A DNA stretch of 64,000 nt, taken from Deltaproteobacteria bacterium (GTDB lineage: Bacteria > Desulfobacterota > DSM-4660 > Desulfatiglandales > Desulfatiglandaceae). The position numbers and the translations under genes were made by a program. Location of the stretch: positions 1 to 64,000 of the forward strand of contig JAIPDI010000002.1 of the NCBI GenBank assembly GCA_021737785.1. The letters run 5' to 3'. Positions 1-64,000 of this stretch are shown here, piece after piece. The notes under the pieces were generated by a model. It was given only the letters and a program-made list of their open reading frames with translations, was not told the origin of the DNA and did no database searches. Positions within the stretch are counted from its first letter, which is position 1. Each line of letters opens with the position of its first letter.

Positions 1-177
1 GCGGCCGCCCCCGGGCTCCGGATAATGTTTACGGAAAGGCAGCAAGGACATACCGTCCCATAAAAGGCTGTACTTGGGGCTGGAACAGACTGTATTGTAA
101 AGCCCTGCTGCCGTCCCCAGGAGCTGTATTCGGTTTTTGTCCCGCCTCCTGGGCGGGAGGCAGAGACCCCCACGGGC
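1..177 (+). repeat. Dispersed structured element, copy 1 (left end cut off by window)
   Basis: This stretch matches 16305-16481 base for base over 177 positions with only five differences that I count by eye, and matches a diverged inverted copy at 33224-33458. The right end (159-177) is the 3' arm of the element's terminal stem, and it is exactly complementary to the 5' arm seen in copy 2 at 16252-16270. No protein is supported here. It lies downstream of the radical SAM gene, whose stop is at 383. It may be a MITE-like element or a structured RNA; I cannot tell which. Confidence 0.85.
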
Positions 178-178
178 A

Positions 179-205
179 AACTTCTCCGCACGTTGCAGAG
201 AAGTT
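179..205. repeat. Short palindrome, 'AACTTCTCYGCA' family
   Basis: An imperfect inverted repeat whose arms are CTTCTCCGCA and TGCAGAGAAG. Related palindromes occur at 9623-9646, 16483-16509, 23510-23534 and 28752-28775. At 179 and 16483 it follows directly on the large dispersed element, and the similarity between those two copies continues about 20 nt further. From there to 382 I see no gene. Confidence 0.6.
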
Positions 206-382
206 ACAGACAAAGAGTCTAATTCAGCTTTGTCGTTTTTCAACGCCATGTCCGGTTTGTCTCCAGCGGAGAGCCCGCGCAACCGGAGAGCAGGTAATCA
301 TGATAGAATCCCCCGGTTCTGTCAAGCGGGCATTTGGAGTCGGAAATCCGGATACAAACGGACCGGGTATTGTTCGAAGCCA

Positions 383-1912
383 TCAATCTGCCTGTTCCCG
401 GGCCAACGAAAAAAGGGGGGCATGGTTGGAGGTGAAGACGGGCGGATCCCGCCGCAGTATGGCCGCCACCTCCGGATGCTGACGGAAGGTTTTATCCAGA
501 AAACGCCGCACCTTGCCGCGATGCCAGCCCGTCGGATGACGGAATCCTCGGTACAACGACAGGTCCCCCTCATAAAAGGGCGTGGTCTCCAGCGTCCTGG
601 CCTGCAGGCTCTGGAGAGGCAGGTTGAAGACGGCAACATTCAGGAAGGTGATCGCAGCGTGATGCGCGGCAATAAAATCGAGTGTGCGTTGCGCCTCCAC
701 AGGCCCCTCAGCCGGCGTGCCGAAAAGGAGATACACATACGTGGCAATCCCGGCTGTCTTGAGGTTTGCCAGAATCCGGCTCGCCGCATCGAGCCGGATC
801 CCCTTATCCAGGGCATCCAGGACCCCCTGATCCCCCGATTCGAGCCCCAGTTTGAGCATGACGCACCCTCCCCTGCGAAGTGCCAGGCAAAAATCGAGAT
901 CATCCAGCGGCGGCGTCAGACGCGAGAACCCGTACCAGAGTCGCGGCAGACCCCGGACAGCCAGCCGCTTCAAGAGCGCGGGGCTCAGGGCGTTGTCCAG
1001 CAGGTGAACCAGAACCGGCCTGTTCTCAGCGCACAGGTCGTCCAATTCCTCCAGGGCCTTTTCAGGCGAAACCGGACGATAAGGGTTTCCTTCGCTCTTC
1101 TCGGGGCAAAAGGCGCACCGGTTCCAGTAACAGCCGCTGGAGGCGCTGTAGGGGAGGATAAAACCGGGCGCCAGATAGCCTTTTTCCCGAAAGAGGCTGT
1201 AATCAGGAGTGGACCTTCCCGGGCTGGACCGAACTCCTAAAAGCTCCAGCAGGGGCTCCTCTCCCGGCCCTGCAACCCAGGCGTCCACCAGATCGCCCCA
1301 GCCCCTGTCCTCCAGGGCCCCCCGCATCCAGGAGGTGATCAGGCCGCCGCCCACCACTATCCGGATTCCCGGAAATTCCCGCCGCAAAGACCCCATCATG
1401 GCCCAGGCGCACAGGGCCTGGGAAAGGAAGTTGACGGAAACTCCCACCCAGGTGACCGGCCTGTTCTCTAAGAGCTCTTTCAATCTGGGGGCGAAATACC
1501 CGTGAAAAGGGTTGGCTTCCGGGTGAGTTGCGGCCCATGTCAGATCAGAGCTGCGCACAGGGGAACGGTCAGCATGAAGAAAATTCCCCAGGCTGACGCC
1601 AGCGTCGGAAGGACGGCCGGCCACGTGAACCAGCCGGTTCAGGTCAGCCACGGCCCGCCGGTAGGCATCGGGCCGGCCATAGATGGGCCAGCTGCGGAGC
1701 CCGGTCAAATGATCTTCCCGGTGAGCCAAAGCCCGGCCTGTCCAGCGGTCTCCTTCCGGCCGTGCCTTCTTCATCAAATAAAGAAGTCCCTCAAGGCTGG
1801 CATCCAGTACCTCGCAGGAGACGCCATTGGCCTTGAGCGCACCCGCAAGCTGGGCAATGCCGGGGGGCGGCTCGCAGGGCTTGGCCACGGGTGGATGGAC
1901 CAGAAGGATCAT
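383..1912 (-). CDS. B12-binding domain radical SAM protein
   Basis: Radical SAM enzyme of the cobalamin-binding class. The N-terminus (LLVHPP, then a Rossmann-like segment) fits a B12-binding domain, followed by VVGGGLITSW and a GPGEEPLLELL segment typical of these enzymes. The [4Fe-4S] cluster cysteines lie in CYWNRCAFC, about residues 261, 266 and 269 from this start. Downstream motifs such as KLGLESGDQGVLDALDKGI match the SAM-radical barrel. I chose the ATG at 1912 because GGAG lies 9 nt upstream; ATG at 1927 and a start at 1987 are also open but have no Shine-Dalgarno sequence. The substrate cannot be told from sequence. It is followed by repeats, so it is probably the last gene of its unit. 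Confidence 0.85.
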   Translation of the reverse strand: MILLVHPPVAKPCEPPPGIAQLAGALKANGVSCEVLDASLEGLLYLMKKARPEGDRWTGRALAHREDHLTGLRSWPIYGRPDAYRRAVADLNRLVHVAGRPSDAGVSLGNFLHADRSPVRSSDLTWAATHPEANPFHGYFAPRLKELLENRPVTWVGVSVNFLSQALCAWAMMGSLRREFPGIRIVVGGGLITSWMRGALEDRGWGDLVDAWVAGPGEEPLLELLGVRSSPGRSTPDYSLFREKGYLAPGFILPYSASSGCYWNRCAFCPEKSEGNPYRPVSPEKALEELDDLCAENRPVLVHLLDNALSPALLKRLAVRGLPRLWYGFSRLTPPLDDLDFCLALRRGGCVMLKLGLESGDQGVLDALDKGIRLDAASRILANLKTAGIATYVYLLFGTPAEGPVEAQRTLDFIAAHHAAITFLNVAVFNLPLQSLQARTLETTPFYEGDLSLYRGFRHPTGWHRGKVRRFLDKTFRQHPEVAAILRRDPPVFTSNHAPLFSLAREQAD

Positions 1913-1989
1913 GAATATGGGCTCCATAGGATGATCAAAACCGGGATACAGAAAAGGACGCAGAGCGTCCCGCACGTGCGTTCCCACGC

Positions 1990-2045
1990 ACAGTATGGGA
2001 ATCCCTCAGTTCCTCAATCCCCATATTCCTCAATCCCTGCATCCC
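1990..2045. repeat. Degenerate 'CCTCAATCCC' direct repeats
   Basis: A short run of imperfect direct repeats built on TCCCTCA and TCCTCAATCCC between the radical SAM and AarF genes. The same motif family, as GAATTGAGGAATT in either orientation, recurs at about 4870-4905, 25081-25100, 27308-27345 and 46766-46800. It has no coding potential. Confidence 0.6.
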
Positions 2046-3698
2046 TCAATACTTTCTCTTTCGGATAATCGTGAAAACGAGCCACAGGCCGAGCACACCG
2101 GAAATCAGATATCCGATGACGCCCAAGGCGGGAAATCCGAATAAGAGGGGACCGATCCCGGTGGTGATGATCATTGAAGAACCGATAATCATGGCGGCGA
2201 TGATGATGCCGAAAGTCAAACGGTTGGTGATGTTGTCGAGGGTATTCCTGAGACCGCCAAGGTTTTCGTGCCTGAACCCCAGTGTCAATTCTCCTTGGTC
2301 GGCCTTGTTCAGAATACTCTCCAGGCGGTTCGGCAGTTCTCTCTGGATGCTCAGGAACTGAGAAAACGTGAAGCGCAGGCTGCGCCAGAGCGATTCGGGC
2401 TTGAACCGTTCCATGGCCAGATGGGAGATATATTCCTTTGCCTCCATGACCACGTTGAGATCCGGATAGATATGCCGGGCCGTGCCTTCCGCCGTAACCA
2501 GCGCCTTCATCATAATGACCAGGTCCGGGGGCAGCCACAACCGGTAGGTCCGCAGCAGATCGGTGATCTCCATCAACAGCCGGCCGATGTTCATGTCCTT
2601 GATAGGGACGGCATAATGGGAGTCCAGAATATCGAGAAGTTCCCGCTCCAAGGCCCTTTGATCGATGGACGCCTCGGCACGGCCGGTGCGCAACAGGGCG
2701 TGCACCATGGCCTCGCCATCCTTGTCGAGGACGGATTTCAGCAGATAAATAAGTCCGTGACGGTCTCTCTCCGAGAGGCGGCCCGTCATGCCCCAGTCAA
2801 CCAGACAGATCCGTTCATCCTCGGTAATCAACACATTCCCCGGATGGGGATCAGCATGAAAAAAACCGTCTTCCAGGATCTGACGGATGGCGGCCCTCAA
2901 TCCCTGTTTGGCCAGAGGCTCGGGGTCCTCGAGGATATCGGGCGTAATATTTTTCAGCTTCGTCCCCTGGATATACTCCATGACCAGAACACGTTCGGTG
3001 CAGTATTCCCCATAGACTTCCGGGATATAAATTTCCGATTCATCCCCTGCATAGGTACGCGCAATCTTCATATTGCGTGCTTCTCTCCTGAAGTCGAGCT
3101 CACGGAGAAGATTCCTCTTGATGAGGCGGACGACATTCGGAAGGTCAAAACTTTTCAGCTCATCCACACGTTCATTAAGACGACCTGCCACAATCGCCAG
3201 GATGTCCAGGTCCGTGTTCATCTTCGAACGAATGCCCGGTCGCTGAATCTTGATGGCTGCGATGCGGCCGTCTTTTTTCAAGACCCCCCGGTGCACCTGG
3301 GAGATGGAGGCGGCGGCCAGAGGCGTTGCATCAAAGACGGCAAAGGTCTCCAGGAGGGGTTCACCGGTGCTTTTTTCAACCACCTCCTTGATCTGAGAAA
3401 GTTCCACGGGTGCGACGTCGTCCTGGAGTCTGCTCAGTTCATCGATCAACCGGGGCGGCAACAGGTCCGGTCTGAGGCTCATGATCTGGCCGAATTTGAC
3501 GAAGGTGGGCCCGAGTTCCTCCAGGGCATGGCGGATCCTCTCGAAGGTCCCCATTTCCTGATCCGTTCTGCTGATCCTTCTGATCAGCTTAATGCCCGGC
3601 ATGTCGAGTCGCTCAATCAGGTCCTCAAACCCATATTTTATGAGGATCACGGCAATCTCTTTGAAGCGCCCGAGATTGGTCAATGTCTTCACATCCAT
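2046..3698 (-). CDS. AarF/UbiB (ABC1) family atypical kinase
   Basis: Atypical protein-kinase-like ATPase of the ABC1/UbiB/ADCK family, linked in bacteria to quinone biosynthesis or lipid homeostasis. Visible family signatures are the KxGQ motif (K68-Q71, KFGQ), AAASISQVHRG (about 128-138), the ATP-binding lysine in AAIKIQRPG (K150), the HADPHPGN catalytic loop (281-288) and DWGMTGR (301-307). Two hydrophobic helices close the C-terminus (about 495-545), as in membrane-attached UbiB proteins. The length of 550 residues is normal. GAGGA upstream of the ATG supports the start. It is followed by the CNNM gene on the same strand with only 55 nt between them in genome order, so they may be co-transcribed. 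Confidence 0.93.
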   Translation of the reverse strand: MDVKTLTNLGRFKEIAVILIKYGFEDLIERLDMPGIKLIRRISRTDQEMGTFERIRHALEELGPTFVKFGQIMSLRPDLLPPRLIDELSRLQDDVAPVELSQIKEVVEKSTGEPLLETFAVFDATPLAAASISQVHRGVLKKDGRIAAIKIQRPGIRSKMNTDLDILAIVAGRLNERVDELKSFDLPNVVRLIKRNLLRELDFRREARNMKIARTYAGDESEIYIPEVYGEYCTERVLVMEYIQGTKLKNITPDILEDPEPLAKQGLRAAIRQILEDGFFHADPHPGNVLITEDERICLVDWGMTGRLSERDRHGLIYLLKSVLDKDGEAMVHALLRTGRAEASIDQRALERELLDILDSHYAVPIKDMNIGRLLMEITDLLRTYRLWLPPDLVIMMKALVTAEGTARHIYPDLNVVMEAKEYISHLAMERFKPESLWRSLRFTFSQFLSIQRELPNRLESILNKADQGELTLGFRHENLGGLRNTLDNITNRLTFGIIIAAMIIGSSMIITTGIGPLLFGFPALGVIGYLISGVLGLWLVFTIIRKRKY

Positions 3699-3753
3699 GC
3701 TACACGTTCCTCACCTTTCTTCTCTGAACACCCGCAGCATTATACGCACCACT

Positions 3754-4839
3754 TCAGACCTTCCCCCCGGAGGATGCGCCGGGAGGTTCTTCCTCCGATG
3801 GAATGATGCCCAGGGCACGGGCCCGTTTGGTCCATTGCCGGCGGGCCAATGCCTGCATATCCGGCTCCACATCGCTCTCGTCCACCACCTCGATCCCCAG
3901 CAGCGTCTCCATCACATCCTCCATGGTGACGATCCCTTCAATCCCGCCGTATTCATCCACCACCATGGCGACATATTCGCCCTCACTTAGAAACTGTTCA
4001 AAAATCAGGATCAGAGGCATGGTCTCCGGCACCATTTTAATGTTCCTGCCGAGGGAGGCCAGGGGGGTATGGGGGCGGTCCTTGGACACCTCCAGGATAA
4101 CATCATTGGTCAGGACAAAAGAATGGATGTTTTCCGGATCTCCATCATAGATCGGAATGCGGGAAAACCGGATCTTGGGGTATTGGGTGATGACCTCTCC
4201 CACCGTCATCCCCGACGGCAGGATAAACAGCACGGGCCGCGGGGTCATAACATCCCTCACTTTCAACGTGCCCACCAGCAGGAGATTTTTCAGAATGCGG
4301 GACTCCTGCCTGCTGAAAAGGCCCAACTTTCTCGCCAGGTCGGTCATGGCGTGAAGTTCTTCACGGCTCACCACAGGGCCCCGCTTTCCTGAGGACAGCC
4401 AACCGGCGATTTTCTTCGACAGGAGCACCAGCGGGTACACAGACCAGATCAGGAATGGGAGGGTTCGAACAGCAAGGGGCGCCAACTGCTTCCAGTAAAG
4501 GGCACCCAGCGTCTTGGGGATAATCTCGGAAAGGATCAGGATCAGAAAGGTGAGGATGGCGGATGACAGGGCCACATATCCGCTGCCGAATACCAGCAAA
4601 GACTGTGCCCCCACCCCGGCCGCCCCTACGGTGTGGGCAATCGTATTCAGACTCAGTATCCCGGCAAGAGGGCGATCGATATTTAATTTAAGCTGACGCA
4701 GCTTAGAACCGATGGCAGGAGATCTCTGTTCCAGGGCCTCAACATAGCTCGGGGTGACAGAAAGGATCACCGCCTCCAGGATGGAACAGAAGAAGGAGAT
4801 CCCCAGCGCAAGAAAGAGATAAAATAAAAGCCAGAACAT
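3754..4839 (-). CDS. CNNM/CorB-like membrane protein with CBS pair
   Basis: Member of the DUF21/CNNM (hemolysin C-like) family, associated with Mg2+ or Co2+ transport. Residues 1-145 hold about four hydrophobic segments, including ILSLNTIAHTVGAAGVG and SEIIPKTLGA, both typical of the CNNM transmembrane domain. They are followed by two CBS domains (about 195-250 and 265-315), starting at RDVMTPR and including DEYGGIEGIVTMEDVME. The C-terminal CorC/HlyC transporter-associated domain of longer homologues is absent; the protein ends about 45 residues after the second CBS domain. The ion specificity is not visible. Confidence 0.9.
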   Translation of the reverse strand: MFWLLFYLFLALGISFFCSILEAVILSVTPSYVEALEQRSPAIGSKLRQLKLNIDRPLAGILSLNTIAHTVGAAGVGAQSLLVFGSGYVALSSAILTFLILILSEIIPKTLGALYWKQLAPLAVRTLPFLIWSVYPLVLLSKKIAGWLSSGKRGPVVSREELHAMTDLARKLGLFSRQESRILKNLLLVGTLKVRDVMTPRPVLFILPSGMTVGEVITQYPKIRFSRIPIYDGDPENIHSFVLTNDVILEVSKDRPHTPLASLGRNIKMVPETMPLILIFEQFLSEGEYVAMVVDEYGGIEGIVTMEDVMETLLGIEVVDESDVEPDMQALARRQWTKRARALGIIPSEEEPPGASSGGKV

Positions 4840-5047
4840 TGCAGGTCGCCTTTCTCATGGAGGATTCTTTATTCAATTCAGAATCCCTGAATTCCTCAAT
4901 TCGGGCTTTCTTGCTTTTCGTGACGCGTTACAGGTTCGGGTTGCGGGTCTTTGGCTGACCCCCTCCCCCTCTTATCCTCTTGCCTTCTTCCGGCTGCACC
5001 TTACGGCATGTGAGAGATTGACCTCTTAAAATGAGCGTCGTGAGGGC
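4840..5047. other. Intergenic region without a gene
   Basis: This carries a GAATTCCTCAATTC-type degenerate repeat near 4870-4905 and pyrimidine-rich sequence. I see no ORF with a ribosome binding site and no clear terminator. Confidence 0.5.
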
Positions 5048-6358
5048 CTAATCATCCGGCCGGTAAGTCTCAGGATCAAAATAGGTCAGGACCTCGCCCA
5101 CGGTAAAGAGAGACCCGCACACCACGATCAGATCCTGGGGACCTGCCATTTCCCTGGCCCGGGACAACGCATCGGTCAGCAGGGGGACTGTTTCTCCGGG
5201 TCTTTCCAGAGGGGCGGCCGCTGCCATCAAAACCTCGGGATCTGCGGCCCGGTAATAGAGGGGCCTCGTGCAGATCAGATAATCGGCCAGGGGGGCAACG
5301 ATCCGCATCATCTCGTTGATGGCCTTGTCCGCCATTATCCCGATCACCAGGATCAGCCGCCGGTATTCGAACCCGGCCTTTATGGAACGGGCCAGCATCC
5401 GCAATGCCCCGGGGTTGTGGGCCCCGTCCAGTAGAATGGTCGGGTTCGTCCCCACAATCTGCATACGCCCTGTCCACACCGTGTTTTGCAGCCCCTCCCG
5501 GATATCCTCCTCTGAAATACGGATCCCTTTTTCGGTCAATCTTTCGATGATTCCCAATGCGAGGGCTGCATTTCGGGCCTGCATCATGCCCTGCAACCCC
5601 AGATGGAGTCCCTTCATCTTGATTCCCGGTCCCCTGTAATGAAGGCCGGATGCGGTGGCGCGATAAAGAATATCCTTTCCCACACGCCACAGGGGAGCGT
5701 CCCGTTCCGTCGCAATGGACTCAAGGGTCTTTATGACAACCGGCTGTGCCGCGGCAGTGACCACATCCACCTTGCTTTTGATAATCCCCCCCTTTTCCCT
5801 GGCGATATCCGTAAGGCGGCTCCCCAGGAAATCCTGGTGCTCCGGGGAGATGTTGGTAATCCCGCAAACCATCGGTGTGATCACGTTGGTGGCGTCGAGA
5901 CGCCCTCCCATGCCCACCTCCATTATCGCCAGATCGGTCTGTTCACGGGCAAAATAGATGAGTGCCATGGCCGTGGTGGCCTCAAAAAAGGTTGGCGGGG
6001 CCTCGGGCGAGAATATCTTGCGCAGATCATTGATCAGTCCTGCCGCAGTATCCTGATCGATTTCCTCTCCATTTATACTGAATCGTTCGGTGAACCGCAC
6101 CAGATGGGGGGACGAATAGAATCCCACCCTCAGACCCGCGGCTTTCAGGATGCTGCCGATGAATGCAGCCACCGAGCCCTTTCCATTGGTCCCTCCGATA
6201 TGCACATATCTCCGGCCTTTATGGGGGTTTCCAAATGCCTTCAGAAGGTTTTCGGTCTTGGAAAGCCCGAACTTGATGCCGTATTTCTGAAGACTGTAAA
6301 GGGAGTCGACGGCCTCTTTGTAGGGTGTATTTTGGGTTTTCATGGTCCCGCTTGTCAT
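5048..6358 (-). CDS. folC: Folylpolyglutamate synthase / dihydrofolate synthase
   Basis: Mur-ligase superfamily enzyme that adds glutamate to dihydropteroate and to folates in the cytoplasm. The P-loop HIGGTNGKGSVAAF (about 53-66) is the FolC form of the Mur-ligase motif. It is followed by YSSPHLVRFTERFSINGEEI, FEATTAMAL, EVGMGGRLDATNVI, a central TNISPEHQDFLG and, near the end, LDGAHNPGALRML, all family signatures in the expected order. The 436-residue length is normal. Two ATGs lie at 6358 and 6343; AAGGA about 12 nt upstream favours the first weakly. It lies 27 nt downstream of the helicase gene on the same strand, which suggests one transcript. Confidence 0.95.
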   Translation of the reverse strand: MTSGTMKTQNTPYKEAVDSLYSLQKYGIKFGLSKTENLLKAFGNPHKGRRYVHIGGTNGKGSVAAFIGSILKAAGLRVGFYSSPHLVRFTERFSINGEEIDQDTAAGLINDLRKIFSPEAPPTFFEATTAMALIYFAREQTDLAIMEVGMGGRLDATNVITPMVCGITNISPEHQDFLGSRLTDIAREKGGIIKSKVDVVTAAAQPVVIKTLESIATERDAPLWRVGKDILYRATASGLHYRGPGIKMKGLHLGLQGMMQARNAALALGIIERLTEKGIRISEEDIREGLQNTVWTGRMQIVGTNPTILLDGAHNPGALRMLARSIKAGFEYRRLILVIGIMADKAINEMMRIVAPLADYLICTRPLYYRAADPEVLMAAAAPLERPGETVPLLTDALSRAREMAGPQDLIVVCGSLFTVGEVLTYFDPETYRPDD

Positions 6359-6385
6359 TTGTTGATCAATTCCTTAATCCTCCCC

Positions 6386-8539
6386 TCAGAGCTTCTCCAG
6401 GGTGGTGTATTCCAGGTGAAGGAGTTTGCGGCCGGCGTTTTTGAAAAACACCTCGATCTTATTGCCGGCCATAGATTTGGAGACCACCCCTGTCCCGAAT
6501 GCAGGATGCCGGACCTTTTGTCCTTGAGAAAACGGCGTCGACCCCTCTTCCGGTGTGAAACGGTCCATTGAACCTCTTTTCCGGCCGCCCCCCCAGTTTG
6601 ACGATACCCGGCCGGATCCGTGTTCGTGGACGAACATATCGGCCGGGAGGGCGGAAATAAAAGAGGACAACCCTCCTCCGCCCCCATGGTAGGACGACCA
6701 TGCCGGCGGCGACTCGTCTCCCGGGTAGGTGATGATCAACTGGTCCTTGGCCCGGGTGGCCGCCACATACATGAGCCGTCGCTCTTCTTCCAGTTCCAGC
6801 GGATTTCTGTAGGCCATGGAAGACGGGAAACGTCCTTCCATGACCCAGATAATGAATACCACCGGCCACTCAAGTCCCTTTGCGGAATGGACAGTGGACA
6901 AGGTGAGGGCCTTTTTCTTTTTTCCGGGTTCCACATCTGCCGCACTCCCCGGAGGATCCAGGACCAGGTCGTCCAGAAACCCGCTCATCTTTTTGTAGCG
7001 CTCGGCCATCGGAATCAACTGCTCAAGTTCTTTCTGACGCCTCGGATAATCGTCAAATTTTTCTTTCAGAATCGGGAGGTAATAGGCCATGACCTGCTCA
7101 ACGGCCCTCCTCGGAGTGGTCTCCGGGGCCATCAGATTCTTCAGGAGGTCGCCCAGGGCCTTGAGGCCCCCCTCCCGCTTTCCGGCCCCGGGCCACGCGG
7201 CAATCCGGTCCGGGGAAACATCTTCTTTTTTCATCCACCGGATAATGGTCTGGCTCTTCCCCATGCCCACATTCCGGACCAGTCTGAGAATCCGGATCCA
7301 GCTGACGGCCTCGTCCCGGTTCACCAGGACCCGCATGTGAGACAGAAAGTCTTTGATGTGGGAGGACTCCAGAAACTTGAATCCCCCATATTTCACGTAG
7401 GGGATATTCTGTCGTGTCAGTTCGGCTTCCAATTCAAAGGAGTGGTATGCCGCCCGGAACAGGATGGCCATGTCCTCAAGGGATCTCCCTCCTGCCAATT
7501 CCTCTTGGATACGCCGGGAGATGATGAGGGCCTGTCCATGCTCTGTTTTCGTATTGACGACCTTCGGCTTGTCGCCTCCGCTTCGCTCGGTGAAGAGGCA
7601 TTTCGTATATTTTTCATTTGCCTGCGCCATCAGCCCGTTGGTCAGGGCCAGAATCGGCTGTGTGGAACGGTAGTTCTGCTCCAGCTTGATGATTTTCACC
7701 CCGGGGAAGAGGGACGGGAAATCGAGCATGTTCCGGTAATCAGCCCCCCTGAAGGAATATATGGACTGGGAGTCGTCGCCTACCACCATAATGTTTTGAC
7801 GTTCATGGGCCAGCCATTTCACAATTTCCGCCTGGATACAGTTTGTGTCCTGGTATTCATCCACCATTATGTGGCCGTATTGGAGGCTCAACTCGCTGCG
7901 GATATCCCTGTTTTCCCGTAACAGCCGCTGAAAAGAGATGATCAGATCATCATAATCCATCAACTGATGGGCTTTCTTGTACTCGGCATAGAGCACGCCC
8001 AGCTGATGTATCTGGGGCGCCACCTCCACAAACTGTCCGTACTCCTCCAATATGAATGCCTCCACAGGCGTCTGGAGATTGGCGGCCTTGCTCAGGATAT
8101 TGGCCAGGGTGCCCCGTTTTGGGAATCTGGGGGCTGTCCTGGGCATCTGAAGGGCGGGGATGAGCGACCGGAGTACCTCCTCCATGTCGGCCCGGTCCAG
8201 GATCGTGAAAGCATTGTCATATCCCACGGCGTCCGCATGGCGCCGGAGGACCCTTAAGGCAAGGGAATGAAAGGTCCCGCCCGACACGAACCGGCAGCGT
8301 GCATCAGCAAGACCGGCGGCCCGGTCCAGCATCTCCTGGGCCGCTTTCCGGGTAAAGGTGAGCAGCAAAATGGATTCCGGGTCAGCGCCGGACTCCACCA
8401 ACCGCGCCACCCGGTACACCAGTGTCCGGGTCTTTCCGCTCCCTGCCCCTGCGATGACCAGGATGGGACCGTCCGCGGCCATAACAGCCTCCAGCTGGGC
8501 AGGATTCAGGACAGTATCGTAATCGATGCGTTTTGCCAA
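6386..8539 (-). CDS. UvrD/Rep-type superfamily 1 DNA helicase
   Basis: 3'-5' SF1A helicase acting in repair or replication restart. Motifs in order: Q-motif LNPAQLEAV (11-19), Walker A AGAGSGKT (30-37), motif Ia TFTRKAA, Walker B DEYQDTN (227-233), motif III GDDSQSIYSFRGA (254-266), motif IV LEQNYRST, motif V STVHSAKGLEWPVVFI and motif VI VAATRAKDQLIITYP. The C-terminus holds a basic, Gly-rich linker and a Tudor-like VRHPAFGTGVV segment, as in PcrA. It is about 717 residues, slightly shorter than PcrA/UvrD. It could be called pcrA, but the subfamily is not settled by eye. Confidence 0.95.
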   Translation of the reverse strand: MAKRIDYDTVLNPAQLEAVMAADGPILVIAGAGSGKTRTLVYRVARLVESGADPESILLLTFTRKAAQEMLDRAAGLADARCRFVSGGTFHSLALRVLRRHADAVGYDNAFTILDRADMEEVLRSLIPALQMPRTAPRFPKRGTLANILSKAANLQTPVEAFILEEYGQFVEVAPQIHQLGVLYAEYKKAHQLMDYDDLIISFQRLLRENRDIRSELSLQYGHIMVDEYQDTNCIQAEIVKWLAHERQNIMVVGDDSQSIYSFRGADYRNMLDFPSLFPGVKIIKLEQNYRSTQPILALTNGLMAQANEKYTKCLFTERSGGDKPKVVNTKTEHGQALIISRRIQEELAGGRSLEDMAILFRAAYHSFELEAELTRQNIPYVKYGGFKFLESSHIKDFLSHMRVLVNRDEAVSWIRILRLVRNVGMGKSQTIIRWMKKEDVSPDRIAAWPGAGKREGGLKALGDLLKNLMAPETTPRRAVEQVMAYYLPILKEKFDDYPRRQKELEQLIPMAERYKKMSGFLDDLVLDPPGSAADVEPGKKKKALTLSTVHSAKGLEWPVVFIIWVMEGRFPSSMAYRNPLELEEERRLMYVAATRAKDQLIITYPGDESPPAWSSYHGGGGGLSSFISALPADMFVHEHGSGRVSSNWGGGRKRGSMDRFTPEEGSTPFSQGQKVRHPAFGTGVVSKSMAGNKIEVFFKNAGRKLLHLEYTTLEKL

Positions 8540-8590
8540 TATTGCAGGCCTTTCCGGGTCCGCCGCCCAAGTGGCGGCGCAATGTCGGTA

Positions 8591-9607
8591 TTATTGATTC
8601 ATCACCAGATAGAGGAGATATCCGCCATAGCACACGAGAAGGATGAGGCCATCCTTCCGCGTAAGAATACAGGTTTTTCTCATCATGATCCATGGGAGGA
8701 TTCCGGTCAGCATCATCACGCCGTAGTCCACCAGAAGGCCGCTTCCCACCAGCCCACCGGGAATCGGGATCGGTCTTGCAAGGCTGGCCACTCCCAGTAC
8801 GCACATGATGTTGAATACGTTGCTGCCAACCAGGTTTCCGATACTGATATCCATCTCTTTTTTGACCGCAGCGATCACCGAAGTCGCCAGCTCCGGCAGG
8901 GACGTTCCAAAGGCCACCATGGTCAGGCCGATAAACTTCTCACTCACGCCCAAAATGGTCATGATCTTCACCGCGCTGTCCACCACGACCTGTGCGCCGA
9001 TCACCACCCCCGCGATCCCCGCCATGACGAGGACGAGCTGCCCGGCCCTGAACCCGGCCGGGGGAAGCACCTGGGGGTCGACATCTTCGGATTCGGGGAC
9101 CCACGGGCCGGACTCCTTTCCGAATTCCCTCCGCGAGACCCAGTAATTGAAATAGGTGTAGAGGATAATCCCGCCCGCCAGGGTAGCCCCCTCGATTCTC
9201 CCGAGCCTTGAGTCGAGCAGGAGCACCAGGAGATACAGGGAGATCCCCAGCATGATCATTATGTCCCGTTGAACCACGGATCTGGGGCACGTGAGGGGAT
9301 TAAATACGGCGGCCAGGCCGAGGACCAGGGCGATGTTGCAGATATTGCTCCCGATGACATTACCCACCGCAATCATGCTCTTGTCTTGAAGAGATGAAAA
9401 AAGACTGATGACCAGCTCGGGAGCGGAAGTGCCGAAGGCAACGACCGTCAGACCGATGACGATCGGCCGAATTCCGAGACTGCGCGCCAGGGCTGAAGAC
9501 CCCTTGACAAGCCATTCTGCGCCATAGTAAAGCAAGGCAAGCCCGATGAGGAAAAAGAGGATAAGGAGGAGGATGATGGTTTTCCTTTCTTCGAAAACAG
9601 ATTTCAT
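8591..9607 (-). CDS. Calcium/sodium antiporter (CaCA family, YrbG-like)
   Basis: Inner-membrane cation exchanger with about ten transmembrane helices. The two inverted alpha-repeats are clear: GTSAPEL (59-65) with GNVIGSNICN (82-91) in the first half, and GTSLPELATS with GNLVGSNVFN in the second. These acidic and asparagine residues form the ion site in the family. The length of 338 residues is usual for bacterial YrbG-like proteins. No convincing Shine-Dalgarno precedes the ATG at 9607, so the start is uncertain. The loop between the two halves carries PWVPESEDVDPQV, an acidic stretch. Confidence 0.93.
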   Translation of the reverse strand: MKSVFEERKTIILLLILFFLIGLALLYYGAEWLVKGSSALARSLGIRPIVIGLTVVAFGTSAPELVISLFSSLQDKSMIAVGNVIGSNICNIALVLGLAAVFNPLTCPRSVVQRDIMIMLGISLYLLVLLLDSRLGRIEGATLAGGIILYTYFNYWVSRREFGKESGPWVPESEDVDPQVLPPAGFRAGQLVLVMAGIAGVVIGAQVVVDSAVKIMTILGVSEKFIGLTMVAFGTSLPELATSVIAAVKKEMDISIGNLVGSNVFNIMCVLGVASLARPIPIPGGLVGSGLLVDYGVMMLTGILPWIMMRKTCILTRKDGLILLVCYGGYLLYLVMNQ

Positions 9608-10035
9608 ATATTAACGCTTCGACTCTCCGCAAGCTCTGCGGAGAAGACCGATCTTCCATTGGCAATAAATAGCCTGTATTCCGGATTTAATCAAGTGGAA
9701 AGCCTCACAGGAAGAGCGACGGGAGATCCTCCCGGGGACTTGCCTGTAAAAATATCCCTTTACACATTGGATAGTCTTCTGACAATTATTTTTTCTTCCC
9801 TGAAGCCTTCCGCGGATTCTTCTTTCTTGGGGAAACGGATAAACAGAATAAAATCGGGCAAAAAGGCCCGTTTCAGCACCAGGGGGTCCCTGGCAGGCCG
9901 TGGCACGCATCTTGTTATTCATCCTGAAGCGGGACAGCCGCAACCAGAATGGTATTGATGCAACTCCCGGAAATTTTTAGAGAGTGGGCATACGGTTTTT
10001 GAATAGGGCGTATTAATGCATCAAAGGAGTCTGAT
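9608..10035. other. Intergenic region with palindrome; no gene seen
   Basis: This region separates two divergently transcribed genes, so both promoters must lie here. A palindrome (CTCTCCGC...GCGGAGAAG, 9623-9646) belongs to the short palindrome family described at 179. ORFs across this stretch on both strands have no ribosome binding site and no recognisable domain, so I regard them as non-coding. Confidence 0.5.
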
Positions 10036-11436
10036 ATGGAAATGAGATGCAAGGCAATGGGTGTGATGGTGTTGGCGGCCCTGTTGATCTTCTGGCCTTA
10101 TCCCCGTCCATTCTGCGCCACGGTGACCACAGAAGATATGCTGAAACGGCTCGAGAATCTAAGCACCATTATCCAGGAGCAGCAGAAGGAGATCGAACGG
10201 CTGAAGCAGGAATTGATGAACCAGCAGAAATCCATTAAAGAGGGACAGGCCGTTCAACAAGAGGAGATCCGGAAAGCGGTAAAGGCTGAAACAGCGCAGG
10301 CCGTGAAATCATGGAACGAATGGCTTCCCGAATGGGTGCGGAAAATCAACATCTCCGGCGACCTGAGACTCCGGTATGAGAGGATCTGGGACCGGGGGAT
10401 GCTGAACCAGGATGAAACCCCGGCAAAACAGGATCCACGGGACAGGGGGAGGATCCGGGTGAGACTCCTCCTGGAGGCCCCCATCACCGAGGAGATCGAT
10501 ACCTATGTCATGGTCACCACCAACATGTCCACCCATCAGGAGGCCACCACGAGCAATGCAACCTTTGGGGAGGATTTCAACGACAAGGGAATCTACCTTG
10601 CCAGGGCCTATGCCGAATACCGGCCCCACTGGCTTAAGGGCCTGACGCTCGGGGCCGGCAAATTCAAAAAGAACTTCTACCATACGGACATCACATGGGA
10701 TCCGGATGTCTATCCTGAGGGTGTCTATGAAGGTTACAGGTATTCGGGATCAGAAACCTTCCAGCCCTTTATCTATCTGAGCCAGATGGTGGTCAATGAG
10801 AACAACCGAACACCCGACGCCATGCTGTATCTCAGCCAGGCGGGATTCGAATGGAAGATCGGCCCTCTCAAGTGGATTCTGGCGGGGAGTTATTACAGCT
10901 GGAGCAATCTGGCCGGCACCAAGTGGATGGGCACAGGCGAGTACAACTCAGGGGGCGGCAATACCTTCATCACGGACAGTTCGGGCAATATCCGGTACAA
11001 ATACGATTACAAGCTCTGGGAGGCCATTTCGTATATCAGGTTCGATGTAGGACCTTTTCCCGTATCCTTGGATCTCGACTATATCCGAAATACAGCCGAT
11101 GGCGTTCCCAGCGACGAAGATTCCGCCTATTATGCCTCCTTCAAGATCGGCCGGGACAAGAAAAAAGGCGATTATTCACTCTTTTACAAATATGCCTACA
11201 TCGAGCCGAACGCGGTTGTCGGGGCCATGAACGACCAGGATTTCTATGGCGCCAACCGGAAAGGGCACAAGGTGGCGGTCCACTACTGGCCTTTTGCGAA
11301 CACCTTGTTAAGGGCGGCCTTTTTCTATACAGACCCGGTATCACAATGGGAGAAAGAGGGAAATCCGCTCTGGAACGCGGACCGGTACAAGATGCACGAG
11401 GACAGGGTGCAGATGGATTTCATCTTCAAATTCTAA
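10036..11436 (+). CDS. Outer-membrane porin-like protein with N-terminal coiled coil
   Basis: Exported protein: a signal peptide covers about residues 1-28 (hydrophobic VMVLAALLIFWPY, cleavage after FCA). Residues 34-80 form a charged coiled coil (LKRLENLSTIIQEQQKEIERL), then a beta-rich domain of about 370 residues starts at ISGDLRLRYERIWDR and ends in a terminal phenylalanine (MDFIFKF), the usual signal for Bam-dependent barrel insertion. This fits the putative porin family (Porin_5-like) of proteobacteria. AAAGGAG precedes the ATG. The solute is unknown. Confidence 0.85.
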   Translation: MEMRCKAMGVMVLAALLIFWPYPRPFCATVTTEDMLKRLENLSTIIQEQQKEIERLKQELMNQQKSIKEGQAVQQEEIRKAVKAETAQAVKSWNEWLPEWVRKINISGDLRLRYERIWDRGMLNQDETPAKQDPRDRGRIRVRLLLEAPITEEIDTYVMVTTNMSTHQEATTSNATFGEDFNDKGIYLARAYAEYRPHWLKGLTLGAGKFKKNFYHTDITWDPDVYPEGVYEGYRYSGSETFQPFIYLSQMVVNENNRTPDAMLYLSQAGFEWKIGPLKWILAGSYYSWSNLAGTKWMGTGEYNSGGGNTFITDSSGNIRYKYDYKLWEAISYIRFDVGPFPVSLDLDYIRNTADGVPSDEDSAYYASFKIGRDKKKGDYSLFYKYAYIEPNAVVGAMNDQDFYGANRKGHKVAVHYWPFANTLLRAAFFYTDPVSQWEKEGNPLWNADRYKMHEDRVQMDFIFKF

Positions 11437-11549
11437 TCCGCAGATTTCGCAGATAACACGGATTCAGTGCCCTGTAAGAACAAGGCGCCCCTTGTGTGCC
11501 TTTGTGTGAGGATTCTCTGGTTGCAGGAAGGCATGACCCGCGTCAGGTC
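11437..11549. other. Short convergent intergenic region
   Basis: This separates the ends of two convergent genes and contains a CTTTGTGTGAGGATTC string related to the dispersed CTTTGTGTGAGTCCCGC repeats. No poly-T terminator hairpin is obvious. Confidence 0.35.
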
Positions 11550-12374
11550 TCACTGTACCAGAAGCATAAGAAAGGGGATCACAAAGGCAATGATGACGAC
11601 GAACAGGAAGGCGACCGGCAGCAGGAATGCGAGGATGATTCTGAGATATGAGACGCCGTGTATTTCCCTGAGCCCGATCACCTGTACCACAAGCTGCCAG
11701 ATGCCGCCGATCCAGCTTCCGATGACAGGTACCAATTCCCACACCTGGGCCGCCTGGGAATAGGCCACGACCCTGAAGGTGGCCTCAAAACCGTTCTTTC
11801 CCCCTCTGACCATCAGAAGCAACAGGTACAGAACGCCACTGTAAATGAACATGCTGAGGGTCACGCAGACCGGGATCGCCACCATCAGTATCAGAAAAAT
11901 CATGCCGGCCCCCACCTGTCCCAGCAGCGCGCCGCCGAAGGAAAAGAGCCCCCCTGAGATCATCATCACCGGCCAGAAAAAGGCGAACATGTTACCCACG
12001 GCCCCTATCAGGAGCCCAAAGGCCAGAGGTTCTCCCAACCCCCCGCTGAAGTCAAGCCTCCTGAAAAAAACGGCAGGGGAAAACAGCACCGATTTAACGG
12101 TATGATACATGCCTCGGACAAAACCGTCTCCGGAGCGGCTTTCCCACGGCGCCCCTTCCCGCTCTGACCCGGTTGCTGATTCCTGACCGGTGTCATGGGG
12201 ACCGCCGTTCACAGGGGTATTCACGGCAACGGCATCGGTTTCCCTGCTGGAGGGCGAGATTTCAAACTTTCGCCGGCAACGGGGGCAAATGGCCCATCTT
12301 GCCCGGTCCGGGATCATTTGTTCCGAGGTCTTTTTTGAAAAACCACAGAAGGGGCACACTAGTTCCACGGCCAT
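11550..12374 (-). CDS. Zinc-ribbon plus Yip1-domain membrane protein
   Basis: Membrane protein with an N-terminal zinc ribbon (CPFCG at about 6-10 and CPRCRRKFE about 25 residues later), a variable linker, and then a Yip1-type domain with five or so hydrophobic segments (PAVFFRRLDFSGG, then GLLIGAVGNMFAFF onward to a hydrophobic C-terminus). The start is the ATG at 12374, which has GGAAGGAGA 5 nt upstream. It overlaps the last 16 nt of the preceding small gene, so translation is probably coupled. The biological role is unknown; related proteins are common and uncharacterised in Deltaproteobacteria. Confidence 0.85.
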   Translation of the reverse strand: MAVELVCPFCGFSKKTSEQMIPDRARWAICPRCRRKFEISPSSRETDAVAVNTPVNGGPHDTGQESATGSEREGAPWESRSGDGFVRGMYHTVKSVLFSPAVFFRRLDFSGGLGEPLAFGLLIGAVGNMFAFFWPVMMISGGLFSFGGALLGQVGAGMIFLILMVAIPVCVTLSMFIYSGVLYLLLLMVRGGKNGFEATFRVVAYSQAAQVWELVPVIGSWIGGIWQLVVQVIGLREIHGVSYLRIILAFLLPVAFLFVVIIAFVIPFLMLLVQ

Positions 12375-12652
12375 TTCTTGTCTCCTTCCCGTGCCTTGTT
12401 GAGCCGGCTCAGTTCTTTTTTCTCGGACCACCGCCTGAATCTTCCGGCAAGTCCGCCTTCTGAAGAACGATCCAGGGCCTGGCTCCTGAGCTCAAACCCC
12501 TCTTCGGTCTGCAGGGCCGCCTGGAGGCATGCCTTCCGATCCGGGCAATCAAAGCAGGACGGAACGATTTCCCTCAGGCCTTCCCTTCCCATAGGAAAAA
12601 CCTTATCCAAGATACCGAAACACTCTTTGTGTAGATGTCCCATAACCGACAA
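12359..12652 (-). CDS. Small cysteine-containing conserved protein
   Basis: A 97-residue ORF with a compact Cys cluster (SCFDCPDRKACLQAAL, i.e. C-x2-C-x5-C) plus an upstream Cys in HKECFG, then a basic, charged C-terminal half. Four cysteines this arranged could hold zinc or an Fe-S cluster, but I do not recognise the family for certain. The start is probably TTG at 12652 with AGAGGG close upstream; ATG at 12643 is the alternative. Its end overlaps the Yip1 gene start, which argues that it is real and functionally linked to that gene. Confidence 0.7.
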   Translation of the reverse strand: MSVMGHLHKECFGILDKVFPMGREGLREIVPSCFDCPDRKACLQAALQTEEGFELRSQALDRSSEGGLAGRFRRWSEKKELSRLNKAREGDKKWPWN

Positions 12653-13278
12653 ATAGACCCTCTTTTAGGCCCTTATTCCCTGGTCTTCTGTCATGAAAAA
12701 CAAGAAAATCTGTTTATATCTCAGTACGCCTTATTCTATAGACTCACACGGAGTCACCCCGATTGAAACAACACAGAAAAGGTTTCACGGGGCAGGCAAA
12801 GAACACAGAGAAAAGGGCATGTTCCCGTTTCTTTACAAAAAAACCTTTGTGTGCTCTGTGTCTCTGTTTACCCCGTAGCTTCGGAAAATGGTACTGGGGT
12901 GTGAGTCCCGCCTGGCGGGATTGGTTGCGGTTATCCGCTTTATGATTAACCGGGATCCGGCTCCGGGCAACCGGCGCAAATGCATTCGTGTTGCACAGGC
13001 CCTGAAGCCCCGATCTTCGCAGTCATCGGTTCCGTATATACATCATTCGCCTGATTGAATAAAGGATGTTCTGGAAAAAATCCGCTGCACCCGGTTTCCA
13101 CGCCCGTCTTGACGCCTTGGGAGGTTCATTCCAGCCGCCTTTTGCCGGCGTCAGTTCAAAGAAGAGGGGCGGTCATGGAGCGTTACGGCCCTTAATGGTT
13201 GCAGCTCGACTCGGCGACCGCCCCAGGGCAGAGAGGCTGCAACCAAAGATTCTAAAGTGTTACGAAAACGCAAACCCA
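12653..13278. other. Long repeat-bearing intergenic region
   Basis: No gene is supported. It holds: a TTCTGTCATGAAAAACA string (about 12690-12706) repeated at 41840-41856; a CCCGCCTGGCGGG palindrome at 12908-12920, part of a dispersed family; and an inverted repeat GGTTGCAG/CTGCAACC at 13197-13204 and 13237-13244. The 76-residue ORF over 13066-13296 runs through the last of these and has no ribosome binding site. Confidence 0.5.
12899..12940 (+). repeat. Dispersed 'GTGTGAGTCCCGCCTGGCGGGATTGG' palindromic repeat
   Basis: A hairpin-forming repeat (CCCGCC/GGCGGG) followed by GGTTGCGG. Relatives in this window are at 23736-23785, 26242-26288, 33485-33534 and 46950-47006; the 3' part alone is at 16208-16236 (inverted) and 28811-28836. 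The fuller copies add a second palindrome, GCGGCCGTCAGGCCGC. This is a REP-like intergenic family. Confidence 0.75.
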
Positions 13279-13307
13279 TTGACATGGACCCCTTGAATAC
13301 CTATAAT
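13279..13307 (+). promoter_or_regulatory. Consensus sigma-70 promoter
   Basis: A perfect -35 box TTGACA (13279-13284) and a perfect -10 box TATAAT (13302-13307), separated by exactly 17 nt. Transcription would begin at about 13313-13316, which is the ATG of the next gene, so the mRNA would have no or almost no leader. No Shine-Dalgarno is present before that ATG, in agreement. Confidence 0.85.
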
Positions 13308-13315
13308 CCCGCCCC

Positions 13316-13918
13316 ATGCAGAGAGATAACCGAGTCTATCTTATACGACATGGCCAGGTGGCAGGATATGAGAATTTTCCAGTATATGGCCATACCGATG
13401 TGAATCTGACGGACGTGGGGATTCTCCAGATGAAACAGGTGGCCGAACGCCTCCGTCTCACGGAACTCAAGGCGATCTATTCGAGCGACTTGATCCGATC
13501 TGCAACCAGTGCACGTCTAATCGCCCGCCATCATGATGTACCGGTTTATTTTTTGCCCGAGCTGCGGGAGATGAAATTCGGCCAATGGGAAGGCCTGACC
13601 CTGACGGACATTCGAACCCGTTTTCCAGAGGAGCTGCAAAAAAGGGAGGATGATCTGATAAACTACAGGGCCCCCGGCGATGGGGAATCCATCGCTGATT
13701 TGGCCGCGAGAATTGAAGCGGTTTTTGAGCGCATCCGTGCCGAGCAGCAGGGAAACAACGTGGTCATTTCAGCCCACGGCGCCGTCAACCGGATCATCCT
13801 CTGCAGGGCTATGGGCTTGAATCTCGAACGGATGTTCAATATCCACCAGGCATATGGCTGTCTTAACATCATCGATTATTTTCCCGACACCACTCTGGTG
13901 CGGCTGATGAACGGTTAG
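13316..13918 (+). CDS. Histidine phosphatase family protein (phosphoglycerate mutase-like)
   Basis: Branch-1 histidine phosphatase of 200 residues. The catalytic RHG motif is LIRHGQ (R11-H12-G13); the proton donor Glu lies in ELREMKFGQWEG and the second catalytic His in VVISAHGAVNR. The N-terminal YGHTDVNLTDVGILQMKQVAERL matches the CobC/GpmB group, so alpha-ribazole-5-phosphate phosphatase is one candidate, but no other cobalamin nucleotide-loop gene is adjacent. The ATG lies 8 nt after a consensus -10 box, which suggests a leaderless transcript. An in-frame start further downstream would cut off the RHG motif, so the ATG at 13316 must be close to the true start. Confidence 0.9.
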   Translation: MQRDNRVYLIRHGQVAGYENFPVYGHTDVNLTDVGILQMKQVAERLRLTELKAIYSSDLIRSATSARLIARHHDVPVYFLPELREMKFGQWEGLTLTDIRTRFPEELQKREDDLINYRAPGDGESIADLAARIEAVFERIRAEQQGNNVVISAHGAVNRIILCRAMGLNLERMFNIHQAYGCLNIIDYFPDTTLVRLMNG

Positions 13919-14032
13919 GCTATCCGACCGTTGTGTGTGCATGGCATGGCGCGGGTATCCGATAGAGCTGCCAGCGCTGACAGGGAAATTCCCGCGGCGT
14001 GCTGTTTTAAAACCAATCCAACGGGTATCTAA

Positions 14033-16195
14033 ATGGGCTCTTCCGAGAACGCGACCAACATCCAGCAACTCCCTCCGACTCCTGATAATTTTCAGGATGT
14101 CCTGGACAAGGCGTCATCTCTCCGGGAACTCGGCCTGAATATAGAAGCGATTGCCGAATACAAGAAGCTCTTTTTCACGCAATGCCAGCCGACAAAGATC
14201 GTCCCGGGTCTCGTGGCGTGCTTTGCCAAGACAAATTCACCCTCCAAGATCATTCAGAAAATAGAAGAATTGGCCGCTCAGTCAGGCATGAGCAGGGCCA
14301 GGCTGGCCCAATTCAGTATCTGCCTCGGGGTCGAGGCGGAAAAAAGGGGGGAAAAAGGTCTCGCCCTGGAGCAGTATAAGGCCGTTTTGGAAAGCGATCC
14401 GGAGAACATTCAACTCAGGGAAAAAATCGATCAATTGAATCCAAAATCTGCTCTCACGTCAAGATATGCCTACCTCCTTCAAAACGCATTGGTGACTGCC
14501 GACCAGTTGCAGAAGGCCCTCTCTTTGTCGAAAAAGTCAAACAAGAGTGTCGAGTGGGTCCTCATACAGGAATTCAAGATACGCAAAAAAGAGGTGGGAA
14601 GATCTCTCTCCCTCTTCTACGGATGTCCTTTCAGGACCTTTGATCCCGAGGTTCCCGTACCTGTGGAACTCATCGGCAGTCTGAAAAAACCCTTTCTCCT
14701 GCATGACATGTGGGTGCCGCTGGGCTGGAGCCAGAAAGGGGTGGAGATACTTATCGACGACCCTGGAGATCTCAGAAAAACAGGTCTGATCAGGGGACTC
14801 ACAAAGACAAAAAGAATCCATTTTTCTGTGGCAATCAAAGAAGATATCAAGGCATTCATCCGATATTTCTTTGATAGAAAGACCGAAGATTCCATAAAGG
14901 ACATGGTCGACGAACTCGATCTTATCCCGGACATCTCTTTTGAAGAAGACGAGGATGAAAAAGAGATGGACATGGAGGAGAAAGTCGATGAATCCTCAAG
15001 CCAGGTGGTAAGGCTGGTGGACCAGGTCATCGTCACCGCCCTTAGAAGAAACGCCTCGGACATCCATATTGAACCCTCTCCGGTGACCAACAAGACGGGG
15101 ATCCGTTTTCGTTTGGACGGGGTGTGTCAGGAATATCTTCAGGTCCCCAACACCTTGGCAAGAGGGCTCCTCTCCAGGTTGAAAATCATGGCCGGCCTGG
15201 ACATCGCCGAAAGACGTCTTCCTCAGGACGGCAAGATCAAATTCAGGAGAAAGGGGATTCCCTCCCTCGATCTTCGTCTGGCGACGCTGCCCACTGCGGG
15301 TGGACATGAAGATGCGGTACTGCGGCTCCTGGCGGCCTCCGGGGCGCTGAAATTGGAGGATATGGGACTGAGCGAACGGAACATGAACGTCATGAAAAAG
15401 ATCCTTGTTCAGCCCTACGGGCTCATCCTGGTGGTGGGCCCGACAGGTTCCGGAAAAACGACCACCCTCCATTCGGCCCTCGGGTATATCAACAAACCCG
15501 GCGTAAAAATATGGACCGCGGAAGATCCGATAGAAATCACACAACCGGGGCTGCGGCAAGTGGAGGTCAAACCCAAGATCGGCCTTGACTTCGCGAGGGT
15601 GATGCGTGCGTTTCTGCGGGCAGATCCCGATGTCATCATGATCGGCGAAATGCGGGACAACGAAACCGCATCCATCGGAATAGAAGCATCGCTGACCGGT
15701 CACCTCGTCTTCTCCACGCTCCACACCAACAGCGCGCCCGAGACGGTTACCAGGCTCCTGGACATGGGGCTGAACCCTCTTAATTTCTCAGACGCACTGC
15801 TTGGAATACTGGCTCAGAGACTTGTCAGAAAACTCTGTCCCCATTGCCGCAAGGCCTATCATCCTTCGCCGGATGAATTCGAGGAACTCGAACTGGCATA
15901 CGGCAAAGCCGATTTCGCAAGGCTGGAAATTGAATACACGCCGGATCTTATCATTTATCGTCGTTCCAAATGTGATTTGTGTTCAGGAACCGGTTATAAG
16001 GGGAGAATGGCGATCCATGAGCTGCTGGAGGGTACGCCGGCCATTAAAAGACTGGTCAAAAAGGAGGCCCCCACAGATCAAATATTTGCGCATGCGGTGA
16101 AGGAAGAAATGACCACCTTAAAACAGGACGGCATCAGCAAGGTTCTGTCAGGACTCACTGACATGGCTGAGGTACGCAGGGTGTGTATCGGTTGA
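14033..16195 (+). CDS. PilB/GspE-type secretion or pilus assembly ATPase
   Basis: Hexameric ATPase of the type II secretion/type IV pilus class. Residues 20-135 look helical and TPR-like. About 141-285 resembles an MshEN/T2SSE-N domain (LLQNALVTADQLQKAL). Next comes an acidic linker (303-320), then the catalytic core with ASDIHIEP (341-348), AERRLPQDGKIKFR (392-405), Walker A GPTGSGKT (469-476), the Asp box and Walker B (DPDVIMIGEMRD, 531-542) and the His box (GHLVFSTLHTNS). The C-terminal zinc site CPHC...CDLC is intact. No pilC, pilM-Q or gsp genes follow; a chemosensory block does. The start may be TTG/ATG-variable because no strong Shine-Dalgarno is visible. Confidence 0.9.
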   Translation: MGSSENATNIQQLPPTPDNFQDVLDKASSLRELGLNIEAIAEYKKLFFTQCQPTKIVPGLVACFAKTNSPSKIIQKIEELAAQSGMSRARLAQFSICLGVEAEKRGEKGLALEQYKAVLESDPENIQLREKIDQLNPKSALTSRYAYLLQNALVTADQLQKALSLSKKSNKSVEWVLIQEFKIRKKEVGRSLSLFYGCPFRTFDPEVPVPVELIGSLKKPFLLHDMWVPLGWSQKGVEILIDDPGDLRKTGLIRGLTKTKRIHFSVAIKEDIKAFIRYFFDRKTEDSIKDMVDELDLIPDISFEEDEDEKEMDMEEKVDESSSQVVRLVDQVIVTALRRNASDIHIEPSPVTNKTGIRFRLDGVCQEYLQVPNTLARGLLSRLKIMAGLDIAERRLPQDGKIKFRRKGIPSLDLRLATLPTAGGHEDAVLRLLAASGALKLEDMGLSERNMNVMKKILVQPYGLILVVGPTGSGKTTTLHSALGYINKPGVKIWTAEDPIEITQPGLRQVEVKPKIGLDFARVMRAFLRADPDVIMIGEMRDNETASIGIEASLTGHLVFSTLHTNSAPETVTRLLDMGLNPLNFSDALLGILAQRLVRKLCPHCRKAYHPSPDEFEELELAYGKADFARLEIEYTPDLIIYRRSKCDLCSGTGYKGRMAIHELLEGTPAIKRLVKKEAPTDQIFAHAVKEEMTTLKQDGISKVLSGLTDMAEVRRVCIG

Positions 16196-16207
16196 TGCGT
16201 TTTTCCT

Positions 16208-16236
16208 AAGGCGGCCTGACTGCCGCAACCAAACAG
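16208..16236 (-). repeat. Partial copy of the dispersed GCGG-CCGC palindromic repeat
   Basis: The string AAGGCGGCCTGACTGCCGC, then AACCAAAC, is the reverse complement of the 3' part of the repeat seen in full at 33485-33534. It sits between the ATPase stop codon and the large dispersed element. Confidence 0.6.
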
Positions 16237-16251
16237 GTTTCACCTATGGAC

Positions 16252-16481
16252 GCCCGTGGGGGTCTCTGCCCAAGAGCTGCAATAAAATGCGGTCGTATCG
16301 TTCGGCGGCCGCCCCCGGGCTCTGAATAATGTTTACGGAAAGGCAGCAAGGACATACCGTCCCATGAAAGTCTGTACTTGGGGCTGGAACAGACTGTATT
16401 GTAAAGCCCTGCTGCCGTCCCCAGGAGCTGTATTCGGTTTTTGTCCCGCCTCCTGGGCGGGAGGCAGAGCCCCCCACGGGC
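16252..16481 (+). repeat. Dispersed structured element, copy 2 (complete)
   Basis: A complete 230-nt copy. Its ends are near-perfect inverted repeats: 16252-16270 and 16463-16481 pair at 18 of 19 positions. The interior is about 97% identical to copy 1. It lies in the 417-nt gap between the ATPase and response-regulator genes. An ORF can be drawn through it from 16364 in frame with the regulator, but the regulator has its own ribosome binding site at 16613, so this region is taken as non-coding. It could be a MITE-like element or a structured RNA. Confidence 0.85.
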
Positions 16482-16612
16482 AAACTTCTTCGCACGTTGC
16501 AGAGAAGTTACAGACAAAGAGTCTAATTTCGGTTTGCAGATTGCGGACGACATTGAATCCTGAACATCGGACCAGCCCCGCATCCAATCGTCAATTCAGT
16601 GAGGGGGGAAAC

Positions 16613-17404
16613 ATGCCAAGACGGGCCCTGGTTGTGGACAACGATTTTTTCTTTGTCGACTTCCTTGAAAAGCTCCTTCAAAAGAGGGGATACCGGGTTA
16701 CAAAGGCCTATGACGGCAAGGAGGGGTTGTTGGAACTTGAAAACGGACCCTTCGATATCCTCTTTGCAGATCTGATCATGCCCAAGATAGACGGCCTCCA
16801 ATTCATCAGGATCGCCCGCAGGAAGTACTCGGATCTGAATTTTCGGATTGTTGCCGTATCCGGGAGCGTTATAGAGCAACTGGATGAGCTTTCGGACACA
16901 GAGGCCGACTGGTTTGTCGCAAAAGGGCCCTTCGAACAGATGGAAATGCAGATCAATGACCTCCTGGATCAGATGGAATCCGGAGGCATTTCACGCAAGG
17001 ATGCGAGCAGGTTCCTCGATTCGGGCGTTCTCTACCCCCGGCAGGTTACAGGTGAATTGATCGAAACCCTCAACTTCCAGAAGGCCGTCATTGAAAGCAT
17101 CGGCCTGGGCGTACTGGTGGTTGACAAAGATGCTCGGGTCATCAATGCCACGTCCCGGGCGCTCGAGATCCTGAACGCCTCTCCCGGAGATATCCTCAAC
17201 AAACATATCGTTTCTCTCTTCCCCCTCGAGGAGCGGCCGTATCTGACCGACGCCCTCAAGGCGGTCGCCCGGAATCTCGGGCTCAGGAAAGTCTGTCTCA
17301 ACATTGTCTTCGACGCCAAGGGCGCGCGGTTGACGATCTCGCTCTTGAAATTGGGGAAAACCATCGCCGGGTGGATCGTTGCCATGGAGGAAACAAACCA
17401 GTGA
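16613..17404 (+). CDS. Response regulator with PAS domain (REC-PAS)
   Basis: A 263-residue cytoplasmic signalling protein. The receiver domain (about 1-120) has acidic residues D9 and D11 in VVDNDF, the likely phosphoacceptor D53 in FADLIMPKIDG, and a conserved Lys in WFVAKGPFE. A PAS domain follows (about 150-255: IESIGLGVLVVDKDARVINAT). There is no DNA-binding or enzymatic output domain. The ATG at 16613 is chosen because GAGGGGGGAA precedes it and upstream codons run through a repeat. Its TGA overlaps the GTG of the next gene, so the chemosensory genes are translationally coupled. It probably accepts phosphate from the CheA at 19055. Confidence 0.92.
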   Translation: MPRRALVVDNDFFFVDFLEKLLQKRGYRVTKAYDGKEGLLELENGPFDILFADLIMPKIDGLQFIRIARRKYSDLNFRIVAVSGSVIEQLDELSDTEADWFVAKGPFEQMEMQINDLLDQMESGGISRKDASRFLDSGVLYPRQVTGELIETLNFQKAVIESIGLGVLVVDKDARVINATSRALEILNASPGDILNKHIVSLFPLEERPYLTDALKAVARNLGLRKVCLNIVFDAKGARLTISLLKLGKTIAGWIVAMEETNQ

Positions 17405-18660
17405 ATCGAACGAGCATAAAAAACAAGCTGATTCTAAGCTTTCTGGCACTGCTCTTGATTGTCATGGTGGTTGTCGGCGCTACCCACCAGTTTACGGATG
17501 ACGTTATCACGGCCCTAGGCATCTCCGTGGCGTTGGCCCTATTCGCTGGGATTATCTTCGGAGGCATTTTTTCAAAATCCATCGTAAAACGGTTGAACAG
17601 TCTGAGCAGCGTTGCCAGGGAGATCAGCCATGGAGATCTTTCAAAGGATATCCCCTTTCTATCCAGTGACGAAATCCGAGATCTGGAAGAGGTCTTTGCT
17701 GCGATGGTCAATGATCTGAGGGGCATTATTTCTGAAATACAGCAGGTCTCCGCCCAAATAGAAAAGACAGGCAGGGAACTCGGCATCCAGATAGACAAGG
17801 TTCTGATCAACAGCCGGGAAATCGACGAATCTGCGCTGGCAATTGCCAAGGGCTCGGAAACCCAGAGCCTCATCATTCAAAAAACCTCCCTGGTCCTTGA
17901 CAGGAGTCTGGAGCAGATGGAGGATGCGGCCACCCAGTCGGCCCGGACCGCATCCAAGGCCAACGACGCACGGCTCAAGACCGAAACCGGTGAAGCCAAC
18001 GCCCGCGAGACCTTGCACTATCTGGAAGAGGTCCTCAAACAGATGGGGGGAAATGCGGATCCGGTTTACCGGTTGTCCGGCAAGGTGGAAAAAATCAAGA
18101 TGGTCATGAGCGTCATAGAAGAACTCTCCAGAAAAACGGATCTCCTTTCCCTGAACGCTTCCATCGAAGCCACAAGGGCCGGAGAAATGGGAAAGGGATT
18201 TGCCCTTGTGGCCAACGAGATACGAAACATGGCCGAAAATTCCAGAAACTCATCTCACCAGATCCGGGCGATCGTGGACGATATCTTCGAAGACAACAGG
18301 GCCGTCCTCGAAGCGCTCAAGAAGAGCGAGGAGGATATCAATAAGGGCCGCGGAATCATTCATGGCATCGTGGGCACATTTGGTGAGATGCTCTCCGGGG
18401 TCAAAGAGATATCGAGCGAGGTAAAAGAGGTGGGGGATGCGGCCCGAAAACAGGTAAGAGAAATACGGGGATTATTCAATCAGGTCCAGGAGCTTTCCCG
18501 GCTCGCCCAGGAAAATTTTGTATCCACACAAAAAACCACCATCGGCACCAAAAATCAGAAAGAGGAACTGCAGGAAATCGTCCGAGCGGCAAACGCCTTG
18601 AATGGTCTGTCGCAAAAAATGATGGAGACCCAACAACGATTCAGACTCCGCAGGGCATAG
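17401..18660 (+). CDS. Methyl-accepting chemotaxis-like protein lacking a periplasmic sensor
   Basis: Two transmembrane helices (about residues 9-28 and 37-57) are separated by only some 8-10 residues, so there is almost no periplasmic domain. A HAMP domain (about 58-110) and a coiled-coil signalling domain follow, with the hairpin tip near SLNASIEATRAGEMGKGFA and ANEIRNMAENS. The core tip differs somewhat from classical MCPs, and the protein is short. The GTG start at 17401 overlaps the preceding stop (GTGA). The lack of an external sensor suggests that it reads membrane state or a partner protein, perhaps the PAS domain of the neighbouring regulator; that is inference. Confidence 0.88.
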   Translation: MNRTSIKNKLILSFLALLLIVMVVVGATHQFTDDVITALGISVALALFAGIIFGGIFSKSIVKRLNSLSSVAREISHGDLSKDIPFLSSDEIRDLEEVFAAMVNDLRGIISEIQQVSAQIEKTGRELGIQIDKVLINSREIDESALAIAKGSETQSLIIQKTSLVLDRSLEQMEDAATQSARTASKANDARLKTETGEANARETLHYLEEVLKQMGGNADPVYRLSGKVEKIKMVMSVIEELSRKTDLLSLNASIEATRAGEMGKGFALVANEIRNMAENSRNSSHQIRAIVDDIFEDNRAVLEALKKSEEDINKGRGIIHGIVGTFGEMLSGVKEISSEVKEVGDAARKQVREIRGLFNQVQELSRLAQENFVSTQKTTIGTKNQKEELQEIVRAANALNGLSQKMMETQQRFRLRRA

Positions 18661-18663
18661 GGC

Positions 18664-19065
18664 ATGGATTGTTTCATTTTTGAGGCGGCAGGAAAATATC
18701 TGGGGATTGAGGCCCGGTACATCTACCGCGTTGTGGACGATGCAAAACCGGCCCCTGTTCCCCTCCTCCCCCCCCCTCATATAGGGATCATCTATGACAG
18801 GGGGGACCTGTTTGATGTCATCGATGTGGGGCGGCTCCTGGGAGATGAGCGCCCTTCCCCGTCCGATAATAAGACGCCTTATGTGATCCTCTTGAAATGG
18901 GATCACCGGAAACTGGGCCTGATCCCGGACCGGATCGCAGGAATAAAATGGATTCAGGATACAGACCCCTCCCAGACCGTCTTCACCAGGGAAGGATATA
19001 CCATTCAAATGATCACTCCCGGGGAAATCTGGAAGATGCTCTCGGACCTGCCCTATGGACATTGA
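18664..19065 (+). CDS. CheW-like coupling protein
   Basis: A 133-residue protein with a single CheW fold: FEAAGKYLGIEARYIYRVV at the start, IGIIYDRGDLFDVIDVGRLLG in the middle (the conserved R-G-x2-hydrophobic-x-V/I-D-L segment of CheW) and VILLKWDHRKLGLIPDRIAGI later. It would link the MCP-like protein to CheA. It starts 3 nt after the MCP stop and its end overlaps the CheA start by 11 nt, so this is a tight operon. Confidence 0.85.
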   Translation: MDCFIFEAAGKYLGIEARYIYRVVDDAKPAPVPLLPPPHIGIIYDRGDLFDVIDVGRLLGDERPSPSDNKTPYVILLKWDHRKLGLIPDRIAGIKWIQDTDPSQTVFTREGYTIQMITPGEIWKMLSDLPYGH

Positions 19066-20629
19066 CAAGTACAAGAGGATCTTCGTACAGGAATCCGGCA
19101 AGTATCTGCAGGAACTGAATACGATCCTCATCAGGGTGGAAAAAGATCTCCGTAACCGGGACCTCTGGAGCGACATCCACGGCAAAATTCACTCCATCAA
19201 GGGAATGGCCCGGGCGCTCAGCCTGGATACGGTTTCCAACCTGTGCCATTCCATGGAGGCATGGGCCAAGGAGTTTCAAGGGGAGAGCAGCACGGCAACG
19301 GCCGATGCCGTTCAGGTACTGCTGGACGGCGCAGAGCTGCTGAAGGGGCTGGTGGCCGCAACGACCGACGGCGCCACGGTTGAAACTTCACAGCAGCTCG
19401 AGAGGATTGAAGCACTGCTGACAAAACACCCCGGCGAGCTGGTGGACGAGATACCGCCTGACCATACGCGTCCCGTTTCTGCTCCCTCCAGTATTGATCG
19501 GATCCGTGTCGAATATTCGTTGATCGAAGAACTCCTTGGCCGATCTCAGGAAATCATTCTACTGGAGAAAACCCTCCCTCCCCTTTCTCAGGATCAGATA
19601 TCATCCGGCCTGAGAAGCTGGATCGACCATTACATCTCCATGTTGAGAGGTCTTCACTTCCAGTTGTCCCGATTGCGGCTGATGCCGGTGAATGACTTTA
19701 TCTCCCTCTTTGAAAAGACCGTCCGGGATCTGGCCAGGACATACGGCAGGGAGGTAACCCTTGAAATCTCCGGGGGTGAACTTCAGGTGGATATCGGGCT
19801 CATGGAACGGTTGAGAGAGCCCTTCCTGCACCTCTTGAGAAATGCCGTGGCCCACGGCATCGAGCCACCCGATGAACGGGAAAAAACCGGCAAAAGGCGT
19901 GAGGGAAAGATCGTTTTTGGGGCGGAAAAACGGCGAGACAGCCTGGTATTAACGGTGAGAGACGATGGCAGAGGCATCGATCGAACCACGATTGAACGCT
20001 ACCTCAGGGACACGCTGGGGATGTCAGACCAGGAAATATCCGGCATGCCGGATGAACAGATTCTGGGTACCATCCTGCGGGTGGATTACTCCTCTGCAGC
20101 CGAGACGACTCAACTCGCAGGAAGGGGGATCGGGATGGATGTGATCGCCAGTTCCATCGAGTATCTGAACGGGTCCATGACCATTCATTCACAACCCCTC
20201 GAAGGAACGGAGTTTGTCATCGCGCTTCCCCTCTCGCTTTCCATCATGTATGCAATCGTGTTTGAATTAGGACCATACACCCTCGCCGTACCCACCTCCC
20301 ATGTGGCATCGATTGAGAAAATGGAAATCCCGTCCACAGGTGCAGGCGGGGAGGTTTATGATCTGGGGGACAGACTTGGCATCGGTCCCCATATGAGGAA
20401 CCCGACCCGTATCATCAAGCTCAGACGCCCCCCTTCCATCAACGGCACCCTTCCCGGGGGAACCCCGGATTGTTTTACGGTTGACGCCGTCATCGGCAAT
20501 GTGCCCCTCATGATCATGCCCTCGGGGGAACTCCTGGCCAAGGCCGGATCCTTTGCGGGGATCGGAATCATGGAAAACGGCGACATATCCATCCTTCTGG
20601 ATATGGAAAAGGCTTGGGAAATCTCCTGA
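19055..20629 (+). CDS. CheA-type histidine kinase
   Basis: Chemosensory kinase of 524 residues. The Hpt domain contains HSIKGMARAL with phosphoacceptor His at residue 46. A short linker, with no clear P2 CheY-binding domain, leads to a dimerisation helix region, then an HATPase domain with N box HLLRNAVAHGIEPP, G1 DDGRGID, G2 GRGIGMDVIASSIEYLNG, and a C-terminal CheW-like P5 domain. At 524 residues it is shorter than E. coli CheA (654), consistent with P2 loss. No CheY, CheB or CheR is encoded in the block; the REC-PAS protein upstream is the only receiver. Confidence 0.93.
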   Translation: MDIDKYKRIFVQESGKYLQELNTILIRVEKDLRNRDLWSDIHGKIHSIKGMARALSLDTVSNLCHSMEAWAKEFQGESSTATADAVQVLLDGAELLKGLVAATTDGATVETSQQLERIEALLTKHPGELVDEIPPDHTRPVSAPSSIDRIRVEYSLIEELLGRSQEIILLEKTLPPLSQDQISSGLRSWIDHYISMLRGLHFQLSRLRLMPVNDFISLFEKTVRDLARTYGREVTLEISGGELQVDIGLMERLREPFLHLLRNAVAHGIEPPDEREKTGKRREGKIVFGAEKRRDSLVLTVRDDGRGIDRTTIERYLRDTLGMSDQEISGMPDEQILGTILRVDYSSAAETTQLAGRGIGMDVIASSIEYLNGSMTIHSQPLEGTEFVIALPLSLSIMYAIVFELGPYTLAVPTSHVASIEKMEIPSTGAGGEVYDLGDRLGIGPHMRNPTRIIKLRRPPSINGTLPGGTPDCFTVDAVIGNVPLMIMPSGELLAKAGSFAGIGIMENGDISILLDMEKAWEIS

Positions 20630-20692
20630 AAATTCGGAACAAGGCCGCCCGGCGCCCATGAGCTCAAGTGCTCCCCGGGCATCACCCCGGCT

Positions 20693-22069
20693 TCAGGACC
20701 GAAGATTCCCCCTGATGAATGAGGCGATGGTGCCGATCAGGCCCAGACAGCCGAAGAAAAGAAAGGCGACACGCACACTTTTCATGAAGAGGTGGAATAC
20801 CTCTCCGGTAATCTGCACACGGCCCAGGAAGACCGAGAAGATCAAGGTGGCCACCCCCATGCTGAAGACCATTCCCAGAAGTCGCATGGTGCCCACTGAA
20901 CCTGAAGCGATGCCGTAATGCCGCTTTTCCACGGACCCCATGATGGCGTTGGTATTGGGAGAGGTAAACAGGGCATATCCGAATCCGAGAACGGCAAGGG
21001 CTGCCGTGAGGGCGGGAAGAGAGGTGCTCTCCTGTATCCCGGCAAAGAGAAACAGACAGAGTGTCGTAATGCCCATGCCGATGGTGGCGACGATCCGGGG
21101 CTCAATCCGATCGGACATCCTCCCTGCCAAAGGGGAGAACACAGCCATGACCACCGGTTGGGCCATCAGCACGAGACCTGCGTCTTGGGGGGTGAGCCCT
21201 TTGATGTGCTGGAGGTAGAGGCTCAGGAAAAAGGCCATGGAAAAGGTGGCGGCATAATGGATGAAGGCTGCCAGACTTGAAAAGGCAAAAATCCGGTTGG
21301 CCCGGAAAAGGGCCATTTCAAAGACGGGATACTCGGTGCTTATCTCCCACCGGATGAAGGCCCATAGGGCGAAGCCACCTAGGGGGATCAGGAAGAGGGA
21401 CCTGAGTTGCGGGAGGCTGGCAATGCCGTACATGAGGCATATGATGGCCACGGCGTAGATGACGGCACCTCTGGTATCAAAGGGTTCTCCTTTTGCATCG
21501 GCCCATTCCTTCTTGAGGCGGGTGCCTGCCAGATAGAGGACGATCAGGCCAAGAGGCACATTGGCGAGAAAGACACTTCTCCAGGTAAGGTGCTGGGTCA
21601 GGAGCCCTCCGAGAAAAGGTCCTACGGACAGGCCGATATAAACGGACGCCACGGCGATTCCGAGGACCTTTCCCCGTTCCATCGGCGGATAGACCGAAAT
21701 AAGAACGGCCATGCTCGTGGCAAAGATCATGGAGCTGCCGAATCCCAGAAGAATCTGGCACAGGATAAGCTGCACCACGGAATGGCACAGGGCCGACAGG
21801 AGCGCTGCCAGGGTGTACAGGCCCATTCCGGCCATAAAAAACTTCTTCCTCCCAAAGATATCCGCGGCCCGGCCCAGGGGGACCAGGGCCACGGCCGACG
21901 ACAGGAGGTAGGTGGTTACCAGCCAGCCGATGAGGACGGCATCCGCCTGGAATTCCCGGCCTATGGAAGGGAGGGTGATATTAATCGCCGACCCCATGAA
22001 CGGGGTAATAAAGGAACTCAGGACAGCGATCACCAGGGCCGGCCGTTTCAATGATTCCATCTGATTCAT
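20693..22069 (-). CDS. MFS drug exporter, DHA2 (14-TM) family
   Basis: Proton-driven efflux transporter resembling EmrB/QacA. Characteristic strings are SSFITPFMGSAINITLPSIGREF (first helix and loop), PLGRAADIFGRKKFFMAG (motif A, about residues 67-84) and SVYIGLSVGPFLGGLL (motif C of antiporters). The length of about 458 residues fits 14 helices with short loops. The start is either ATG 22069 or ATG 22060; no strong ribosome binding site separates them, and a start at 22090 is also open. The substrate is unknown. It is followed at 20630-20692 by a short convergent gap with the CheA gene. Confidence 0.9.
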   Translation of the reverse strand: MNQMESLKRPALVIAVLSSFITPFMGSAINITLPSIGREFQADAVLIGWLVTTYLLSSAVALVPLGRAADIFGRKKFFMAGMGLYTLAALLSALCHSVVQLILCQILLGFGSSMIFATSMAVLISVYPPMERGKVLGIAVASVYIGLSVGPFLGGLLTQHLTWRSVFLANVPLGLIVLYLAGTRLKKEWADAKGEPFDTRGAVIYAVAIICLMYGIASLPQLRSLFLIPLGGFALWAFIRWEISTEYPVFEMALFRANRIFAFSSLAAFIHYAATFSMAFFLSLYLQHIKGLTPQDAGLVLMAQPVVMAVFSPLAGRMSDRIEPRIVATIGMGITTLCLFLFAGIQESTSLPALTAALAVLGFGYALFTSPNTNAIMGSVEKRHYGIASGSVGTMRLLGMVFSMGVATLIFSVFLGRVQITGEVFHLFMKSVRVAFLFFGCLGLIGTIASFIRGNLRS

Positions 22070-22201
22070 CGGTCTTCTATACCAGAGCACGACCTTTGAG
22101 ACAAGCGGTCTGTTGATCGTTGAGGCGATGATCCTCCTGCCTCAGATCCGATGGATCAGGATGGAATATGATGGGGCAGAGGTGGTGTGAAGGATACCGG
22201 T

Positions 22202-22264
22202 ATTCCCGATCCGGAGGCGAGGGCGATCGTGAAGCCGCCCTCACTGTGGATCCGGATTGGGAAT
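22202..22264. repeat. Two-tier inverted repeat downstream of the OYE gene
   Basis: An outer stem of 14 bp with one mismatch (22202-22215 with 22251-22264) encloses an inner perfect 7-bp stem (GAGGGCG 22219-22225 with CGCCCTC 22236-22242). It lies just after the OYE stop codon on the minus strand. No T-run follows, so it is not a standard intrinsic terminator, though it could stabilise the 3' end. The rest of 22091-22201 shows nothing. Confidence 0.6.
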
Positions 22265-22283
22265 CAAGGAGGAATCTGAGGCA

Positions 22284-23405
22284 TTATTGAAACATTCCGG
22301 TGTACTCGGCCCGTTTTTCCTTGTTCCACCGGGTACAGAGGGCAGGTCTTCCCTTCATGACCAGTTTAAAGCATGCATCGCATTTGGGGCTGCACTTGAT
22401 GATGGCGTTGTCCCGGCCCTCACGGGCCTTCTTCGGCCATTCAGGATCCACCCAGAGCATGCGGGCGAGCCCGATGAGATCCGCCTTTTTATCCTGAAGA
22501 ATGGATTCTGCCCGGGCAGGGGTCGAGATGCGGCCGGCGGTGATCACCGGGACCCGGACCGCCTTTTTAACAGCCGCACCCAGGGAAACCATATAGCCGG
22601 GCCGCTGGGATTTTTTGATGATCTCGGGAAGAAAAAACGATTCATAGGTCCCGCCCATGACAGAGATATAGGCGATGCCATTCTCTGCCAGGGCCTTTGC
22701 CAGTACCAGCGATTCATTCAGTTGAAGCCCGTCCGGGAGCCATTCATCGGCCAGGAACCGGTATCCCACCGGAAAATCGCCCACCAGATCCTTGACCCGT
22801 TTCAATACCTCCAGGGGAAAGCGGACCCGGTTCAGGATGCCGCCGCCGTACATATCGTCCCGCTTGTTGGTCCTGGGAGATACAAACTGGGAGAGGAGGT
22901 AACCGGTGCCGCCGTGGAGTTCCACCAGGTCGAATCCGGCCTTTTGAACCCGCACCGCGGCCTGGGCAAACTGCTTCTGGAGGGTTGTTATCTCCCGCCT
23001 GGTGAGGGCGCGAGGGGTCCTGTTGAAGACGGGGACCGCCGAAGGCGCCACCGGCTCATCCACATAGGCAAAACGGCCCGCATGGTTGATCTGGAGCCCT
23101 GCAAGGGCCTTTTCGTTCTTTATGACCTGGGCCAGTTCCTCGAGCCCGCTCAGATATCGATTGTGATCGCAACGAATCGTCCGGGGCGAACCCATCCCGC
23201 CCGGGGTAATGCCGGCGTTTTCAACCACTACCAGTGCGGCGCCGCTCTGCGCCATCTCCTTGTAATGGCGGCGCATCAGCGGAGAGACTGTTCCTCCCTC
23301 GGAAGCATACCCCAGGTAAAGGGGGGCCATGGTAATGCGGTTCTTGAGCCTGAGACCGTTTACCTTGATTGGACTGAAGAGCTTCTTGTAGCGGACATTT
23401 TTCAT
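22284..23405 (-). CDS. Old Yellow Enzyme family NADH:flavin oxidoreductase
   Basis: FMN-dependent TIM-barrel oxidoreductase. FSPIKVNGLRLKNRITMAPL at the N-terminus, LQINHAGRF (FMN/substrate His), ELHGGTGYLLSQFVSP, GGGILNRVRFPLEVLK and VITAGRISTPARAE are family landmarks in order. The C-terminus carries CSPKCDACF and a further Cys in ALCTRW, like the [4Fe-4S]-binding start of the 2,4-dienoyl-CoA reductase/TMADH group, but the protein then stops, so it lacks the FAD/NADH domains of that group. The ATG at 23405 has GAGGAGG 5 nt upstream; a longer ORF begins at 23486. The substrate, probably an enone or enoate, is unknown. Confidence 0.92.
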   Translation of the reverse strand: MKNVRYKKLFSPIKVNGLRLKNRITMAPLYLGYASEGGTVSPLMRRHYKEMAQSGAALVVVENAGITPGGMGSPRTIRCDHNRYLSGLEELAQVIKNEKALAGLQINHAGRFAYVDEPVAPSAVPVFNRTPRALTRREITTLQKQFAQAAVRVQKAGFDLVELHGGTGYLLSQFVSPRTNKRDDMYGGGILNRVRFPLEVLKRVKDLVGDFPVGYRFLADEWLPDGLQLNESLVLAKALAENGIAYISVMGGTYESFFLPEIIKKSQRPGYMVSLGAAVKKAVRVPVITAGRISTPARAESILQDKKADLIGLARMLWVDPEWPKKAREGRDNAIIKCSPKCDACFKLVMKGRPALCTRWNKEKRAEYTGMFQ

Positions 23406-23486
23406 TTCTGCCTCCTCGGTTGGGGGTTCACGCCGGCATACCCTTGCCACTTTGAAAAACCTAAACAAAATAGACAAACAGGTCAA

Positions 23487-23855
23487 GGCATTTCAAAAAC
23501 TTTGCTTGCAACTTCTCTGCACCCTGCAGAGAAGACTTGGTGAACCGCCAAGGCGCCCCGGTTGAACACCCCTGAGGGGACCCCGGTTCAACTGGGCAGG
23601 CGAAGGACCCAGTACCGTCTACCGGAGCTACCCCGGTTAAACAAGAGAAGAAGAGGGGTTTAACGGGGCAGGCGGGGCGGGCGCGAAGAAGTCCGGAGCC
23701 TTTAGACAAAAAAATCTCTGTGGCTCCGTGGCTTTGTGTGAGTCCCGCATGGCGGGATTGGGTGCGGCTGTCAGGCCGCCTTAGGGACTTGACAATGGGA
23801 GACGGATTCGGAGAGGATAACCCCTTTGAACCGGAGGGCATTTCAGGGGGCGGTT
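23487..23855. other. Repeat-rich divergent intergenic region
   Basis: It lies between divergent genes. It holds a short palindrome at 23510-23534, CCCCGGTTCAAC/CCCCGGTTAAAC direct repeats (about 23550-23650) and a GTGTGAGTCCCGC repeat at 23736-23785. No gene is supported. Confidence 0.5.
23736..23785 (+). repeat. Dispersed CCCGC-GCGGG / GCGGC-GCCGC repeat
   Basis: A nearly full copy with both hairpins: TCCCGCATGGCGGGA, then GCGGCTGTCAGGCCGC. It is preceded, as at 33485, by GTGGCTTTGTGTGA. Confidence 0.75.
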
Positions 23856-25070
23856 ATGAAGATACTGGTGATCAACACGGGGAGTTCTTCCATCAAATAT
23901 GAGCTGTTTGACATGGCGCATCACAGACGAATGGCCTCGGGCATGGCTGAAAAAATCGGTGAAGACAAGGGGCATGTCACCCACCGGAAAATGATGCCCG
24001 GAAAGGCGCCTGTAGTGAAATCAATAGAGGCGCCGATCCCCGACCATGCCATCGGAATGCACCGCATCGTCGATTTTCTGATGGACCCGGAACACGGCGT
24101 CATCAGAAGGGGGGAGGATATCGCTGCAGTAGGGCACCGGGTGGTCCATGGGGGGGAGAGGTTCTCCAGCACCACGATAATTGACAGAGAGGTCATTTCC
24201 GCTATCCGGGAGAATATTCCGCTGGCGCCGGTGCATAACCCCTTCAATCTGATCGGAATCGAGGTGGCGGCGAGTTTTTTTCCAAACGCACGGCAGGTGG
24301 CGGTATTTGATACGGCCTTCCATCAGACCCTGCCGGAGAGGGCCTTTCTCTATGCCATCCCTTTTGATTTGTATAAAGAAAATAGGGTCCGACGATACGG
24401 ATTTCACGGGATCTCCCACGCCTATGTGGCGGAGCAGGCCGCGGCCCATATGGACCGTCCCCTGGAAGCGCTGAACATGATCTCCATACATCTGGGCAAC
24501 GGGGCCAGCATGGCGGCCATAAAAGGGGGAAAAAGCATCGATACCAGCATGGGGATGACGCCTTTGGCCGGTCTGGTCATGGGGTCCCGTTCAGGCGACG
24601 TGGACCCTTCCCTTCCCTTGCTGCTGGCAGGCATCACAGGGATGTCCCACAAGGATATCGAGACCGTGCTGAATACAAAGAGCGGGCTGAAGGGGCTCTG
24701 CGGATCCAACGACATGCGAGACGTGATCAGCCGGATGGAAGCCGGAGACGACCGTGCCGCGATTGCCATAGATGTCTATGCCTACAGGATCCGCAAATAT
24801 ATCGGGGCCTATTTTGCGGCCCTGGAGCATCTGGATGCCGTGATCTTTACGGCAGGCATCGGCGAGAACGCCCCCCTTATCCGGGACCTGTGTTGCCGGG
24901 GTTTGAACAGACTGGGGATTGCGGTTGACCCGAAAAGAAATCTGGCCAGCGGAGACGGGGTTCGGGAGATCAGTCCGCCCGGCAGTGAGGTCAAGGTCCT
25001 GGTTATCCCGACCGATGAGGAATTGAAGATCGCCCGGGAGACTCTGCGGATGCTCGAGATGGATCAATAG
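23856..25070 (+). CDS. ackA: Acetate kinase
   Basis: Converts acetyl phosphate and ADP to acetate and ATP, or the reverse for acetate activation. The N-terminal VINTGSSSIKYELFD, the central VAVFDTAFHQTLPERAFLYAIP, RRYGFHGISHAYV, LGNGASMAAIKGGKSIDTSMGMTPLAGLVMGSRSGDVDP (in parts) and TAGIGENAPLIR are the acetokinase signatures. The 404 residues match the family's usual length. The ATG at 23856 is preceded by CAGGGGG. No phosphotransacetylase gene is adjacent. A separate acetyl-CoA synthetase (30298) gives the cell a second acetate route. Confidence 0.96.
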   Translation: MKILVINTGSSSIKYELFDMAHHRRMASGMAEKIGEDKGHVTHRKMMPGKAPVVKSIEAPIPDHAIGMHRIVDFLMDPEHGVIRRGEDIAAVGHRVVHGGERFSSTTIIDREVISAIRENIPLAPVHNPFNLIGIEVAASFFPNARQVAVFDTAFHQTLPERAFLYAIPFDLYKENRVRRYGFHGISHAYVAEQAAAHMDRPLEALNMISIHLGNGASMAAIKGGKSIDTSMGMTPLAGLVMGSRSGDVDPSLPLLLAGITGMSHKDIETVLNTKSGLKGLCGSNDMRDVISRMEAGDDRAAIAIDVYAYRIRKYIGAYFAALEHLDAVIFTAGIGENAPLIRDLCCRGLNRLGIAVDPKRNLASGDGVREISPPGSEVKVLVIPTDEELKIARETLRMLEMDQ

Positions 25071-25107
25071 AGGGAGTGAGAATTCGAGAATTCAGGGATT
25101 GATGCAT

Positions 25108-25140
25108 AAAAAAGGGGATCGGATTTTTGATCCAACCCTT
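25108..25140 (-). terminator. Rho-independent terminator of tRNA-Leu (minus strand)
   Basis: Read on the minus strand, AAGGGTTGGATCAAAAATCCGATCCCC is a hairpin with one bulge and a G-U pair, followed directly by six T residues. It lies 11 nt past the tRNA CCA end. It might also serve the convergent ackA transcript. Confidence 0.65.
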
Positions 25141-25150
25141 TGAATTTACG

Positions 25151-25238
25151 TGGTGCCGGAGGTCGGAATCGAACCGACACGATCGCAAGGATCACTGGAT
25201 TTTGAGTCCAGCGCGTCTACCAGTTTCACCACTCCGGC
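25151..25238 (-). tRNA. tRNA-Leu (anticodon CAA)
   Basis: An 88-nt class II tRNA with encoded CCA. Acceptor stem GCCGGAG pairs with CTCCGGC; the D arm is GGTGAAACTGGTAGACGC; the anticodon stem TGGA/TCCA encloses the loop CTCAAAA with anticodon CAA (UUG codons); a long variable arm and a T arm with GGTTCGATTCC follow. Confidence 0.97.
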
Positions 25239-25273
25239 AGTGAGGTTTGGTGTGATCGGCCTTTGAATTTTAA

Positions 25274-25303
25274 AGTATAGTAAAAAGTTAAAAAGGATGT
25301 CAA
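25274..25303 (-). promoter_or_regulatory. Sigma-70 promoter for tRNA-Leu
   Basis: On the minus strand, TTGACA (25303-25298) is followed after 18 nt by TATACT (25279-25274), and the tRNA begins about 35 nt further on at 25238. The -35 box is one arm of the palindrome at 25298-25316. Confidence 0.8.
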
Positions 25304-25316
25304 TATCATATTGACA
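25298..25316. promoter_or_regulatory. Perfect 19-bp palindrome formed by two divergent -35 boxes
   Basis: TGTCAATAT-C-ATATTGACA is a perfect palindrome with 9-nt arms. Each arm ends in the -35 box of one divergent tRNA promoter, so the arrangement is symmetrical. It may be simple back-to-back geometry or a protein-binding operator. Confidence 0.7.
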
Positions 25317-25339
25317 TCGGCCTATACTTCCTGTATAAA
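25311..25339 (+). promoter_or_regulatory. Sigma-70 promoter for tRNA-Ala
   Basis: TTGACA (25311-25316) and TATAAA (25334-25339) are 17 nt apart. The tRNA-Ala gene starts 67 nt downstream, leaving a leader that would be removed by 5' processing. Confidence 0.88.
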
Positions 25340-25406
25340 ATTGCCGTTATTCAGCGAGTGACTCCCGGTCCACGGGGACACGCGCTGAATCATCGAGAAA
25401 GATCAA

Positions 25407-25482
25407 GGGGCTGTAGCTCAGATGGGAGAGCGCATGACTGGCAGTCATGAGGTCAGGGGTTCGATCCCCCTCAGCTCCACCA
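25407..25482 (+). tRNA. tRNA-Ala (anticodon GGC)
   Basis: A 76-nt tRNA with encoded CCA. Acceptor GGGGCTG/CAGCTCC contains the G3-U70 pair that identifies alanine tRNAs. Anticodon stem CATGA/TCATG encloses CTGGCAG, giving anticodon GGC (GCC codons). The T arm is AGGGGTTCGATCCCCCT. Confidence 0.98.
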
Positions 25483-25498
25483 ACGATTTCAATAAGTT

Positions 25499-25522
25499 AG
25501 CCCGTATCGTCGGGCTTTTTTT
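25499..25522 (+). terminator. Rho-independent terminator of tRNA-Ala
   Basis: AGCCCG-TATCGT-CGGGCT followed by seven T residues: a 6-bp GC-rich stem with a T-run, 17 nt past the tRNA end. Confidence 0.9.
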
Positions 25523-25630
25523 GTGCATGTCTAACATCGTCGTCTAACCCATTCTTCGGCTTCATCGCGGGAAGGCCGGCGCAGCCGACCAAAAGCGATT
25601 CGGTTTCAACCTCTGTTTTCCAAATCCGTG

Positions 25631-26101
25631 TTATTCCACCACCCACACCACGCAGTTCCGTGCATGGTTGACAATCTTGCTGGAGATGCTCCCGAAGAGG
25701 AACTCTTCACTCCTCGACAGCCCCTGTCTGCCCACCACAATGGTGCTGTATTGGGTTTCATCACGTTCAGCCAGGATGCACTCGGCCATGGAGGGGCAGT
25801 AGCGGAGCGTGGAACGCACGCTGACATCTTCCGGGTCAAATCCCTTCCCTATCAGGCTCTTGCGGCAGTCTTCCAGGAGGACCTCGATTTTCCGGGTGTA
25901 TTTAGACAGCCATTCCTCCTTCTGGGCCGCGGTGGGGAAGTAATCCTCTTCGGGTTCGGGGACCACATGGAGGACAGTGATCTTGAAGCCGGCAAGGCCC
26001 CCCAGGAGCTGGCCCACATAAGAGACCGCCCGACGGGCATTCTCTGAGTCATCCACGGCAATCAGGATATTCTTGTTGTAGGTTTTTTCAGCTTCGGTCA
26101 T
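25631..26101 (-). CDS. Universal stress protein (UspA family)
   Basis: A 156-residue single-domain Usp. It begins NILIAVDDSENARRAVSYV, contains ITVLHVVPEPE, and has the ATP-binding pattern G-x2-G-x9-G-S in VVGRQGLSRSEEFLFGSIS, so it belongs to the nucleotide-binding subgroup. The C-terminus CVVWVVE is the usual last strand. The linker between the halves is longer than in E. coli UspA. It stands alone, with repeats on its 5' side. Confidence 0.92.
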   Translation of the reverse strand: MTEAEKTYNKNILIAVDDSENARRAVSYVGQLLGGLAGFKITVLHVVPEPEEDYFPTAAQKEEWLSKYTRKIEVLLEDCRKSLIGKGFDPEDVSVRSTLRYCPSMAECILAERDETQYSTIVVGRQGLSRSEEFLFGSISSKIVNHARNCVVWVVE

Positions 26102-26280
26102 CTCTTTCCTCCTTCATTCATCACACAGCGCCACAAAGTTCACAAAGACAACGACAACCAAATGCATGTGGTTATGAGATCTTCGCGTCTTTGCCCGCCC
26201 CGTGAAACCATGTCTGCCTGTTGTTTCACTGGGGTGTCTCCGTGTGAGTCCCGCTTATATTTGGCGGGATTGGTTCCGGA
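26102..26280. other. Intergenic region with dispersed repeat
   Basis: No gene. The GTGTGAGTCCCGC-type repeat lies at 26242-26288, here with an insertion in the loop (CCCGCTTATATTTGGCGGG) and reaching into the stop region of the next gene. Confidence 0.5.
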
Positions 26281-27267
26281 TTATCCGGAGTAAGATTTAT
26301 TAAGCGATGTTAAAACATTGCCCAGATCATCCAAGAGCTGGGAGGTATGCTCATAAAACCGATTGGCGCCTTTTGAAAAGTGCATAAACACCCGGTTGAG
26401 GCGCTCGGGAATATACGGGAAGATCTTCTTGAGATTGACGACACGATTATGAAAAACAATATTCAGGTCCGCCTCGCTCAGCGTGCTGAGAAGGGGGTTG
26501 TCTTTCTTCTTGAGATCCGCCAGCAATACATCTCCCATCCCTGCCAGAAACACCAGGATATTGCCCAGCCCGAACAGATCGTAGCCGTATATATTTTCCC
26601 GGTGACGATAATTGAAGTCAAAATCGATCCAGCGGTAATCTCCTGTTTCCTGATCGATCAGGATATGATCCCGCCGGATATCCCCATGCCGCTCAAGATT
26701 CTCGTGCAGGAAACGGATGGCCTGCACGCATCCGAAAAACCGGTCCAGAATCTCAGGGAAACGCTCATGGAAATAGGCCTCATGATCCATGTCAATATTC
26801 ATCACATGGCCGGCGAGGGTCTTTCCCTTGATAAAATCCAGCACGCGGATAAGGTTGCCCTTTTCATCTCGTATGGAATACCCATGCATGAAGTTCTTGT
26901 GGCCGGAGACCAGATCCAGGATGCGGGCCTCCTTCTTAGGGCTTCGAAAACACTCAAATTCGATATCGCCGATACGGGACATGAACCTTTCATAGAATAC
27001 CAGTTTCATGATTTTGAGACTGCCGTCCTCCAGATCGATCGCCCGCTTAACCCAGTACTTGACCTCGTCTTCCAGGCCGAATCGCAGCTCCTTGGCGTTA
27101 TGGCGGATAAGATAGGGCCGGTTGTTCAGGATGACCACATTGTCATAATCAACCCGGAAAAAATCACTGGTATCCGTGTGGATTCGGAATCGTTGCGCCA
27201 CCTGATGAGGAGGGAGCCATCGGGCGACCATCTGTTTCAGGGTTTCCTGGGAGGGGATATTGTTCAT
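26281..27267 (-). CDS. Protein kinase-like / phosphotransferase fold protein
   Basis: A 328-residue cytoplasmic protein that I place in the kinase-like superfamily. HGDIRRDHILIDQ (about 215-227) resembles a catalytic loop, and YRWIDFDFNYRH after it resembles the metal-binding DFG position; an early LIRHNAKELRFGLEDEVKYWVKR may supply the ATP-binding Lys and Glu. The N-terminus (TLKQMVARWLPPHQVAQRF) and a C-terminal helical segment show no known domain. It may act on a protein or a small molecule. It stands alone with no partner on its strand. The ATG at 27267 lacks a strong ribosome binding site. Confidence 0.6.
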   Translation of the reverse strand: MNNIPSQETLKQMVARWLPPHQVAQRFRIHTDTSDFFRVDYDNVVILNNRPYLIRHNAKELRFGLEDEVKYWVKRAIDLEDGSLKIMKLVFYERFMSRIGDIEFECFRSPKKEARILDLVSGHKNFMHGYSIRDEKGNLIRVLDFIKGKTLAGHVMNIDMDHEAYFHERFPEILDRFFGCVQAIRFLHENLERHGDIRRDHILIDQETGDYRWIDFDFNYRHRENIYGYDLFGLGNILVFLAGMGDVLLADLKKKDNPLLSTLSEADLNIVFHNRVVNLKKIFPYIPERLNRVFMHFSKGANRFYEHTSQLLDDLGNVLTSLNKSYSG

Positions 27268-27801
27268 GGGTATCCGTATTTAGTGCCTGAACGAAAACCC
27301 GTTCAGGCACAATTGCGAATTGAGGAATTGCGAATTCCGAATTGATGGAATAGAGCTGAAATTAATAAAACCAAGTTTTCGATTCCAACCTTTTTGGATT
27401 TCCGAGTTTTCGTTAAGACACTATTTAACAAAAACAATTCTGGTACTGTCCGCAAAAAAGCGGCAATGGTGTAAAGCAATATAGAGAAACGGATAATTTC
27501 CGTCAAGGAGTACCCGATTCGAGAATGCAGCGTTACCATAACGCTACTAATCGTTACCATCTCGACAAGTAACGCTGTCGCTATGGAAGGGGGCTGCTCA
27601 TTTATCCGTTTGTCCTTTTGAACACGTTGTGCGCCACCGGCTTTTTTCACAATATTATTAGCCAGTTAAGGTCGTTAAACGAAATGGTTTGATGCCATAA
27701 GGGGATCCCGGCCATGGTGGCACGGATATTGATATAATGGATCTTGAAAGCAAGATGTTTTTCAGCCCGGGGGGCAAGTTGCTCTAAAGGAGGTGGTATT
27801 C
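27268..27801. other. AT-rich divergent intergenic region
   Basis: It separates a minus-strand gene from hsp20. It starts with a GAATTGAGGAATTGCGAATTCC degenerate repeat (about 27308-27345) and is AT-rich to about 27700. A 115-residue minus-strand ORF at 27303-27650 runs into that repeat, has no ribosome binding site and no domain. The sequence CTTGAAA at about 27739-27745 recalls a heat-shock sigma -35 box, but no good -10 follows. Confidence 0.45.
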
Positions 27802-28245
27802 ATGGATTTAGTACCCTGGAAACCGTTTGGAGAACTCAGTTTATTCCGCGGAGAAATGGATAAGCTCTGGGACAGATTTTTTGGCGAAAAGCCCTTTGTC
27901 AAGGGTTTTTCAGAGGGATGGTCGCCGTCCGTGGACATATCGGAGACCGAGGACAACCTTTTCGTCAAGGCTGACTTGCCGGGGCTGGAGGCAAAGGATG
28001 TGAACGTCAGCATCTCGGGGGACCTTTTCACCATAAAGGGTGAAAAGAAAAAAGAAAAGGAAGAAAAAGACGAGCACCATCACTATATTGAACGATATGC
28101 CGGGACGTTCCAGCGTTCCTTTCGGCTCCCGGTCAGCATCCAATCCGACAAGGTGGAGGCCTCCTTCAAGAAAGGCGTACTCAAGGTAACCCTGCCGAAA
28201 TCGGAAGAAGCCAGAAAGAAAGAGATAGAGATCAAGGTCAAATGA
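27802..28245 (+). CDS. Hsp20 family small heat-shock protein
   Basis: ATP-independent holdase chaperone of 147 residues. The alpha-crystallin domain is complete: WSPSVDISETEDNLFVKADLPG starts it, followed by VNVSISGDLFTIKGEK and ending with ASFKKGVLKVTLPKSEEA (the A-x-x-x-n-G-v-L signature). The N-terminal arm is short, and the C-terminus is IEIKVK. The ATG at 27802 has AAAGGAGG 7 nt upstream. It is the only heat-shock gene here. Confidence 0.95.
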   Translation: MDLVPWKPFGELSLFRGEMDKLWDRFFGEKPFVKGFSEGWSPSVDISETEDNLFVKADLPGLEAKDVNVSISGDLFTIKGEKKKEKEEKDEHHHYIERYAGTFQRSFRLPVSIQSDKVEASFKKGVLKVTLPKSEEARKKEIEIKVK

Positions 28246-28489
28246 ACACTCAAGGCCGTTCCCGGGCGCTGCTTGAGCGTATTTATGGGATCATGCAACA
28301 GGAGCAAATCTCACCCTGCCTTTCGCGGCGAGTAGTTTACAGTGGGGTCTGAGGCCCTGAAAAAGCGTCTTACGGCGACACTACAAACGAGGAATGGGGG
28401 TTATTTAATCTCAAAATGGGAACTGCTGATGGAATATGGGTGAAGGAATGGTCAAAAATGTTTCCCGTTGATGGAAAGGAGGGAATACA
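28246..28489. other. Intergenic region; no gene seen
   Basis: No supported ORF and no recognisable repeat family; GGAAAGGAGGG just before 28490 is the ribosome binding site of the next gene. Confidence 0.4.
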
Positions 28490-28735
28490 ATGGAAAATCA
28501 ACCGGACAAGTATGTGTGCGCCCACTGCGGCTATACGGCAAACGGCAGGTTTGTAGGGGACATATGCCCCCAGTGCGGGCTGACCTATTGGAAATGCAGC
28601 AAGTGCGGGTATACCATCACCACCGCCACGCCGCCGGATGTCTGCCCGGAATGCGGCGAGAAGTGCGATTTCGTCAATGTCACCTGCTATACTCCTGAAT
28701 GTGGCGGGCCGGGGCATATGGATCCGAGGCTTTAG
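28490..28735 (+). CDS. Rubredoxin-like/zinc-ribbon protein
   Basis: An 81-residue soluble protein packed with metal-binding knuckles: CAHCGYT, CPQCG, CSKCGYT and CPECGEKCDF, then CYTPECGGPG. The second half matches the rubredoxin-like domain often found fused to, or beside, rubrerythrins and superoxide reductases in anaerobes; the first half looks like a duplicated, shortened copy. The ribosome binding site is GGAAAGGAGGG. Being next to superoxide reductase, it may donate electrons to it or act in oxygen defence; that is inference. Confidence 0.85.
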   Translation: MENQPDKYVCAHCGYTANGRFVGDICPQCGLTYWKCSKCGYTITTATPPDVCPECGEKCDFVNVTCYTPECGGPGHMDPRL

Positions 28736-28964
28736 CCCCTTTGCAGTGTGTAACTTCTCTGCATGATGCGGAGATGTCCGCTCCTTTTCAACCAGCGCCA
28801 ATATCTTTTTGATGGCGGTTGTCAGGCCGCCTCAGGCAAAAGGCAGCCCTGAGGCCCTAGACATTGGACACCAGGCTTCAGGCGCGCCGCCCTGGCTTCG
28901 GAATGAGAAGAAGCAGTTGCGGCGAGATCCAAAAACAGCTATTCTATTTGAAAGGAGGAATCCC
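28736..28964. other. Intergenic region with palindromes
   Basis: It contains a diverged short palindrome (28752-28775, CTTCTCTGCATGATGCGGAGA) and the 3' half of the dispersed repeat (28811-28836, GGCGGTTGTCAGGCCGCC). No gene; AAAGGAGGAA at its end belongs to the superoxide reductase gene. Confidence 0.5.
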
Positions 28965-29315
28965 ATGGAATTCTCAGGAATCATCAAGACAGCGGAATCT
29001 GAAGGGAAGGAAAAGCATGTCCCGAGGATTACGATAGACAAGGGACACCAGTCGGGGAGGGACATTGTGCGCATCGTGGTGGGCCACGAGGTGGAGCATC
29101 CCAACACCCTGGAACACCACATCGCCTGGATTGAACTGTACGGGGTCAAGAAAGAAAACGATCAGGTCGTTCATCTGGGTCGCGGGGCCTGGGCCCCGGT
29201 TTACTCCAATCCCAACGTCCGTTTCCAGATCAACCAGATCGGGGACTTCAAGGCGTTCCATGCCCTGGCCTACTGCAATATCCATGGTCTCTGGTCGAGT
29301 ACGCTGGACGTATAA
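28965..29315 (+). CDS. sor: Superoxide reductase (neelaredoxin, class II desulfoferrodoxin)
   Basis: Reduces superoxide to hydrogen peroxide without making oxygen, an anaerobe's defence. At 116 residues it has only the catalytic domain, without the N-terminal desulforedoxin centre. The active-site ligands are all visible: E16 and H18 in KEKHVP, H45 in EHPNTLEHH, H51, C104 and H107 in YCNIHGLW. The ATG at 28965 has AAAGGAGGAA 4 nt upstream; upstream in-frame codons cross repeats. It heads a run of closely spaced plus-strand genes (29342, 29577, 30298). Confidence 0.96.
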   Translation: MEFSGIIKTAESEGKEKHVPRITIDKGHQSGRDIVRIVVGHEVEHPNTLEHHIAWIELYGVKKENDQVVHLGRGAWAPVYSNPNVRFQINQIGDFKAFHALAYCNIHGLWSSTLDV

Positions 29316-29341
29316 TCTCAAAGGAGCAAAGGGGGCGCAGA

Positions 29342-29542
29342 ATGAAGCTTGAAGAGATTAAAAAAGCGGTGGAGGAGCTGAGCGATGCTGAAAAGAGGAC
29401 GTTTTTTTCCGAAGTTATCCCGGATATATGTGACGAATCCCTCACCAAGGAGGGGTGCCGGATGATTTTTGAGAAAAAGCTCTCGGGCTCGCGATATCTG
29501 GAATCCTTTGATGAACTCCACGAGATGCAGATGAAAAAGTGA
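29342..29542 (+). CDS. Small conserved-looking protein of unknown function
   Basis: 66 residues, mostly helical and charged: LEEIKKAVEELSDAEKRTFFSEVIPDI then two cysteines (DICDES and EGCRM) and a basic end. AAGGAGC lies upstream of the ATG. It sits 26 nt after superoxide reductase and 34 nt before the next gene, so it belongs to that transcript. I do not recognise the family; the opening resembles small regulators that start KLEEIKKAVE. Confidence 0.65.
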   Translation: MKLEEIKKAVEELSDAEKRTFFSEVIPDICDESLTKEGCRMIFEKKLSGSRYLESFDELHEMQMKK

Positions 29543-29576
29543 TCTGCGGATCGAATGACACCGGAGAGGGGGAAAC

Positions 29577-30284
29577 ATGGCGCAGATCAAGTTTGTGCAG
29601 ACCTGGAATACGGTTGCAGGTCGAAAACAGGAGTACGCCGCCTTCATCACCGGGGAGTTTCTGCCGGCCATGAAGGCCTCGGGGCTGGAGGTGGATTCGG
29701 GGTGGTACACCCTCCTGGGCGGCGGTCCTCACATAATGGTTGAGAGCCTGGCCGGATCATTGAGTCAGGTGGAAGGTGCGCTTCGCCACCCAGGGACAGG
29801 AGAGATGCTGAATCGGTTCACCAACCTGGTGGCGGGCTACTCGAGTTGTGTGCTTGCGCCTGCGGCATGGGGGGCACAGGAGCCGGGAATGAGGGATTCA
29901 AAGGGAGGGGCACGGCTTCTCCAGTCCTGGGATGTCCTCCCCGGTGAGAATGAGACGCTGGATCGGTTCATGGAAGAATATCTTCCGGATATGGCACGCA
30001 TCGGTCTGGAGGCGATTTCCGGTTGGCGTCTCGCCCTGGGGACCGGCCCGCAATTTCTTCTGGAAGCGGTTGCAAAGGACCTGTCCAGCATCTTCACCGT
30101 CATGAGCGATGATCGCTACCTGAAATTGATCCTGAAGATCGAGGAACTGGTGATCCGTTTCGAGAACCGGGTGCTGGTGAGACACGAGAGTTTTCTGGAT
30201 GTGCTCTACACCCTGTATGGACGGGCCATCCGGGCTGTTTCCCCCGATGCGATGTATTCCATGGTGGGGCCTGTCGGGGAATGA
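29577..30284 (+). CDS. Tandem-duplicated dimeric alpha/beta-barrel-like protein
   Basis: A 235-residue soluble protein made of two similar halves. [16 protein letters not shown]...[13 protein letters not shown]...[10 protein letters not shown] in the first half is mirrored by [16 protein letters not shown]...[13 protein letters not shown]...[10 protein letters not shown] in the second, about 105 residues apart; both end in a ...N/R-x-VL segment. The fold pattern suits ferredoxin-like dimeric alpha/beta barrels (NIPSNAP/Dabb type), fused into one chain. The function is unknown. GGGGGAAAC precedes the ATG. It is followed by acs after 13 nt. Confidence 0.75.
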
Positions 30285-30297
30285 GAATGGAGGGAGC

Positions 30298-32262
30298 ATG
30301 CGCCAGAAGATGAATCCGTTGAAGGATCGATATTCCGTGCCGGAGGCATTTCGGCGTCCGGCACGGATCTCGGGACGTGAGGCCTATGATCGCGAATATG
30401 ACCGCTCCATTGGGGATCCGGAAGGCTACTGGGGGGAGAAGGCCCAAGAGCTTCTGTCCTGGCACGCCCCCTGGGAAAGGGTACTTGAGCATGACTTCAG
30501 CCAAGGCCGCGTGGCATGGTTTCAGGGCGGCAGATTGAACGCCGCCTACAACTGCCTGGACCGGCACATTCAGACCTGGCGGCGCAACAAGGCCGCTATT
30601 ATCTTCGAGGGGGAACGGATCGGCGACAGCCGCACCTTTACCTATCAGGATCTCTATTACGAGGTCAACAAGCTGGCCCAGGTACTGAAAAAGCTGGGCG
30701 TCCGGAAAGGCGATCGGGTCACGCTCTATCTCCCCATGATTCCTCATCTGGTCATTGCCATGCTCGCATGTGCGCGTATCGGGGCGGTTCACAGCGTGGT
30801 CTTCGGCGGGTTCAGCGCCGAGTCTTTGGCCAATCGGATCCAGGACTGCCGGTCCCGATTTCTCATTACCAGTGACGGCGGATTCCGGTCGGGACGGGTG
30901 GTGACCCTGAAACACAATGCGGATGAGGCCCTGGAACACTGTCCCTCGGTGGAAAAGGTGCTCGTGGTTCGCCGGACCCGATGGGAGGTATCCATGAAGC
31001 CGGGCCGCGATGTCTGGTATCACCGGGAGATGCGGGCCCCGGATCTCAAGCCCTATTGCGAACCCGAATGGATGGATGCCGAAGACCCGCTGTTCATCCT
31101 CTACACCTCCGGCAGCACAGGCAAGCCCAAGGGGCTGGTGCACACCACCGGGGGGTATCTTCTGTATGCGGTAAGCACGTTTCTGGATGTATTTGATTAC
31201 AGGGATGAGGATACTTTCTGGTGTACGGCGGATATCGGCTGGGTCACCGGCCACAGCTATCTGGTTTACGGCCCACTCTGCGCGGGCGCCAGCAGCGTTA
31301 TGTTCGAGGGGGTCCCAAGCTATCCGGCCTATGACCGATTCTGGGATGTGGTGGAAAAATATCGGATCAGCAGCTTTTACACCGCGCCCACCGCCATCCG
31401 GGCCCTTCACAGGGAGGAGGACGCACTGGTCCGCAACCGGGATGTGAGCAGCCTTCGTCTACTGGGTACTGTGGGGGAACCGATCAACCCGGAGGCCTGG
31501 CACTGGTATTATGAGGTGGTGGGCCGGGGCCGGTGCCCGATTGTGGATACCTGGTGGCAGACCGAAACCGGAGGAATCCTTCTGAGCCCCCTGCCGGGGG
31601 CGATTGAGACCAAGCCGGGCGCCGCAACGGTCCCCTACTTCGGGATAGAACCCTGCCTGCTGGATGAAAACGGACATGAAATTGAAGGGCCGGGCAAAGG
31701 GCTTCTCTGTATAAAGAGTCCCTGGCCGGGAATGGCCCGCACGATCTACGATGATCCGGAACGTTTTCAAAAGACCTATTTTTCGGATCATCCCGGCTAC
31801 TACGTTACCGGTGACGGGGCCAGACGGGATGAGGACGGCGACTACTGGATCACCGGCCGGGTGGACGATGTGATCAATGTCAGCGGGCACCGTCTGGGTA
31901 CGGCCGAAGTGGAAAGCGCTCTTCAGGCACACCCGGCAGTGGCGGAGGCCGCGGTCGTAGGCTTTCCTCATGAGATCAAGGGCGAGGGGATATATGCCTT
32001 TGTCATCCTCAAACCGGATCAGACGCCGAGCGATGCGCTCCGTAAGGAACTGGTGCAACAGGTGCGTCGGCTCATCGGCCCGATTGCCACGCCCGAAGAG
32101 ATACAATGGGCGGACGCCCTCCCCAAGACGCGAAGCGGAAAAATCATGCGCCGGCTCCTGAGGAAGATTTCAGCGGGAGATATCTCCGATTTGGGCGATA
32201 CTTCAACGCTGTTGGATGCGGATGTCGTGGAACGACTCATCCGGGGTGCAAAAAGGCCTTGA
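30298..32262 (+). CDS. acs: Acetyl-CoA synthetase (AMP-forming)
   Basis: Activates acetate to acetyl-CoA through acetyl-AMP. Signatures in order: [41 protein letters not shown], the AMP-binding P-loop [63 protein letters not shown] and the Lys region TRSGKIMRR, whose lysine is the acetylation site in homologues. The 654 residues match the family's usual length. The ATG at 30298 has GGAGG 4 nt upstream. It begins 13 nt after the previous stop, in an operon with superoxide reductase. Confidence 0.96.
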
Positions 32263-32304
32263 GAACCACAAGATGACGCTTTCATAAGGAATAAGGAGAC
32301 ATGT

Positions 32305-33219
32305 ATGGATTTGAAAGAGAATGATGTCCTGGTCCCTCTGGATGTTCCAAGGGCCATGAGAGAGGACTATATCTCGAATTATCGCACCATTACCGGAAAC
32401 AGCGGGCGATTGATGCTCTTTGCGGGAGATCAGAAGGTCGAACATCTGAACAGCGATTTTCATGGGGAAGGAATTCATCCGGATGACGGCGATCCGGAGC
32501 ACCTGTTCAGGATCGCAAGCCGGTCGAAGATAGGGGTTTTTGCAACCCAGCTCGGTCTGATTGCCAGATATGGGATGGATTATCCTGATGTGCCGTATCT
32601 GGTGAAACTGAACTCCAAGACAAATCTCGTTAAGACGTCTCAGTCGGATCCGTTCAGCAATCAGTGGTTCGATGTGGAAGAAGTCATTGATTTTCGGGAC
32701 AACAGCGGGCTCACCATTGCGGCAGTCGGCTATACGCTCTATCTGGGCAGTGAATACGAACCCGAGATGCTTCATCAGGCCGCCTGGGCCGTCTCCAATG
32801 CGCATCAGCATGGGTTGATCACCGTACTCTGGATCTATCCCCGCGGCAAGGCGGTGGCGGATGAAAAAGACCCCCACCTGATCGCCGGCGCCACGGGTGT
32901 GGCCGCATGTCTTGGCAGCGATTTTGTGAAGGTGAACTATCCCAAAAAGGCGGGGCATGACTCCAAGGAGATGTTCAAAGAAGCGGTATTGGCGGCAGGT
33001 CGCACCAAGGTCGTTTGCGCGGGCGGTTCAAGTGTGGATGCAAAAGGCTTTCTGCAACGCCTTCACGATCAGATATTCGTCAGCGGTGCATCAGGAAATG
33101 CCACCGGCAGAAACATTCACCAGAAATCCTTAGATGAGGCCATAAAGATGTGCAATGCCATCTATGCAATCACCGTAAACGGGGAAACCGTGGAGGAGGC
33201 GATGAAGATGATGAAATGA
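32305..33219 (+). CDS. Archaeal-type class I fructose-bisphosphate aldolase (DeoC/FbaB family)
   Basis: Schiff-base aldolase of the DhnA/FbaB fold, 304 residues. LMLFAGDQKVEHLN near the N-terminus corresponds to the DhnA-type start, SDFVKVNYP (about residues 210-218) carries the likely catalytic Lys, and VVCAGGSSVDAKGF with GASGNATGRNIHQ forms the phosphate site. AAGGAG precedes the ATG. A fructose-1,6-bisphosphate role in glycolysis or gluconeogenesis is the simplest assignment; the related LsrF-type thiolases cannot be fully excluded. The dispersed structured element starts 5 nt after its stop. Confidence 0.88.
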   Translation: MDLKENDVLVPLDVPRAMREDYISNYRTITGNSGRLMLFAGDQKVEHLNSDFHGEGIHPDDGDPEHLFRIASRSKIGVFATQLGLIARYGMDYPDVPYLVKLNSKTNLVKTSQSDPFSNQWFDVEEVIDFRDNSGLTIAAVGYTLYLGSEYEPEMLHQAAWAVSNAHQHGLITVLWIYPRGKAVADEKDPHLIAGATGVAACLGSDFVKVNYPKKAGHDSKEMFKEAVLAAGRTKVVCAGGSSVDAKGFLQRLHDQIFVSGASGNATGRNIHQKSLDEAIKMCNAIYAITVNGETVEEAMKMMK

Positions 33220-33223
33220 CTTC

Positions 33224-33458
33224 CGCGGGTGGGGATCTCTTTTTCCCGCCCCGTGGCGGGACAAAAACCGGCAACAGCTCGCGGGAACGGCAGCAGGGCG
33301 TTAAACTGCGGTTCGTTACAGACCCAAGAACAGGCTTTCATACACCGGTCGTTCTTGCTGCCTTTCATAAAAGGTATCTAGAGCCCTGGGGTCGTCGCCG
33401 AGCATTACGTACCCATTTTAATGTCCCGCCACGGGGCGAGAAAAAGAGACCCCGCGCG
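33224..33458 (-). repeat. Dispersed structured element, copy 3 (inverted, diverged)
   Basis: On the minus strand this aligns with copies 1 and 2 throughout, keeping AGGCAGCAAG, the CCCTGCTGCCGT segment and GGTTTTTGTCCCGCC, but with many substitutions. Its terminal stem is longer: 33224-33262 pairs with about 33424-33458 with few mismatches. Where copy 2's stem has GCC/GGC this copy has TTTTT/AAAAA on the two arms, so pairing is retained although the bases changed. It begins 5 nt past the aldolase stop codon. Confidence 0.8.
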
Positions 33459-33484
33459 AAAAACTCTTTGTGTCTTGGTGGCTT

Positions 33485-33534
33485 TGTGTGAATCCCGCCT
33501 GGCGGGATTGGTTGCGGCCGTCAGGCCGCCTTGG
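33485..33534 (+). repeat. Dispersed two-hairpin repeat, best-preserved copy
   Basis: GTGTGAATCCCGCCTGGCGG, then GATTGGTTGCGGCCGTCAGG and CCGCCTTGG. Hairpin 1 is AATCCCGCC/GGCGGGATT and hairpin 2 GCGGCC/GGCCGC. It lies between copy 3 of the large element and cooC. Confidence 0.8.
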
Positions 33535-33550
33535 AAATGGAGAAGATAAG

Positions 33551-33604
33551 ATGCCGACAATTACATTGAATTTCAAGACGGAAACGTGGAGACCCAAATC
33601 ATGA
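33551..33604 (+). other. Possible 17-codon leader ORF overlapping cooC
   Basis: ATG at 33551 opens MPTITLNFKTETWRPKS and stops with a TGA that overlaps the ATG of the next gene (ATGA at 33601-33604). GGAGAAGATAAG upstream could serve as its ribosome binding site. The overlap suggests translational coupling, since cooC itself has only a weak ribosome binding site. It may also be chance or the stump of a longer gene. Confidence 0.4.
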
Positions 33605-34368
33605 AAATATCTGTTTGTGGAAAGGGAGGGAGTGGAAAAAGCACGGTTGTTGCCCTGCTGACCAATGCGGCCCAGGAAAGAGGATATAGTGTTCTGGTGG
33701 TGGATTCCGATGAATCGAATTCCGGTCTTTTCAGGACCCTCGGTTTTGATGACCCACCCGTGCCGCTCATGGAGCTTCTCGGCGGGAAGGCTTCTGTAAA
33801 GAAGAGGCTGGGAAGTCCCGGCCTTTTTGATAAATCCGAGATCACTGTAAAAGACATCCAGTCCCCCCATATTCAGCAACGGGACGGGCGGATGCTGGTG
33901 AGTATCGGTAAAATCCTCCAGTCCCTTGAAGGGTGTGCCTGCCCCATGGGGGTGCTGAGCCGCGAATTTCTGAAAAAGCTCCGCCTGGGTGAAAATGAGA
34001 TCGCCCTGGTGGATATGGAAGCAGGTATAGAGCATTTCGGGAGGGGGGTCGATGAGGGGATGGACGCGGTCCTGCTGGTGGTCGAACCCTCCTATGAATC
34101 CATCATCATCGCTGAAAAAATCAAAGCCCTTGCGGCCGGCATGAAAAAAGAAGCGTTTGCGATCCTGAACAAGGCGCCTTCTGAAAAAGTGGTCCGGCAG
34201 CTGGAAGGTGAGCTCAAAAACAGGGGAATAAAGGTCATCGGGTCCATTCCAAACGATCCGGATGTATTTGATGCCTCCCTGGAAGGTCGTCTCTTGGAGA
34301 AGGGGGAAGCCCTCCATGCGGCGGGAACCCTGTTCGACAACCTCCTGGCGGAAACCGGACGGGTTTAA
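33601..34368 (+). CDS. cooC: CooC-type nickel-insertion ATPase (MinD/SIMIBI class)
   Basis: P-loop ATPase that helps load nickel into carbon monoxide dehydrogenase/acetyl-CoA synthase. ISVCGKGGSGKSTVVALL (deviant Walker A, about residues 3-20), VVDSDESNSGL, and the Walker B region LVDMEAGIEHFGRG are the CooC landmarks; a Cys pair in GCACPMG (CAC, about residue 113) is where CooC dimers bind metal. The 255 residues fit. The chosen ATG overlaps a small upstream ORF; a GTG at 33586 is also open. CooT follows, but no CODH gene lies in the window. Confidence 0.9.
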   Translation: MKISVCGKGGSGKSTVVALLTNAAQERGYSVLVVDSDESNSGLFRTLGFDDPPVPLMELLGGKASVKKRLGSPGLFDKSEITVKDIQSPHIQQRDGRMLVSIGKILQSLEGCACPMGVLSREFLKKLRLGENEIALVDMEAGIEHFGRGVDEGMDAVLLVVEPSYESIIIAEKIKALAAGMKKEAFAILNKAPSEKVVRQLEGELKNRGIKVIGSIPNDPDVFDASLEGRLLEKGEALHAAGTLFDNLLAETGRV

Positions 34369-34380
34369 TTGGAGGGAAAT

Positions 34381-34581
34381 ATGTGTTTGAGCACCATTTA
34401 TACGGTTTCGGAAAATGAGCGGAATGAGGTCATGAAGGATGTGGCCGGAATAGAGGCGGAGGGTGCAGGCTTCTGGGCGAGCGACCTCTTTGGTGACAGG
34501 ACGTTCATCAAAGGACGGATCAAGAGCGTCGACTTCGTAAGCGGCGCCCTGATGGTGGAGAACAGCGATTCCAGTAGATAG
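34381..34581 (+). CDS. cooT: CooT family nickel-binding protein
   Basis: A 66-residue protein opening MCLSTIYTV, the diagnostic start of the CooT family (the second-position Cys binds Ni2+ in the Rhodospirillum rubrum protein), followed by a small beta domain ending VDFVSGALMVENS. GGAGGGAAAT lies immediately upstream. It starts 12 nt after cooC, so the two are co-transcribed. Some databases label the family RNA-binding on weak grounds; the nickel role rests on knowledge of the family and on the cooC neighbour. Confidence 0.88.
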   Translation: MCLSTIYTVSENERNEVMKDVAGIEAEGAGFWASDLFGDRTFIKGRIKSVDFVSGALMVENSDSSR

Positions 34582-34791
34582 ATAAAGCGTATAACCGCAA
34601 CCAAAACGGCTGGTGCTGTCCCGTAAGCGTGCAAAGGAAGGAAGCCCATATTTCTAATAGGGTCTCCGTGTCTCTGTGTCTCTGTGTGAGCTATTTTTTT
34701 GTTTTCCGCTTGTCCCGGGCAAGGGAATACCGCGAAAACGCGGGTGTTCACAATCGCCCGGACGGCAATGAGGTAATGGCTGGGGATAAAA
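34582..34791. other. Intergenic region; no gene seen
   Basis: A GTCTCCGTGTCTCTGTG-like short direct repeat (about 34664-34688) is the only structure seen. No promoter match is strong enough to report. Confidence 0.4.
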
Positions 34792-35850
34792 ATGGATATT
34801 GACGTCAAAGTCGAAAATTACTTGAAAGAGCGTTTCGGATCAAAAACCTCTTTAATCTCCATGGAACGGCTGGGCGAGGGGGTGCACGGCACGGCCTATC
34901 GGGTGACATTTACCCATCCGAAGGGAGAAGACCGATTGATCATGAAGACCCTTTTTCATTCTCGTTTCGGACACGATCATTATTCGGACAGGGCACAGGT
35001 CCTCCTCCTTGCCCAGGCCAATTTCAATGAGATGCCCAAGCATGTGAGGGCCACGGATGTGGTGGGGGAATCGCCGGAGAGGCTCATTTCCGTAAAAGAC
35101 GCCAGGGAATTCTATATATTCATGGAGGAGGCCGAAGGGGTCTCTTATTTCGAGGATCTGGATGCGATTTTGAAGCGGGGACGCCTGAACGATCTGGACA
35201 GGGAACGGGCCGGGATGCTCGCCCGTTTCATCGCGGATGTCCATGCCCTCAGGTATACGGGGGAAGACGCGAAGACCCTTTACAGAAGGCGGATCCGAGA
35301 CCTGATCGGGCACGGCGAGTGCATCATGGGGATCATCGATGCCTACGACCCGGTTGATTTCACGACGGACAGGGAACTGGTTGCCTATGCCGGGAAATCT
35401 TTGAACTGGTGGGGGAAGATCAGGGACAGGGGAGAACGGTTGTGCAGCGTGCACGGCGATTATCATCCGGGCAACATCCGATTGCAGGGGGATGATTTTG
35501 TCCTCCTGGACCGCTCCAGGGGGACCTGGGGCGAACCTGCCGACGATGTATCCTGTCTTGGCATGAATTATATCCACTACGCAGTGAAAGATCGCGGGAC
35601 CTTTGAGGGTCCCTTTGCCGACCTGTTCCGGATCTTCCTGGACGCCTACCTGGAAAAGACCGGCGATGCGGGATTTTTTGAGGTTGCCCAACCCTTTTTC
35701 GCCTTCCGGGTACTGGTCATCGCCAATCCGAAATTTTATCCGGACGATACCGTCGAAACAAAAAGAAAGCTGATTGACTTCGGGCTTTCCGTCCTCGAGA
35801 CAGCGAGGTTCGACCCCGAGAAGATCGCGGCATATCTGGAGGGGAAATGA
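34792..35850 (+). CDS. Aminoglycoside phosphotransferase (APH)-like kinase
   Basis: A 352-residue kinase of the APH/choline-kinase fold. ERLGEGVHGTAYRVTF is the Gly-rich loop (about 23-38), LIMKTLFH supplies the ATP-binding Lys, SVHGDYHPGNIRL (about 222-234) is the Brenner catalytic loop with Asp and Asn, and LLDRSRGTWGEPADDV occupies the metal site (a D-R where D-W/F is usual). The stop overlaps the ATG of the next gene by 4 nt (ATGA). The substrate is probably a small hydroxyl compound, sugar or inositol, given the phosphatase downstream; antibiotic resistance is unlikely. Confidence 0.8.
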   Translation: MDIDVKVENYLKERFGSKTSLISMERLGEGVHGTAYRVTFTHPKGEDRLIMKTLFHSRFGHDHYSDRAQVLLLAQANFNEMPKHVRATDVVGESPERLISVKDAREFYIFMEEAEGVSYFEDLDAILKRGRLNDLDRERAGMLARFIADVHALRYTGEDAKTLYRRRIRDLIGHGECIMGIIDAYDPVDFTTDRELVAYAGKSLNWWGKIRDRGERLCSVHGDYHPGNIRLQGDDFVLLDRSRGTWGEPADDVSCLGMNYIHYAVKDRGTFEGPFADLFRIFLDAYLEKTGDAGFFEVAQPFFAFRVLVIANPKFYPDDTVETKRKLIDFGLSVLETARFDPEKIAAYLEGK

Positions 35851-36422
35851 GCTTCTGTTTATGGCTGACCGGACTACCGGGTTCAGGCAAAAGCACCATC
35901 CTGAAAGAGCTGTTGGAGAAATTGTCAGGAGCGGGGGTTGAAGCGGTTACCCTCAGCCTTGATCATATACGGAAGGTGGTCACCCCCAATCCAAAATACA
36001 CTGATGAAGAACGGGGTATCGTATATCGCTCGCTGGTCATGATGGCCCAACTCCTGATGACAGAGGGGGGGAGGAATGTGATCATCGATGCAACCGGAAA
36101 TCGCAGGGAATTCCGGGATCTGGCCCGACAGTTGATTCCTGATTTTGCAGAAATTTATGTACAGTGTCCTCTCAAGACATGTGAGGATCGGGAGGCGTCC
36201 CGCCGGGGCCAGCCTGTTCAAAAAGACCTGTATAAGCGTGCCGCGGAAGGAAAACTGAAAGGGGCGATGCCCGGAATCTCCGCGCCCTACGAAGCGCCGG
36301 AAAATCCGGAAGTCACGGTCCAATCGGATATCCTGTCTCCCCCGCAATCCGCGGAAAAGATCATCGGCTATATGCAGTCACGATGGCCTGAACTGTTCGG
36401 GAAGGAAAACAGGTTATGCTGA
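35847..36422 (+). CDS. Adenylylsulfate kinase-like P-loop kinase (CysC family)
   Basis: A 191-residue P-loop kinase related to APS kinase. GLPGSGKST (9-17) is Walker A; TLSLDHIRKVV and DEERGIVYRSLVMMAQLL match the CysC substrate region; VQCPLKTCEDRE, DLYKRAAEGKLKGAMPGISAPYEAPENPEV (in parts) match the lid and C-terminal signature, but with some 8 extra residues (ASRRGQPVQ) before DLYKRA and PG in place of FTG. It may phosphorylate APS or another adenylate. It overlaps both neighbours, so the three genes form one translational unit. Confidence 0.82.
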   Translation: MSFCLWLTGLPGSGKSTILKELLEKLSGAGVEAVTLSLDHIRKVVTPNPKYTDEERGIVYRSLVMMAQLLMTEGGRNVIIDATGNRREFRDLARQLIPDFAEIYVQCPLKTCEDREASRRGQPVQKDLYKRAAEGKLKGAMPGISAPYEAPENPEVTVQSDILSPPQSAEKIIGYMQSRWPELFGKENRLC

Positions 36423-37177
36423 AGACCGCTATCGAGGCGGCGCAGGGGGCGGGTCGGATCATTGCCGGCCGTTACCCGGGAGGCCGCGACATAACCCTGA
36501 AAGGCCTCCGCGATCTGGTGACCGATGCGGATATGGCAGCGGAATCGGTGATAGTTGAACTGATTCAGACCCGCTTTCCCGATCACGCGATCCTCTCTGA
36601 GGAAGCGGGAGGCGAGGCCATCGGCAGTGGATTTACGTGGGTAGTGGATCCCCTGGACGGGACGACCAACTATGCGCACCACCATCCGCTATTCGCGGTC
36701 TCCATCGGGGTGCTGGAGGGGAAAAAACCGCTCATAGGGGTCATCCACGATCCTTTGCGGGATCAGACTTTTGTGGCCCACAGGGGGGCCGGGGCCCGGC
36801 TCAACAATGTGCCGATTCACGTCAGCCGCATAAAAAGGTTTGAAGAGGCCATGGTGGGACTGGACTGGGGGCACGAAAATGAGGTGCGCGAGCGGATGTT
36901 GAGATATTTAGGCCGGGTTCTTCCGCGCTGCGGAACGGTGCGTGCCTCAGGTTCAGCGGCCCTGGGGCTGGCCTATGTGGCGGCGGGATGGCTGGATGCC
37001 TATTTCCATCCGGGATTAAAGCCCTGGGACGCGGCCGCCGGCATACTCCTTGTTAAAGAGGCGGGCGGGCGGTGCACCACCATGAAAGGCGCGCCATACC
37101 AGGTCCAATTGCCTGACTGCCTGGCGACCAATCGAAGCCTTCACGATGAATTGTTCGCGGCGATGCAGGCCGGATGA
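36416..37177 (+). CDS. Inositol monophosphatase family phosphatase
   Basis: Mg2+-dependent, Li+-sensitive-type phosphatase of 253 residues. Metal ligands sit in LSEEAGGE (Glu), WVVDPLDGTTNYAHHHPLFA (two Asp) and KPWDAAAGILLVKEAGG (Asp); the order matches SuhB/CysQ/FBPase-IV members. It overlaps the APS-kinase-like gene by 7 nt. With that neighbour, a 3'(2'),5'-bisphosphate nucleotidase (PAP recycling) role is attractive, while inositol or sugar-phosphate dephosphorylation would suit the APH-like kinase; sequence alone does not decide. Confidence 0.92.
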   Translation: MLKTAIEAAQGAGRIIAGRYPGGRDITLKGLRDLVTDADMAAESVIVELIQTRFPDHAILSEEAGGEAIGSGFTWVVDPLDGTTNYAHHHPLFAVSIGVLEGKKPLIGVIHDPLRDQTFVAHRGAGARLNNVPIHVSRIKRFEEAMVGLDWGHENEVRERMLRYLGRVLPRCGTVRASGSAALGLAYVAAGWLDAYFHPGLKPWDAAAGILLVKEAGGRCTTMKGAPYQVQLPDCLATNRSLHDELFAAMQAG

Positions 37178-37266
37178 CTGATCTTTCACCATAATTCCTG
37201 GTCATCATTCTGACGCAGGGGATCGGCTTTCAATATTGATGAGTCTCTTTTTAGGTGGTGAAAGGC

Positions 37267-37998
37267 ATGGAGAACACATTCTGGACCGCCTTCGGTGCCA
37301 GTTTTCTGGCCGCCTTCGTGACCTCCATAGGCATTTATGTCATTCGACGTTTTGAGCGATGGGGCCGGGACAATAGCATCTATTTTGTCTGTTTTGCCGC
37401 AGGCGTGCTGATTTCCGTCTCATTTTTGCACATCATTCCCAAGGCGTTTTTGATGAATGGGCAGGCGCCTTCTTATCTGTTCGCCGGGTACATCAGCCTC
37501 CATCTGTTTAATCGATTCATCAATGCATTTGTCTGCGACAAAAGCTCGAACGAGCACTATGCCATCGGCCTCATCCCGATGTTCGGCATCGGGTTTCATT
37601 CATTTATCGACGGATTCATATACTCCATCACATTCAGCGTTAGTGTATTTACCGGTGTTCTGGCCGCCTTCGGCATGGTCCTTCATGAGTTTCCCGAGGG
37701 TATTATCACTTACCTCCTCCTGATTCGCGCAGGATTCAGCGAGAAACGGTCCTTCCTTTTGGCATTTCTCGCAGCAGCCGTGACAACTCCACTGGGCATG
37801 CTCGTATCATACCCGTACATCAGCCGGATCTCCGAGCCGTTCCTGGGCGCCCTTCTCGCATTTTCTGCAGGGGCGCTGGTATATGTGGGGGCCACCCACC
37901 TCCTGCCCCAGGCAGAAGCGGAAAACAAGAAATACAGCCTGTTTGCCCTGGGAGCAGGGATTCTCGTGGCCGTTATCATCGTCCTTTCAAAGGCATAG
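37267..37998 (+). CDS. ZIP family divalent metal transporter
   Basis: A 243-residue inner-membrane protein with about eight hydrophobic segments. HSFIDGFIYSI and MVLHEFPEGIITYLLL carry the His, Asp and Glu residues of the ZIP binuclear metal site (TM4 H-x3-D-G and TM5 H-E-x-P-E-G). This pattern identifies the zinc/iron transporter family. The ATG at 37267 is preferred, with AGGTGG upstream; a GTG at 37255 is possible. Zinc, iron or manganese is likely; the ion cannot be told. Confidence 0.9.
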   Translation: MENTFWTAFGASFLAAFVTSIGIYVIRRFERWGRDNSIYFVCFAAGVLISVSFLHIIPKAFLMNGQAPSYLFAGYISLHLFNRFINAFVCDKSSNEHYAIGLIPMFGIGFHSFIDGFIYSITFSVSVFTGVLAAFGMVLHEFPEGIITYLLLIRAGFSEKRSFLLAFLAAAVTTPLGMLVSYPYISRISEPFLGALLAFSAGALVYVGATHLLPQAEAENKKYSLFALGAGILVAVIIVLSKA

Positions 37999-38239
37999 GG
38001 GTTCCTGCAGAAATGACGAGGTCGGGACAGACACCATCTGGAAATCGGCTTTTGGCTGCCGATTCCCAGGCGCCTGAAAAAATGGGTCCCGGCAAATCCC
38101 GTGGACACGGGGCTAACGGAGGAAGAATGCCCTGCTGAAAGATTAGACCGGAACGGGTCAGTGTTTTTTCTATCCAATGGGGCCGGCTGTCTCGGGCGGT
38201 CGGCACCCCCGGAGTTCAGGAAATTAAGAAGGGGATGTC
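37999..38239. other. Intergenic region; no gene seen
   Basis: No ORF with a ribosome binding site. AGAAGGGGATGTC just before 38240 provides the ribosome binding site of the next gene. Confidence 0.4.
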
Positions 38240-39391
38240 ATGAAAGGGGAAAAAAAGAACGAGGACCACGAGGACAGGCCGGAGAAGGATTTCCAAAACA
38301 TCGCCTTCTACAGTTTTATCATCGATAGCCTGCCGGTGGGCATTCTTACGGTCAACCCCGAAATGAAGGTGACCAGTCTCAACCGTTGGGCCGAGAAGCT
38401 CACGGGCTATTCCGAGAAAGAGGCGGTGGGCCGCTTTTGCGGCGACGTCCTCCGGGGCGGTATGTGCAAGCTCGACTGCCCTTTGAAAAAAGCCATCAAC
38501 CGCCAGCACCCCGTGGTGAGGATCGATAGCACCATCAGGAACAGGTATGGAGAAATCATTCCGGTCAGAATGAATACGGCGGCGCTGTTGGACGACAACG
38601 GCAGACTTATCGGCGGGGTGGAGGCCTTCCAGGACATTTCCCGCCTGAAGACCCTGGAACGGGAGAAGGACAATCTCATCTCCATGTTCGCCCATGACAT
38701 GAAGTCTTCGCTGACCGTCATCGGCGGCTTTGTCCTGCGGCTGATCAAGAAAGCAAGGCAGCTTGACGAGGAAAAGCAGAGGGACTATCTTAATATCATA
38801 AGGCGGGAGTCGGGAAAACTTGAATCGCTGGTCAATGATTTTCTGGAGTTTTCCCGATTGCAGGCAGGACGACTCAAGCTGAACCTGAGCGCCACTTCCC
38901 TGGATAAGGAATTGATGGAGCTCTCAGATGCCTACCAGTTGAAGGCCTCGCAATCCGGACTTCGTCTGGAACTCAAGAATGAGGAAGAACTCCCGGTGAT
39001 CATATGCGACAGCAACAAGTTGCGCAGGGTCTTCAGCAATCTTTTGGACAACGCCATTAAATTTTCAAAAGACAAGGGAACCATCACCCTCTCCACCCAT
39101 ACGACCCCTGACGAGGTGATTGTAGAGGTTAAGGACGAGGGGATCGGCATTGATGCGGATGAACTGCCCTATGTTTTCGACAGCTTTCACCGGGGCAGAG
39201 GCGTAGAACAGAAAGAGGGCTTCGGCCTGGGTCTGGCCTCTGTAAAGGCCATTGTCGAGGGACACGGCGGAAGGATTGCGGTTGAAAGCGAGCCGGGCAA
39301 AGGATCGGTGTTTTCAGTATTCCTGCCCAGAACGAACAAGCAAAAACAACTCTCTCTACCTGAGGTCGAGGGAATCGGCGTGGCGGGGTAA
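38240..39391 (+). CDS. PAS domain sensor histidine kinase
   Basis: A soluble 383-residue kinase. The PAS domain (about 25-138) contains three close cysteines, C67, C76 and C80 (FCGDVLRGGMCKLDCPLKKA), seen in a PAS subgroup that may hold an Fe-S centre or act as a redox switch. HisKA follows with FAHDMKSSLTVIGGF (phosphoacceptor H152), and then HATPase_c with N box NLLDNAIKFS, G1 VKDEGIGID and G2 GFGLGLASVKAIV. No transmembrane helix is visible, and no response regulator lies beside it, so it is an orphan kinase. Confidence 0.93.
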   Translation: MKGEKKNEDHEDRPEKDFQNIAFYSFIIDSLPVGILTVNPEMKVTSLNRWAEKLTGYSEKEAVGRFCGDVLRGGMCKLDCPLKKAINRQHPVVRIDSTIRNRYGEIIPVRMNTAALLDDNGRLIGGVEAFQDISRLKTLEREKDNLISMFAHDMKSSLTVIGGFVLRLIKKARQLDEEKQRDYLNIIRRESGKLESLVNDFLEFSRLQAGRLKLNLSATSLDKELMELSDAYQLKASQSGLRLELKNEEELPVIICDSNKLRRVFSNLLDNAIKFSKDKGTITLSTHTTPDEVIVEVKDEGIGIDADELPYVFDSFHRGRGVEQKEGFGLGLASVKAIVEGHGGRIAVESEPGKGSVFSVFLPRTNKQKQLSLPEVEGIGVAG

Positions 39392-39473
39392 CTTTTCAAG
39401 ACATCATTGAGCGGTCAATATCATAATATCGATACGGATCACGTAGACCACCTTTTAACGAGGAAAACAGCGC

Positions 39474-40412
39474 ATGGAAAATAGGAAATACCTGTTTGGC
39501 CCGGTGCCGTCCCGGCGTTTCGGACGGTCCCTGGGCATAGACCTGACCCCTTACAAGACGTGCAGCCTGGATTGCGTCTTCTGCCAGTTGGGCCGGACCA
39601 CGGATAAGACCATTGAGCGTCGGGAATATGTCAACATCCAAGAGGTCCTTGCCGAACTTGAAGAATGGCTCGAAACCGATGGCGTGGCAGATTATATCAC
39701 CCTCTCGGGGTCAGGGGAACCCACCCTCCATGAACGTTTTGGAGATGTGCTGGCATTGATCAGGGAAAAGAGCGAGATCCCTTCTCTCCTTCTGACCAAC
39801 GGCACCCTGCTCCACCTGCCTGAGGTGCGAAAGGCAGCCGCACAGGCCAGCATTGTGAAGGTCTCCCTGAGCGCCTGGGATCAGGCCTCTTTCGGCTGGG
39901 TGAACCGTCCCCACGCCGAACTGCGGTTTGAAGAATTGATCAGCGGACAGAAGGCCTTTCGCAGGGAGTACACCGGCCGGTTGTGGATGGAGGTCTTTCT
40001 CATTTCCGGCAGGAACGCCATGCCCGGCGATGTCAGGAAGATTGCCGCACTGGCAGAGGAGATCGGACCCGACCGGATCCAGCTCAATACCGCCATACGT
40101 CCGGCAGCAGAGGATTTTGCCGTGCCTGTATCCAAGGAACGGATGATGGAATTGACGCATCTTTTTCACCCACCGGCAGAGATTATTGCCGAATTTTCGA
40201 ATCAAAAAGACCTCAAATTGGGGGCGACCAAGGAGTCGGTACTGGCGATGCTCCAACGCCGGCCATGCACCGCGGGCCAGATCGCCGAGGGGTTCGGAAT
40301 GCACCTTAATGAGGTATCGAAATATCTTGGAAATCTGTTGAGCACGGATCAAATCCGAACCGAGAGAAAAGGTGAGACGATTTACTATGCCGCGGCCGGC
40401 AGAAAAGGGTAG
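39474..40412 (+). CDS. Radical SAM protein with C-terminal winged helix
   Basis: A 312-residue radical SAM enzyme. The cluster motif is CSLDCVFCQLG (C-x3-C-x2-C, residues 31, 35 and 38), preceded by FGPVPSRRFGRSLGIDL, which is characteristic of a conserved uncharacterised family (MoaA/NirJ-like in databases). The SAM-binding GSGEPTLHERF and LLTNGTLL strings follow. The last 70 residues (VLAMLQRRPCTAGQIAEGFGMHLNEVSKYLGNLL) form a winged helix, suggesting DNA or regulatory binding. The substrate is unknown. GAGGAAAACAGC lies upstream of the ATG. Confidence 0.9.
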   Translation: MENRKYLFGPVPSRRFGRSLGIDLTPYKTCSLDCVFCQLGRTTDKTIERREYVNIQEVLAELEEWLETDGVADYITLSGSGEPTLHERFGDVLALIREKSEIPSLLLTNGTLLHLPEVRKAAAQASIVKVSLSAWDQASFGWVNRPHAELRFEELISGQKAFRREYTGRLWMEVFLISGRNAMPGDVRKIAALAEEIGPDRIQLNTAIRPAAEDFAVPVSKERMMELTHLFHPPAEIIAEFSNQKDLKLGATKESVLAMLQRRPCTAGQIAEGFGMHLNEVSKYLGNLLSTDQIRTERKGETIYYAAAGRKG

Positions 40413-40458
40413 ATCACATATGGCCTGTAATTTTATCCTCGGATGAGAAGGGACAGAA

Positions 40459-40740
40459 TTGAACTGCCAAAAGAACGACCCTGCCGAGGGCATCCAGGAA
40501 CGGATGGCCGCGGAGGAGCGCGTGAAAGAGCGGGTGGATGAAGAGGGAAACCGGTGGACAAAGGTCTATTTCGGAGGAGGCGCCCACTTCCGAAACTGGC
40601 TGGCGCAGTGCAGGGAGTTGGGGGAGGTGATGGTCGAAGAGGTGGATTCGACCGGCTACACCTGCTTTGAGCAAGGGGGTGAACCCCTCTACCGGATCTG
40701 GATGAAAATGGGTGAAACCGGACACGCCGATCTGTTTTGA
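40459..40740 (+). CDS. Small hypothetical protein
   Basis: 93 residues from a TTG start (GAAGGGA upstream), or 78 from the ATG at 40504 (AGGAACGG upstream). Charged N-terminus, then WTKVYFGGGAHFRNWLAQCRELG and VDSTGYTCFEQGGEPLYRIWMK, which looks like a small folded domain. I do not recognise a named family. It follows the radical SAM gene by 46 nt, and the ORF at 40753 follows by 12 nt, so the three may be one operon. Confidence 0.65.
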   Translation: MNCQKNDPAEGIQERMAAEERVKERVDEEGNRWTKVYFGGGAHFRNWLAQCRELGEVMVEEVDSTGYTCFEQGGEPLYRIWMKMGETGHADLF

Positions 40741-40752
40741 CCCAGGGTGATG

Positions 40753-40926
40753 ATGCCTGAAACAAAAGAAAAAATTTCGCTGAGAGCGGACGGGTCTGCT
40801 GAAGCGCCTGAGGCAACTCCCTCCAGGGGAGGAGGAGGCAGACCGGGCCCTCTGACCCGGTTTCTGAAATGGATCGCCAAAGGCGCGGTTCAATCCAGGA
40901 CGAACAGGCCCGTCTGCCCCACCTGA
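40753..40926 (+). CDS. Very small ORF with a conserved-looking C-terminus
   Basis: 57 codons. The N-terminal half is low-complexity (EAPEATPSRGGGGRPG); the C-terminal part FLKWIAKGAVQSRTNRPVCP is amphipathic and basic and ends CPT. The start has only a weak ribosome binding site (AGGGTGATG), but codon use matches neighbours and spacing from the previous gene is tight. A precursor peptide for the nearby radical SAM enzyme is a guess with no direct support. Confidence 0.4.
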   Translation: MPETKEKISLRADGSAEAPEATPSRGGGGRPGPLTRFLKWIAKGAVQSRTNRPVCPT

Positions 40927-41100
40927 CGAATCAAGCATTAGTCATGCCGGGCGGGCATGACACACCCACAAAGACCCTCCATGACAATTCATGACCCCCC
41001 CCTGCCGGGTGACAAGGTGGCCGGACAAGCGGCTTTCCGGTCCCGCATGAGCAAGTTGCCACCCGCACCGCCTTGTGACCCCAAGTCCACCTCGATAACG

Positions 41101-41128
41101 AGAATTGCCGGCAACAGGCGGCAATTCT
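41101..41128. promoter_or_regulatory. Inverted repeat abutting the -35 box (possible operator)
   Basis: AGAATTGCC (41101-41109) and GGCAATTCT (41120-41128) are perfect complements around a 10-nt loop. The last base of the right arm is the first base of the -35 box of the next promoter. In toxin-antitoxin loci, antitoxins commonly repress through such repeats. Confidence 0.6.
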
Positions 41129-41156
41129 TGACATGGGGCATCTGTTATTTTACAAT
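41128..41156 (+). promoter_or_regulatory. Sigma-70 promoter for the MNT gene
   Basis: TTGACA (41128-41133) and TACAAT (41151-41156), 17 nt apart. The next gene starts 117 nt beyond. Confidence 0.75.
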
Positions 41157-41272
41157 CCTTTAGTTCAGGAAGCTTTCCGGCAACTTGTTAGGAGTTTCAC
41201 CAGAGACCTTCGTCTTTTGCAACATGTTTTCACTTGAAAGCCCTCAGGGCCCAAAAGCGGCGGATCAGGCGC

Positions 41273-41710
41273 ATGGCAGATAATAATTTTCGTTACATAC
41301 AAGACCAATTGAGATCCGGGCTCGAGGGATCTGATCCTGGAGGCCGACAGGTAGTGGCGGCATATTTATTCGGTTCCAATGCGAACCTCGCAGCAGGGAG
41401 AGAATCCGACCTGGATATCGCCTTTCTTTTGGATGAGAAGTCCTACAGGAACGACCCTCTGACAGCTGCCGCCCCGGCCTATTTGGCTGCAACAAACCTG
41501 GGGTTATCGTTAGGGATGGAGACGGACGTCACCATCCTGAATGCCGCGTCTCTGGAGATGGCTTACGAGGTGGTGACCACCGGAAAATGCCTGCTGGAAA
41601 ATGATACGGATAAACGGATGGCCTATGAAATCGCACTGCGGGGAATGTACTTTGATTTCAAGCCGTTTCTTGAAGAGCTTAGATCCGATTGTGTGAAGAA
41701 TAAAAGATAA
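41273..41710 (+). CDS. MNT-domain nucleotidyltransferase (MntA-like antitoxin)
   Basis: A 145-residue nucleotidyltransferase of the minimal (MNT) class. YLFGSNANLAAGRESDLDIAFLL holds the GS-x9-12-D-x-D catalytic motif, and a third Asp lies in METDVTIL. Proteins of this size are usually the antitoxin of HEPN-MNT toxin-antitoxin pairs and inactivate HEPN toxin by AMPylation. Here no HEPN gene lies on either side: upstream is intergenic and downstream is a repeat-bounded GIY-YIG unit. It may be an orphan, or the HEPN gene was lost. An ATG at 41273 is chosen; GTG/TTG starts to 41234 are open. Confidence 0.85.
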   Translation: MADNNFRYIQDQLRSGLEGSDPGGRQVVAAYLFGSNANLAAGRESDLDIAFLLDEKSYRNDPLTAAAPAYLAATNLGLSLGMETDVTILNAASLEMAYEVVTTGKCLLENDTDKRMAYEIALRGMYFDFKPFLEELRSDCVKNKR

Positions 41711-42000
41711 AAATCCTTCTGTGGGAGCGGCATCTATGCCGCGAAGATCGGGTCTGGACCCTCTCACACATTAAGACGACGCCCCTCTCCTATCCTCGGC
41801 TCGGCTACGGGCGTTCATTAGGCCTTATTGCCAGATTTTCTGTCATGAAAAACAGGAAAATATGGGTTCATCCGATTTTTGCGTACTTGTGGGTTCCAAA
41901 GGCTGGAAATGAGGGAAATGAATAATCCTTCAGCGTTTTCAGGCCGATTCCGTCATTCCGGCATGCCCTTACCCGGAATCCAGGAGAATGGGTCCGGATA
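41711..42000. other. Intergenic region containing left ends of the GIY-YIG unit
   Basis: No gene. It contains a TTCTGTCATGAAAAACA string (41840-41856) shared with 12690-12706, the left outer inverted repeat at 41865-41888 and the left inner inverted repeat at 41951-41984. Confidence 0.55.
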
Positions 42001-42373
42001 GTGGATAAGCAGCCTGCCGTATACATCCTGGCGAGCAAGAGAAATGGCACCCTCTACGTAGGTGTCACCTCAGATCTTCCAAAGAGGGTCTGGGAACATA
42101 AGAATGATCTGGTTGAGGGCTTTACGAAAAGATACCATGTCCACCTCTTGGTCTGGTACGAGCTTCATGAGACAATGGATTCTGCAATCCTTCGGGAGAA
42201 AAGAATAAAGGAATGGAAGCGAGTGTGGAAAATGCGAATGATTGAAAGTGATAACCCTACTTGGAAGGACTTGTATGATAGCATCATCTGACTGGATTCC
42301 GGCATTCGCCGGAATGACGAACAAAAGGAAGGGTCATCTGAAAAACTGAAAGTACGCAAAAACCGGATGAACC
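41865..42373. mobile_element. Putative GIY-YIG unit bounded by two nested inverted-repeat pairs
   Basis: The outer pair, 41865-41888 and 42350-42373, consists of 24-nt inverted repeats with one mismatch (GGTTCATCCG, then A or G, then TTTTTGCGTACTT). The inner pair, 41951-41984 and 42292-42319, consists of the common GTCATTCCGGC...GCCGGAATCCAG-type palindromes, themselves inverted with respect to each other. The single gene inside (42001-42291) fills the interior, and the right inner repeat begins on the base after its stop codon. The whole 509-bp unit looks like a small mobile cassette. I do not see a clear target-site duplication. Confidence 0.65.
42001..42291 (+). CDS. GIY-YIG family endonuclease-like protein
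   Basis: A 96-residue single-domain GIY-YIG protein of the UPF0213/YhbQ-like group. VYILASKRNGTLYVGVTSDL carries the GIY (VYI) and YIG (YVG) strands; catalytic Arg is in PKRVWEHK, and Glu in ILREKRIKEWKR; the end NPTWKDLYDSI is typical. The start is GTG at 42001, with only a weak GGGTCCGGATA upstream. It lies alone inside inverted repeats. It could nick or cut the repeat DNA around it, as RAYT transposases do at REPs, but that is inference. Confidence 0.9.
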   Translation: MDKQPAVYILASKRNGTLYVGVTSDLPKRVWEHKNDLVEGFTKRYHVHLLVWYELHETMDSAILREKRIKEWKRVWKMRMIESDNPTWKDLYDSII

Positions 42374-42566
42374 AAAATATGGCCATCCTTCAACTGCACA
42401 CTTACCCTTCCGTCATTCCGGCACGGTTTTGGCCGGAATCCAGAAATACGCCGGAGTGGATTCCGGCTAAGGGCATGCCGGAATGACGGGACAGCACACA
42501 GGCGTTTTGATTGCGGGCATCCGCGTTAGTAATTTCACGTATATATTCTTGGTATAAGGAGCGCAT
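42292..42566. other. Intergenic region with right ends of the GIY-YIG unit and a further palindrome pair
   Basis: It holds the right inner (42292-42319) and outer (42350-42373) repeats. A third copy of the CCGTCATTCCGGC type follows at 42410-42443, with its inverted partner TGGATTCCGGCTAAGGGCATGCC at about 42458-42487. TAAGGAGC at about 42556-42563 is the ribosome binding site of coaBC. Confidence 0.6.
42410..42487. repeat. Paired 'GTCATTCCGGC...GGAATCCAG' palindromic repeats
   Basis: Two head-to-head copies: GTCATTCCGGCACGG...GGCCGGAATCCAG and its inverse GGATTCCGGCTAAGGGCATGCC, then GGAATGACGG. The second is close to the reverse complement of the left inner repeat at 41951-41984, so this could be an extra end of the unit. 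This family is widespread in proteobacterial genomes. Confidence 0.7.
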
Positions 42567-43766
42567 GTGAAGACAAAAGAGGTTGTTGTGGGCGTCACCG
42601 GCGGGATTGCCGCGTACAAGGCCGCGGAGCTGGTGAGGCTTCTGGTCAAGGAGAAACTGGTGGTCAGGGTCGCCATGACCCGGAGCGCCACCCGGTTCGT
42701 GACGCCCCTCACCTTCGAGGCCCTCTCGGGCAACCGGGTGGTCCATAAGATGTTTGATCAGGAGGGGACGGTCATGGACCACATCCGGTGGGGCCAGGAG
42801 TCGGACCTGATCATCATTGCGCCGGCCACGGCCGATTTTATCGGCAAGATGGCCCATGGCATCGGAGATGATTTCCTCTCCACCTGCGTGATTGCCGCTA
42901 CGGCCAAGATCCTTGTCTGTCCCTCCATGAACGACCGGATGTTCATGAACCCGGCGGTTCAGGAAAATCTCAGTGTGCTCAGGAAACGGGGGATCATCGT
43001 CCTTGAGCCCGGCCAGGGGGAACTGGCCTGCGGGGCCGACGGCCCCGGGCGGCTGCCGGAGCCCATTGAAATACTTGAACAGGCCAAATCGCTCCTCTCC
43101 GATCAGGACCTCTCCGGACGCAGGATCCTGGTATCGGCCGGCCCGACCGTAGAGCCTATCGATCCGGTCAGATACATCACCAACCGGTCTTCGGGCAAGA
43201 TGGGCTATGCCCTGGCCAGGGCGGCTGCGCGGAGGGGGGCCGAGGTCATCCTGGTCAGCGGTCCCACAACCCTGAAGGCGCCTTCCGGGGTTACGTTCTG
43301 CCCTGTCAAGACCGCAGAGGAGATGCACCGGTCGGTTTTTGAAAATCGTGAGGCATGTGATATCGTCATAAAGGCCGCGGCGGTCTCTGATTACAGACCC
43401 CGGGAGTGTGCGGCTCAGAAGATCAAAAAGGGGGCCGCGTCCGTATCTCTGGAACTCATCAGCAACCCGGATATCCTTGCCTGTCTGGGAGATACAAAGA
43501 CCGCATCCCCCTGCATCCTGGTGGGATTTGCCGCGGAGACGGAAAACCTGCTGGCCAATGCGGAAAAAAAGCTGAAGGCAAAAAACCTGGATATGATTGT
43601 GGCCAATGATGTCTCCAGTATTGATGCGGGGTTTGAAACAGACACCAACCGGGTCAAATTCATCTACAGGGACGGACGGGTGGAGGATGCGCCCCTCATG
43701 ACAAAAGATGAGGTGGCCGACCAGGTTTTGGACCGGGCCATGGCCCTCCGAAGGAAAGAAGCATAG
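42567..43766 (+). CDS. coaBC: Bifunctional phosphopantothenoylcysteine decarboxylase / phosphopantothenate-cysteine ligase
   Basis: Catalyses steps 2 and 3 of coenzyme A synthesis. The N-terminal flavoprotein (CoaC) part shows GVTGGIAAYKAAELVRLL, the catalytic His in the HIRWGQESDLIIIAPATADFIGKM region, and PSMNDRMFMNPAVQENL (the PxMNxxMW-like motif). The CoaB part shows ILVSAGPTVEPIDPVRYITNRSSGKMG and GFAAETENLL. The 399 residues are normal. The start is GTG at 42567 with TAAGGAGC 4 nt upstream, since the nearby ATG is out of frame. Confidence 0.95.
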   Translation: MKTKEVVVGVTGGIAAYKAAELVRLLVKEKLVVRVAMTRSATRFVTPLTFEALSGNRVVHKMFDQEGTVMDHIRWGQESDLIIIAPATADFIGKMAHGIGDDFLSTCVIAATAKILVCPSMNDRMFMNPAVQENLSVLRKRGIIVLEPGQGELACGADGPGRLPEPIEILEQAKSLLSDQDLSGRRILVSAGPTVEPIDPVRYITNRSSGKMGYALARAAARRGAEVILVSGPTTLKAPSGVTFCPVKTAEEMHRSVFENREACDIVIKAAAVSDYRPRECAAQKIKKGAASVSLELISNPDILACLGDTKTASPCILVGFAAETENLLANAEKKLKAKNLDMIVANDVSSIDAGFETDTNRVKFIYRDGRVEDAPLMTKDEVADQVLDRAMALRRKEA

Positions 43767-43917
43767 CAATTGAGAAGGTCAGGTGGAGAGGTCGAATTGT
43801 CGATGGGTCGATCGGTGACACCGGAAACCCCGGCGTTGGGCATTCGGCTCCCAATGAGGCCCATGAACCGATGACCCGAAACCGACTTGCGGGTGCAGCC
43901 CGCCTTGGAGCGAGGCC

Positions 43918-44685
43918 GTGAATACGGAAACGGAAATTAGAGAGATCTTTTCCCATATGAGGGCCCTCCTCAAGTCCTATCAGGAGATGGGTCTGGATCC
44001 CCCGCCGGTCCCGATCGACGCCCTGGCCGTTCCGGACCCGGTCCGGGCAAGACCGGTCCCGCCGGCCCCCTCCCCTTCCCCCAGGACCAAAGAGACGACA
44101 CCTGTCCGGAATCGCTCCGGACAACTGGAAGAGCTGAGGGACCGTATCGGCGAGTGTCAGCAATGCAAGCTGCATAACACCCGGACCCATCTGGTATTCG
44201 GCGAGGGGTCTCCCGAGGCCAGGCTGGTCTTTGTGGGCGAGGGTCCGGGACATGATGAGGACATGGCCGGAAGGCCTTTTGTGGGCGAATCCGGAAAGCT
44301 GTTGACCAGGATCATTGAAAACGGCATGGGCCTGACCCGGAAAGATGTTTACATCTGCAATGTGGTCAAATGTCATCCCCCCGGGAATCGGGATCCGGAG
44401 AAAGATGAAATCGAGCCATGCATCCCATTTCTGAGGGAGCAACTCCGCATCATCGGCCCTGAGGTCATCTGCTGCCTGGGCAGGGTGGCCGGCCAGGCCC
44501 TCCTGGGCGCGGATTTCAAGATCAGTGCGCAAAGAGGGCAATGGCGTTCATACCAGGGCATCCCCTTGATGCCCACCTTTCATCCGGCCTACCTGCTGAG
44601 GAACCCGTCGAGCAAACGGGAGGTCTGGGAGGATATCAAAAAGATCATGACCCGGATCGGCCTGGAGGTAAGGACCCATGGGTAA
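43918..44685 (+). CDS. Family 4 uracil-DNA glycosylase
   Basis: Removes uracil from DNA; a 255-residue Fe-S enzyme. The Cys pair C80 and C83 (ECQQCKLHNTRTHLVFGEG) opens the domain; LVFVGEGPGHDEDMAGRPFVGESG is the catalytic GEGPG-x-DED region; NVVKCHPPGNRDP carries further conserved residues, and TFHPAYLLRNPSSK is the H-P-A/S-x-L motif near the end. A Pro-rich N-terminal 60 residues precedes the domain. The start is GTG at 43918, with GGAG upstream. Its stop overlaps nfeD by 8 nt, so the genes are coupled. Confidence 0.95.
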   Translation: MNTETEIREIFSHMRALLKSYQEMGLDPPPVPIDALAVPDPVRARPVPPAPSPSPRTKETTPVRNRSGQLEELRDRIGECQQCKLHNTRTHLVFGEGSPEARLVFVGEGPGHDEDMAGRPFVGESGKLLTRIIENGMGLTRKDVYICNVVKCHPPGNRDPEKDEIEPCIPFLREQLRIIGPEVICCLGRVAGQALLGADFKISAQRGQWRSYQGIPLMPTFHPAYLLRNPSSKREVWEDIKKIMTRIGLEVRTHG

Positions 44686-46018
44686 ATTACGACTCCCTTT
44701 GCTGATGTTCATCTCCCTGATTTCCCTTTTCTGGATCCGGCAGCCCGTATCGGGGCAAACCGATGTGGTTGCCGAAGGCGAGATCGTGATCATCGAACTG
44801 GAAGGCCCGATTAACCCGGGAACCGCCATGTACGTGGTCAGGGGACTTGAAATGGCCAAAGATCAGGCAGCGGCCCTTGCCATTATCCGTCTGGATACGC
44901 CCGGCGGCCTGGCCTCATCCATGCGGTCCATTATCAAGGCCATCCTGAATTCCCCGATCCCGGTGGTGGTCTATGTGGGTCCCAGGGGGGCAGGCGCCGC
45001 CTCGGCCGGCGTGATGATCACCGTGGCAGGCCATGTGGCGGCCATGGCAGAGGGGACCAATATCGGAGCGGCCCATCCGGTGACTGCGGGCGGCAAAGAT
45101 ATTGAGAAGACCATGTCCGAAAAGGTGGTCAACGATATGGCCGCCTATGCACGGGGGATCGCCGAAGACAAGGGGAAAAACGGCGAGTGGGTGGAAAAGG
45201 CGATCCGGGAGAGCGTCTCCATCACCGCGGATGAGGCCCTTGAGAAAAATGTCGTGGACCTGGTGGTCAAAGATTTGGACCACCTGATCAGGGACCTGGA
45301 CGGCAGAGAGATCCGGATGCCGCAGGGCAACGTGATCCTCAAGACCACCGGGCTGAAACAGGTACACTACAGGCCCGGATTCCGGGACAGGGTCCTCAAG
45401 ACCATCAGCGATCCCAATATCGCCTATATCCTTATGATGATCGGTCTGGCCGGGCTCTATTTCGAGCTCTCCCACCCCGGGGCGATCTTTCCCGGAGTCA
45501 TCGGCGCCATATCGCTGATCCTGGCGTTTTTCTCCTTTCAGACCCTCCCGGTGAACTATGCAGGACTTCTCCTGATTCTCCTGGCCGTCATATTGTTTAT
45601 TGCGGAAGTCAAGGTGGCGAGCTACGGCATTCTTTCCATCGGAGGACTGATTTCACTGACCCTGGGGTCTATCATGTTGTTTGAAGATGTGGGGGTTTCT
45701 CTGAGACTGATGTTGCCTACGATTCTATTGATCGGCGGATTTTTCGTGGCTGTGGCGGCCCTGGCGTTTCGTGCCTATCACACGCGGCCGAGAGGAGGAA
45801 CCGACGGCCTGTTGGGGGAAATCGGGGAGGTCAGAGAACTGATCGCGCCGGAGGGTCTGGTCTTTGTCCATGGGGAATACTGGCGGGCGGTTTCAGAAGA
45901 ACGTCTTGAACCCGGAGACAAGGTGGAAGTGACAGGAATCAAGGGCCTGGTACTGACGGTCAGGAAGGCCCCGAATCCATCGCCCGGCAACTACGCAACT
46001 CTCAGTAAAGGAGGATGA
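44678..46018 (+). CDS. nfeD: NfeD family membrane serine protease
   Basis: A 446-residue membrane protein. After a signal peptide (about 1-26), a ClpP/SppA-like protease domain (about 30-220) includes [15 protein letters not shown] and the probable nucleophile Ser in [15 protein letters not shown], with a Lys/Ser dyad expected from NfeD1b structures. About four hydrophobic helices follow (about 245-365), then a C-terminal soluble OB-fold domain ([25 protein letters not shown]). It is the full-length class. The slipin gene begins 1 nt after its stop, the classic NfeD-stomatin operon. Confidence 0.95.
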
Positions 46019-46019
46019 T

Positions 46020-46757
46020 ATGTTTTACATATTAGCGATCGTGCTCGTTGTCCTGTTCCTGGCCTCGGCCATCAAGATCCTGAAGGAGTACGAGCGGGGA
46101 GTGATCTTTCGTCTGGGCCGGGTGATCAAGACAAAGGGACCCGGTTTGATTATCCTGATTCCGATCATTGATAAGATGGTGAAAGTGAGCCTTCGTCTTG
46201 TTGCCATGGACGTGCCGCCGCAGGATGTCATCACCCGGGACAATGTGTCGGTCAAGGTCAATGCAGTGATCTATTTCCGGGTCATGGATCCCACTAATGC
46301 CACCATCGAGGTGGAGAATTTCCTCTTTGCCACGTCCCAGTTGGCCCAGACCACACTGCGGAGCGTCTGCGGCCAGGTGGAACTGGACGAGCTGCTGGCC
46401 GAGAGGGACAAGATCAATACGAGGCTTCAGAATATTCTGGATAAACATACGGATCCCTGGGGAATCAAGGTGGCCACGGTAGAGGTCAAGCACATCGATC
46501 TGCCCCAGGAGATGCAGCGGGCCATGGCCAGGCAGGCCGAGGCCGAGAGGGAGAGACGGGCCAAGGTCATTAATGCAGAGGGCGAATACCAGGCCGCCAC
46601 CCGTCTGGCGGACGCCGCGGAAATTATCCGGAAATATCCTGAGGCCCTCCAGTTGAGATACCTTCAGACCCTGCGGGAGATATCGTCGGAGAGCAATTCA
46701 ACCACGATCTTCCCGTTGCCCATCGACCTGCTGACGCCTTTCTTGAAAAAGGGGTAG
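46020..46757 (+). CDS. Slipin / stomatin (SPFH domain) family protein
   Basis: A 245-residue membrane-anchored SPFH protein. One N-terminal helix (about 1-20) leads to [21 protein letters not shown] and the SPFH core ([33 protein letters not shown], in parts), then an Ala/Glu-rich coil ([23 protein letters not shown]) and [14 protein letters not shown] at the end. AAAGGAGGATGAT lies just upstream. It pairs with NfeD, a known substrate-protease relation in Pyrococcus homologues. Confidence 0.95.
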
Positions 46758-46848
46758 AAAAGAGAGGATTCGGGAATTGAGGAATTGAGGGATTTGGTAT
46801 CGTCGAACCGCAAAGGCGCAAAGGACGCGAAGAAGACTTGACGGGGTC

Positions 46849-46883
46849 GTTCTGATCCTGGAAGAAAAATTCAGGATCAGAAC
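46849..46883. repeat. Perfect 12-bp inverted repeat
   Basis: GTTCTGATCCTG (46849-46860) and CAGGATCAGAAC (46872-46883) flank an 11-nt loop. No T-run follows on either strand, so it is not a typical terminator; the role is unknown. Confidence 0.7.
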
Positions 46884-46949
46884 ACCAAGGCCTGCCGGGC
46901 CCTCGTCCATTATCCGGTAATAGCCTTTGGATAAAAGAGATCTTTGTGG

Positions 46950-47006
46950 CTCTCTGTGAATCCGGCCTTGGCAGGTTTGGTTGCGGCCATCAGGCCGTCT
47001 TGGGGA
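46950..47006 (+). repeat. Dispersed two-hairpin repeat, diverged copy
   Basis: CTCTGTGAATCCGGCCTTGG, then CAGGTTTGGTTGCGGCCATC and AGGCCGTCTTGGGG. It aligns with 33485-33534 but the first palindrome is degenerate. Confidence 0.65.
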
Positions 47007-47159
47007 TATGTGGATTACGAATTATTGCGGGCAGTTAAAATCTACAAAACCGTTAAGGTTCCTGTTGAGTCGAGAGCGAAGGTGTGATAAAAGAAAGCCC
47101 CTATACCGTGCGCCTAACGCCTTGCGCCTTGCGCCTATATTACAAAAGGAGACACAATA

Positions 47160-47573
47160 ATGGTAGAAGAGACTACAGAAGCGGTCAATCAGGAGACTAA
47201 GGAAGAGATTCAGGAGAAGCCGCCGGTAAAGGCGCCTGAGTTCAAGAAGCCTCTGGACAAAATGACGGCCATTGAACTGAGAGAAGTGGCCATGGAGATC
47301 CCCGGAGTTGTGGGGGCCCATGCCATGAAGAAAGGGGAATTGCTGTCCATTATCAAGGAGTATTACGGCATTGAAGATGACACTCTGGATAAGGGCAAAA
47401 AAAAGAAGGGCCAGAAGGAAAAGGCCAGCGTTCACGAAATAAAGGCCCAAATGGCCCAGCTCAGGGAAAAAAGAAAGACGGTCCGTTCGGGCAAAGACCG
47501 GAAGCAGGCCGATATCCTTCGACGCCGGATCAACCGCCTGAAAAAGCAGACCCGGAAGGTTGTCCAGGGATGA
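47160..47573 (+). CDS. Rho N-terminal-like domain protein
   Basis: A 137-residue basic protein. Acidic N-terminus (TEAVNQETKEEIQEKP), then a helical SAP/Rho-N-like segment (LDKMTAIELREVAMEIPGV...HAMKKGELLSIIKEYYGI, about 37-80) and a Lys/Arg-rich coiled C-terminus (KAQMAQLREKRKTVRSGKDR). Small proteins of this type occur in Deltaproteobacteria; nucleic-acid binding is likely, function unknown. AAAAGGAGACACAATA precedes the ATG. It stands alone and is followed by a strong terminator. Confidence 0.8.
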   Translation: MVEETTEAVNQETKEEIQEKPPVKAPEFKKPLDKMTAIELREVAMEIPGVVGAHAMKKGELLSIIKEYYGIEDDTLDKGKKKKGQKEKASVHEIKAQMAQLREKRKTVRSGKDRKQADILRRRINRLKKQTRKVVQG

Positions 47574-47591
47574 AGAGACTCCTTGTTGTGA

Positions 47592-47637
47592 GCAGGTTCG
47601 GGGAAAGGAATTCGGTCCCGGACCTGCTTTTGTTTTC
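47592..47637 (+). terminator. Rho-independent terminator
   Basis: GCAGGTTCGGG (47592-47602) pairs with CCCGGACCTGC (11 bp with one G-U), followed by TTTTGTTTT. It lies 18 nt past the Rho-N-like gene. Confidence 0.88.
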
Positions 47638-47763
47638 TGGTAAGCATTCACAGGTTCCAGGTTAAAAATATCACAGTCTTGTGTGAGCGGCATCTTGCCA
47701 CGACATTTCGCGGCTGGAAAGCCGCTCTCACAGGAACATTAAAATGTCTGAGCTGAGGCCCTC

Positions 47764-48471
47764 ATGAAGAACCCCTCGTCTCTCAAGACCGTTGCCGTCA
47801 TCCCGGCCGCGGGATCCGGCATTCGGATGAAGAGCAGCCGGGCCAAGCAGTTTCTCAGTCTGGATGGAAGGCCCATCCTTGCCGTGACCCTGATCCATTT
47901 TCAGGAATGCAGCCAGGTGGACGGGGTTGTCCTGGTGGCGCCCCCCGGAGATGTGGCCTACTGCAGGGAGTATATCGTAGAGGAATTCGGCCTCACAAAG
48001 GTCGAATCAGTGGTTGCGGGGGGCAGGCGTCGCCAGGATTCGGTAAGGCTGGGAGTCGAGGCCACGGGAGGCAGGTACGATCTGGTCCTGATCCATGACG
48101 GGGTCCGGCCTGTGATCGATGAAAGGCTTCTGAAGCGGGTGATGGATGCCGCCAGGGTCCACCGGGCCGTGATCGCGGCCCTCCCTGCCAAGGAGACGGT
48201 CAAGGAGGTGAACGATTGCCACGAGGTGGTGAAGACCTATGATCGGCATCGGGTATGGATGGTTCAGACCCCTCAGGTTTTTCGCTATGCCGACATCCTG
48301 AAGGCCCATCACAGGGCCCTGGCTGAAGCATGGGAAGAGGCCACGGATGACGCATTCCTGGTGGAAAGGTCGGGAATCCCGGTGACGGTCGTGGAAGGTT
48401 CGGAGAAAAATATCAAGGTCACCACCCCCTACGATCTGGAAATGGCGCGCTTTATGCTTGGCGCATTGTAA
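47764..48471 (+). CDS. ispD: 2-C-methyl-D-erythritol 4-phosphate cytidylyltransferase
   Basis: Third step of the MEP isoprenoid pathway. VAVIPAAGSGIRMKSSRAKQF is the nucleotide-binding loop, followed by GRPILAVTLIHF, VVAGGRRRQDSVRLGVEA, LIHDGVRPVID and TPQVFRYADILKAHHRA, and TDDAFLVERSGIPVTVVEG near the end: all IspD signatures. The 235 residues are normal. No ispF follows; hemC starts 13 nt downstream, suggesting co-transcription of isoprenoid and haem genes. Confidence 0.95.
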   Translation: MKNPSSLKTVAVIPAAGSGIRMKSSRAKQFLSLDGRPILAVTLIHFQECSQVDGVVLVAPPGDVAYCREYIVEEFGLTKVESVVAGGRRRQDSVRLGVEATGGRYDLVLIHDGVRPVIDERLLKRVMDAARVHRAVIAALPAKETVKEVNDCHEVVKTYDRHRVWMVQTPQVFRYADILKAHHRALAEAWEEATDDAFLVERSGIPVTVVEGSEKNIKVTTPYDLEMARFMLGAL

Positions 48472-48484
48472 AGGCGGAGGTCGG

Positions 48485-49414
48485 ATGCTCAGAATAGGGA
48501 CACGGGGAAGCAGGTTAGCGCTTAAACAGAGTGAATGGGTCAAGGCCCAACTGGAGGCCAGATACCCTGAAATCGGTGTGGAGCTTGTCAAGATCAAGAC
48601 CACCGGGGATAAGGTCCTTGATTCCCCCCTTAGCAAGATCGGGGGCAAGGGCCTTTTTGTGAAAGAGATCGAGGATGCCATGCTGGAAAGGCGGGTCGAT
48701 CTGGCGGTTCACAGCATGAAGGATGTGCCTGCGGAACTCCCCGACAATCTCTATCTTTCGACCTATCCGGAACGTGAAGACCCTTCGGATGCGCTTATCT
48801 CCGTTGACGACCTTCCCCTTGACCGGCTTCCCCCCAATGCCAAGGTAGGGACGAGCAGTCTCAGGCGGGGGGCCCAATTGCTCCATATCCGGCCGGACCT
48901 CGACCTGGTGCCCCTGAGGGGTAACGTGGACACCCGCCTTCGGAAAGTTGAATCCGGAGAACTCCATGCCGTTATCCTGGCGTGCGCCGGTCTCAAACGG
49001 CTCGGACTGGCAGACCGGATCAGCCAGGTCATTCCACAGGATCAACTCCTGCCTGCCGTAGGGCAGGGGGCCCTCGGGCTGGAGATAAGGCGGGATGATG
49101 CCGGGCTTGCTGATATTCTCAGTTTTCTGGACCATGGGCCGACCCGCATGACGGTCAGCGCCGAAAGGGCCTTTCTGAAAAAACTCGAGGGGGGGTGCCA
49201 GGTTCCCATCGCCGGTTTTGCCCGGTTGGACGGGGACCGCCTCTCCTTCAAGGGCATGGTGGCGGAACTGGACGGGACGAGGCTTTTCAGGGAAGAGACG
49301 GCCGGGCCAAAAGATCAGGCCGAGGCCATCGGGATTGCCTGCGCCAGGAACCTCCTCGCCTCAGGGGCGGACAAGGTGCTGGAGAAGATTTACGGGTCGG
49401 CAATGGATGCGTGA
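48485..49414 (+). CDS. hemC: Hydroxymethylbilane synthase (porphobilinogen deaminase)
   Basis: Polymerises four porphobilinogens. LRIGTRGSRLALKQSEWVK starts the protein; SPLSKIGGKGLFVKEIEDAML, DLAVHSMKDVPAELP, GTSSLRRGAQLL and RGNVDTRLRKVESGE form the active site; the dipyrromethane cofactor Cys lies in LEGGCQVPIAGFA. The 309 residues are normal. The ATG at 48485 has GGCGGAGG 4 nt upstream. Its stop lies at the first units of a heptamer repeat array. Confidence 0.97.
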   Translation: MLRIGTRGSRLALKQSEWVKAQLEARYPEIGVELVKIKTTGDKVLDSPLSKIGGKGLFVKEIEDAMLERRVDLAVHSMKDVPAELPDNLYLSTYPEREDPSDALISVDDLPLDRLPPNAKVGTSSLRRGAQLLHIRPDLDLVPLRGNVDTRLRKVESGELHAVILACAGLKRLGLADRISQVIPQDQLLPAVGQGALGLEIRRDDAGLADILSFLDHGPTRMTVSAERAFLKKLEGGCQVPIAGFARLDGDRLSFKGMVAELDGTRLFREETAGPKDQAEAIGIACARNLLASGADKVLEKIYGSAMDA

Positions 49415-49482
49415 TACTGAATACTGGATACTGGATGCTGGATACTGGATGCTCGATACTGGATACTGGATACTGGATGCTG
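49413..49482. repeat. Tandem array of ten 7-bp units
   Basis: Ten consecutive units of GATACTG or close variants (AATACTG, GATGCTG, GATGCTC). The first unit starts inside the hemC stop codon (49412-49414). The array is followed, before cobA-hemD, by AACCCAATTAACCCAATAAACCC-type direct repeats at about 49560-49590. Confidence 0.9.
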
Positions 49483-49606
49483 GTTGTAGCGTAGCGGAAA
49501 TCCCGTCTTCAGCGGGAATGCTGGACTGGATGCCTGGCAGCCCACGAACCCGACACACAAACCCAATTAACCCAATAAACCCGACAAACCGTCACAAGGA
49601 CACGCC

Positions 49607-51172
49607 ATGAATCCATCAGCCGTCAGCCGTCCGCCATCAGCCATCGCAAAGGGTACCGTCTATCTGGTCGGCGCCGGGCCCGGCGATCCGGGCCTCTTGA
49701 CCATCAAGGGGATGGAATGCCTTTGCCGGGCCGATGTGATCATTTATGACTACCTGGCAAATCCAGCCTTCCTCGATTATGCCAAAGAAGGTGCGGAGCT
49801 GATCTATGTGGGGAAAAAGGGCGGCGCCCACACCATGGGCCAGGAAGAGATCAATGCCCTGATCGTGGACAGGGCAGCGGACGGAAAGACAGTGGTCCGG
49901 CTCAAGGGGGGAGACCCCTTCATCTTCGGCAGAGGCGGGGAAGAGGCCCAGGAACTGGCCGCGGCGGGCGTGGGGTTTGAGATTGTTCCCGGGGTCACGT
50001 CGGCCATCTCCGTACCGGCCTATGCAGGTATCCCCCTCACCCATCGGGACTATACGGCCACGGTGGCCTTTGTCACCGGTCATGAAGATCCGCTCAAAGA
50101 AAAATCCAATATCGCCTGGGACAAGCTGGCCACCGGCGTCGGGACCCTGGTGTTCCTCATGGGCGTAGGGAATCTCCCTCACATCGCCCTAAGCCTCATG
50201 AAACACGGCCGGTCCCCGGATACGCCGGTGGCGGTGATACGCAGGGGCGCCTCTGCCGGGCAGGCCACCTGGGTGGGGACCCTCGAGAATATCGGCCGTA
50301 TTGCAGAGGAAAACCGGATCCGGCCGCCCGCTATTATCGTTGTGGGCGATGTGGTCCGTCTGAGAGAGGAACTCAACTGGTTTGAAACAAAACCCCTTTT
50401 CGGCAGACGGATCGTGGTCACCCGGGCCAGGGAGCAGGCCAGCGAGTTTCGCCGCACGCTGGAGACTCTGGGGGCGGAGACCATTGAATTCCCCACCATT
50501 GAGGTAATGCCTCCTGAAAGCTGGGAACCCATGGACCGGGCCATTGAGCATCTGAATGAATATGACTGGCTGGTCTTTACCTCTGTCAACGGGGTCCGGT
50601 TTTTCCTTGAGCGGCTGGAAGTCGCAGGAAAGGACGTTCGCGATTTAAAGGGGATCAAGATCGGAGTCATCGGCCCCAAAACCGCCGAGGTGTGGGAACG
50701 GATGGGGATCCGGCCGGATTTGATGCCGGCCGAGTATCGGGCCGAAGCGGTGGTGGACGCCTTCAAAGAGGCAGGGATCGGGGGGGCAAATATCCTTATT
50801 CCCAGGGCCGCCAGGGCCAGAGAGGTCCTGCCGGACGACCTGCGCAAGGCCGGGGCCCGGGTGGACGTGGTCCATGCCTACCGGACCATCAGTCCCGACC
50901 ATGATACGGGCAGTGTCAGGGAACTCCTCATGAAGGGGTCCATCGACATGGTGACCTTCACCAGCTCGTCCACGGTCACCAATTTTGTAAAGATGTTCGA
51001 GGCGGACGGCGATCAGCTTCAGAAGTGGATGGAACGGGTAACCGTCGCCTGCATCGGCCCCATCACGGCAAAGACAGCGGAAAAGAATGGTTTCCATGCA
51101 AGTGTGATCCCTGGTGAATACACCATTGAATCCATGATACTAGAGATCTCCCGTTTTTTTGGTCACAGTTAA
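49607..51172 (+). CDS. Fused uroporphyrinogen-III C-methyltransferase / uroporphyrinogen-III synthase
   Basis: A 521-residue fusion of CobA and HemD. The N-terminal methyltransferase (about 18-260) shows VYLVGAGPGDPGLLTIKG, VRLKGGDPFIFGRGGEEA, PGVTSAISVPAYAGIPLTHR and PPAIIVVGDVV. The C-terminal synthase (about 265-515) shows VVTRAREQASEFRRTLETLGA, FTSVNGVRFFLERL and FTSSSTVTNFVKMF. It makes uroporphyrinogen III and methylates it toward sirohaem/cobalamin, a common clostridial and deltaproteobacterial arrangement. The first 14 residues come from CATCAGCC-type repeats. AAGGACACGCC precedes the ATG. Confidence 0.95.
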   Translation: MNPSAVSRPPSAIAKGTVYLVGAGPGDPGLLTIKGMECLCRADVIIYDYLANPAFLDYAKEGAELIYVGKKGGAHTMGQEEINALIVDRAADGKTVVRLKGGDPFIFGRGGEEAQELAAAGVGFEIVPGVTSAISVPAYAGIPLTHRDYTATVAFVTGHEDPLKEKSNIAWDKLATGVGTLVFLMGVGNLPHIALSLMKHGRSPDTPVAVIRRGASAGQATWVGTLENIGRIAEENRIRPPAIIVVGDVVRLREELNWFETKPLFGRRIVVTRAREQASEFRRTLETLGAETIEFPTIEVMPPESWEPMDRAIEHLNEYDWLVFTSVNGVRFFLERLEVAGKDVRDLKGIKIGVIGPKTAEVWERMGIRPDLMPAEYRAEAVVDAFKEAGIGGANILIPRAARAREVLPDDLRKAGARVDVVHAYRTISPDHDTGSVRELLMKGSIDMVTFTSSSTVTNFVKMFEADGDQLQKWMERVTVACIGPITAKTAEKNGFHASVIPGEYTIESMILEISRFFGHS

Positions 51173-51479
51173 CGACTTAGCAAAGGTTCTAACTGTACAG
51201 TCCAAAGTTCTTGGAACAGTTAGAATCACTCGATTCCGGCTTTAATTGTCGCCGTTCCGGCGAAACCCGGAATCCAGAATACTTTCGGCATGATAAGGCT
51301 CTGGATGCCGGTCGAAGATCCCGTACTTGCGGGGAGCGAGTCCAGCATGACGGAAGAACTTTGGACTTTCAAGTACCTAAGCACTATATTGAAATTACAG
51401 GAACCAGCCAAGCCCCGATTTTCTTGACACTGATCGGCTCGAAAACCTTATTCAGAGCCTTTTTCAACAGAAGTTGCGC
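51173..51479. other. Repeat-bearing intergenic region
   Basis: No gene. A GATTCCGGC...GTTCCGGCGAAACCCGGAATCCAG repeat (about 51233-51278) belongs to the same family as those around the GIY-YIG unit, and CTTTGGACTT/AAGTCC-like short inverted sequence flanks it (51200 and 51357). From here the AT content rises. Confidence 0.5.
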
Positions 51480-52090
51480 ATGCATTTCCGAAATTTTTCG
51501 AGACTCGCTTTAGCGATCATATTCATCTTTCTTACTGTCAAAACGGTTAATACCATGCAACCGCCACCACCGCCACTGGATTTTCAGATGTTGAGCCATC
51601 TCGTCACGCAGGCAGATATAATCGTTGTCGGAAAAGTTGTCCACGTTAAGAAAATGGACAAGATAAACGGAACTGAACAAAAAATAACGTCCGAGGCGGT
51701 TGTGAATATTGAAGAAATATTGAAAGGAAGTTTCTCCGACCCTACAATTGTTATCACGGAAAGCTATTCTGCGTCTGACCAAAAAAAAATGCGCCAACAA
51801 GAGAGCCTCGCGATCATTCCAGGTCTATTGCCTCTTTTACGGCCGGCCCAAGCTCCTATCACGGCACATATAACCAAGGCGATCGATTAATTTTTTTACT
51901 TGAAAAACTAAGAGAAACGGGTATGTATAAGCCGTTAGGCTCGGGAACATATGATGAGCATCTATGCGCATTCCCTATAGAGAATGATCGTGTTTACCCC
52001 CTGCATTTCAGATTTGCGGCTGATGTAGCAGAATATGCAACACCTAAAAAGAAATTTTTGGATTTAATCAGGAGATCATCGGGGCATTGA
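51480..52090 (+). pseudogene. Exported protein gene interrupted by a frameshift at an A9 run
   Basis: A signal peptide (NFSRLALAIIFIFLTVKTVNT) starts a protein with PPPPPLDFQMLSHLVTQADIIVVGKVVHVKK. After the nine A residues at about 51781-51789 the frame continues only 37 codons, to a stop at 51890. In the next frame, the same region continues smoothly through GTYNQGDRLIFLLEKLRETG and KPLGSGTYDEHLCAFPIEND to a TGA at 52088, about 100 residues, with no other start. Adding one A would restore a single 200-residue protein. Decay, slippage in expression, or a sequencing error can each explain it. The family is unknown. Confidence 0.75.
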
Positions 52091-52113
52091 AATTTTCTAG
52101 GGTGAGGTAAGAA

Positions 52114-53376
52114 ATGGACAAGACGTTAAGAAAAGGCATCTGGTGGACTGTTGTATCCTTGTCAACGATTTTTGCTTTTATTGCCCCTACTTCTGCAATC
52201 GGCGCGGACGCCACACAAATACCCATAAACCAATACGGCATCCGCTCGTCAAATCCTTATGTGGTAAACCGGTTTGTCAAGAACGGAAAAACAATTGACG
52301 AGATAATTGTCCCGAGTCGACCGAATCCGCCGAAAGGGTTCAGCTCTCAGATCGCCGCAGTTCCCGAACCCCACCCTGCAGCTGGAACCAATACCATTGC
52401 CAATGTCCCTGCTATGACCTGGTGCTTTGGATGCTCAGCCACTTCTGCCGCCATGATGTTCGGGCATTATGACAACGTCGGATATTCAAATATGTACGCC
52501 GGGCCTGTGAATGGCGGGGTATTTCCCATGACAAACGCAACGTGGGGTACCGTTGTAATTAACGGTGAAACAAGGGCTCTATGCCCACTCAGTGCCACAC
52601 GTCTGGGTCTGGATGGTCGAGCGACAAAAGGTCACGTTGATGATTACTGGATAAGATATGAAAATTCAGATGCCGATCCTTTTATCGGCAATTGGACGGA
52701 ACATACTTATGGTGAATGTACCGGGGATTATATGGGAACCAACCAATCTTCGCTCTCGAACACTGATGGTTCGACCAGATTCTACTATTACACTGATGGC
52801 AGTCCTTTGTATAATTATACAGGATGTGAACCAGGAAGGCGTGACGGTTGCCACGGTATGCGTGATTTTGTCGAATCGAGGGGCTATACTGTAAGCACGA
52901 ATTTTTCCCAGTACATTTACGGTTACAATGGTAACGCAACGGGCTTTACTTTTGACAACTTCAAAACCGAAATTGATAACGGTCGTCCTGTTCTGATACA
53001 GGTTCAAGGCCATACCATGCTAGGGTATGGATACAACGATACAGGACAGACCATCTATATCCATGATACCTGGGACTACAGCGACCACTCAATGAGCTGG
53101 GGAGGCTACTATGGGGGAATGCTTCATTATGGTGTGGGTGTGATCCGGCTTGATCCTGCCCCCGACTCCTGTCCCGATTGCCCTGCCGACGGCATAATTA
53201 CCAATGCGACATATGTTTCAGGCACCACCTGCTCGTGCACCAATGCCATATCCATTACCTTAGGCAGCAACGTAACCGTTGAAAACGGAGCTACCGTAAC
53301 CTTTACGGCACCGACCATAACCGTGCAACCCGGCTTTCGTGCGCATACGGGGGCGGTGGTCAACATGCAGCAGTAA
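52114..53376 (+). CDS. Secreted C39-like cysteine peptidase with C-terminal sorting-like module
   Basis: A 420-residue exported protein. Signal peptide: about 1-30 (ends TSAIGA). The peptidase C39_2-like domain begins near MTWCFGCSATSAAMMFGHYD (candidate catalytic Cys C104 or C107), has the His in VQGHTMLGYGYND, and the acidic residue in YIHDTWDYSDHS. Residues about 350-420 form a module starting CPDCPADGIITNATY and rich in beta strands (NVTVENGATVTFTAP, TVQPGFRAHTGAVV). GAGGTAAGAA precedes the ATG. Two more proteins in the next 7 kb have the same module. Confidence 0.85.
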   Translation: MDKTLRKGIWWTVVSLSTIFAFIAPTSAIGADATQIPINQYGIRSSNPYVVNRFVKNGKTIDEIIVPSRPNPPKGFSSQIAAVPEPHPAAGTNTIANVPAMTWCFGCSATSAAMMFGHYDNVGYSNMYAGPVNGGVFPMTNATWGTVVINGETRALCPLSATRLGLDGRATKGHVDDYWIRYENSDADPFIGNWTEHTYGECTGDYMGTNQSSLSNTDGSTRFYYYTDGSPLYNYTGCEPGRRDGCHGMRDFVESRGYTVSTNFSQYIYGYNGNATGFTFDNFKTEIDNGRPVLIQVQGHTMLGYGYNDTGQTIYIHDTWDYSDHSMSWGGYYGGMLHYGVGVIRLDPAPDSCPDCPADGIITNATYVSGTTCSCTNAISITLGSNVTVENGATVTFTAPTITVQPGFRAHTGAVVNMQQ

Positions 53377-53448
53377 AAGATTTGAACCTGTCTTACTTGC
53401 CGCCTCATGCACAGGTGAGGCGGCATAGGCATCCCAAGCTGACCTGTC

Positions 53449-53823
53449 ATGTATAAATTATCCCTTATTTTCCTGATCGTTTCATTTAGTGCTTCTGCAC
53501 CTGTGTCGGTTAAGCTGGCCGAAAAGGATCTGGGCCGCACCGTGGAATTGGGCATTGGAGAAACATTGGAAGTTGAGCTGAGGGGTAATCCGACAACCGG
53601 TTATGTCTGGGATATTGCCTCCCTTGATATGAAAATCCTGAAACAAATTGGGGAGACAGAGTTCACGCCGGATAGGAAAGGTCGGGGCGTTGGTGGTAAA
53701 GTAATTATGCGTTTCAAGGCTCAAGGGGCCGGGGAAACTCTCCTGAAATTGATCTACCACAGGCGATTTGAAAAAGAAAGGCCCCCGACCAAGACATTTG
53801 AAGCAACAATAATAGTCAAATAA
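53449..53823 (+). CDS. Chagasin-type cysteine peptidase inhibitor (I42 family)
   Basis: A 124-residue exported protein. A short signal peptide (YKLSLIFLIVSFSASA) is followed by an immunoglobulin-like inhibitor domain. The I42 landmark loops are visible: RGNPTTGYVWDI (the NPTTG-Y-x-W BC loop), KGRGVGGKVIMRFKAQGAGETLLKL (GxG and the R/K-F-K-A segment) and YHRRFEKERPPTKTFEATI (the RxWE-like FG loop). Such inhibitors block papain-family peptidases. It lies between two secreted cysteine peptidases; the following gene is one of them, starting 14 nt later. Confidence 0.92.
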   Translation: MYKLSLIFLIVSFSASAPVSVKLAEKDLGRTVELGIGETLEVELRGNPTTGYVWDIASLDMKILKQIGETEFTPDRKGRGVGGKVIMRFKAQGAGETLLKLIYHRRFEKERPPTKTFEATIIVK

Positions 53824-53837
53824 AAGTGTGTGACCTG

Positions 53838-55586
53838 ATGAAAATGTATAAAAAAATCTTGCTCCTGCTGATGGTGGTGATCCCGTTTTCATTTTTCCTC
53901 CAGGGTTCCTCCTCAGCCGAACGCACGGATATATTGCGGTTTGGAGCAGAAGATACACTTGAGCAGATCAGGGCCAAGATCAAGCAAAATGGATACAAAT
54001 TTACCGTGGACCATAACTGGGTCTTTGATATGTCGCCTGAACAAAAGAAAAAATTCCTCAGCAGGCGACCGCCGAGTTTCCCCAGATCTGTGGAAACCGT
54101 TGAAGATATGGGACCCTTGGCGGAGCACATCGGCCAAAGTGCGCTCCCTTCTTCTTTTGACTGGAGAGACTACAATGGCCGCTCATATATCGGCCCTGTC
54201 CGGAATCAGGGCGACTGCGGCGACTGCTACGCCTTCGGGGCCTGTGCCGCGGCAGAAGGAACCTACAACTGGGCCAATGGCAAATATGACGCCAACTGCG
54301 CCGATTTCTCGGAAGCCTTTGTGGCCTTCTGTCTATCGGATCATTATTCCGGTTTCGATGGCTGCGATGGGGCGGATTATGATTATGAGGAACTTGACGC
54401 CCTGGTTGATTACGGGGTGTGCAATGAGAATGTTTATCCATACGAGGATTATGAGCAACCCTGTCAATCATCCGCCTGGGCTGCCCCACGCACCACGTTC
54501 CATTCCTGGCACCGCATCAAGTGCAACGATATTGAGGCCATCAAGACCGCCATCATGACCTATGGTGTCGTCGATGCTGCCGTGTACGTGGGAAGCGCTT
54601 TTGAGGCGTATATGGGGGGCGAGGGCCCTTACGAGGATACGAACACCTCTTGCGAGGGCTACTACCCAGACGACCCCTGTTTTTACGCAATCACCAACCA
54701 TGGGGTTGCCCTGGTGGGGTGGGATGATAATAACGGCGAAGGGTACTGGATTTTACGGAACAGCTGGGGCACGAACTGGGGGGAAGGCGGCTACATGCGG
54801 ATCAAGTACACCTCCGCAAATGTCGCCTGCGCGGTCGCTTATCTCACTATTGGCGGGGGTCCCTCCCCCACCCTTCAATACTCTTGGAACATGGATACCA
54901 ACCCCGGATGGACCACCCAGGGTCTGTGGGCCTGGGGCACCCCCACCGGAGGCGGCGGCGAAGAGGGAGGAAATCCAGACCCGACCAGCGGTTACACCGG
55001 CAACAATGTGTATGGCTACAACCTCGCGGGTGACTATGAGAATAGTCTTGCTGAAAGACACCTTACCAGCACTGCTATTAACTGTTCGGGCCTGTCCAAT
55101 GTCTCCTTGAAGTTCCGTCGCTGGCTGGGAGTGGAAAATTATCTGTATGACCATGCCTATGTGCGTGTCAGCAACAACGGAACCACATGGACCACATTTT
55201 GGCGAAATACCGCCGAGGTGGCGGATTCTTCCTGGGTGTTGCAGGATTTCGATATCTCCAGCGTGGCCGATGGTCAGTCCACGGTTTATCTGCGGTGGAC
55301 CATGGGAATCACCGACGGATCATTGCGATATTGTGGCTGGAACATCGACGACGTGGAAATCTGGGGGGTGGAGTCGGCATGTCCCGATTGCCCTTCCGAT
55401 GGGGTGATTACCAATGCGACATATCGCGCAGGCACCACCTGCGCATGTTCCAATGCTTCATCCATTACCTTAGGCGCCAACGTAACCGTTGAAAACGGCG
55501 CTGCCGTCACATTTACGGCGCCGACCATAACGGTTCAACCCGGCTTTCGTGCGGAAAGCGGGGCCGTGGTTAAAATGCAGCAGTAA
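53838..55586 (+). CDS. Secreted papain-family (C1A) cysteine peptidase with jelly-roll and C-terminal module
   Basis: A 582-residue exported protein. A signal peptide (KILLLLMVVIPFSFFL) and a propeptide-like region (to about 100) precede the catalytic domain: SSFDWRDYNGRSYIGPVRNQ, GDCGDCYAFGACAAAEG (nucleophile Cys), ITNHGVALVGW (His) and ILRNSWGTNWGEGG (Asn). A beta-rich domain of about 170 residues follows (YSWNMDTNPGWTTQGLWAW to NIDDVEIWGV), of MAM/CUB jelly-roll character, then the CPDCPSDGVITNATY module. The oxyanion Gln and CGxC-type site are intact. It probably needs the I42 inhibitor encoded just upstream. Confidence 0.93.
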   Translation: MKMYKKILLLLMVVIPFSFFLQGSSSAERTDILRFGAEDTLEQIRAKIKQNGYKFTVDHNWVFDMSPEQKKKFLSRRPPSFPRSVETVEDMGPLAEHIGQSALPSSFDWRDYNGRSYIGPVRNQGDCGDCYAFGACAAAEGTYNWANGKYDANCADFSEAFVAFCLSDHYSGFDGCDGADYDYEELDALVDYGVCNENVYPYEDYEQPCQSSAWAAPRTTFHSWHRIKCNDIEAIKTAIMTYGVVDAAVYVGSAFEAYMGGEGPYEDTNTSCEGYYPDDPCFYAITNHGVALVGWDDNNGEGYWILRNSWGTNWGEGGYMRIKYTSANVACAVAYLTIGGGPSPTLQYSWNMDTNPGWTTQGLWAWGTPTGGGGEEGGNPDPTSGYTGNNVYGYNLAGDYENSLAERHLTSTAINCSGLSNVSLKFRRWLGVENYLYDHAYVRVSNNGTTWTTFWRNTAEVADSSWVLQDFDISSVADGQSTVYLRWTMGITDGSLRYCGWNIDDVEIWGVESACPDCPSDGVITNATYRAGTTCACSNASSITLGANVTVENGAAVTFTAPTITVQPGFRAESGAVVKMQQ

Positions 55587-55603
55587 AAGATTTTAACCCC
55601 GCC

Positions 55604-55850
55604 CTATCCGCCGGTATAGACCACGGCCTTGAGATAGCGTTTATAGGTCTTTCCCTCAGGTGATCGCTCCTTAAGCCAATCCCATTGAATTACGCCCCAC
55701 GCGGAGACGGGAAGGTTCTCTCTGGGGTTTTTGTTTTTCCCCGAGTCATAAAAATCCGTGAGAGTGGTTTCCAAGCCACGATTCACGGCTAACCGTCGCG
55801 GCTGAAAGCGATCCCACAGGGAGGTATAGAAGGCCGGTTGTCCTACATCC
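55604..55850 (-). pseudogene. Possible C-terminal gene remnant
   Basis: A minus-strand frame open from about 55850 to a stop at 55604 reads ...PAFYTSLWDRFQPRRLAVNR, then TTLTDFYDSGKNKNPRENLP, VSAWGVIQWDWLKERSPEGK and on to VVYTGG. It has no start codon and ribosome binding site at its beginning and overlaps the end of the S74 gene. A plausible, well-composed C-terminus without an N-terminus suggests a leftover gene end. I do not recognise it. Confidence 0.35.
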
Positions 55851-57033
55851 CCAACACCGCCTTGATCTGCTGAATTTCGCTTTTCAGTGCCTCGTTTTCC
55901 GCCTTCAGCTCCTTGACCGCATTGACCAACGCCACATTGACCGGGTGCATATTGAAATCGAGATAACCGTCCGGCCCTTCGCTGACCGCCTCTGGAAACA
56001 CCTCCTGCACTTCCTGGGCGATGAAGCCGATATATTCATCATCAGTGGGAAGGCCCTTTGGATTGTCTTCCTTGTAGCGGAACATAATCGGCCTTAGCCC
56101 CAAAACGGCATCAAGACCACGACTGTATTCCCCGGTAATGTCCTTAAGCCTTGCGTCGGAATAGACAGACCAGACCCCTCCCCCCACCTTGGCTGCAGTA
56201 CCGTTGACCGCCAGTTTGAATCCGCCGGGATTCGTGGTGCCGATGCCTACGTTACCCGACGGGTCGATGTTCAATCGGGGCTGATTGGCCGTATCATCAT
56301 AAATCTGAAACAGGCCTGGGCCGCCGATATTGGATGACAGCGTGCTCCCAACATAATACTGCCGCCCTCCTGTTCCTCCGGTGCTGTCCAGAAGAACGGC
56401 CGCCCCGAGGTCGCTCGCCCTTTCGCGGATATGGAGCTTTTCCACCGGTGCGGACGTGCCGATGCCGACTTTGCCTGCCGTGCCTCCAGGGAAGATCAAA
56501 AAGGCATTAGGAGTGGAGATCTCCTGTGGGTTGTTGTACTCCGCATAACCCCAGACAAAGGTGTGGTCTGCGGCAGTGGTCAATTGCATATATTGGCCGC
56601 CGGCCCACGAGAAGTCGCCGTCGGCGTGATTGGATTTGCCCCCGCTGACAGCGGCGCATTCTCCCCTGGCCTCGTTGCCGCACCCCCCGGCCACCACGGC
56701 ACAATCACCAAGGGCCTCGTTGGTGCAGCCGCCCGCCACCGTGCCGCACTGCCTGCCGGCCCAGTTGCCCCAGCCGCCCCCCACGGTGCAGTGGGCCATG
56801 GCCTCCTGTGAATTGTTCTCTCCGGTGATGCAATACTGTCCGAGATTGATGTGGGTGCCGGTTGAGGGGCCGAAAACATATGCGGTGCTGGATTGATAGA
56901 CTTCAGCTTTTACGTTGTCGGGACTGATGATGACCTGTTCTGCGAGAGCCGCCTGGCAAAGAGCAATACAGCTTAAAAACACGGAGAACAACATAATCTG
57001 ACGCCACGAAACGACCCCGATCTGATTCTTCAT
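55843..57033 (-). CDS. Surface protein with YadA-like head repeats and S74 intramolecular chaperone
   Basis: A 396-residue exported protein. A signal peptide (about 1-32, ending CQAALA) leads to head-type repeats with a period near 14 (NNSQEAMAHCTVGGGWGNWA, CTNEALGDCAVVAGG, CGNEARGECAAVSGG), similar to trimeric adhesin heads but with many Cys. About 290-396 is the peptidase S74 chaperone: DARLKDITGEYSRGLDAVLGL, DDEYIGFIAQEVQEVFPEAV, and a final coil (VNAVKELKAENEALKSEIQQI). S74 domains cleave themselves off after trimer folding. AAGGGAGAC lies upstream. Such proteins are phage tail-fibre relatives and also occur as cell-surface proteins. Confidence 0.88.
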   Translation of the reverse strand: MKNQIGVVSWRQIMLFSVFLSCIALCQAALAEQVIISPDNVKAEVYQSSTAYVFGPSTGTHINLGQYCITGENNSQEAMAHCTVGGGWGNWAGRQCGTVAGGCTNEALGDCAVVAGGCGNEARGECAAVSGGKSNHADGDFSWAGGQYMQLTTAADHTFVWGYAEYNNPQEISTPNAFLIFPGGTAGKVGIGTSAPVEKLHIRERASDLGAAVLLDSTGGTGGRQYYVGSTLSSNIGGPGLFQIYDDTANQPRLNIDPSGNVGIGTTNPGGFKLAVNGTAAKVGGGVWSVYSDARLKDITGEYSRGLDAVLGLRPIMFRYKEDNPKGLPTDDEYIGFIAQEVQEVFPEAVSEGPDGYLDFNMHPVNVALVNAVKELKAENEALKSEIQQIKAVLGM

Positions 57034-57251
57034 TGCCTGTCTCCCTTTTCCCTTGGAATACGTTAACTGTTTTGCACGAGCCGGTTCTCACACGACGGAG
57101 TATATACAAATCTCAGCGGACTTTGCGCCTTGAATGGCCACGCCAAGACGTGGGAATGGGCGGTTGCGGAAATATAATGCGGAGCTGTGTTTAAGAAGAG
57201 AATGGCTTAGCCGTTTTTACTCGGGCGCTGTTTAGGTGCACATGCCCTCTT

Positions 57252-57578
57252 TCAGCCAATGAGCCTGCTTAACAAAATGTCCTCGATATTTCGTCTGCCA
57301 TCCAAAACAGATAAAACATAGACCTTCATGCCTTCTATTCTGAACATGACTCTCCACGGGGACACGATCAACTCCCGGTAATGCAAAATGCCGTGGTCTT
57401 TAAGCTCTGGAACGATTCGGCACCCTTCGGGCATGGTATAGAGGCTGGATGCCTCCTCTTTGATTTTTGTCGAAATCGTTAAGGCGTTTGCCGTACTGTC
57501 CGCTGTGATATAGTCGACGATTTCCCTCAAATTGTCCTCCGCGCGGCGCGCCCATACAATTTCACAGTGTCGGGTCAT
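57252..57578 (-). CDS. ParE/RelE-type toxin, without visible antitoxin
   Basis: A 108-residue basic protein of the RelE/ParE fold: IVWARRAEDNLREIVDYITAD at the N-terminus, EGCRIVPELKDHGILHYREL in the middle, and PWRVMFRIEGMKVYVLSVLDGRRNIEDIL at the end (in parts) match ParE toxins. ATG at 57578 is chosen; an in-frame extension to 57629 runs into the gene upstream. The usual antitoxin gene would precede it on this strand; instead there is the end of a truncated surface-protein gene (57592-57747). Confidence 0.85.
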   Translation of the reverse strand: MTRHCEIVWARRAEDNLREIVDYITADSTANALTISTKIKEEASSLYTMPEGCRIVPELKDHGILHYRELIVSPWRVMFRIEGMKVYVLSVLDGRRNIEDILLSRLIG

Positions 57579-57591
57579 TAACGCTTGCCCT

Positions 57592-57747
57592 TCAGCCCAT
57601 GGCAGTGGAATTTGGCCCGGTGGCTTCACACCCCTGCCCGATGGCTGCTGTTGTTTGGGTAATGCTCGCTGTCAGTGCCTGACAGGGAAGGCAGATCCAA
57701 CCGACCAGAACCAATAACCGTATCATCGACATGAACCGCTTCATCAT
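57592..57747 (-). CDS. Truncated exported head-repeat protein
   Basis: 51 residues from ATG at 57747, which has AAGGAGGAAAGAA directly upstream. A good signal peptide (RFMSMIRLLVLVGWICLPCQ) is followed by TASITQTTAAIGQGCEATGP, then NSTAMG, one unit of a YadA-type head repeat, and then a stop. It looks like the start of a second surface protein like the one at 55843 that has lost its body. The ParE-like gene follows 13 nt downstream. Confidence 0.55.
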   Translation of the reverse strand: MMKRFMSMIRLLVLVGWICLPCQALTASITQTTAAIGQGCEATGPNSTAMG

Positions 57748-57846
57748 TTCTTTCCTCCTTGATTGTGTGCATAGTGCAAATAGTTTCATCATAGCAGGTG
57801 GTTCAGGATGCCATGGGGCGCTATGACAAAAACCATCAGACAGAGC

Positions 57847-59874
57847 TTATTCCTGCTGGATGGTCACCTCGGAACCGGTTTCGAAGGTTGCCCCGCTTTT
57901 GACGTATACCCGCGGGGCCTTAAACACGGCTTTGGCCCCGGATTGGATAGTCACGTCAGGGCCAATGGTGATTGATGTGGTGGCCGTGCATTCACAGTCG
58001 GTGCCTGGAGGATAGTCTTCACCTTGGATGGTGACAGGATCACCGACACATCCAGGACATGGTGTCGGCGAGATTGAATAATGAAGGATTGTCCCGCCTA
58101 TTCCAACAGCGAAGACATCTGTATTGGACCGGCCCCAGACGCTTTCCAGCTGGTTGGCGCTCCCGCTTTCCATCGCGGTCCATGAGGCCCCGTTGTAGTG
58201 GAAGATCCTCGGGGTGATGCTCACCACAAAGACGTCATTTGCCGAGCTGCCCCAAACGCCTGAAAAATGATCCGTTGTTCCAAGACTGATGCGGTTCCAT
58301 GAACTGCCGTTGTAGTGGAGAACCAATGCGCCGTCAGAATGGTTGTTGTAATCTATCCCCACCACATAGACGTCGCTCCCCGAGCTGCCCCATACGTCTC
58401 GAAAATCACAGTCTTCGCGACTCGTTACCTGTGTCCATGAGCTGCCGTTATAATGGAGGATGACCCCTCCTCCATATCCACCCGGGTTGTTACCCACGGC
58501 GAACACATTGTTTGAAGACGAGCCCCAGACGCTGTTGAGTTGTTTGTTTACGCCGTTATGCATCGCTGCCCATGAACTGCCGTCATAACGGAGAATCAAT
58601 GCTGTTCCCGCGGCAGAGTCATAACCCACGGCAAAGACGTTGGTGTCGGCGCTGCCCCATACGCTCATTAGCTGGCCGGTTGTTCCGCTCGTCATCTGGG
58701 TCCATGAATTGCCGTCATAGCGACGAATCGTGCCGCTGTTGCCCACTGCAAAGACATTGTTTCCCGCACTACCCCATACGCCCAAAAGATTCTGGGTGGT
58801 TCCGCTGGTCATGGAGGTCCATGAACCGCCGGTACACCGGAGGATTGTTCCGTCCCAACCCACGGCAAACATATCGGATCCCGGCGTTCCCCAAACGTCT
58901 ATGAGAAAGTCCGTTGATCCCCTCCGCATCGGGATACAAAAGATGTCGCCGCAGCCGACAATTTCTCCGTATTCCCCGACGGCCATAAAACCATTCGTTT
59001 CCCCGCTGCCCCAGATGCCGTACAGATTATCTGATGAGGGTAGACTCATCTGGGTCCATGAACCGCCGTCCCAGCGGAGGACATCTCCGCCATCGATCAG
59101 GGCAAAGACATTGTCCGAAGAAGTGCCCCAAATACCGTACAGATTACTATTTGTTCCGGTATTCACCTGGGTCCATGAAGTGCCGTTATAGTGGAGCATA
59201 TATCCTCCTAATACGGAACCCCCCACAGCATACACATCGTCATCTGAACTCCCCCATACGCCCACGAGGGGGGAGGCAATGGATATTCCGGTATCCACCT
59301 CCGACCATGAACTGCCGTTGTAACGGAAAACCGATCCAGCGTGGCCCACTGCATAAACATCGTTGGCTGAACTTCCCCAGACATCGAAAAGTCCAAGGGA
59401 TGTTCCACTCGTCATCTTTGTCCACGAACTGCCGTTATAGTTCAGAATAGTGCCATATTCACCCACTGCAAATATATTGTCAGAGGAAGTTCCCCATATT
59501 CCATCAAGATGATAGATGGTTCCAGCGCTCATCTGGGACCATGAAGTGCCGTTGAAGCGGAGAATGATCCCGTTCGTAACGCCGTCTCCACCCACTGCAT
59601 AGACATTGGTTGCAGAAGTGCCCCAGACGCCATAGAGATCTGTAGTTGTTCCACTGGCCATGGAGGACCATGAACTGCCGTTGTACCGGAGGATGGTTCC
59701 GTGATCCCCCACGGCAAAGACATTGTTTGTCGCGCTGCCCCAAACCCCGCGCAGGGTGTTCCCTTGTGGCAGGGGATTCTGCCACTCCCAGGCAGCCTCG
59801 GCCGCATTGGGAAGAATAAATTGGACACTCCAAAGCCATGAAAATACGACAAACAGAATTCTTAAGCCTCCCAC
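57847..59874 (-). CDS. Secreted beta-propeller-like repeat protein with C-terminal module
   Basis: About 675 residues. The GTG at 59874 is chosen: GGAGG lies 7 nt upstream and it gives a clean signal peptide (GGLRILFVVFSWLWSVQFIL, cleaved after AEA); the ORF itself extends to an ATG at 59922. The body consists of about 13 units of 45 residues with the pattern VWGSS.NNVFAVG..GTILHYNG.SWTQM, expected to form beta-propeller blades. The last 70 residues (CPGCVGDPVTIQGEDYPPGT, DCECTATTSITIGPDVTIQS) are a diverged copy of the module in the C39 and C1A peptidases. Adhesion or polymer binding is possible; function is unknown. Confidence 0.88.
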   Translation of the reverse strand: MGGLRILFVVFSWLWSVQFILPNAAEAAWEWQNPLPQGNTLRGVWGSATNNVFAVGDHGTILRYNGSSWSSMASGTTTDLYGVWGTSATNVYAVGGDGVTNGIILRFNGTSWSQMSAGTIYHLDGIWGTSSDNIFAVGEYGTILNYNGSSWTKMTSGTSLGLFDVWGSSANDVYAVGHAGSVFRYNGSSWSEVDTGISIASPLVGVWGSSDDDVYAVGGSVLGGYMLHYNGTSWTQVNTGTNSNLYGIWGTSSDNVFALIDGGDVLRWDGGSWTQMSLPSSDNLYGIWGSGETNGFMAVGEYGEIVGCGDIFCIPMRRGSTDFLIDVWGTPGSDMFAVGWDGTILRCTGGSWTSMTSGTTQNLLGVWGSAGNNVFAVGNSGTIRRYDGNSWTQMTSGTTGQLMSVWGSADTNVFAVGYDSAAGTALILRYDGSSWAAMHNGVNKQLNSVWGSSSNNVFAVGNNPGGYGGGVILHYNGSSWTQVTSREDCDFRDVWGSSGSDVYVVGIDYNNHSDGALVLHYNGSSWNRISLGTTDHFSGVWGSSANDVFVVSITPRIFHYNGASWTAMESGSANQLESVWGRSNTDVFAVGIGGTILHYSISPTPCPGCVGDPVTIQGEDYPPGTDCECTATTSITIGPDVTIQSGAKAVFKAPRVYVKSGATFETGSEVTIQQE

Positions 59875-59951
59875 CTGGCGTCCTCCATTGTTGTAAGAGT
59901 GAGATAGGAACAAATAATTCATATTTCCGCTTGGAATTTCCAGAAGGCCTT

Positions 59952-61262
59952 TTATCGCTTCTTGAATGTCATTCGAATCGGGGTAGAGGTGAGTCCGAAC
60001 TCTTCCCGCAGTTGATTGATCAGAAAGCGTTCGTAGGAGAAATGGATCATTTCCGGCCTGTTGACGAATGCGACAAAGGTGGGAGGCCGGGTGCGGGTCT
60101 GCGTGGCATAAAAGAATTTGAGCCGCCCCTGTTCCCCTGACCGCGGGGGCGCGTGCTTTTCAATGACTTTTTGGATGACCCGGTTGACCACTCCGGTGCC
60201 GATCCGGCTCGAAAATTGATCAAAAACAGTGTCAATCTTTTCAAAAAGTTTCATCACCCGCTCGCCGGTCAAGGCGGAGACACGGATCTGCGGCGCGAAT
60301 GGAACAAATTTAAGCTTACGTTCAATGGCGTGCTCCAGTATCCCCCTTTTTCGCACGTCCTTCTTGATCAGGTCCCACTTATTGACGGTCAAGATCACCC
60401 CCTTCCCCTTTTCAAGGGCATAGCCGCAGATGCGGGCATCCTGGTCTGAAACCCCTTCATCGGCATCCAGGAGGATCAAGGCCACGTGGCAACGATCCAG
60501 ACTCCGAATGGCCTTGATCATGGAGAACTTGTCTATCTTTTCCGTGACCCTTGCCTTCCTTCGAATCCCCGCCGTGTCGATCAGCAGATATTCCCTGCCG
60601 CCATACCGGAAAAGGGTGTCCACGGTATCACGGGTCGTTCCCGGGAGCTCGCTCACCACCAGCCGGTCCTCCTTGAGGATCCTGTTGATCAGTGATGATT
60701 TACCAGCATTGGGCCGGCCCACTACCGCCACCCGTATCTGGTCGGGATCTTCCCTTTCAGCTTCGGATGAATCGAGTCCCTTAACCACCTCCTCCATCAG
60801 CCCTTTCACGCCGTATCCATGGGCGGCCGACATCGGATACGGCGTATCCAGACCGAGACGGTGGAATTCGTGGGTCAGATGGTCATGTTCAGGGCCATCC
60901 ACCTTGTTGACGGCCAAAAAAACCTTTTTCCGGCTCTTGCGGAGCGCCTCCGCCATCTCCTCGTCGCCCGGAGCAACTCCCTGCCAGCCGTCTACCATAA
61001 AGATGACCCGATCGCATTGCGCCACGGCCTTTTCCACCTGGGCCCTTACCTCCTTCAGAAGGGGATCCTGTCCCAGATCTTCAAAACCGCCGGTGTCCAC
61101 AAGGGTGAGAAAGGCCCCGTCCCACGTGATGGGGGCGGACAGCCGGTCTCTGGTAATGCCCGGCCGATCGTCCACCAGGGCCGCCCGGCTCCTGGACAGA
61201 CGATTGAACAGGGTCGATTTGCCCACATTGGGTCTCCCCACAATGGCGATTACCGGTGACAT
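59952..61262 (-). CDS. der: Ribosome assembly GTPase Der (EngA)
   Basis: Essential 50S assembly factor with two tandem G domains. Domain 1 begins IVGRPNVGKSTLFNRL with DDRPGITRDR and VDTGGF; domain 2 begins VVGRPNAGKSSLINRIL with LPGTTRDTVDT, IDTAGIRRK and NKWDLIKK. The KH-like C-terminal domain ends FVAFVNRPEMIHFSYERFLINQLREEFGLTSTPIRM (in parts). The ATG at 61262 is chosen because the first P-loop follows immediately; a longer ORF opens at 61343 but runs into the upstream lipoprotein gene. At 436 residues it matches the family. Confidence 0.95.
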   Translation of the reverse strand: MSPVIAIVGRPNVGKSTLFNRLSRSRAALVDDRPGITRDRLSAPITWDGAFLTLVDTGGFEDLGQDPLLKEVRAQVEKAVAQCDRVIFMVDGWQGVAPGDEEMAEALRKSRKKVFLAVNKVDGPEHDHLTHEFHRLGLDTPYPMSAAHGYGVKGLMEEVVKGLDSSEAEREDPDQIRVAVVGRPNAGKSSLINRILKEDRLVVSELPGTTRDTVDTLFRYGGREYLLIDTAGIRRKARVTEKIDKFSMIKAIRSLDRCHVALILLDADEGVSDQDARICGYALEKGKGVILTVNKWDLIKKDVRKRGILEHAIERKLKFVPFAPQIRVSALTGERVMKLFEKIDTVFDQFSSRIGTGVVNRVIQKVIEKHAPPRSGEQGRLKFFYATQTRTRPPTFVAFVNRPEMIHFSYERFLINQLREEFGLTSTPIRMTFKKR

Positions 61263-61284
61263 GACACCACTTTTACCCTCTTCA

Positions 61285-61773
61285 TTACATCCCCCTTCCA
61301 CCGGGTCCATAATCAAACGGCGGCAGCGGAATATCTTCCACAAAGAGGGTATTGGGCTCGATCTCCCTCACCACTATCTGCTCTACGGCCGATGTGTACA
61401 CGTATCCGAAGAAGTCCCCCTGAGGCCCCAGTATCTTCCACAGGGTCGGCGGATAATTTACATAGGAATCGAGCCATTTGACAATGGTGATCGCCACGGA
61501 CTGGTCTGTCACCGGCGTCCATCTGTTGGAGACGACCCGCTTGTCGCCCTGTTTGGGATTGAACAGAATGGCGGAGGGGCTCTTGTAAGAGAGCCCGGCA
61601 TAGTAGATGTGGTACTCCTGCCAGTTCTCGATCAGGTTCTGGATGGTGTTGGACCATTGGCCGTCCGCCACGCGGATCTTCCCGTAGTTCTGAAGCCCTA
61701 AACAGCCGGTCAGGAAAAACAGGGGCAGCAGCAGAAGTATTGACATGCCAATCAATCGTTGTGCGAATTTCAT
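61285..61773 (-). CDS. Putative lipoprotein
   Basis: A 162-residue lipoprotein: signal peptide with lipobox FFLTGCLG (Cys24). The mature part (KIRVADGQWSNTIQNLIENWQEYHIYYAG, in parts) contains ILFNPKQGDKRVV and several aromatic residues, ending FDYGPGGRGM. I do not recognise a family. It lies 22 nt upstream of der on the same strand and 138 nt downstream of the RND gene end, so it may be co-transcribed with either. Confidence 0.75.
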   Translation of the reverse strand: MKFAQRLIGMSILLLLPLFFLTGCLGLQNYGKIRVADGQWSNTIQNLIENWQEYHIYYAGLSYKSPSAILFNPKQGDKRVVSNRWTPVTDQSVAITIVKWLDSYVNYPPTLWKILGPQGDFFGYVYTSAVEQIVVREIEPNTLFVEDIPLPPFDYGPGGRGM

Positions 61774-61911
61774 CTGATGACCTCCTTTGCGCTTTTGCGC
61801 CTTTTTTTAATCTTGTTGAGACGATCTTACTGCCAATCGATAGCAGAAGCGACCAAAATGATCAACACCATTGCATCCTTGACCTCTTGCAGACCTCTCG
61901 GACCAAAATCC

Positions 61912-64000
61912 TTAAGCACCTTGACTCACTTCAGTCGCTTTGTTCACATCTGTTTTGCCTTGTCCCCTCTCTCTGAGTCTTTCGAGGACCACGTAGAGGA
62001 CCGGGACCAGGACCAGGCTCAGAAAGGTGGAGGCCAGCATGCCGCCGAATACGGCCGTGCCCAGGGAATTCCGGCTCGCGGCGCCGGCCCCCGTAGCCAC
62101 CACCATCGGAACCACTCCAAGGATAAAGGAAAAGGCGGTCATCAAGATGGGACGCAGCCGTTCCCGCGAGGCATGAACCGCCGCCTCCACAATGGACATG
62201 CCCTGGTTCCTCAGTCCGCGGGCGAATTCCACAATCAGAATGGCGTTCTTGCTGGCCAGACCGATGAGCATCACCAATCCGATCTGACAGTAGACGTCAT
62301 TGGCGATGCCGCGAATGTGTTGGGCAAGAAGGGCACCCAGAATGGCTAAGGGGACCGCCAGCATTACCATGAGGGGCATGACCCAGCTCTCGTACTGGGC
62401 CGCTAAAAACAGGAACGCAAAGATCAGGGCCAGGGTGAAAATATAAGGGGCCATTCCCCCGGCCTTGATCTCCTGATACGCCGTCCCGGTCCATTCATAT
62501 CCATATTGACTGGTCAGGTGTTTGGCGGACAACGCCTCCATCGCCTCGATGGCCTGCCCCGAACTGTAACCGGGGGCATTGCCGCCGTAAAGGGAAACCG
62601 TGCGGTAAAGATTATAATGCTTGATACTTTGCACTCCCCGGATCTGCTTGACTTTGATCAGGGCGCTCAGGGGCACCATGCTGCCGTCCGCAGCCCGCAC
62701 ATAGAGCTTGGCAATATCTTCCCGTTTGGCCCGGTATTCATCTTCAGCCTGAATGAACACCCTGTACACGCGTCCGAATTTATTAAAGTCGTTGACGTAC
62801 ATGGACCCCAGGAACGTCTGAAGGGTAGTGAAGATGTCCGAGATGGTGACCTTAAGGCTTTTGGCCTTGGTTCGGTCCAGCTCCACATAAAACTGGGGAT
62901 AATTGACCTCAAAGGTGGTGCTCAGAGGGGTCAGACTCGGCTGGTTGCGGCCCTCTTCAATCAGTTTTTCCGCCATGTCCCGAAGCTCGACCAGGCTCCC
63001 TCCGGTAAGATCCTGCAGCTCATATTCAAAGCCGCCGGTGGTGCTGAGTCCTTCGATCGGGGGCGGGGGAAAGGGCATGATAATCGCCTCATTGATCCCC
63101 TGGACCCGGCCCATGAAGTTTCCCATGATGCTGTCAAGGCTCAGCTCAGGGGTATCCCTTTCATCCCACGGCTCCAGCATCACAAAAGCGGCCGCCGATG
63201 CCGGATCCATCGCTGAGTTGAGAAGGTTATAGCCTCCGATGGAGACAAAGCTTCGGACCCCCGGCGTTTCGTGAAGGGCCTTTTCCACCTTGTCGACCAC
63301 GTCGCCGGTTCGATTCAGGGATGCCCCTTCAGGGGCCTGAAGCATGACCATGAAATACCCTTGGTCCTCGGCGGGGACGAATCCGGTGGGCACGATTCTG
63401 AACATATAATAGGTGGCGAGAAAAAGACCCGCAAATACCAGCAGCACCACCACCCACGCCCGGATGAACCATCGGACCCCTTTCAGATACCGGCTTCTGG
63501 ACCATTCAAAGGCCTGGTTGAATTTTCGGAAAAACCAGGTCTGCTTTTTGGGCGTGGGCCGAAGGAGGAGCGCGCACAGGGCCGGACTGAGGGTCAGGGC
63601 ATTAATGGACGAGATGCTCACGGAAAAGGCGATGGTGAGGGCGAACTGGCGATACAGCTGGCCGGTAATGCCGGGCATGAAGGCCACGGGCACAAAGACC
63701 GACATAAGGACCAGGGTGGTGGCGATCACCGGACCTGTCACCTCCCGCATGGCCGCTTTGGTGGCTTCTTTCGGCGTCATGCCTTTTTCGTCGATGCAGC
63801 GGGAGGCGTTTTCCACCACCACGATGGCATCGTCCACCACGATGCCGATGGCCAGCACCAGACCGAACAGGGTCAGCGTGTTAATGGAAAAACCGAATGC
63901 CTGCAGCACCGCAAACGTTCCCACAAGGGACACGGGGATGGCGATGGCGGGGATCAGGGTGGCCCGCCAGTTCTGAAGGAAAACAAAGACCACCAGAAAT
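61912..64000 (-). CDS. RND efflux pump inner-membrane subunit, HAE1/AcrB family (5' end beyond window)
   Basis: About 695 residues of an AcrB/MexB-type proton-driven multidrug pump are present; the N-terminal third lies outside the window, and the frame is open to the last base. GLVLAIGIVVDDAIVVVENA holds the TM4 proton-relay Asp pair; FMPGITGQLYRQFALTIAFS, AEDQGYFMVMLQAPEGAS (porter domain) and NAILIVEFARGLRNQG (TM10 Lys/Asn) are typical. The C-terminus ends LERLRERGQGKTDVNK. The membrane-fusion partner would lie beyond 64000. Confidence 0.95.
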   Translation of the reverse strand, partial: FLVVFVFLQNWRATLIPAIAIPVSLVGTFAVLQAFGFSINTLTLFGLVLAIGIVVDDAIVVVENASRCIDEKGMTPKEATKAAMREVTGPVIATTLVLMSVFVPVAFMPGITGQLYRQFALTIAFSVSISSINALTLSPALCALLLRPTPKKQTWFFRKFNQAFEWSRSRYLKGVRWFIRAWVVVLLVFAGLFLATYYMFRIVPTGFVPAEDQGYFMVMLQAPEGASLNRTGDVVDKVEKALHETPGVRSFVSIGGYNLLNSAMDPASAAAFVMLEPWDERDTPELSLDSIMGNFMGRVQGINEAIIMPFPPPPIEGLSTTGGFEYELQDLTGGSLVELRDMAEKLIEEGRNQPSLTPLSTTFEVNYPQFYVELDRTKAKSLKVTISDIFTTLQTFLGSMYVNDFNKFGRVYRVFIQAEDEYRAKREDIAKLYVRAADGSMVPLSALIKVKQIRGVQSIKHYNLYRTVSLYGGNAPGYSSGQAIEAMEALSAKHLTSQYGYEWTGTAYQEIKAGGMAPYIFTLALIFAFLFLAAQYESWVMPLMVMLAVPLAILGALLAQHIRGIANDVYCQIGLVMLIGLASKNAILIVEFARGLRNQGMSIVEAAVHASRERLRPILMTAFSFILGVVPMVVATGAGAASRNSLGTAVFGGMLASTFLSLVLVPVLYVVLERLRERGQGKTDVNKATEVSQGA

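Follow-up and report, generated by a model that had tools for sequence, protein, structure and literature searches.

The Dif system of Myxococcus xanthus and the Dif-like clusters of Geobacter have in common an MCP with two transmembrane stretches and almost no periplasmic part, encoded beside CheW and CheA (PMC5544727, PMC2577667, PMC3945109, as excerpted), and in M. xanthus the function of Dif is tied to the motor ATPase PilB (PMC5544727). In the same organism PilB is the end point of the MglA/MglB-SgmX-FrzS-SopA control network, which includes a Ras-like GTPase, a Roadblock protein, a TPR part and a receiver protein. How SgmX acts on PilB is unknown, and no direct contact between the two was detected according to the excerpted text of that report (PMC11580455). 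The route from chemosensory systems and Ras-like GTPases to the pilus motor is therefore an open question in M. xanthus, and a compact locus holding a chemosensory core, a receiver, a TPR dock and a PilB-class ATPase, with the GTPase in some relatives, is small enough for the contacts between its proteins to be tested directly.

We have analyzed such a locus, located at positions 14033-20629 of a window of 64,000 nucleotides (positions 1-64,000 of contig JAIPDI010000002.1, assembly GCA_021737785.1), in which a PilB/GspE-class ATPase, a REC-PAS protein, an MCP without sensor domain, CheW and a CheA without P2 are encoded in that order on the plus strand, as are all genes of the window given with coordinates below. 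This gene content had been proposed by a first-pass annotation and was confirmed by Pfam and by alignments. The accompanying claim that cheY, cheB, cheR and other pilus genes are missing holds locally, since none was recognized by Pfam in nine proteins of the region or by eye in the list of open reading frames from 9000 to 26000. The flanking CobC-like phosphatase (13316-13918; 163.0 with the NCBIfam alpha-ribazole phosphatase model, cut-off 162.9) lies outside the unit. No description of an ATPase-REC-PAS-MCP-CheW-CheA unit was recognized among the papers listed by searches of the open-licence literature.

On balance we favour the reading that the five genes are one signalling unit, in which a Dif-like core acts through REC-PAS and the TPR-bearing ATPase on a type IV pilus-type machine. 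The MCP and CheW would set the autophosphorylation of CheA at H46, the phosphate would pass to D53 of REC-PAS, and REC-PAS would act on the ATPase, its TPR domain being the simplest docking site. The ATPase, thereby switched or placed, would drive a type IV pilus-type machine whose genes lie at another place in the genome. As the MCP has no sensor domain, its signal must be supplied by the membrane or by a different protein. There are parallels in the excerpted M. xanthus literature: PilB reaches the pole through MglA and the TPR protein SgmX, and the receiver of FrzS binds SgmX (PMC11580455), PilB acts upstream of Dif (PMC5544727), and the orphan regulator EpsW is phosphorylated by DifE (PMC4671073). 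The interpretation of the first-pass annotation, that the pathway controls pili or secretion and not flagella, is partly supported. The evidence consists of gene content and order, of catalytic and phosphorylation sites kept in the orthologues and of the different contexts of the ATPase; phosphotransfer, the suggested feedback through the PAS domain, docking, signal direction and pilus output are predictions.

The ATPase (14033-16195, 720 aa) belongs to the T2SSE superfamily, with 399.5 bits for PF00437 (cut-off 24.9) and the Walker A sequence GPTGSGKTTT. Like PilB, MshE and GspE it combines a T2SSE core carrying the motor motifs with an MshEN-type region, and it differs from them by an N-terminal TPR-like domain, the loss of the c-di-GMP motif, scores below the curated cut-offs and a location away from filament genes. 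The TPR-like domain (residues ~17-135, 14081-14437), absent from the account of the first-pass annotation, is indicated by the TPR_2 profile, an AlphaFold2 model and a fold search. TPR_2 matched all 23 orthologues at E<=1 (best 2.2e-7), the window's ATPase taken alone giving 0.0061, under the cut-off. The model of the N-terminus had blocks at residues 21-120 with pLDDT 80-89, and the 50 PDB matches listed were TPR-fold proteins as read, with a best E of 2.0e-3 and nothing below 0.001 among them. The fold searches were run from this N-terminal model only; the full-length model was poor (mean pLDDT 62.6, pTM 0.29). In the MshEN-type region (14471-14884; Pfam MshEN 38.1 bits, residues 196-284) the c-di-GMP motif is degenerate. 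MshE-type effectors bind c-di-GMP through two RLGxx...LxxxLxxQ motifs (PMC5013675); here motif II reads SVE instead of RLG in 30 out of 30 orthologues and the NCBIfam motif model gave 22.8 against a cut-off of 38, and we rejected c-di-GMP as a ligand by this route.

The degenerate MshEN motif and the added TPR domain would also fit a scheme without any filament, in which REC-PAS and an ATPase that has lost its motor role form a cytoplasmic or polar switch for polysaccharide or polarity. The excess of such ATPases over platform proteins in the genome (see below) and the fact that no filament genes were recognized nearby go in the same direction. Nevertheless, Walker A, the Walker B region and the four cysteines, as well as GE-M-RD, are invariant in the 23 orthologues aligned out of 30 (alignments A3 and A4, leaving out G006, G013, G015, G032, G045, G054 and G060), pointing to ATP-driven work, and we consider this scheme very unlikely.

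REC-PAS (16613-17404, 263 aa, with the start corrected to the ATG at 16613; Response_reg 56.6, PAS_4 24.9) retains the phospho-acceptor set D9, D11, D53, S83 and K104, in line with the earlier suggestion that it may be the phosphoacceptor of the unit. D53 (16769-16771) was kept in all 13 che-linked orthologues. Among the orthologues in loci without che genes it was found in eight out of ten, the other two having E or N, which we counted against the favoured reading (alignment A2 contains 19 of 23 REC-PAS sequences, without G003, G006, G048 and G054).

The MCP (17401-18660; HAMP 42.2, MCPsignal 110.1) more likely starts at the GTG at 17401 than at the mechanical start at 17371, since the former overlaps the REC-PAS stop codon (17402-17404) and agrees with the starts of the relatives. 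It had been described as near-sensorless, and by eye all 14 aligned orthologues have two hydrophobic stretches separated by about 8-12 residues and followed by HAMP, the architecture characteristic of Dif-like receptors. Its length is 419 aa versus 413 for DifA. From the end of HAMP to the start of the signalling domain there are 79 residues, compared with 65 in the other MCP of the genome that was tested and 83 in DifA; the 40H receptor Mcp6 of M. xanthus gives 82, so this measure does not separate 44H from 40H. CheW (18664-19065, 47.2 bits) is followed by CheA (19055-20629, 524 aa), with an Hpt domain (P1, 44.8), a P3 region, HATPase_c (P4, 50.2) and a CheW-like P5 domain whose 22.2 bits are slightly below the cut-off of 23.5. 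Pfam reported no P2 or H-kinase_dim (P3) match in CheA at E 0.1, and after P1 the alignment of 14 orthologues contains just a short variable linker up to about residue 150. The phosphorylatable H46 (19190-19192) was kept in the 14 orthologues and is invariant in alignment A1 (12 of 14 CheA sequences, without G018, which has an unread stretch, and the truncated G022). The unit differs from Dif in having no CheY, CheC, CheD or CheR and in having the PilB-like ATPase and REC-PAS built in; the likeness described here is one of gene set and architecture. Control by methylation through a CheR or CheB of its own is ruled out, as none is present in the unit. Two other chemosensory clusters of the genome each have a CheR, one of them also a CheB, and cross-talk from these may occur. 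One of the two adjoins flagellar hook genes (by eye), so the unit described here need not serve a flagellum.

In the Pil-Chp system, of the Tfp class, CheA carries multiple Hpt domains as well as a REC domain, and PilG/PilH and CheR/CheB homologues are present. Regulation of this kind would be expected if the ATPase were simply the organism's working PilB or GspE, with the che genes regulating its pilus or type II system. The closest solved chains are PilF/PilB, the motor motifs are intact, and, as judged by eye, neither the PilC-like gene of the genome (C23) nor its PilM/N/O/P-like genes (C5) have a canonical PilB next to them. Against this, the ATPase gave 491.5 bits with the curated PilB model (TIGR02538, cut-off 675.65) and 475.9 with that of GspE (TIGR02533, cut-off 630.25). 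The genome encodes four other ATPases of the class, one of which (C78) scores higher on the PilB model (600.1, also below 675.65). No linkage to pilus genes was seen in the loci compared, where selected neighbours were identified, and CheA here lacks the multiple Hpt domains and the REC domain of ChpA, having a single Hpt, with no CheY, CheR or CheB in the unit. We therefore regard a working PilB or GspE as unlikely.

The favoured reading needs a machine elsewhere, and away from the locus the genome contains PilM/N/O/P-like and T2SS-like genes (by eye), with two T2SSF proteins and three secretins by Pfam. With five PilB/GspE-class ATPases for two T2SSF proteins the machine served is ambiguous, a point counted against our reading. 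A locus of the present kind further suggests multiplication of pilus motors, with specialization by input.

We have examined whether the ATPase and the che genes lie apart in relatives, a test that had been set beforehand. The outcome favours the earlier interpretation. Among 61 genomes (own included) 14 CheA orthologues were found; MCP, CheW and CheA were adjacent in all of them, and 12 had the five genes in order on one strand. Further five-gene loci appeared in two other families of the phylum (G284 and G305), which brings the loci with this order to 14, from four families of which two are distant in the phylum, with CheA identities of 41-76%. In two of these loci (G039 and G032) the ATPase is cut by a contig end. 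The contig of G003 starts inside REC-PAS, and in G022 a remnant-like REC-PAS tail (E 0.16) is all that lies between the contig end and the MCP, with an intact ATPase/REC-PAS pair on another contig, which we counted against the favoured reading. Pairwise distances of the five proteins correlated at 0.896-0.965, uncorrected for common descent. In these searches at most 24, 18, 3, 6 or 2 candidates per genome were scored, depending on the search, and the counts are lower bounds. The absence of the che cassette from many ATPase loci would be expected of chance neighbours without shared function; the recurrence of one order over such distances rules out chance adjacency, to which we give a negligible probability. 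Six weaker CheA matches of the phylum search (277-312 bits, loci L118-L123) had no ATPase match in the fetched loci, that of G396 being only 5.2 kb. In G215 and G396 a REC protein, MCP, CheW and CheA are found, perhaps distant cousins without the motor.

Most genomes with the ATPase have no che cassette, which we counted against the favoured reading and which indicates that the cassette is not essential to the ATPase. REC-PAS is the closest partner of the ATPase: among 395 genomes at least eight REC-PAS orthologues of >=334 bits were found, all beside a full-length ATPase, six with che genes and two (G005 and G344) without. Both genes also occurred together in 10 of the first 19 che-less ATPase loci compared. 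G002 and G025 keep the pair and lack the MCP-CheW-CheA cassette while the flanks are unchanged, judging from a CysG/HemD-type gene located 3' of CheA in G032 and G011 and 3' of REC-PAS in G002 and G025. In G344 a hybrid kinase adjoins the pair, suggesting that the kinase input is swappable. The cassette thus looks like one replaceable input to the pair. Genome G344 also has a PilB-class ATPase fused to a REC domain, so that control of such a motor by REC is plausible, and another with a GAF domain. In a tree of 30 ATPases and one outgroup (quick method without bootstrap) the che label needs six changes, at least four on starred branches, so the cassette was repeatedly gained or lost. The neighbour comparison covered the full-length ATPase loci other than G032:C296, G004:C250, G059:C354, G026 (two pieces) and G040:C95.

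These pairs bear on the direction of the signal. The ATPase could instead be the sensor, its nucleotide state being read by the sensorless MCP, which would switch CheA, with REC-PAS giving an output elsewhere, e.g., exopolysaccharide. The upstream position of PilB in M. xanthus, where nucleotide-free PilB seems to be the signalling state (PMC5544727, as excerpted), agrees with this, and receptors such as DifA, whose periplasmic domains are small, probably rely on other proteins for sensing (PMC2577667, as excerpted), as would suit the MCP found here. This reverse direction does not predict ATPase/REC-PAS pairs without MCP, CheW and CheA, and M. xanthus PilB signals in addition to its work as a functional pilus motor. 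We find it rather doubtful as the main route; feedback both ways between ATPase and che core may exist.

Returning to the favoured direction, from che core to motor, the relatives add an input that was not in the earlier account. In most of those examined the usual neighbours of the ATPase are MglA/MglB-like GTPase, Roadblock and PATAN genes, and in G010 and G305 these form one run with ATPase, REC-PAS and che genes, partly seen also in G027. MglA-like GTPase genes near PATAN genes have been described, with no PilB-like ATPase or che genes mentioned in the excerpted text (PMC4316618). In the genome of the window no Ras-like GTPase was found at E<=0.001, in a search without positive control (35 of 61 relatives had a match to a related query). 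The window is best read as a reduced form of a larger locus, in which GTPase and chemosensory kinase converge on one motor, and several known control systems seem to meet there. Unlike the M. xanthus network, the TPR part in the relatives is fused to the ATPase and the genes share a single locus, whether che genes are present or not. It is a tentative possibility that this is a one-piece version of the Myxococcus control network, whose genes are dispersed around the chromosome there, the GTPase module and the Dif-like kinase acting via the fused TPR dock and REC-PAS on a spare PilB-type motor reserved for them, which would be swapped onto a pilus machine used in common with other motors. There would then be several signal-gated motors in this lineage (TPR/REC-PAS, GAF, REC, cyclic-nucleotide-binding), each feeding a separate input into one filament.

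Between 13900 and 20800, promoter- and terminator-like sites were not more numerous than in shuffles. The gap between ATPase and REC-PAS is 417 bp in the window versus about 140 bp in G001, and contains a repeat of about 325 bp (16203-16527), probably an insertion, which may uncouple transcription of the ATPase from the rest in this organism and was counted against the favoured reading. The repeat, absent from the first-pass annotation, is no part of the system and occurs in at least 40 places of the genome.

The five genes lie on the plus strand in the order PilB/GspE-class ATPase (14033-16195), REC-PAS (16613-17404), MCP (17401-18660), CheW (18664-19065) and CheA (19055-20629), the window being the start of contig C2 in a draft genome of 5.33 Mb and 96 contigs. 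From REC-PAS to CheA successive genes overlap or almost abut. The 417 bp between the ATPase and REC-PAS consist mostly of one copy (16203-16527) of a repeat of ~325 bp, also present at 1-232. This repeat occurs in at least 40 places of the genome, and 15 or more of its 40 strongest matches reach a contig end; it contains inverted parts and, as RNA, folds much better than shuffled sequences (z -5.6); it may be a small mobile element. The Rfam scan of the window gave two tRNA genes (25407-25479, plus strand; 25154-25238, minus strand) and no other family at the gathering score.

We have searched for CheA orthologues in 61 genomes, the window genome and 60 relatives, and found them in 14 (E<=3.7e-129; next best match 2.4e-54). 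MCP and CheW adjoin CheA in all 14, and the full order of five genes on one strand was found in 12, with the ATPase cut by a contig end in G039 and G032. In G003 the contig starts within REC-PAS. The deviating case is G022, where the MCP is preceded, before the contig end, solely by a degenerate-looking tail with weak similarity to REC-PAS (E 0.16; 3010-3358 of locus L059, contig C47), and another contig carries an intact ATPase-REC-PAS pair. A CheA model run over 395 genomes sampled from the phylum matched 12 at E<=1e-75. The two strong matches that fall outside the taxonomic order of the window genome, G284 and G305, both show the five-gene arrangement. The loci fetched for six CheA matches at 277-312 bits contained no ATPase match.

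The REC-PAS gene belongs to the ATPase. Orthologues scoring at least 334 bits were found in 8 genomes of a 395-genome sample, always adjoining a full-length ATPase, in six with the che genes (the window genome, G001 of the same genus, G011, G039, G284 and G305) and in two without (G005 and G344). A further six matches, at 159-239 bits and from five genomes, are less clear. The one in G017 (239 bits; locus L146:6655-11026, contig C19), a distant relative, lies beside hybrid kinases, one of them large, and not beside the window-type ATPase; a full-length match to the ATPase is absent from this genome at E<=1e-220. Among ATPase loci lacking the che genes fetched from relatives, REC-PAS adjoins the ATPase in 10/19, and two fetched afterwards (G013:C407 and G031:C146) carry a 37% relative of it. 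A CysG/HemD-type gene follows REC-PAS within 300 bp in G002 and G025 and follows CheA in G032 and G011, indicating that MCP, CheW and CheA are missing as a block. On a tree of 30 ATPases and one outgroup, built by a quick method without bootstrap, the presence of che genes requires six changes, of which the starred branches force at least four; 6 of 500 label shuffles were equally good. For G002, which groups with the window genome and G001, and likewise for the sister of G036, G025, loss of the cassette is the simpler explanation.

Around ATPases without the che genes we found a Ras-like GTPase, Roadblock, zinc-ribbon-HAMP, PAS and REC-DUF4388 (PATAN) proteins and others without a name. Of 21 such loci of relatives, 15 contain one or more genes of this module (9 have the GTPase); for full-length ATPase loci fetched from other parts of the phylum the figures are 8 of 9 (7 with the GTPase). 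In G010 a single-strand run of ~20 kb comprises Roadblock, the GTPase, other module genes, a hybrid kinase and the five genes in order, enclosing one additional ORF of no assigned identity. G305, from another family, has a compact run of Roadblock, the GTPase, the protein c36 and the five genes; in G027 the contig begins within the module and runs on into the five genes; G344, with the same family code as G305, has the GTPase genes and then a hybrid kinase, the che genes being missing. The window genome has no match to the module GTPase at E<=0.001, and among the 14 genomes bearing che genes it is present in 8 and absent in 6 (E<=1e-40), so that the window most likely represents a larger control locus in reduced form. 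The closest functional parallel to that larger locus is the MglA-SgmX-FrzS-SopA network of M. xanthus, where PilB is the target of a GTPase, a TPR protein and a receiver protein (PMC11580455).

CheA has a single Hpt domain, with the phosphorylatable H46 in 14/14 orthologues; P2 is replaced by a short, variable linker, and the HATPase and CheW-like parts are present. In the MCP orthologues (14/14, by eye) two hydrophobic stretches flank a loop of ~8-12 residues and are accompanied by HAMP and the signalling domain; a sensor domain is absent. REC-PAS retains D9, D11, D53, S83 and K104; D53 is kept in 13/13 che-linked sequences and in 8/10 without che genes, the exceptions being G005 (E) and G036b (N). 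The motor motifs of the ATPase are invariant in the aligned orthologues, and it scores under the NCBIfam cut-offs of both PilB and GspE. Its N-terminus is TPR-like (TPR_2 in 23/23 members at E<=1; among the structural matches listed for its model, which look like TPR folds, the best E is 2.0e-3), and the c-di-GMP motif of the MshEN-type region, as defined in PMC5013675, was found in none of 30.

In the most likely working model CheW would couple CheA to the sensorless MCP, CheA would pass phosphate to REC-PAS, and REC-PAS would act on the TPR-ATPase, perhaps by docking, with a putative pilus output. That the ATPase/REC-PAS pair persists without che genes favours the ATPase as the output of the pathway. 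The reverse direction, in which the ATPase signals into the Dif-like core, is a serious rival because signalling from PilB to Dif is described in M. xanthus (PMC5544727) and because MCPs of the Dif type are thought to sense via other proteins (PMC2577667). The individual parts are already known; in the open-licence literature searched we recognised no description of a Dif-like core combined with a TPR-bearing PilB-class ATPase and REC-PAS, with an MglA/MglB-like module in some relatives.

The window genome encodes five PilB/GspE-class ATPases versus two T2SSF proteins and three secretins. One of the ATPases (L087:1154-3358, contig C78) carries a C-terminal REC with key residues intact by eye, preceded by a REC-GGDEF gene and followed by a multi-PAS protein; given this fusion, receiver proteins probably act on PilB-class motors. 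Another (L089:223-2595, contig C62) has an N-terminal GAF domain, and other ATPases whose alignment to the window protein likewise starts no earlier than about residue 135 (~50% identity) recur among relatives. Relatives also have PilB-class ATPases (L149-L153) with a C-terminal cyclic-nucleotide-binding domain (Pfam, 2/2 tested, these of 760-780 aa; three more with a similar C-terminus by eye). A separate chemosensory cluster on contig C5 (L091:4535-15757) resembles Wsp and encodes an MCP, CheW, CheR with TPR, a further CheW, CheA with three Hpt domains and REC, CheB and, as the output gene, a REC-class III cyclase.

Follow-up and report, generated by a model that had tools for sequence, protein, structure and literature searches.

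The window, as we call the whole stretch of 64,000 nucleotides that was analysed, lies in a deltaproteobacterial genome of the Desulfatiglandaceae (assembly GCA_021737785.1, contig JAIPDI010000002.1), a 5.33 Mb draft of 96 contigs with 100% completeness and 3.1% contamination. It carries genes for a C39-like peptidase (product P0001), an I42/chagasin-family inhibitor (P0002) and a C1A papain-family peptidase (P0003), preceded by a small frameshifted gene that we call up (Table 1). The initial annotation described the three intact genes as adjacent, in one orientation and all exported, with the inhibitor directly before the papain-like enzyme. The open reading frames, Pfam matches and signal peptides agree with this description, and the coordinates bear out a gap of 14 nt between the I42 stop codon and the C1A ATG. 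Read by eye, each of the three products begins with a Sec-type signal peptide and lacks a lipobox. The G+C content is 0.42 for up, 0.49 for the C39-like gene, 0.46 for I42 and 0.54 for C1A.

Table 1. Features of the peptidase-inhibitor locus, in coordinates of the window.
Feature	Position	Strand	Basis
up gene, small secreted protein, frameshifted	51474-52093	+	profile match in two frames
C39-like peptidase gene	52114-53376	+	PF13529 Peptidase_C39_2, 1.4e-7, above cut-off
Tail module of C39-like peptidase, 68 residues	53170-53373	+	3-coathanger/GCX_COOH-like
RNA hairpin between cassettes	53398-53425	+	inverted repeat, folding energy
I42/chagasin-family inhibitor gene	53449-53823	+	PF09394 Inhibitor_I42, 3.2e-21
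C1A papain-family peptidase gene	53838-55586	+	PF00112 Peptidase_C1, 2.6e-39
Tail module of C1A peptidase, same type	55380-55583	+	similarity to C39-like tail
ParE-like ORF	57252-57629	opposite to peptidase genes	

Further genes had been counted as part of the same island. The genes for S74, ParE-like and propeller proteins all lie on the strand opposite to the C39-like, I42 and C1A genes, and no tie of any of them to the peptidases was seen beyond a tail relative in the propeller protein. The putative toxin gene is the ParE-like ORF, with no recognisable antitoxin adjoining it, but given its strand and with no linked recurrence seen we rejected it as a part of the system. PADLOC returned no match for the four proteins tried, and a plasmid search returned distant C1 peptidases only, none covering 80% of the query.

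The window I42 protein retains the three inhibitory loops intact, as NPTTGY, GVGG and RRF. These loops have been defined for the family as NPTTG, GxGG and RPW/F (Inhibitor_I42; PMC2607524), and the third loop, RRF in place of the RPW of chagasin, fits the motif save for the middle proline. Its relatives in the PDB are ICP and chagasin structures (best 9.5e-12). By profile and by its three loops, the protein is assigned to the I42 chagasin family. The downstream product is likewise assigned to the C1A papain family by its domain and its Gln/Cys, His and Asn residues. The catalytic motifs read QGDCGDCYAF, NHGVALVGW and RNSWG, residues Q98, C104, H262 and N282 (numbering of the aligned fragment) are invariant in the C1A alignment, and cathepsin and papain structures are its PDB relatives. 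The protein consists of a short pro-region, the catalytic domain (residues 103-345), a MAM/choice-of-anchor-J-like domain and a C-terminal tail module, the last two with matches slightly below cut-off (choice_anch_J 1.3e-5, GCX_COOH 1.6e-5).

We surveyed the linkage of the two families in 395 genomes drawn evenly from the phylum Desulfobacterota, counting genes within 2 kb as linked. I42 was found in 59 genomes and C1 in 104; 27 genomes have both, a correlated co-presence (odds ratio 2.8, p 4e-4). The initial annotation had reasoned that the link would be coincidental if homologous peptidases were never near I42 inhibitors elsewhere. Such proximity does occur: a C1A domain is found within 2 kb at 15 of the 69 I42 loci. 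These loci are distributed over 11 of the 27 genomes with both families, whereas 0.07 genomes with such adjacency are expected under random placement. I42 is on the same strand as C1 and immediately upstream of it in all linked genomes but one (G304, convergent), and where the two are separate genes the gap from stop to start is mostly 5-33 nt, reaching about 100-130 nt in two cases (L103 and L166). Judged by this recurrent gene order, the I42-C1A link is not coincidental, and the pairing has both the contiguity and the conservation between genomes by which co-encoded cysteine peptidase-inhibitor pairs are recognised.

Several of the linked loci are close relatives of the pair in the window. 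A genome of the same family (G396, locus L097) has an orthologous pair in which I42 is about 65% and C1A 67-80% identical, and so does Deltaproteobacteria AB_03_Bin_182 (L115; about 61% and 65-72%). More distant relatives of the pair occur in G397 (L103) and G429 (L102). In a genome of the same genus (G349), the I42 gene runs off a contig end (82% identity over 72 residues) and a C1 gene enters from the start of another contig (72% identity), probably the same pair split by an assembly break. Because the flanking genes differ among the window, G349, G396 and L115, it is the pair rather than the neighbourhood that is conserved. Identity values among the I42 proteins vary together with those among the C1A proteins (matrix correlation r 0.64, p 0.002). 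The I42 of L103 is similar to the window type and its C1A is not, so partners can be exchanged.

A contig scan with the C1 alignment gave 80 C1A loci with a linked I42 at just 11, so the C1A enzyme can manage without I42; L115 and L166 are separate pairs among these 11, while L155, L165 and L177 are the same loci as G113, G301 and G142, respectively, and are not additional. Conversely, 32 of the 59 I42 genomes carry no C1A, so the I42 family also serves other jobs. A lipobox marks some of the linked I42 proteins as probable lipoproteins (L067, L068, L165, L166 and L187), which would remain on the producing cell; the window I42 is not of this kind.

The two domains are also found within single chains. 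Six of the phylum's genomes carry between them eight I42-C1A fusion ORFs, all with I42 N-terminal (two each in G142 and G113, one each in G301, G324, G073 and G156). The contig scan adds L151, L169, L187, L190 and L192 (Chloroflexota/Anaerolineae), as well as L156 from Contendobacter, a gammaproteobacterium. The fused I42 domains retain their loops (NPSTGY or variants, and RPW in 8 of 10), and a linker of roughly 40-60 residues, longer in L192, joins them to the mature start LPxxFxW. That inhibitor and papain-like enzyme do not stand together by accident is thus supported by both lines of observation, namely a recurring pair with I42 nearly always upstream and the existence of fusions.

We modelled one natural fusion, L151 (445 residues), with AlphaFold2 from a 44-row alignment that held no stand-alone I42 rows. 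The model has a mean pLDDT of 85.7 and a pTM of 0.84 with about 75 residues poorly ordered, and judging from the pTM the I42 half appears confidently placed relative to the C1 half. In a comparison of the model with PDB structures, the alignment to mature papains starts at about residue 221, whereas proenzymes (3tnx, 7pck, 3qj3, 6czk, 1xkg, 4qrx, 5ef4 and 8zlq) align from residue 98-100. The NPSTGY loop occupies residues 100-105 and would therefore superpose, as far as the ends of the aligned ranges indicate, on the part of the propeptide that runs across the substrate cleft. In solved complexes, chagasin binds at the substrate cleft where this stretch crosses. The loop thus appears in the model to sit where propeptides cross the papain cleft, which is consistent with, and not proof of, such a placement.

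The product of the C39-like gene, a cysteine peptidase of the papain-fold clan, has a signal peptide and no transporter, and its sole C39 match is the broad PF13529 (C39_2) model, so we use the label C39-like only; with no strong C39 match and no fusion to an ABC transporter, it does not qualify as a C39 peptidase of the bacteriocin-processing type. Homologues conserve GCS, GHT and HDTW motifs. The family is uncommon, present in just 13 of the 395 genomes, and a second copy of P0001 lies at G000:C34 (62% identity). The AlphaFold model of P0001, made from a two-row alignment, has a pLDDT of only 36.9, so the C39-like fold stays putative; the tail folds with a pLDDT of 72-88.

Directly upstream of the C39-like gene, profile matches to up run from 51462 to 51782 (profile positions 18-122) and from 51779 to 52075 (positions 123-221) in two frames. 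The split falls at an A9 tract near 51780, and the frameshift may reflect an error in sequencing, slippage at this site or decay. Intact homologues, secreted proteins of 218-252 residues, stand directly upstream of the C39-like genes at G000:C34 (L104) and G278:C95 (L201). These two and the window gene are the only copies of up in the 395 genomes, so that each copy there immediately precedes a C39-like gene. One further copy, at a contig end in L117, follows a C1A gene at a distance of 116 nt. The family is undescribed, and a search of Pfam, NCBIfam and the PDB gave no significant relative.

The initial annotation had linked the C39-like peptidase to the island and raised a conserved peptidase-I42-peptidase order. 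The I42-C1A portion of that order recurs, but the full C39-I42-C1A arrangement was found in the window only, and apart from locus L123 the other genomes with a C39-like gene have no C1 gene nearby. What does connect the two peptidase types is one fusion and a shared tail. Locus L123 (G168) is a single ORF of 866 residues in which a C1A domain, 56% identical to P0003, is joined to a C39-like domain that matches P0001 at 3e-77. The tails of the window C39-like and C1A proteins are 82% identical, and the DNA similarity between them starts at the tail and stops just past the stop codon. GCX_COOH (NF045639) scores 24.8 and 24.6 bits against a curated cut-off of 26, with no match for P0005. By eye, the C39-like protein of G000:C34 and the C1A protein of G396 share a different, fibronectin-like end. 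We read these ends as interchangeable C-terminal modules that may direct the two peptidase types to the same place. The propeller protein, too, has a C-terminal tail related to that of the window C39-like and C1A proteins.

Between the C39-like gene and I42 lies a strong hairpin with perfect 10-nt arms and no T run (-22.4 kcal/mol, z = -5.7), so the C39 and I42-C1A cassettes may be expressed unequally. Scans for sigma-70 promoters and terminators gave results no better than shuffles. The C39-like gene is, on the best reading of its sequence context, part of a second cassette separate from I42-C1A.

We consider it probable that the I42 protein is a dedicated inhibitor of the adjoining C1A enzyme, restraining it during export, and that the C39-like gene belongs to a parallel cassette with the same destination. 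Inhibitor and enzyme would both be exported by Sec, with the inhibitor made first and coupled to its enzyme. We infer that the three I42 loops would block the papain-like active site in the periplasm, sparing envelope proteins from the mature enzyme until it is passed outside; GspD of a type II secretion system is present in the genome. Once outside, the C-terminal tail module would set where the C1A enzyme acts. The sequence weighs neither for nor against the predation, competition or matrix-remodelling role that the initial annotation raised. The C39-like peptidase and its own upstream partner, up, would form the second cassette, taken by the same tail to the same place. Against this reading stand the I42 genomes without C1A, the C1A loci without a linked I42, the exchanged partner in L103 and the ordinary short pro-region that the window C1A enzyme also has.

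More tentatively, and with rather less confidence than would be needed to prefer it, the chagasin domain might be a pro-domain, built in where fusions block the cleft in cis and detached in the two-gene version of the window, and up might at the same time be a partner, perhaps an inhibitor, of C39-like peptidases. That I42 mainly helps the enzyme to fold or to be secreted, as a propeptide that has become detached, and is not chiefly a regulator of activity, seems unlikely to us. The fused I42 does sit between the N-terminal region and the mature catalytic start, the usual place of a propeptide, and Spi of SpeB has been described as a propeptide analogue (PMC2873492), but the window enzyme retains its own pro-region, many C1A homologues have no I42 and the inhibitory loops are retained. 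The roles of chaperone and inhibitor are not exclusive.

Equally improbable, in our estimate, is that I42 is aimed outwards, at papain-like enzymes from protists, hosts or other bacteria, thereby protecting the cell, and that its gene stands beside C1A only because both encode secreted proteins. In favour of this, C1A is absent from most of the phylum's I42 genomes, Cip1 of Pseudomonas syringae inhibits tomato proteases yet most Pseudomonas genomes are without C1A (PMC5014320), and a Legionella I42 protein is secreted by type II secretion (PMC12239567). An outward target would not, however, lead one to expect the recurrent upstream placement, the short gaps, orthologous pairs in unrelated neighbourhoods or repeated fusions. 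That four genes for secreted proteins merely happen to adjoin is very improbable and, for the I42-C1A part, already unlikely: the C39-I42-C1A order unique to the window, the hairpin and the differing G+C suggest that parts of the region have had histories of their own, but against chance stand the 11 adjacent genomes (0.07 expected), the natural C1A-C39 fusion and the tails common to both peptidases.

Compared with known systems, the arrangement inferred here as a dedicated inhibitor with its enzyme most resembles staphopain-staphostatin and SpeB-Spi, in which a secreted papain-fold peptidase is encoded beside a small specific inhibitor; these pairs are co-transcribed and thought to protect the producer (PMC2873492). 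Their peptidases belong to C47 and C10 and their inhibitors are lipocalin-like or a propeptide analogue, whereas the window combines C1A with a chagasin, both exported, and single-chain fusions of this type exist. The Bfp-Bfi system of Bacteroides fragilis is likewise Gram-negative with a small inhibitor gene close to the peptidase gene (within 35 bp, the inhibitors being predicted in the periplasm or membranes; PMC2873492), but pairs C10 peptidases with staphostatin-like inhibitors. Chagasin-cruzipain and the protozoan ICPs share the I42 family, the three loops and a C1A target that the organism itself produces (PMC2607524). Protozoan chagasins have no signal peptide (PMC5014320), unlike the window I42, which is exported and whose gene adjoins that of the presumed target. 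Cip1, likewise an exported chagasin-like protein of a bacterium, inhibits papain (PMC5014320) but differs in its plant protease targets and in coming from a genus most of whose genomes lack C1A. The locus is best read as two cassettes of a small exported partner and a cysteine peptidase, with I42-C1A in the manner of staphostatin-staphopain.

Co-encoded cysteine peptidase-inhibitor pairs and protozoan chagasins that restrain their own C1A enzymes are already known. For bacterial chagasins, a 2016 paper considered the role not elucidated and argued for foreign targets because many carriers, including most Pseudomonas, lack C1A (PMC5014320). In the open-access literature searched we found no description of bacterial I42-C1A pairs or fusions; the fusions may already be listed in subscription papers or Pfam architecture tables. 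The gene pairs and fusions favour an endogenous C1A target for one class of bacterial chagasins at least. Together they name a specific target that can be assayed directly, and the up family, by its position beside C39-like peptidases, is a candidate for a new inhibitor family. The fusions further suggest that the inhibitor fold can replace a propeptide, which, if true, would be a clean example of zymogens and trans-acting inhibitors interconverting.

A single ORF at positions 2887-5484 of locus L123 (genome G168, contig C186) encodes a fusion of a C1A peptidase with the rare C39-like domain; an SdrD_B-like domain separates the two. At another compared locus, L165:3471-4187 is a stand-alone protein with an N-domain, an I42 domain and a lipobox-like signal. 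An I42-C1A fusion, in which the inhibitor domain precedes the peptidase domain, lies directly 3' of it and has the same N-terminal layout; the stand-alone protein is a detached copy of the front part of this neighbouring fusion.

Further features of the window are listed below.

Features surrounding the two peptidase genes
Feature	Positions	Strand	Details
Secreted-protein gene, undescribed family	51474-52093	+	Two frames, split at A9 tract
Very stable hairpin, without T run	53398-53425		Between C39-like gene and I42 gene
Secreted protein, S74 intramolecular chaperone domain at its end	55843-57033	-	PF13884 2.3e-14
ParE-like ORF	57252-57629	-	PF05016 1.3e-13
Repeat protein, propeller-like	57847-59922	-	'VWGSS..DVFAVG...ILHYNGSSW' repeats

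Elsewhere, homologues of the undescribed secreted protein are encoded directly 5' of C39-like peptidase genes. A short near-repeat (type TACTGGATGCTGGAT, ORF text GYWMLDTGYWILD) lies in the region of 49361-49558, flanked by hemC and a uroporphyrinogen methyltransferase/synthase gene.

S74 domains are frequent on phage tail spikes; the S74-domain protein here is encoded in a chromosomal cluster of secreted-protein genes. Upstream of the ParE-like ORF, the ORF at 57592-57792 seems to be what is left of the N-terminus of a secreted protein similar to this S74-domain protein. No recognisable antitoxin adjoins the ParE-like ORF.

The C-terminal tail of the repeat protein is a diverged copy of the 68-residue module ending both peptidases. 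The same genome encodes further tail carriers on contigs C40 and C1 (L073:6161-8305 and L074:5816-8269, respectively), of which one has a propeptide of the gingipain type (PF08126 1.2e-12) and the other combines DUF7948 and SBBP propeller repeats. A set of secreted proteins may be marked by this common tail.
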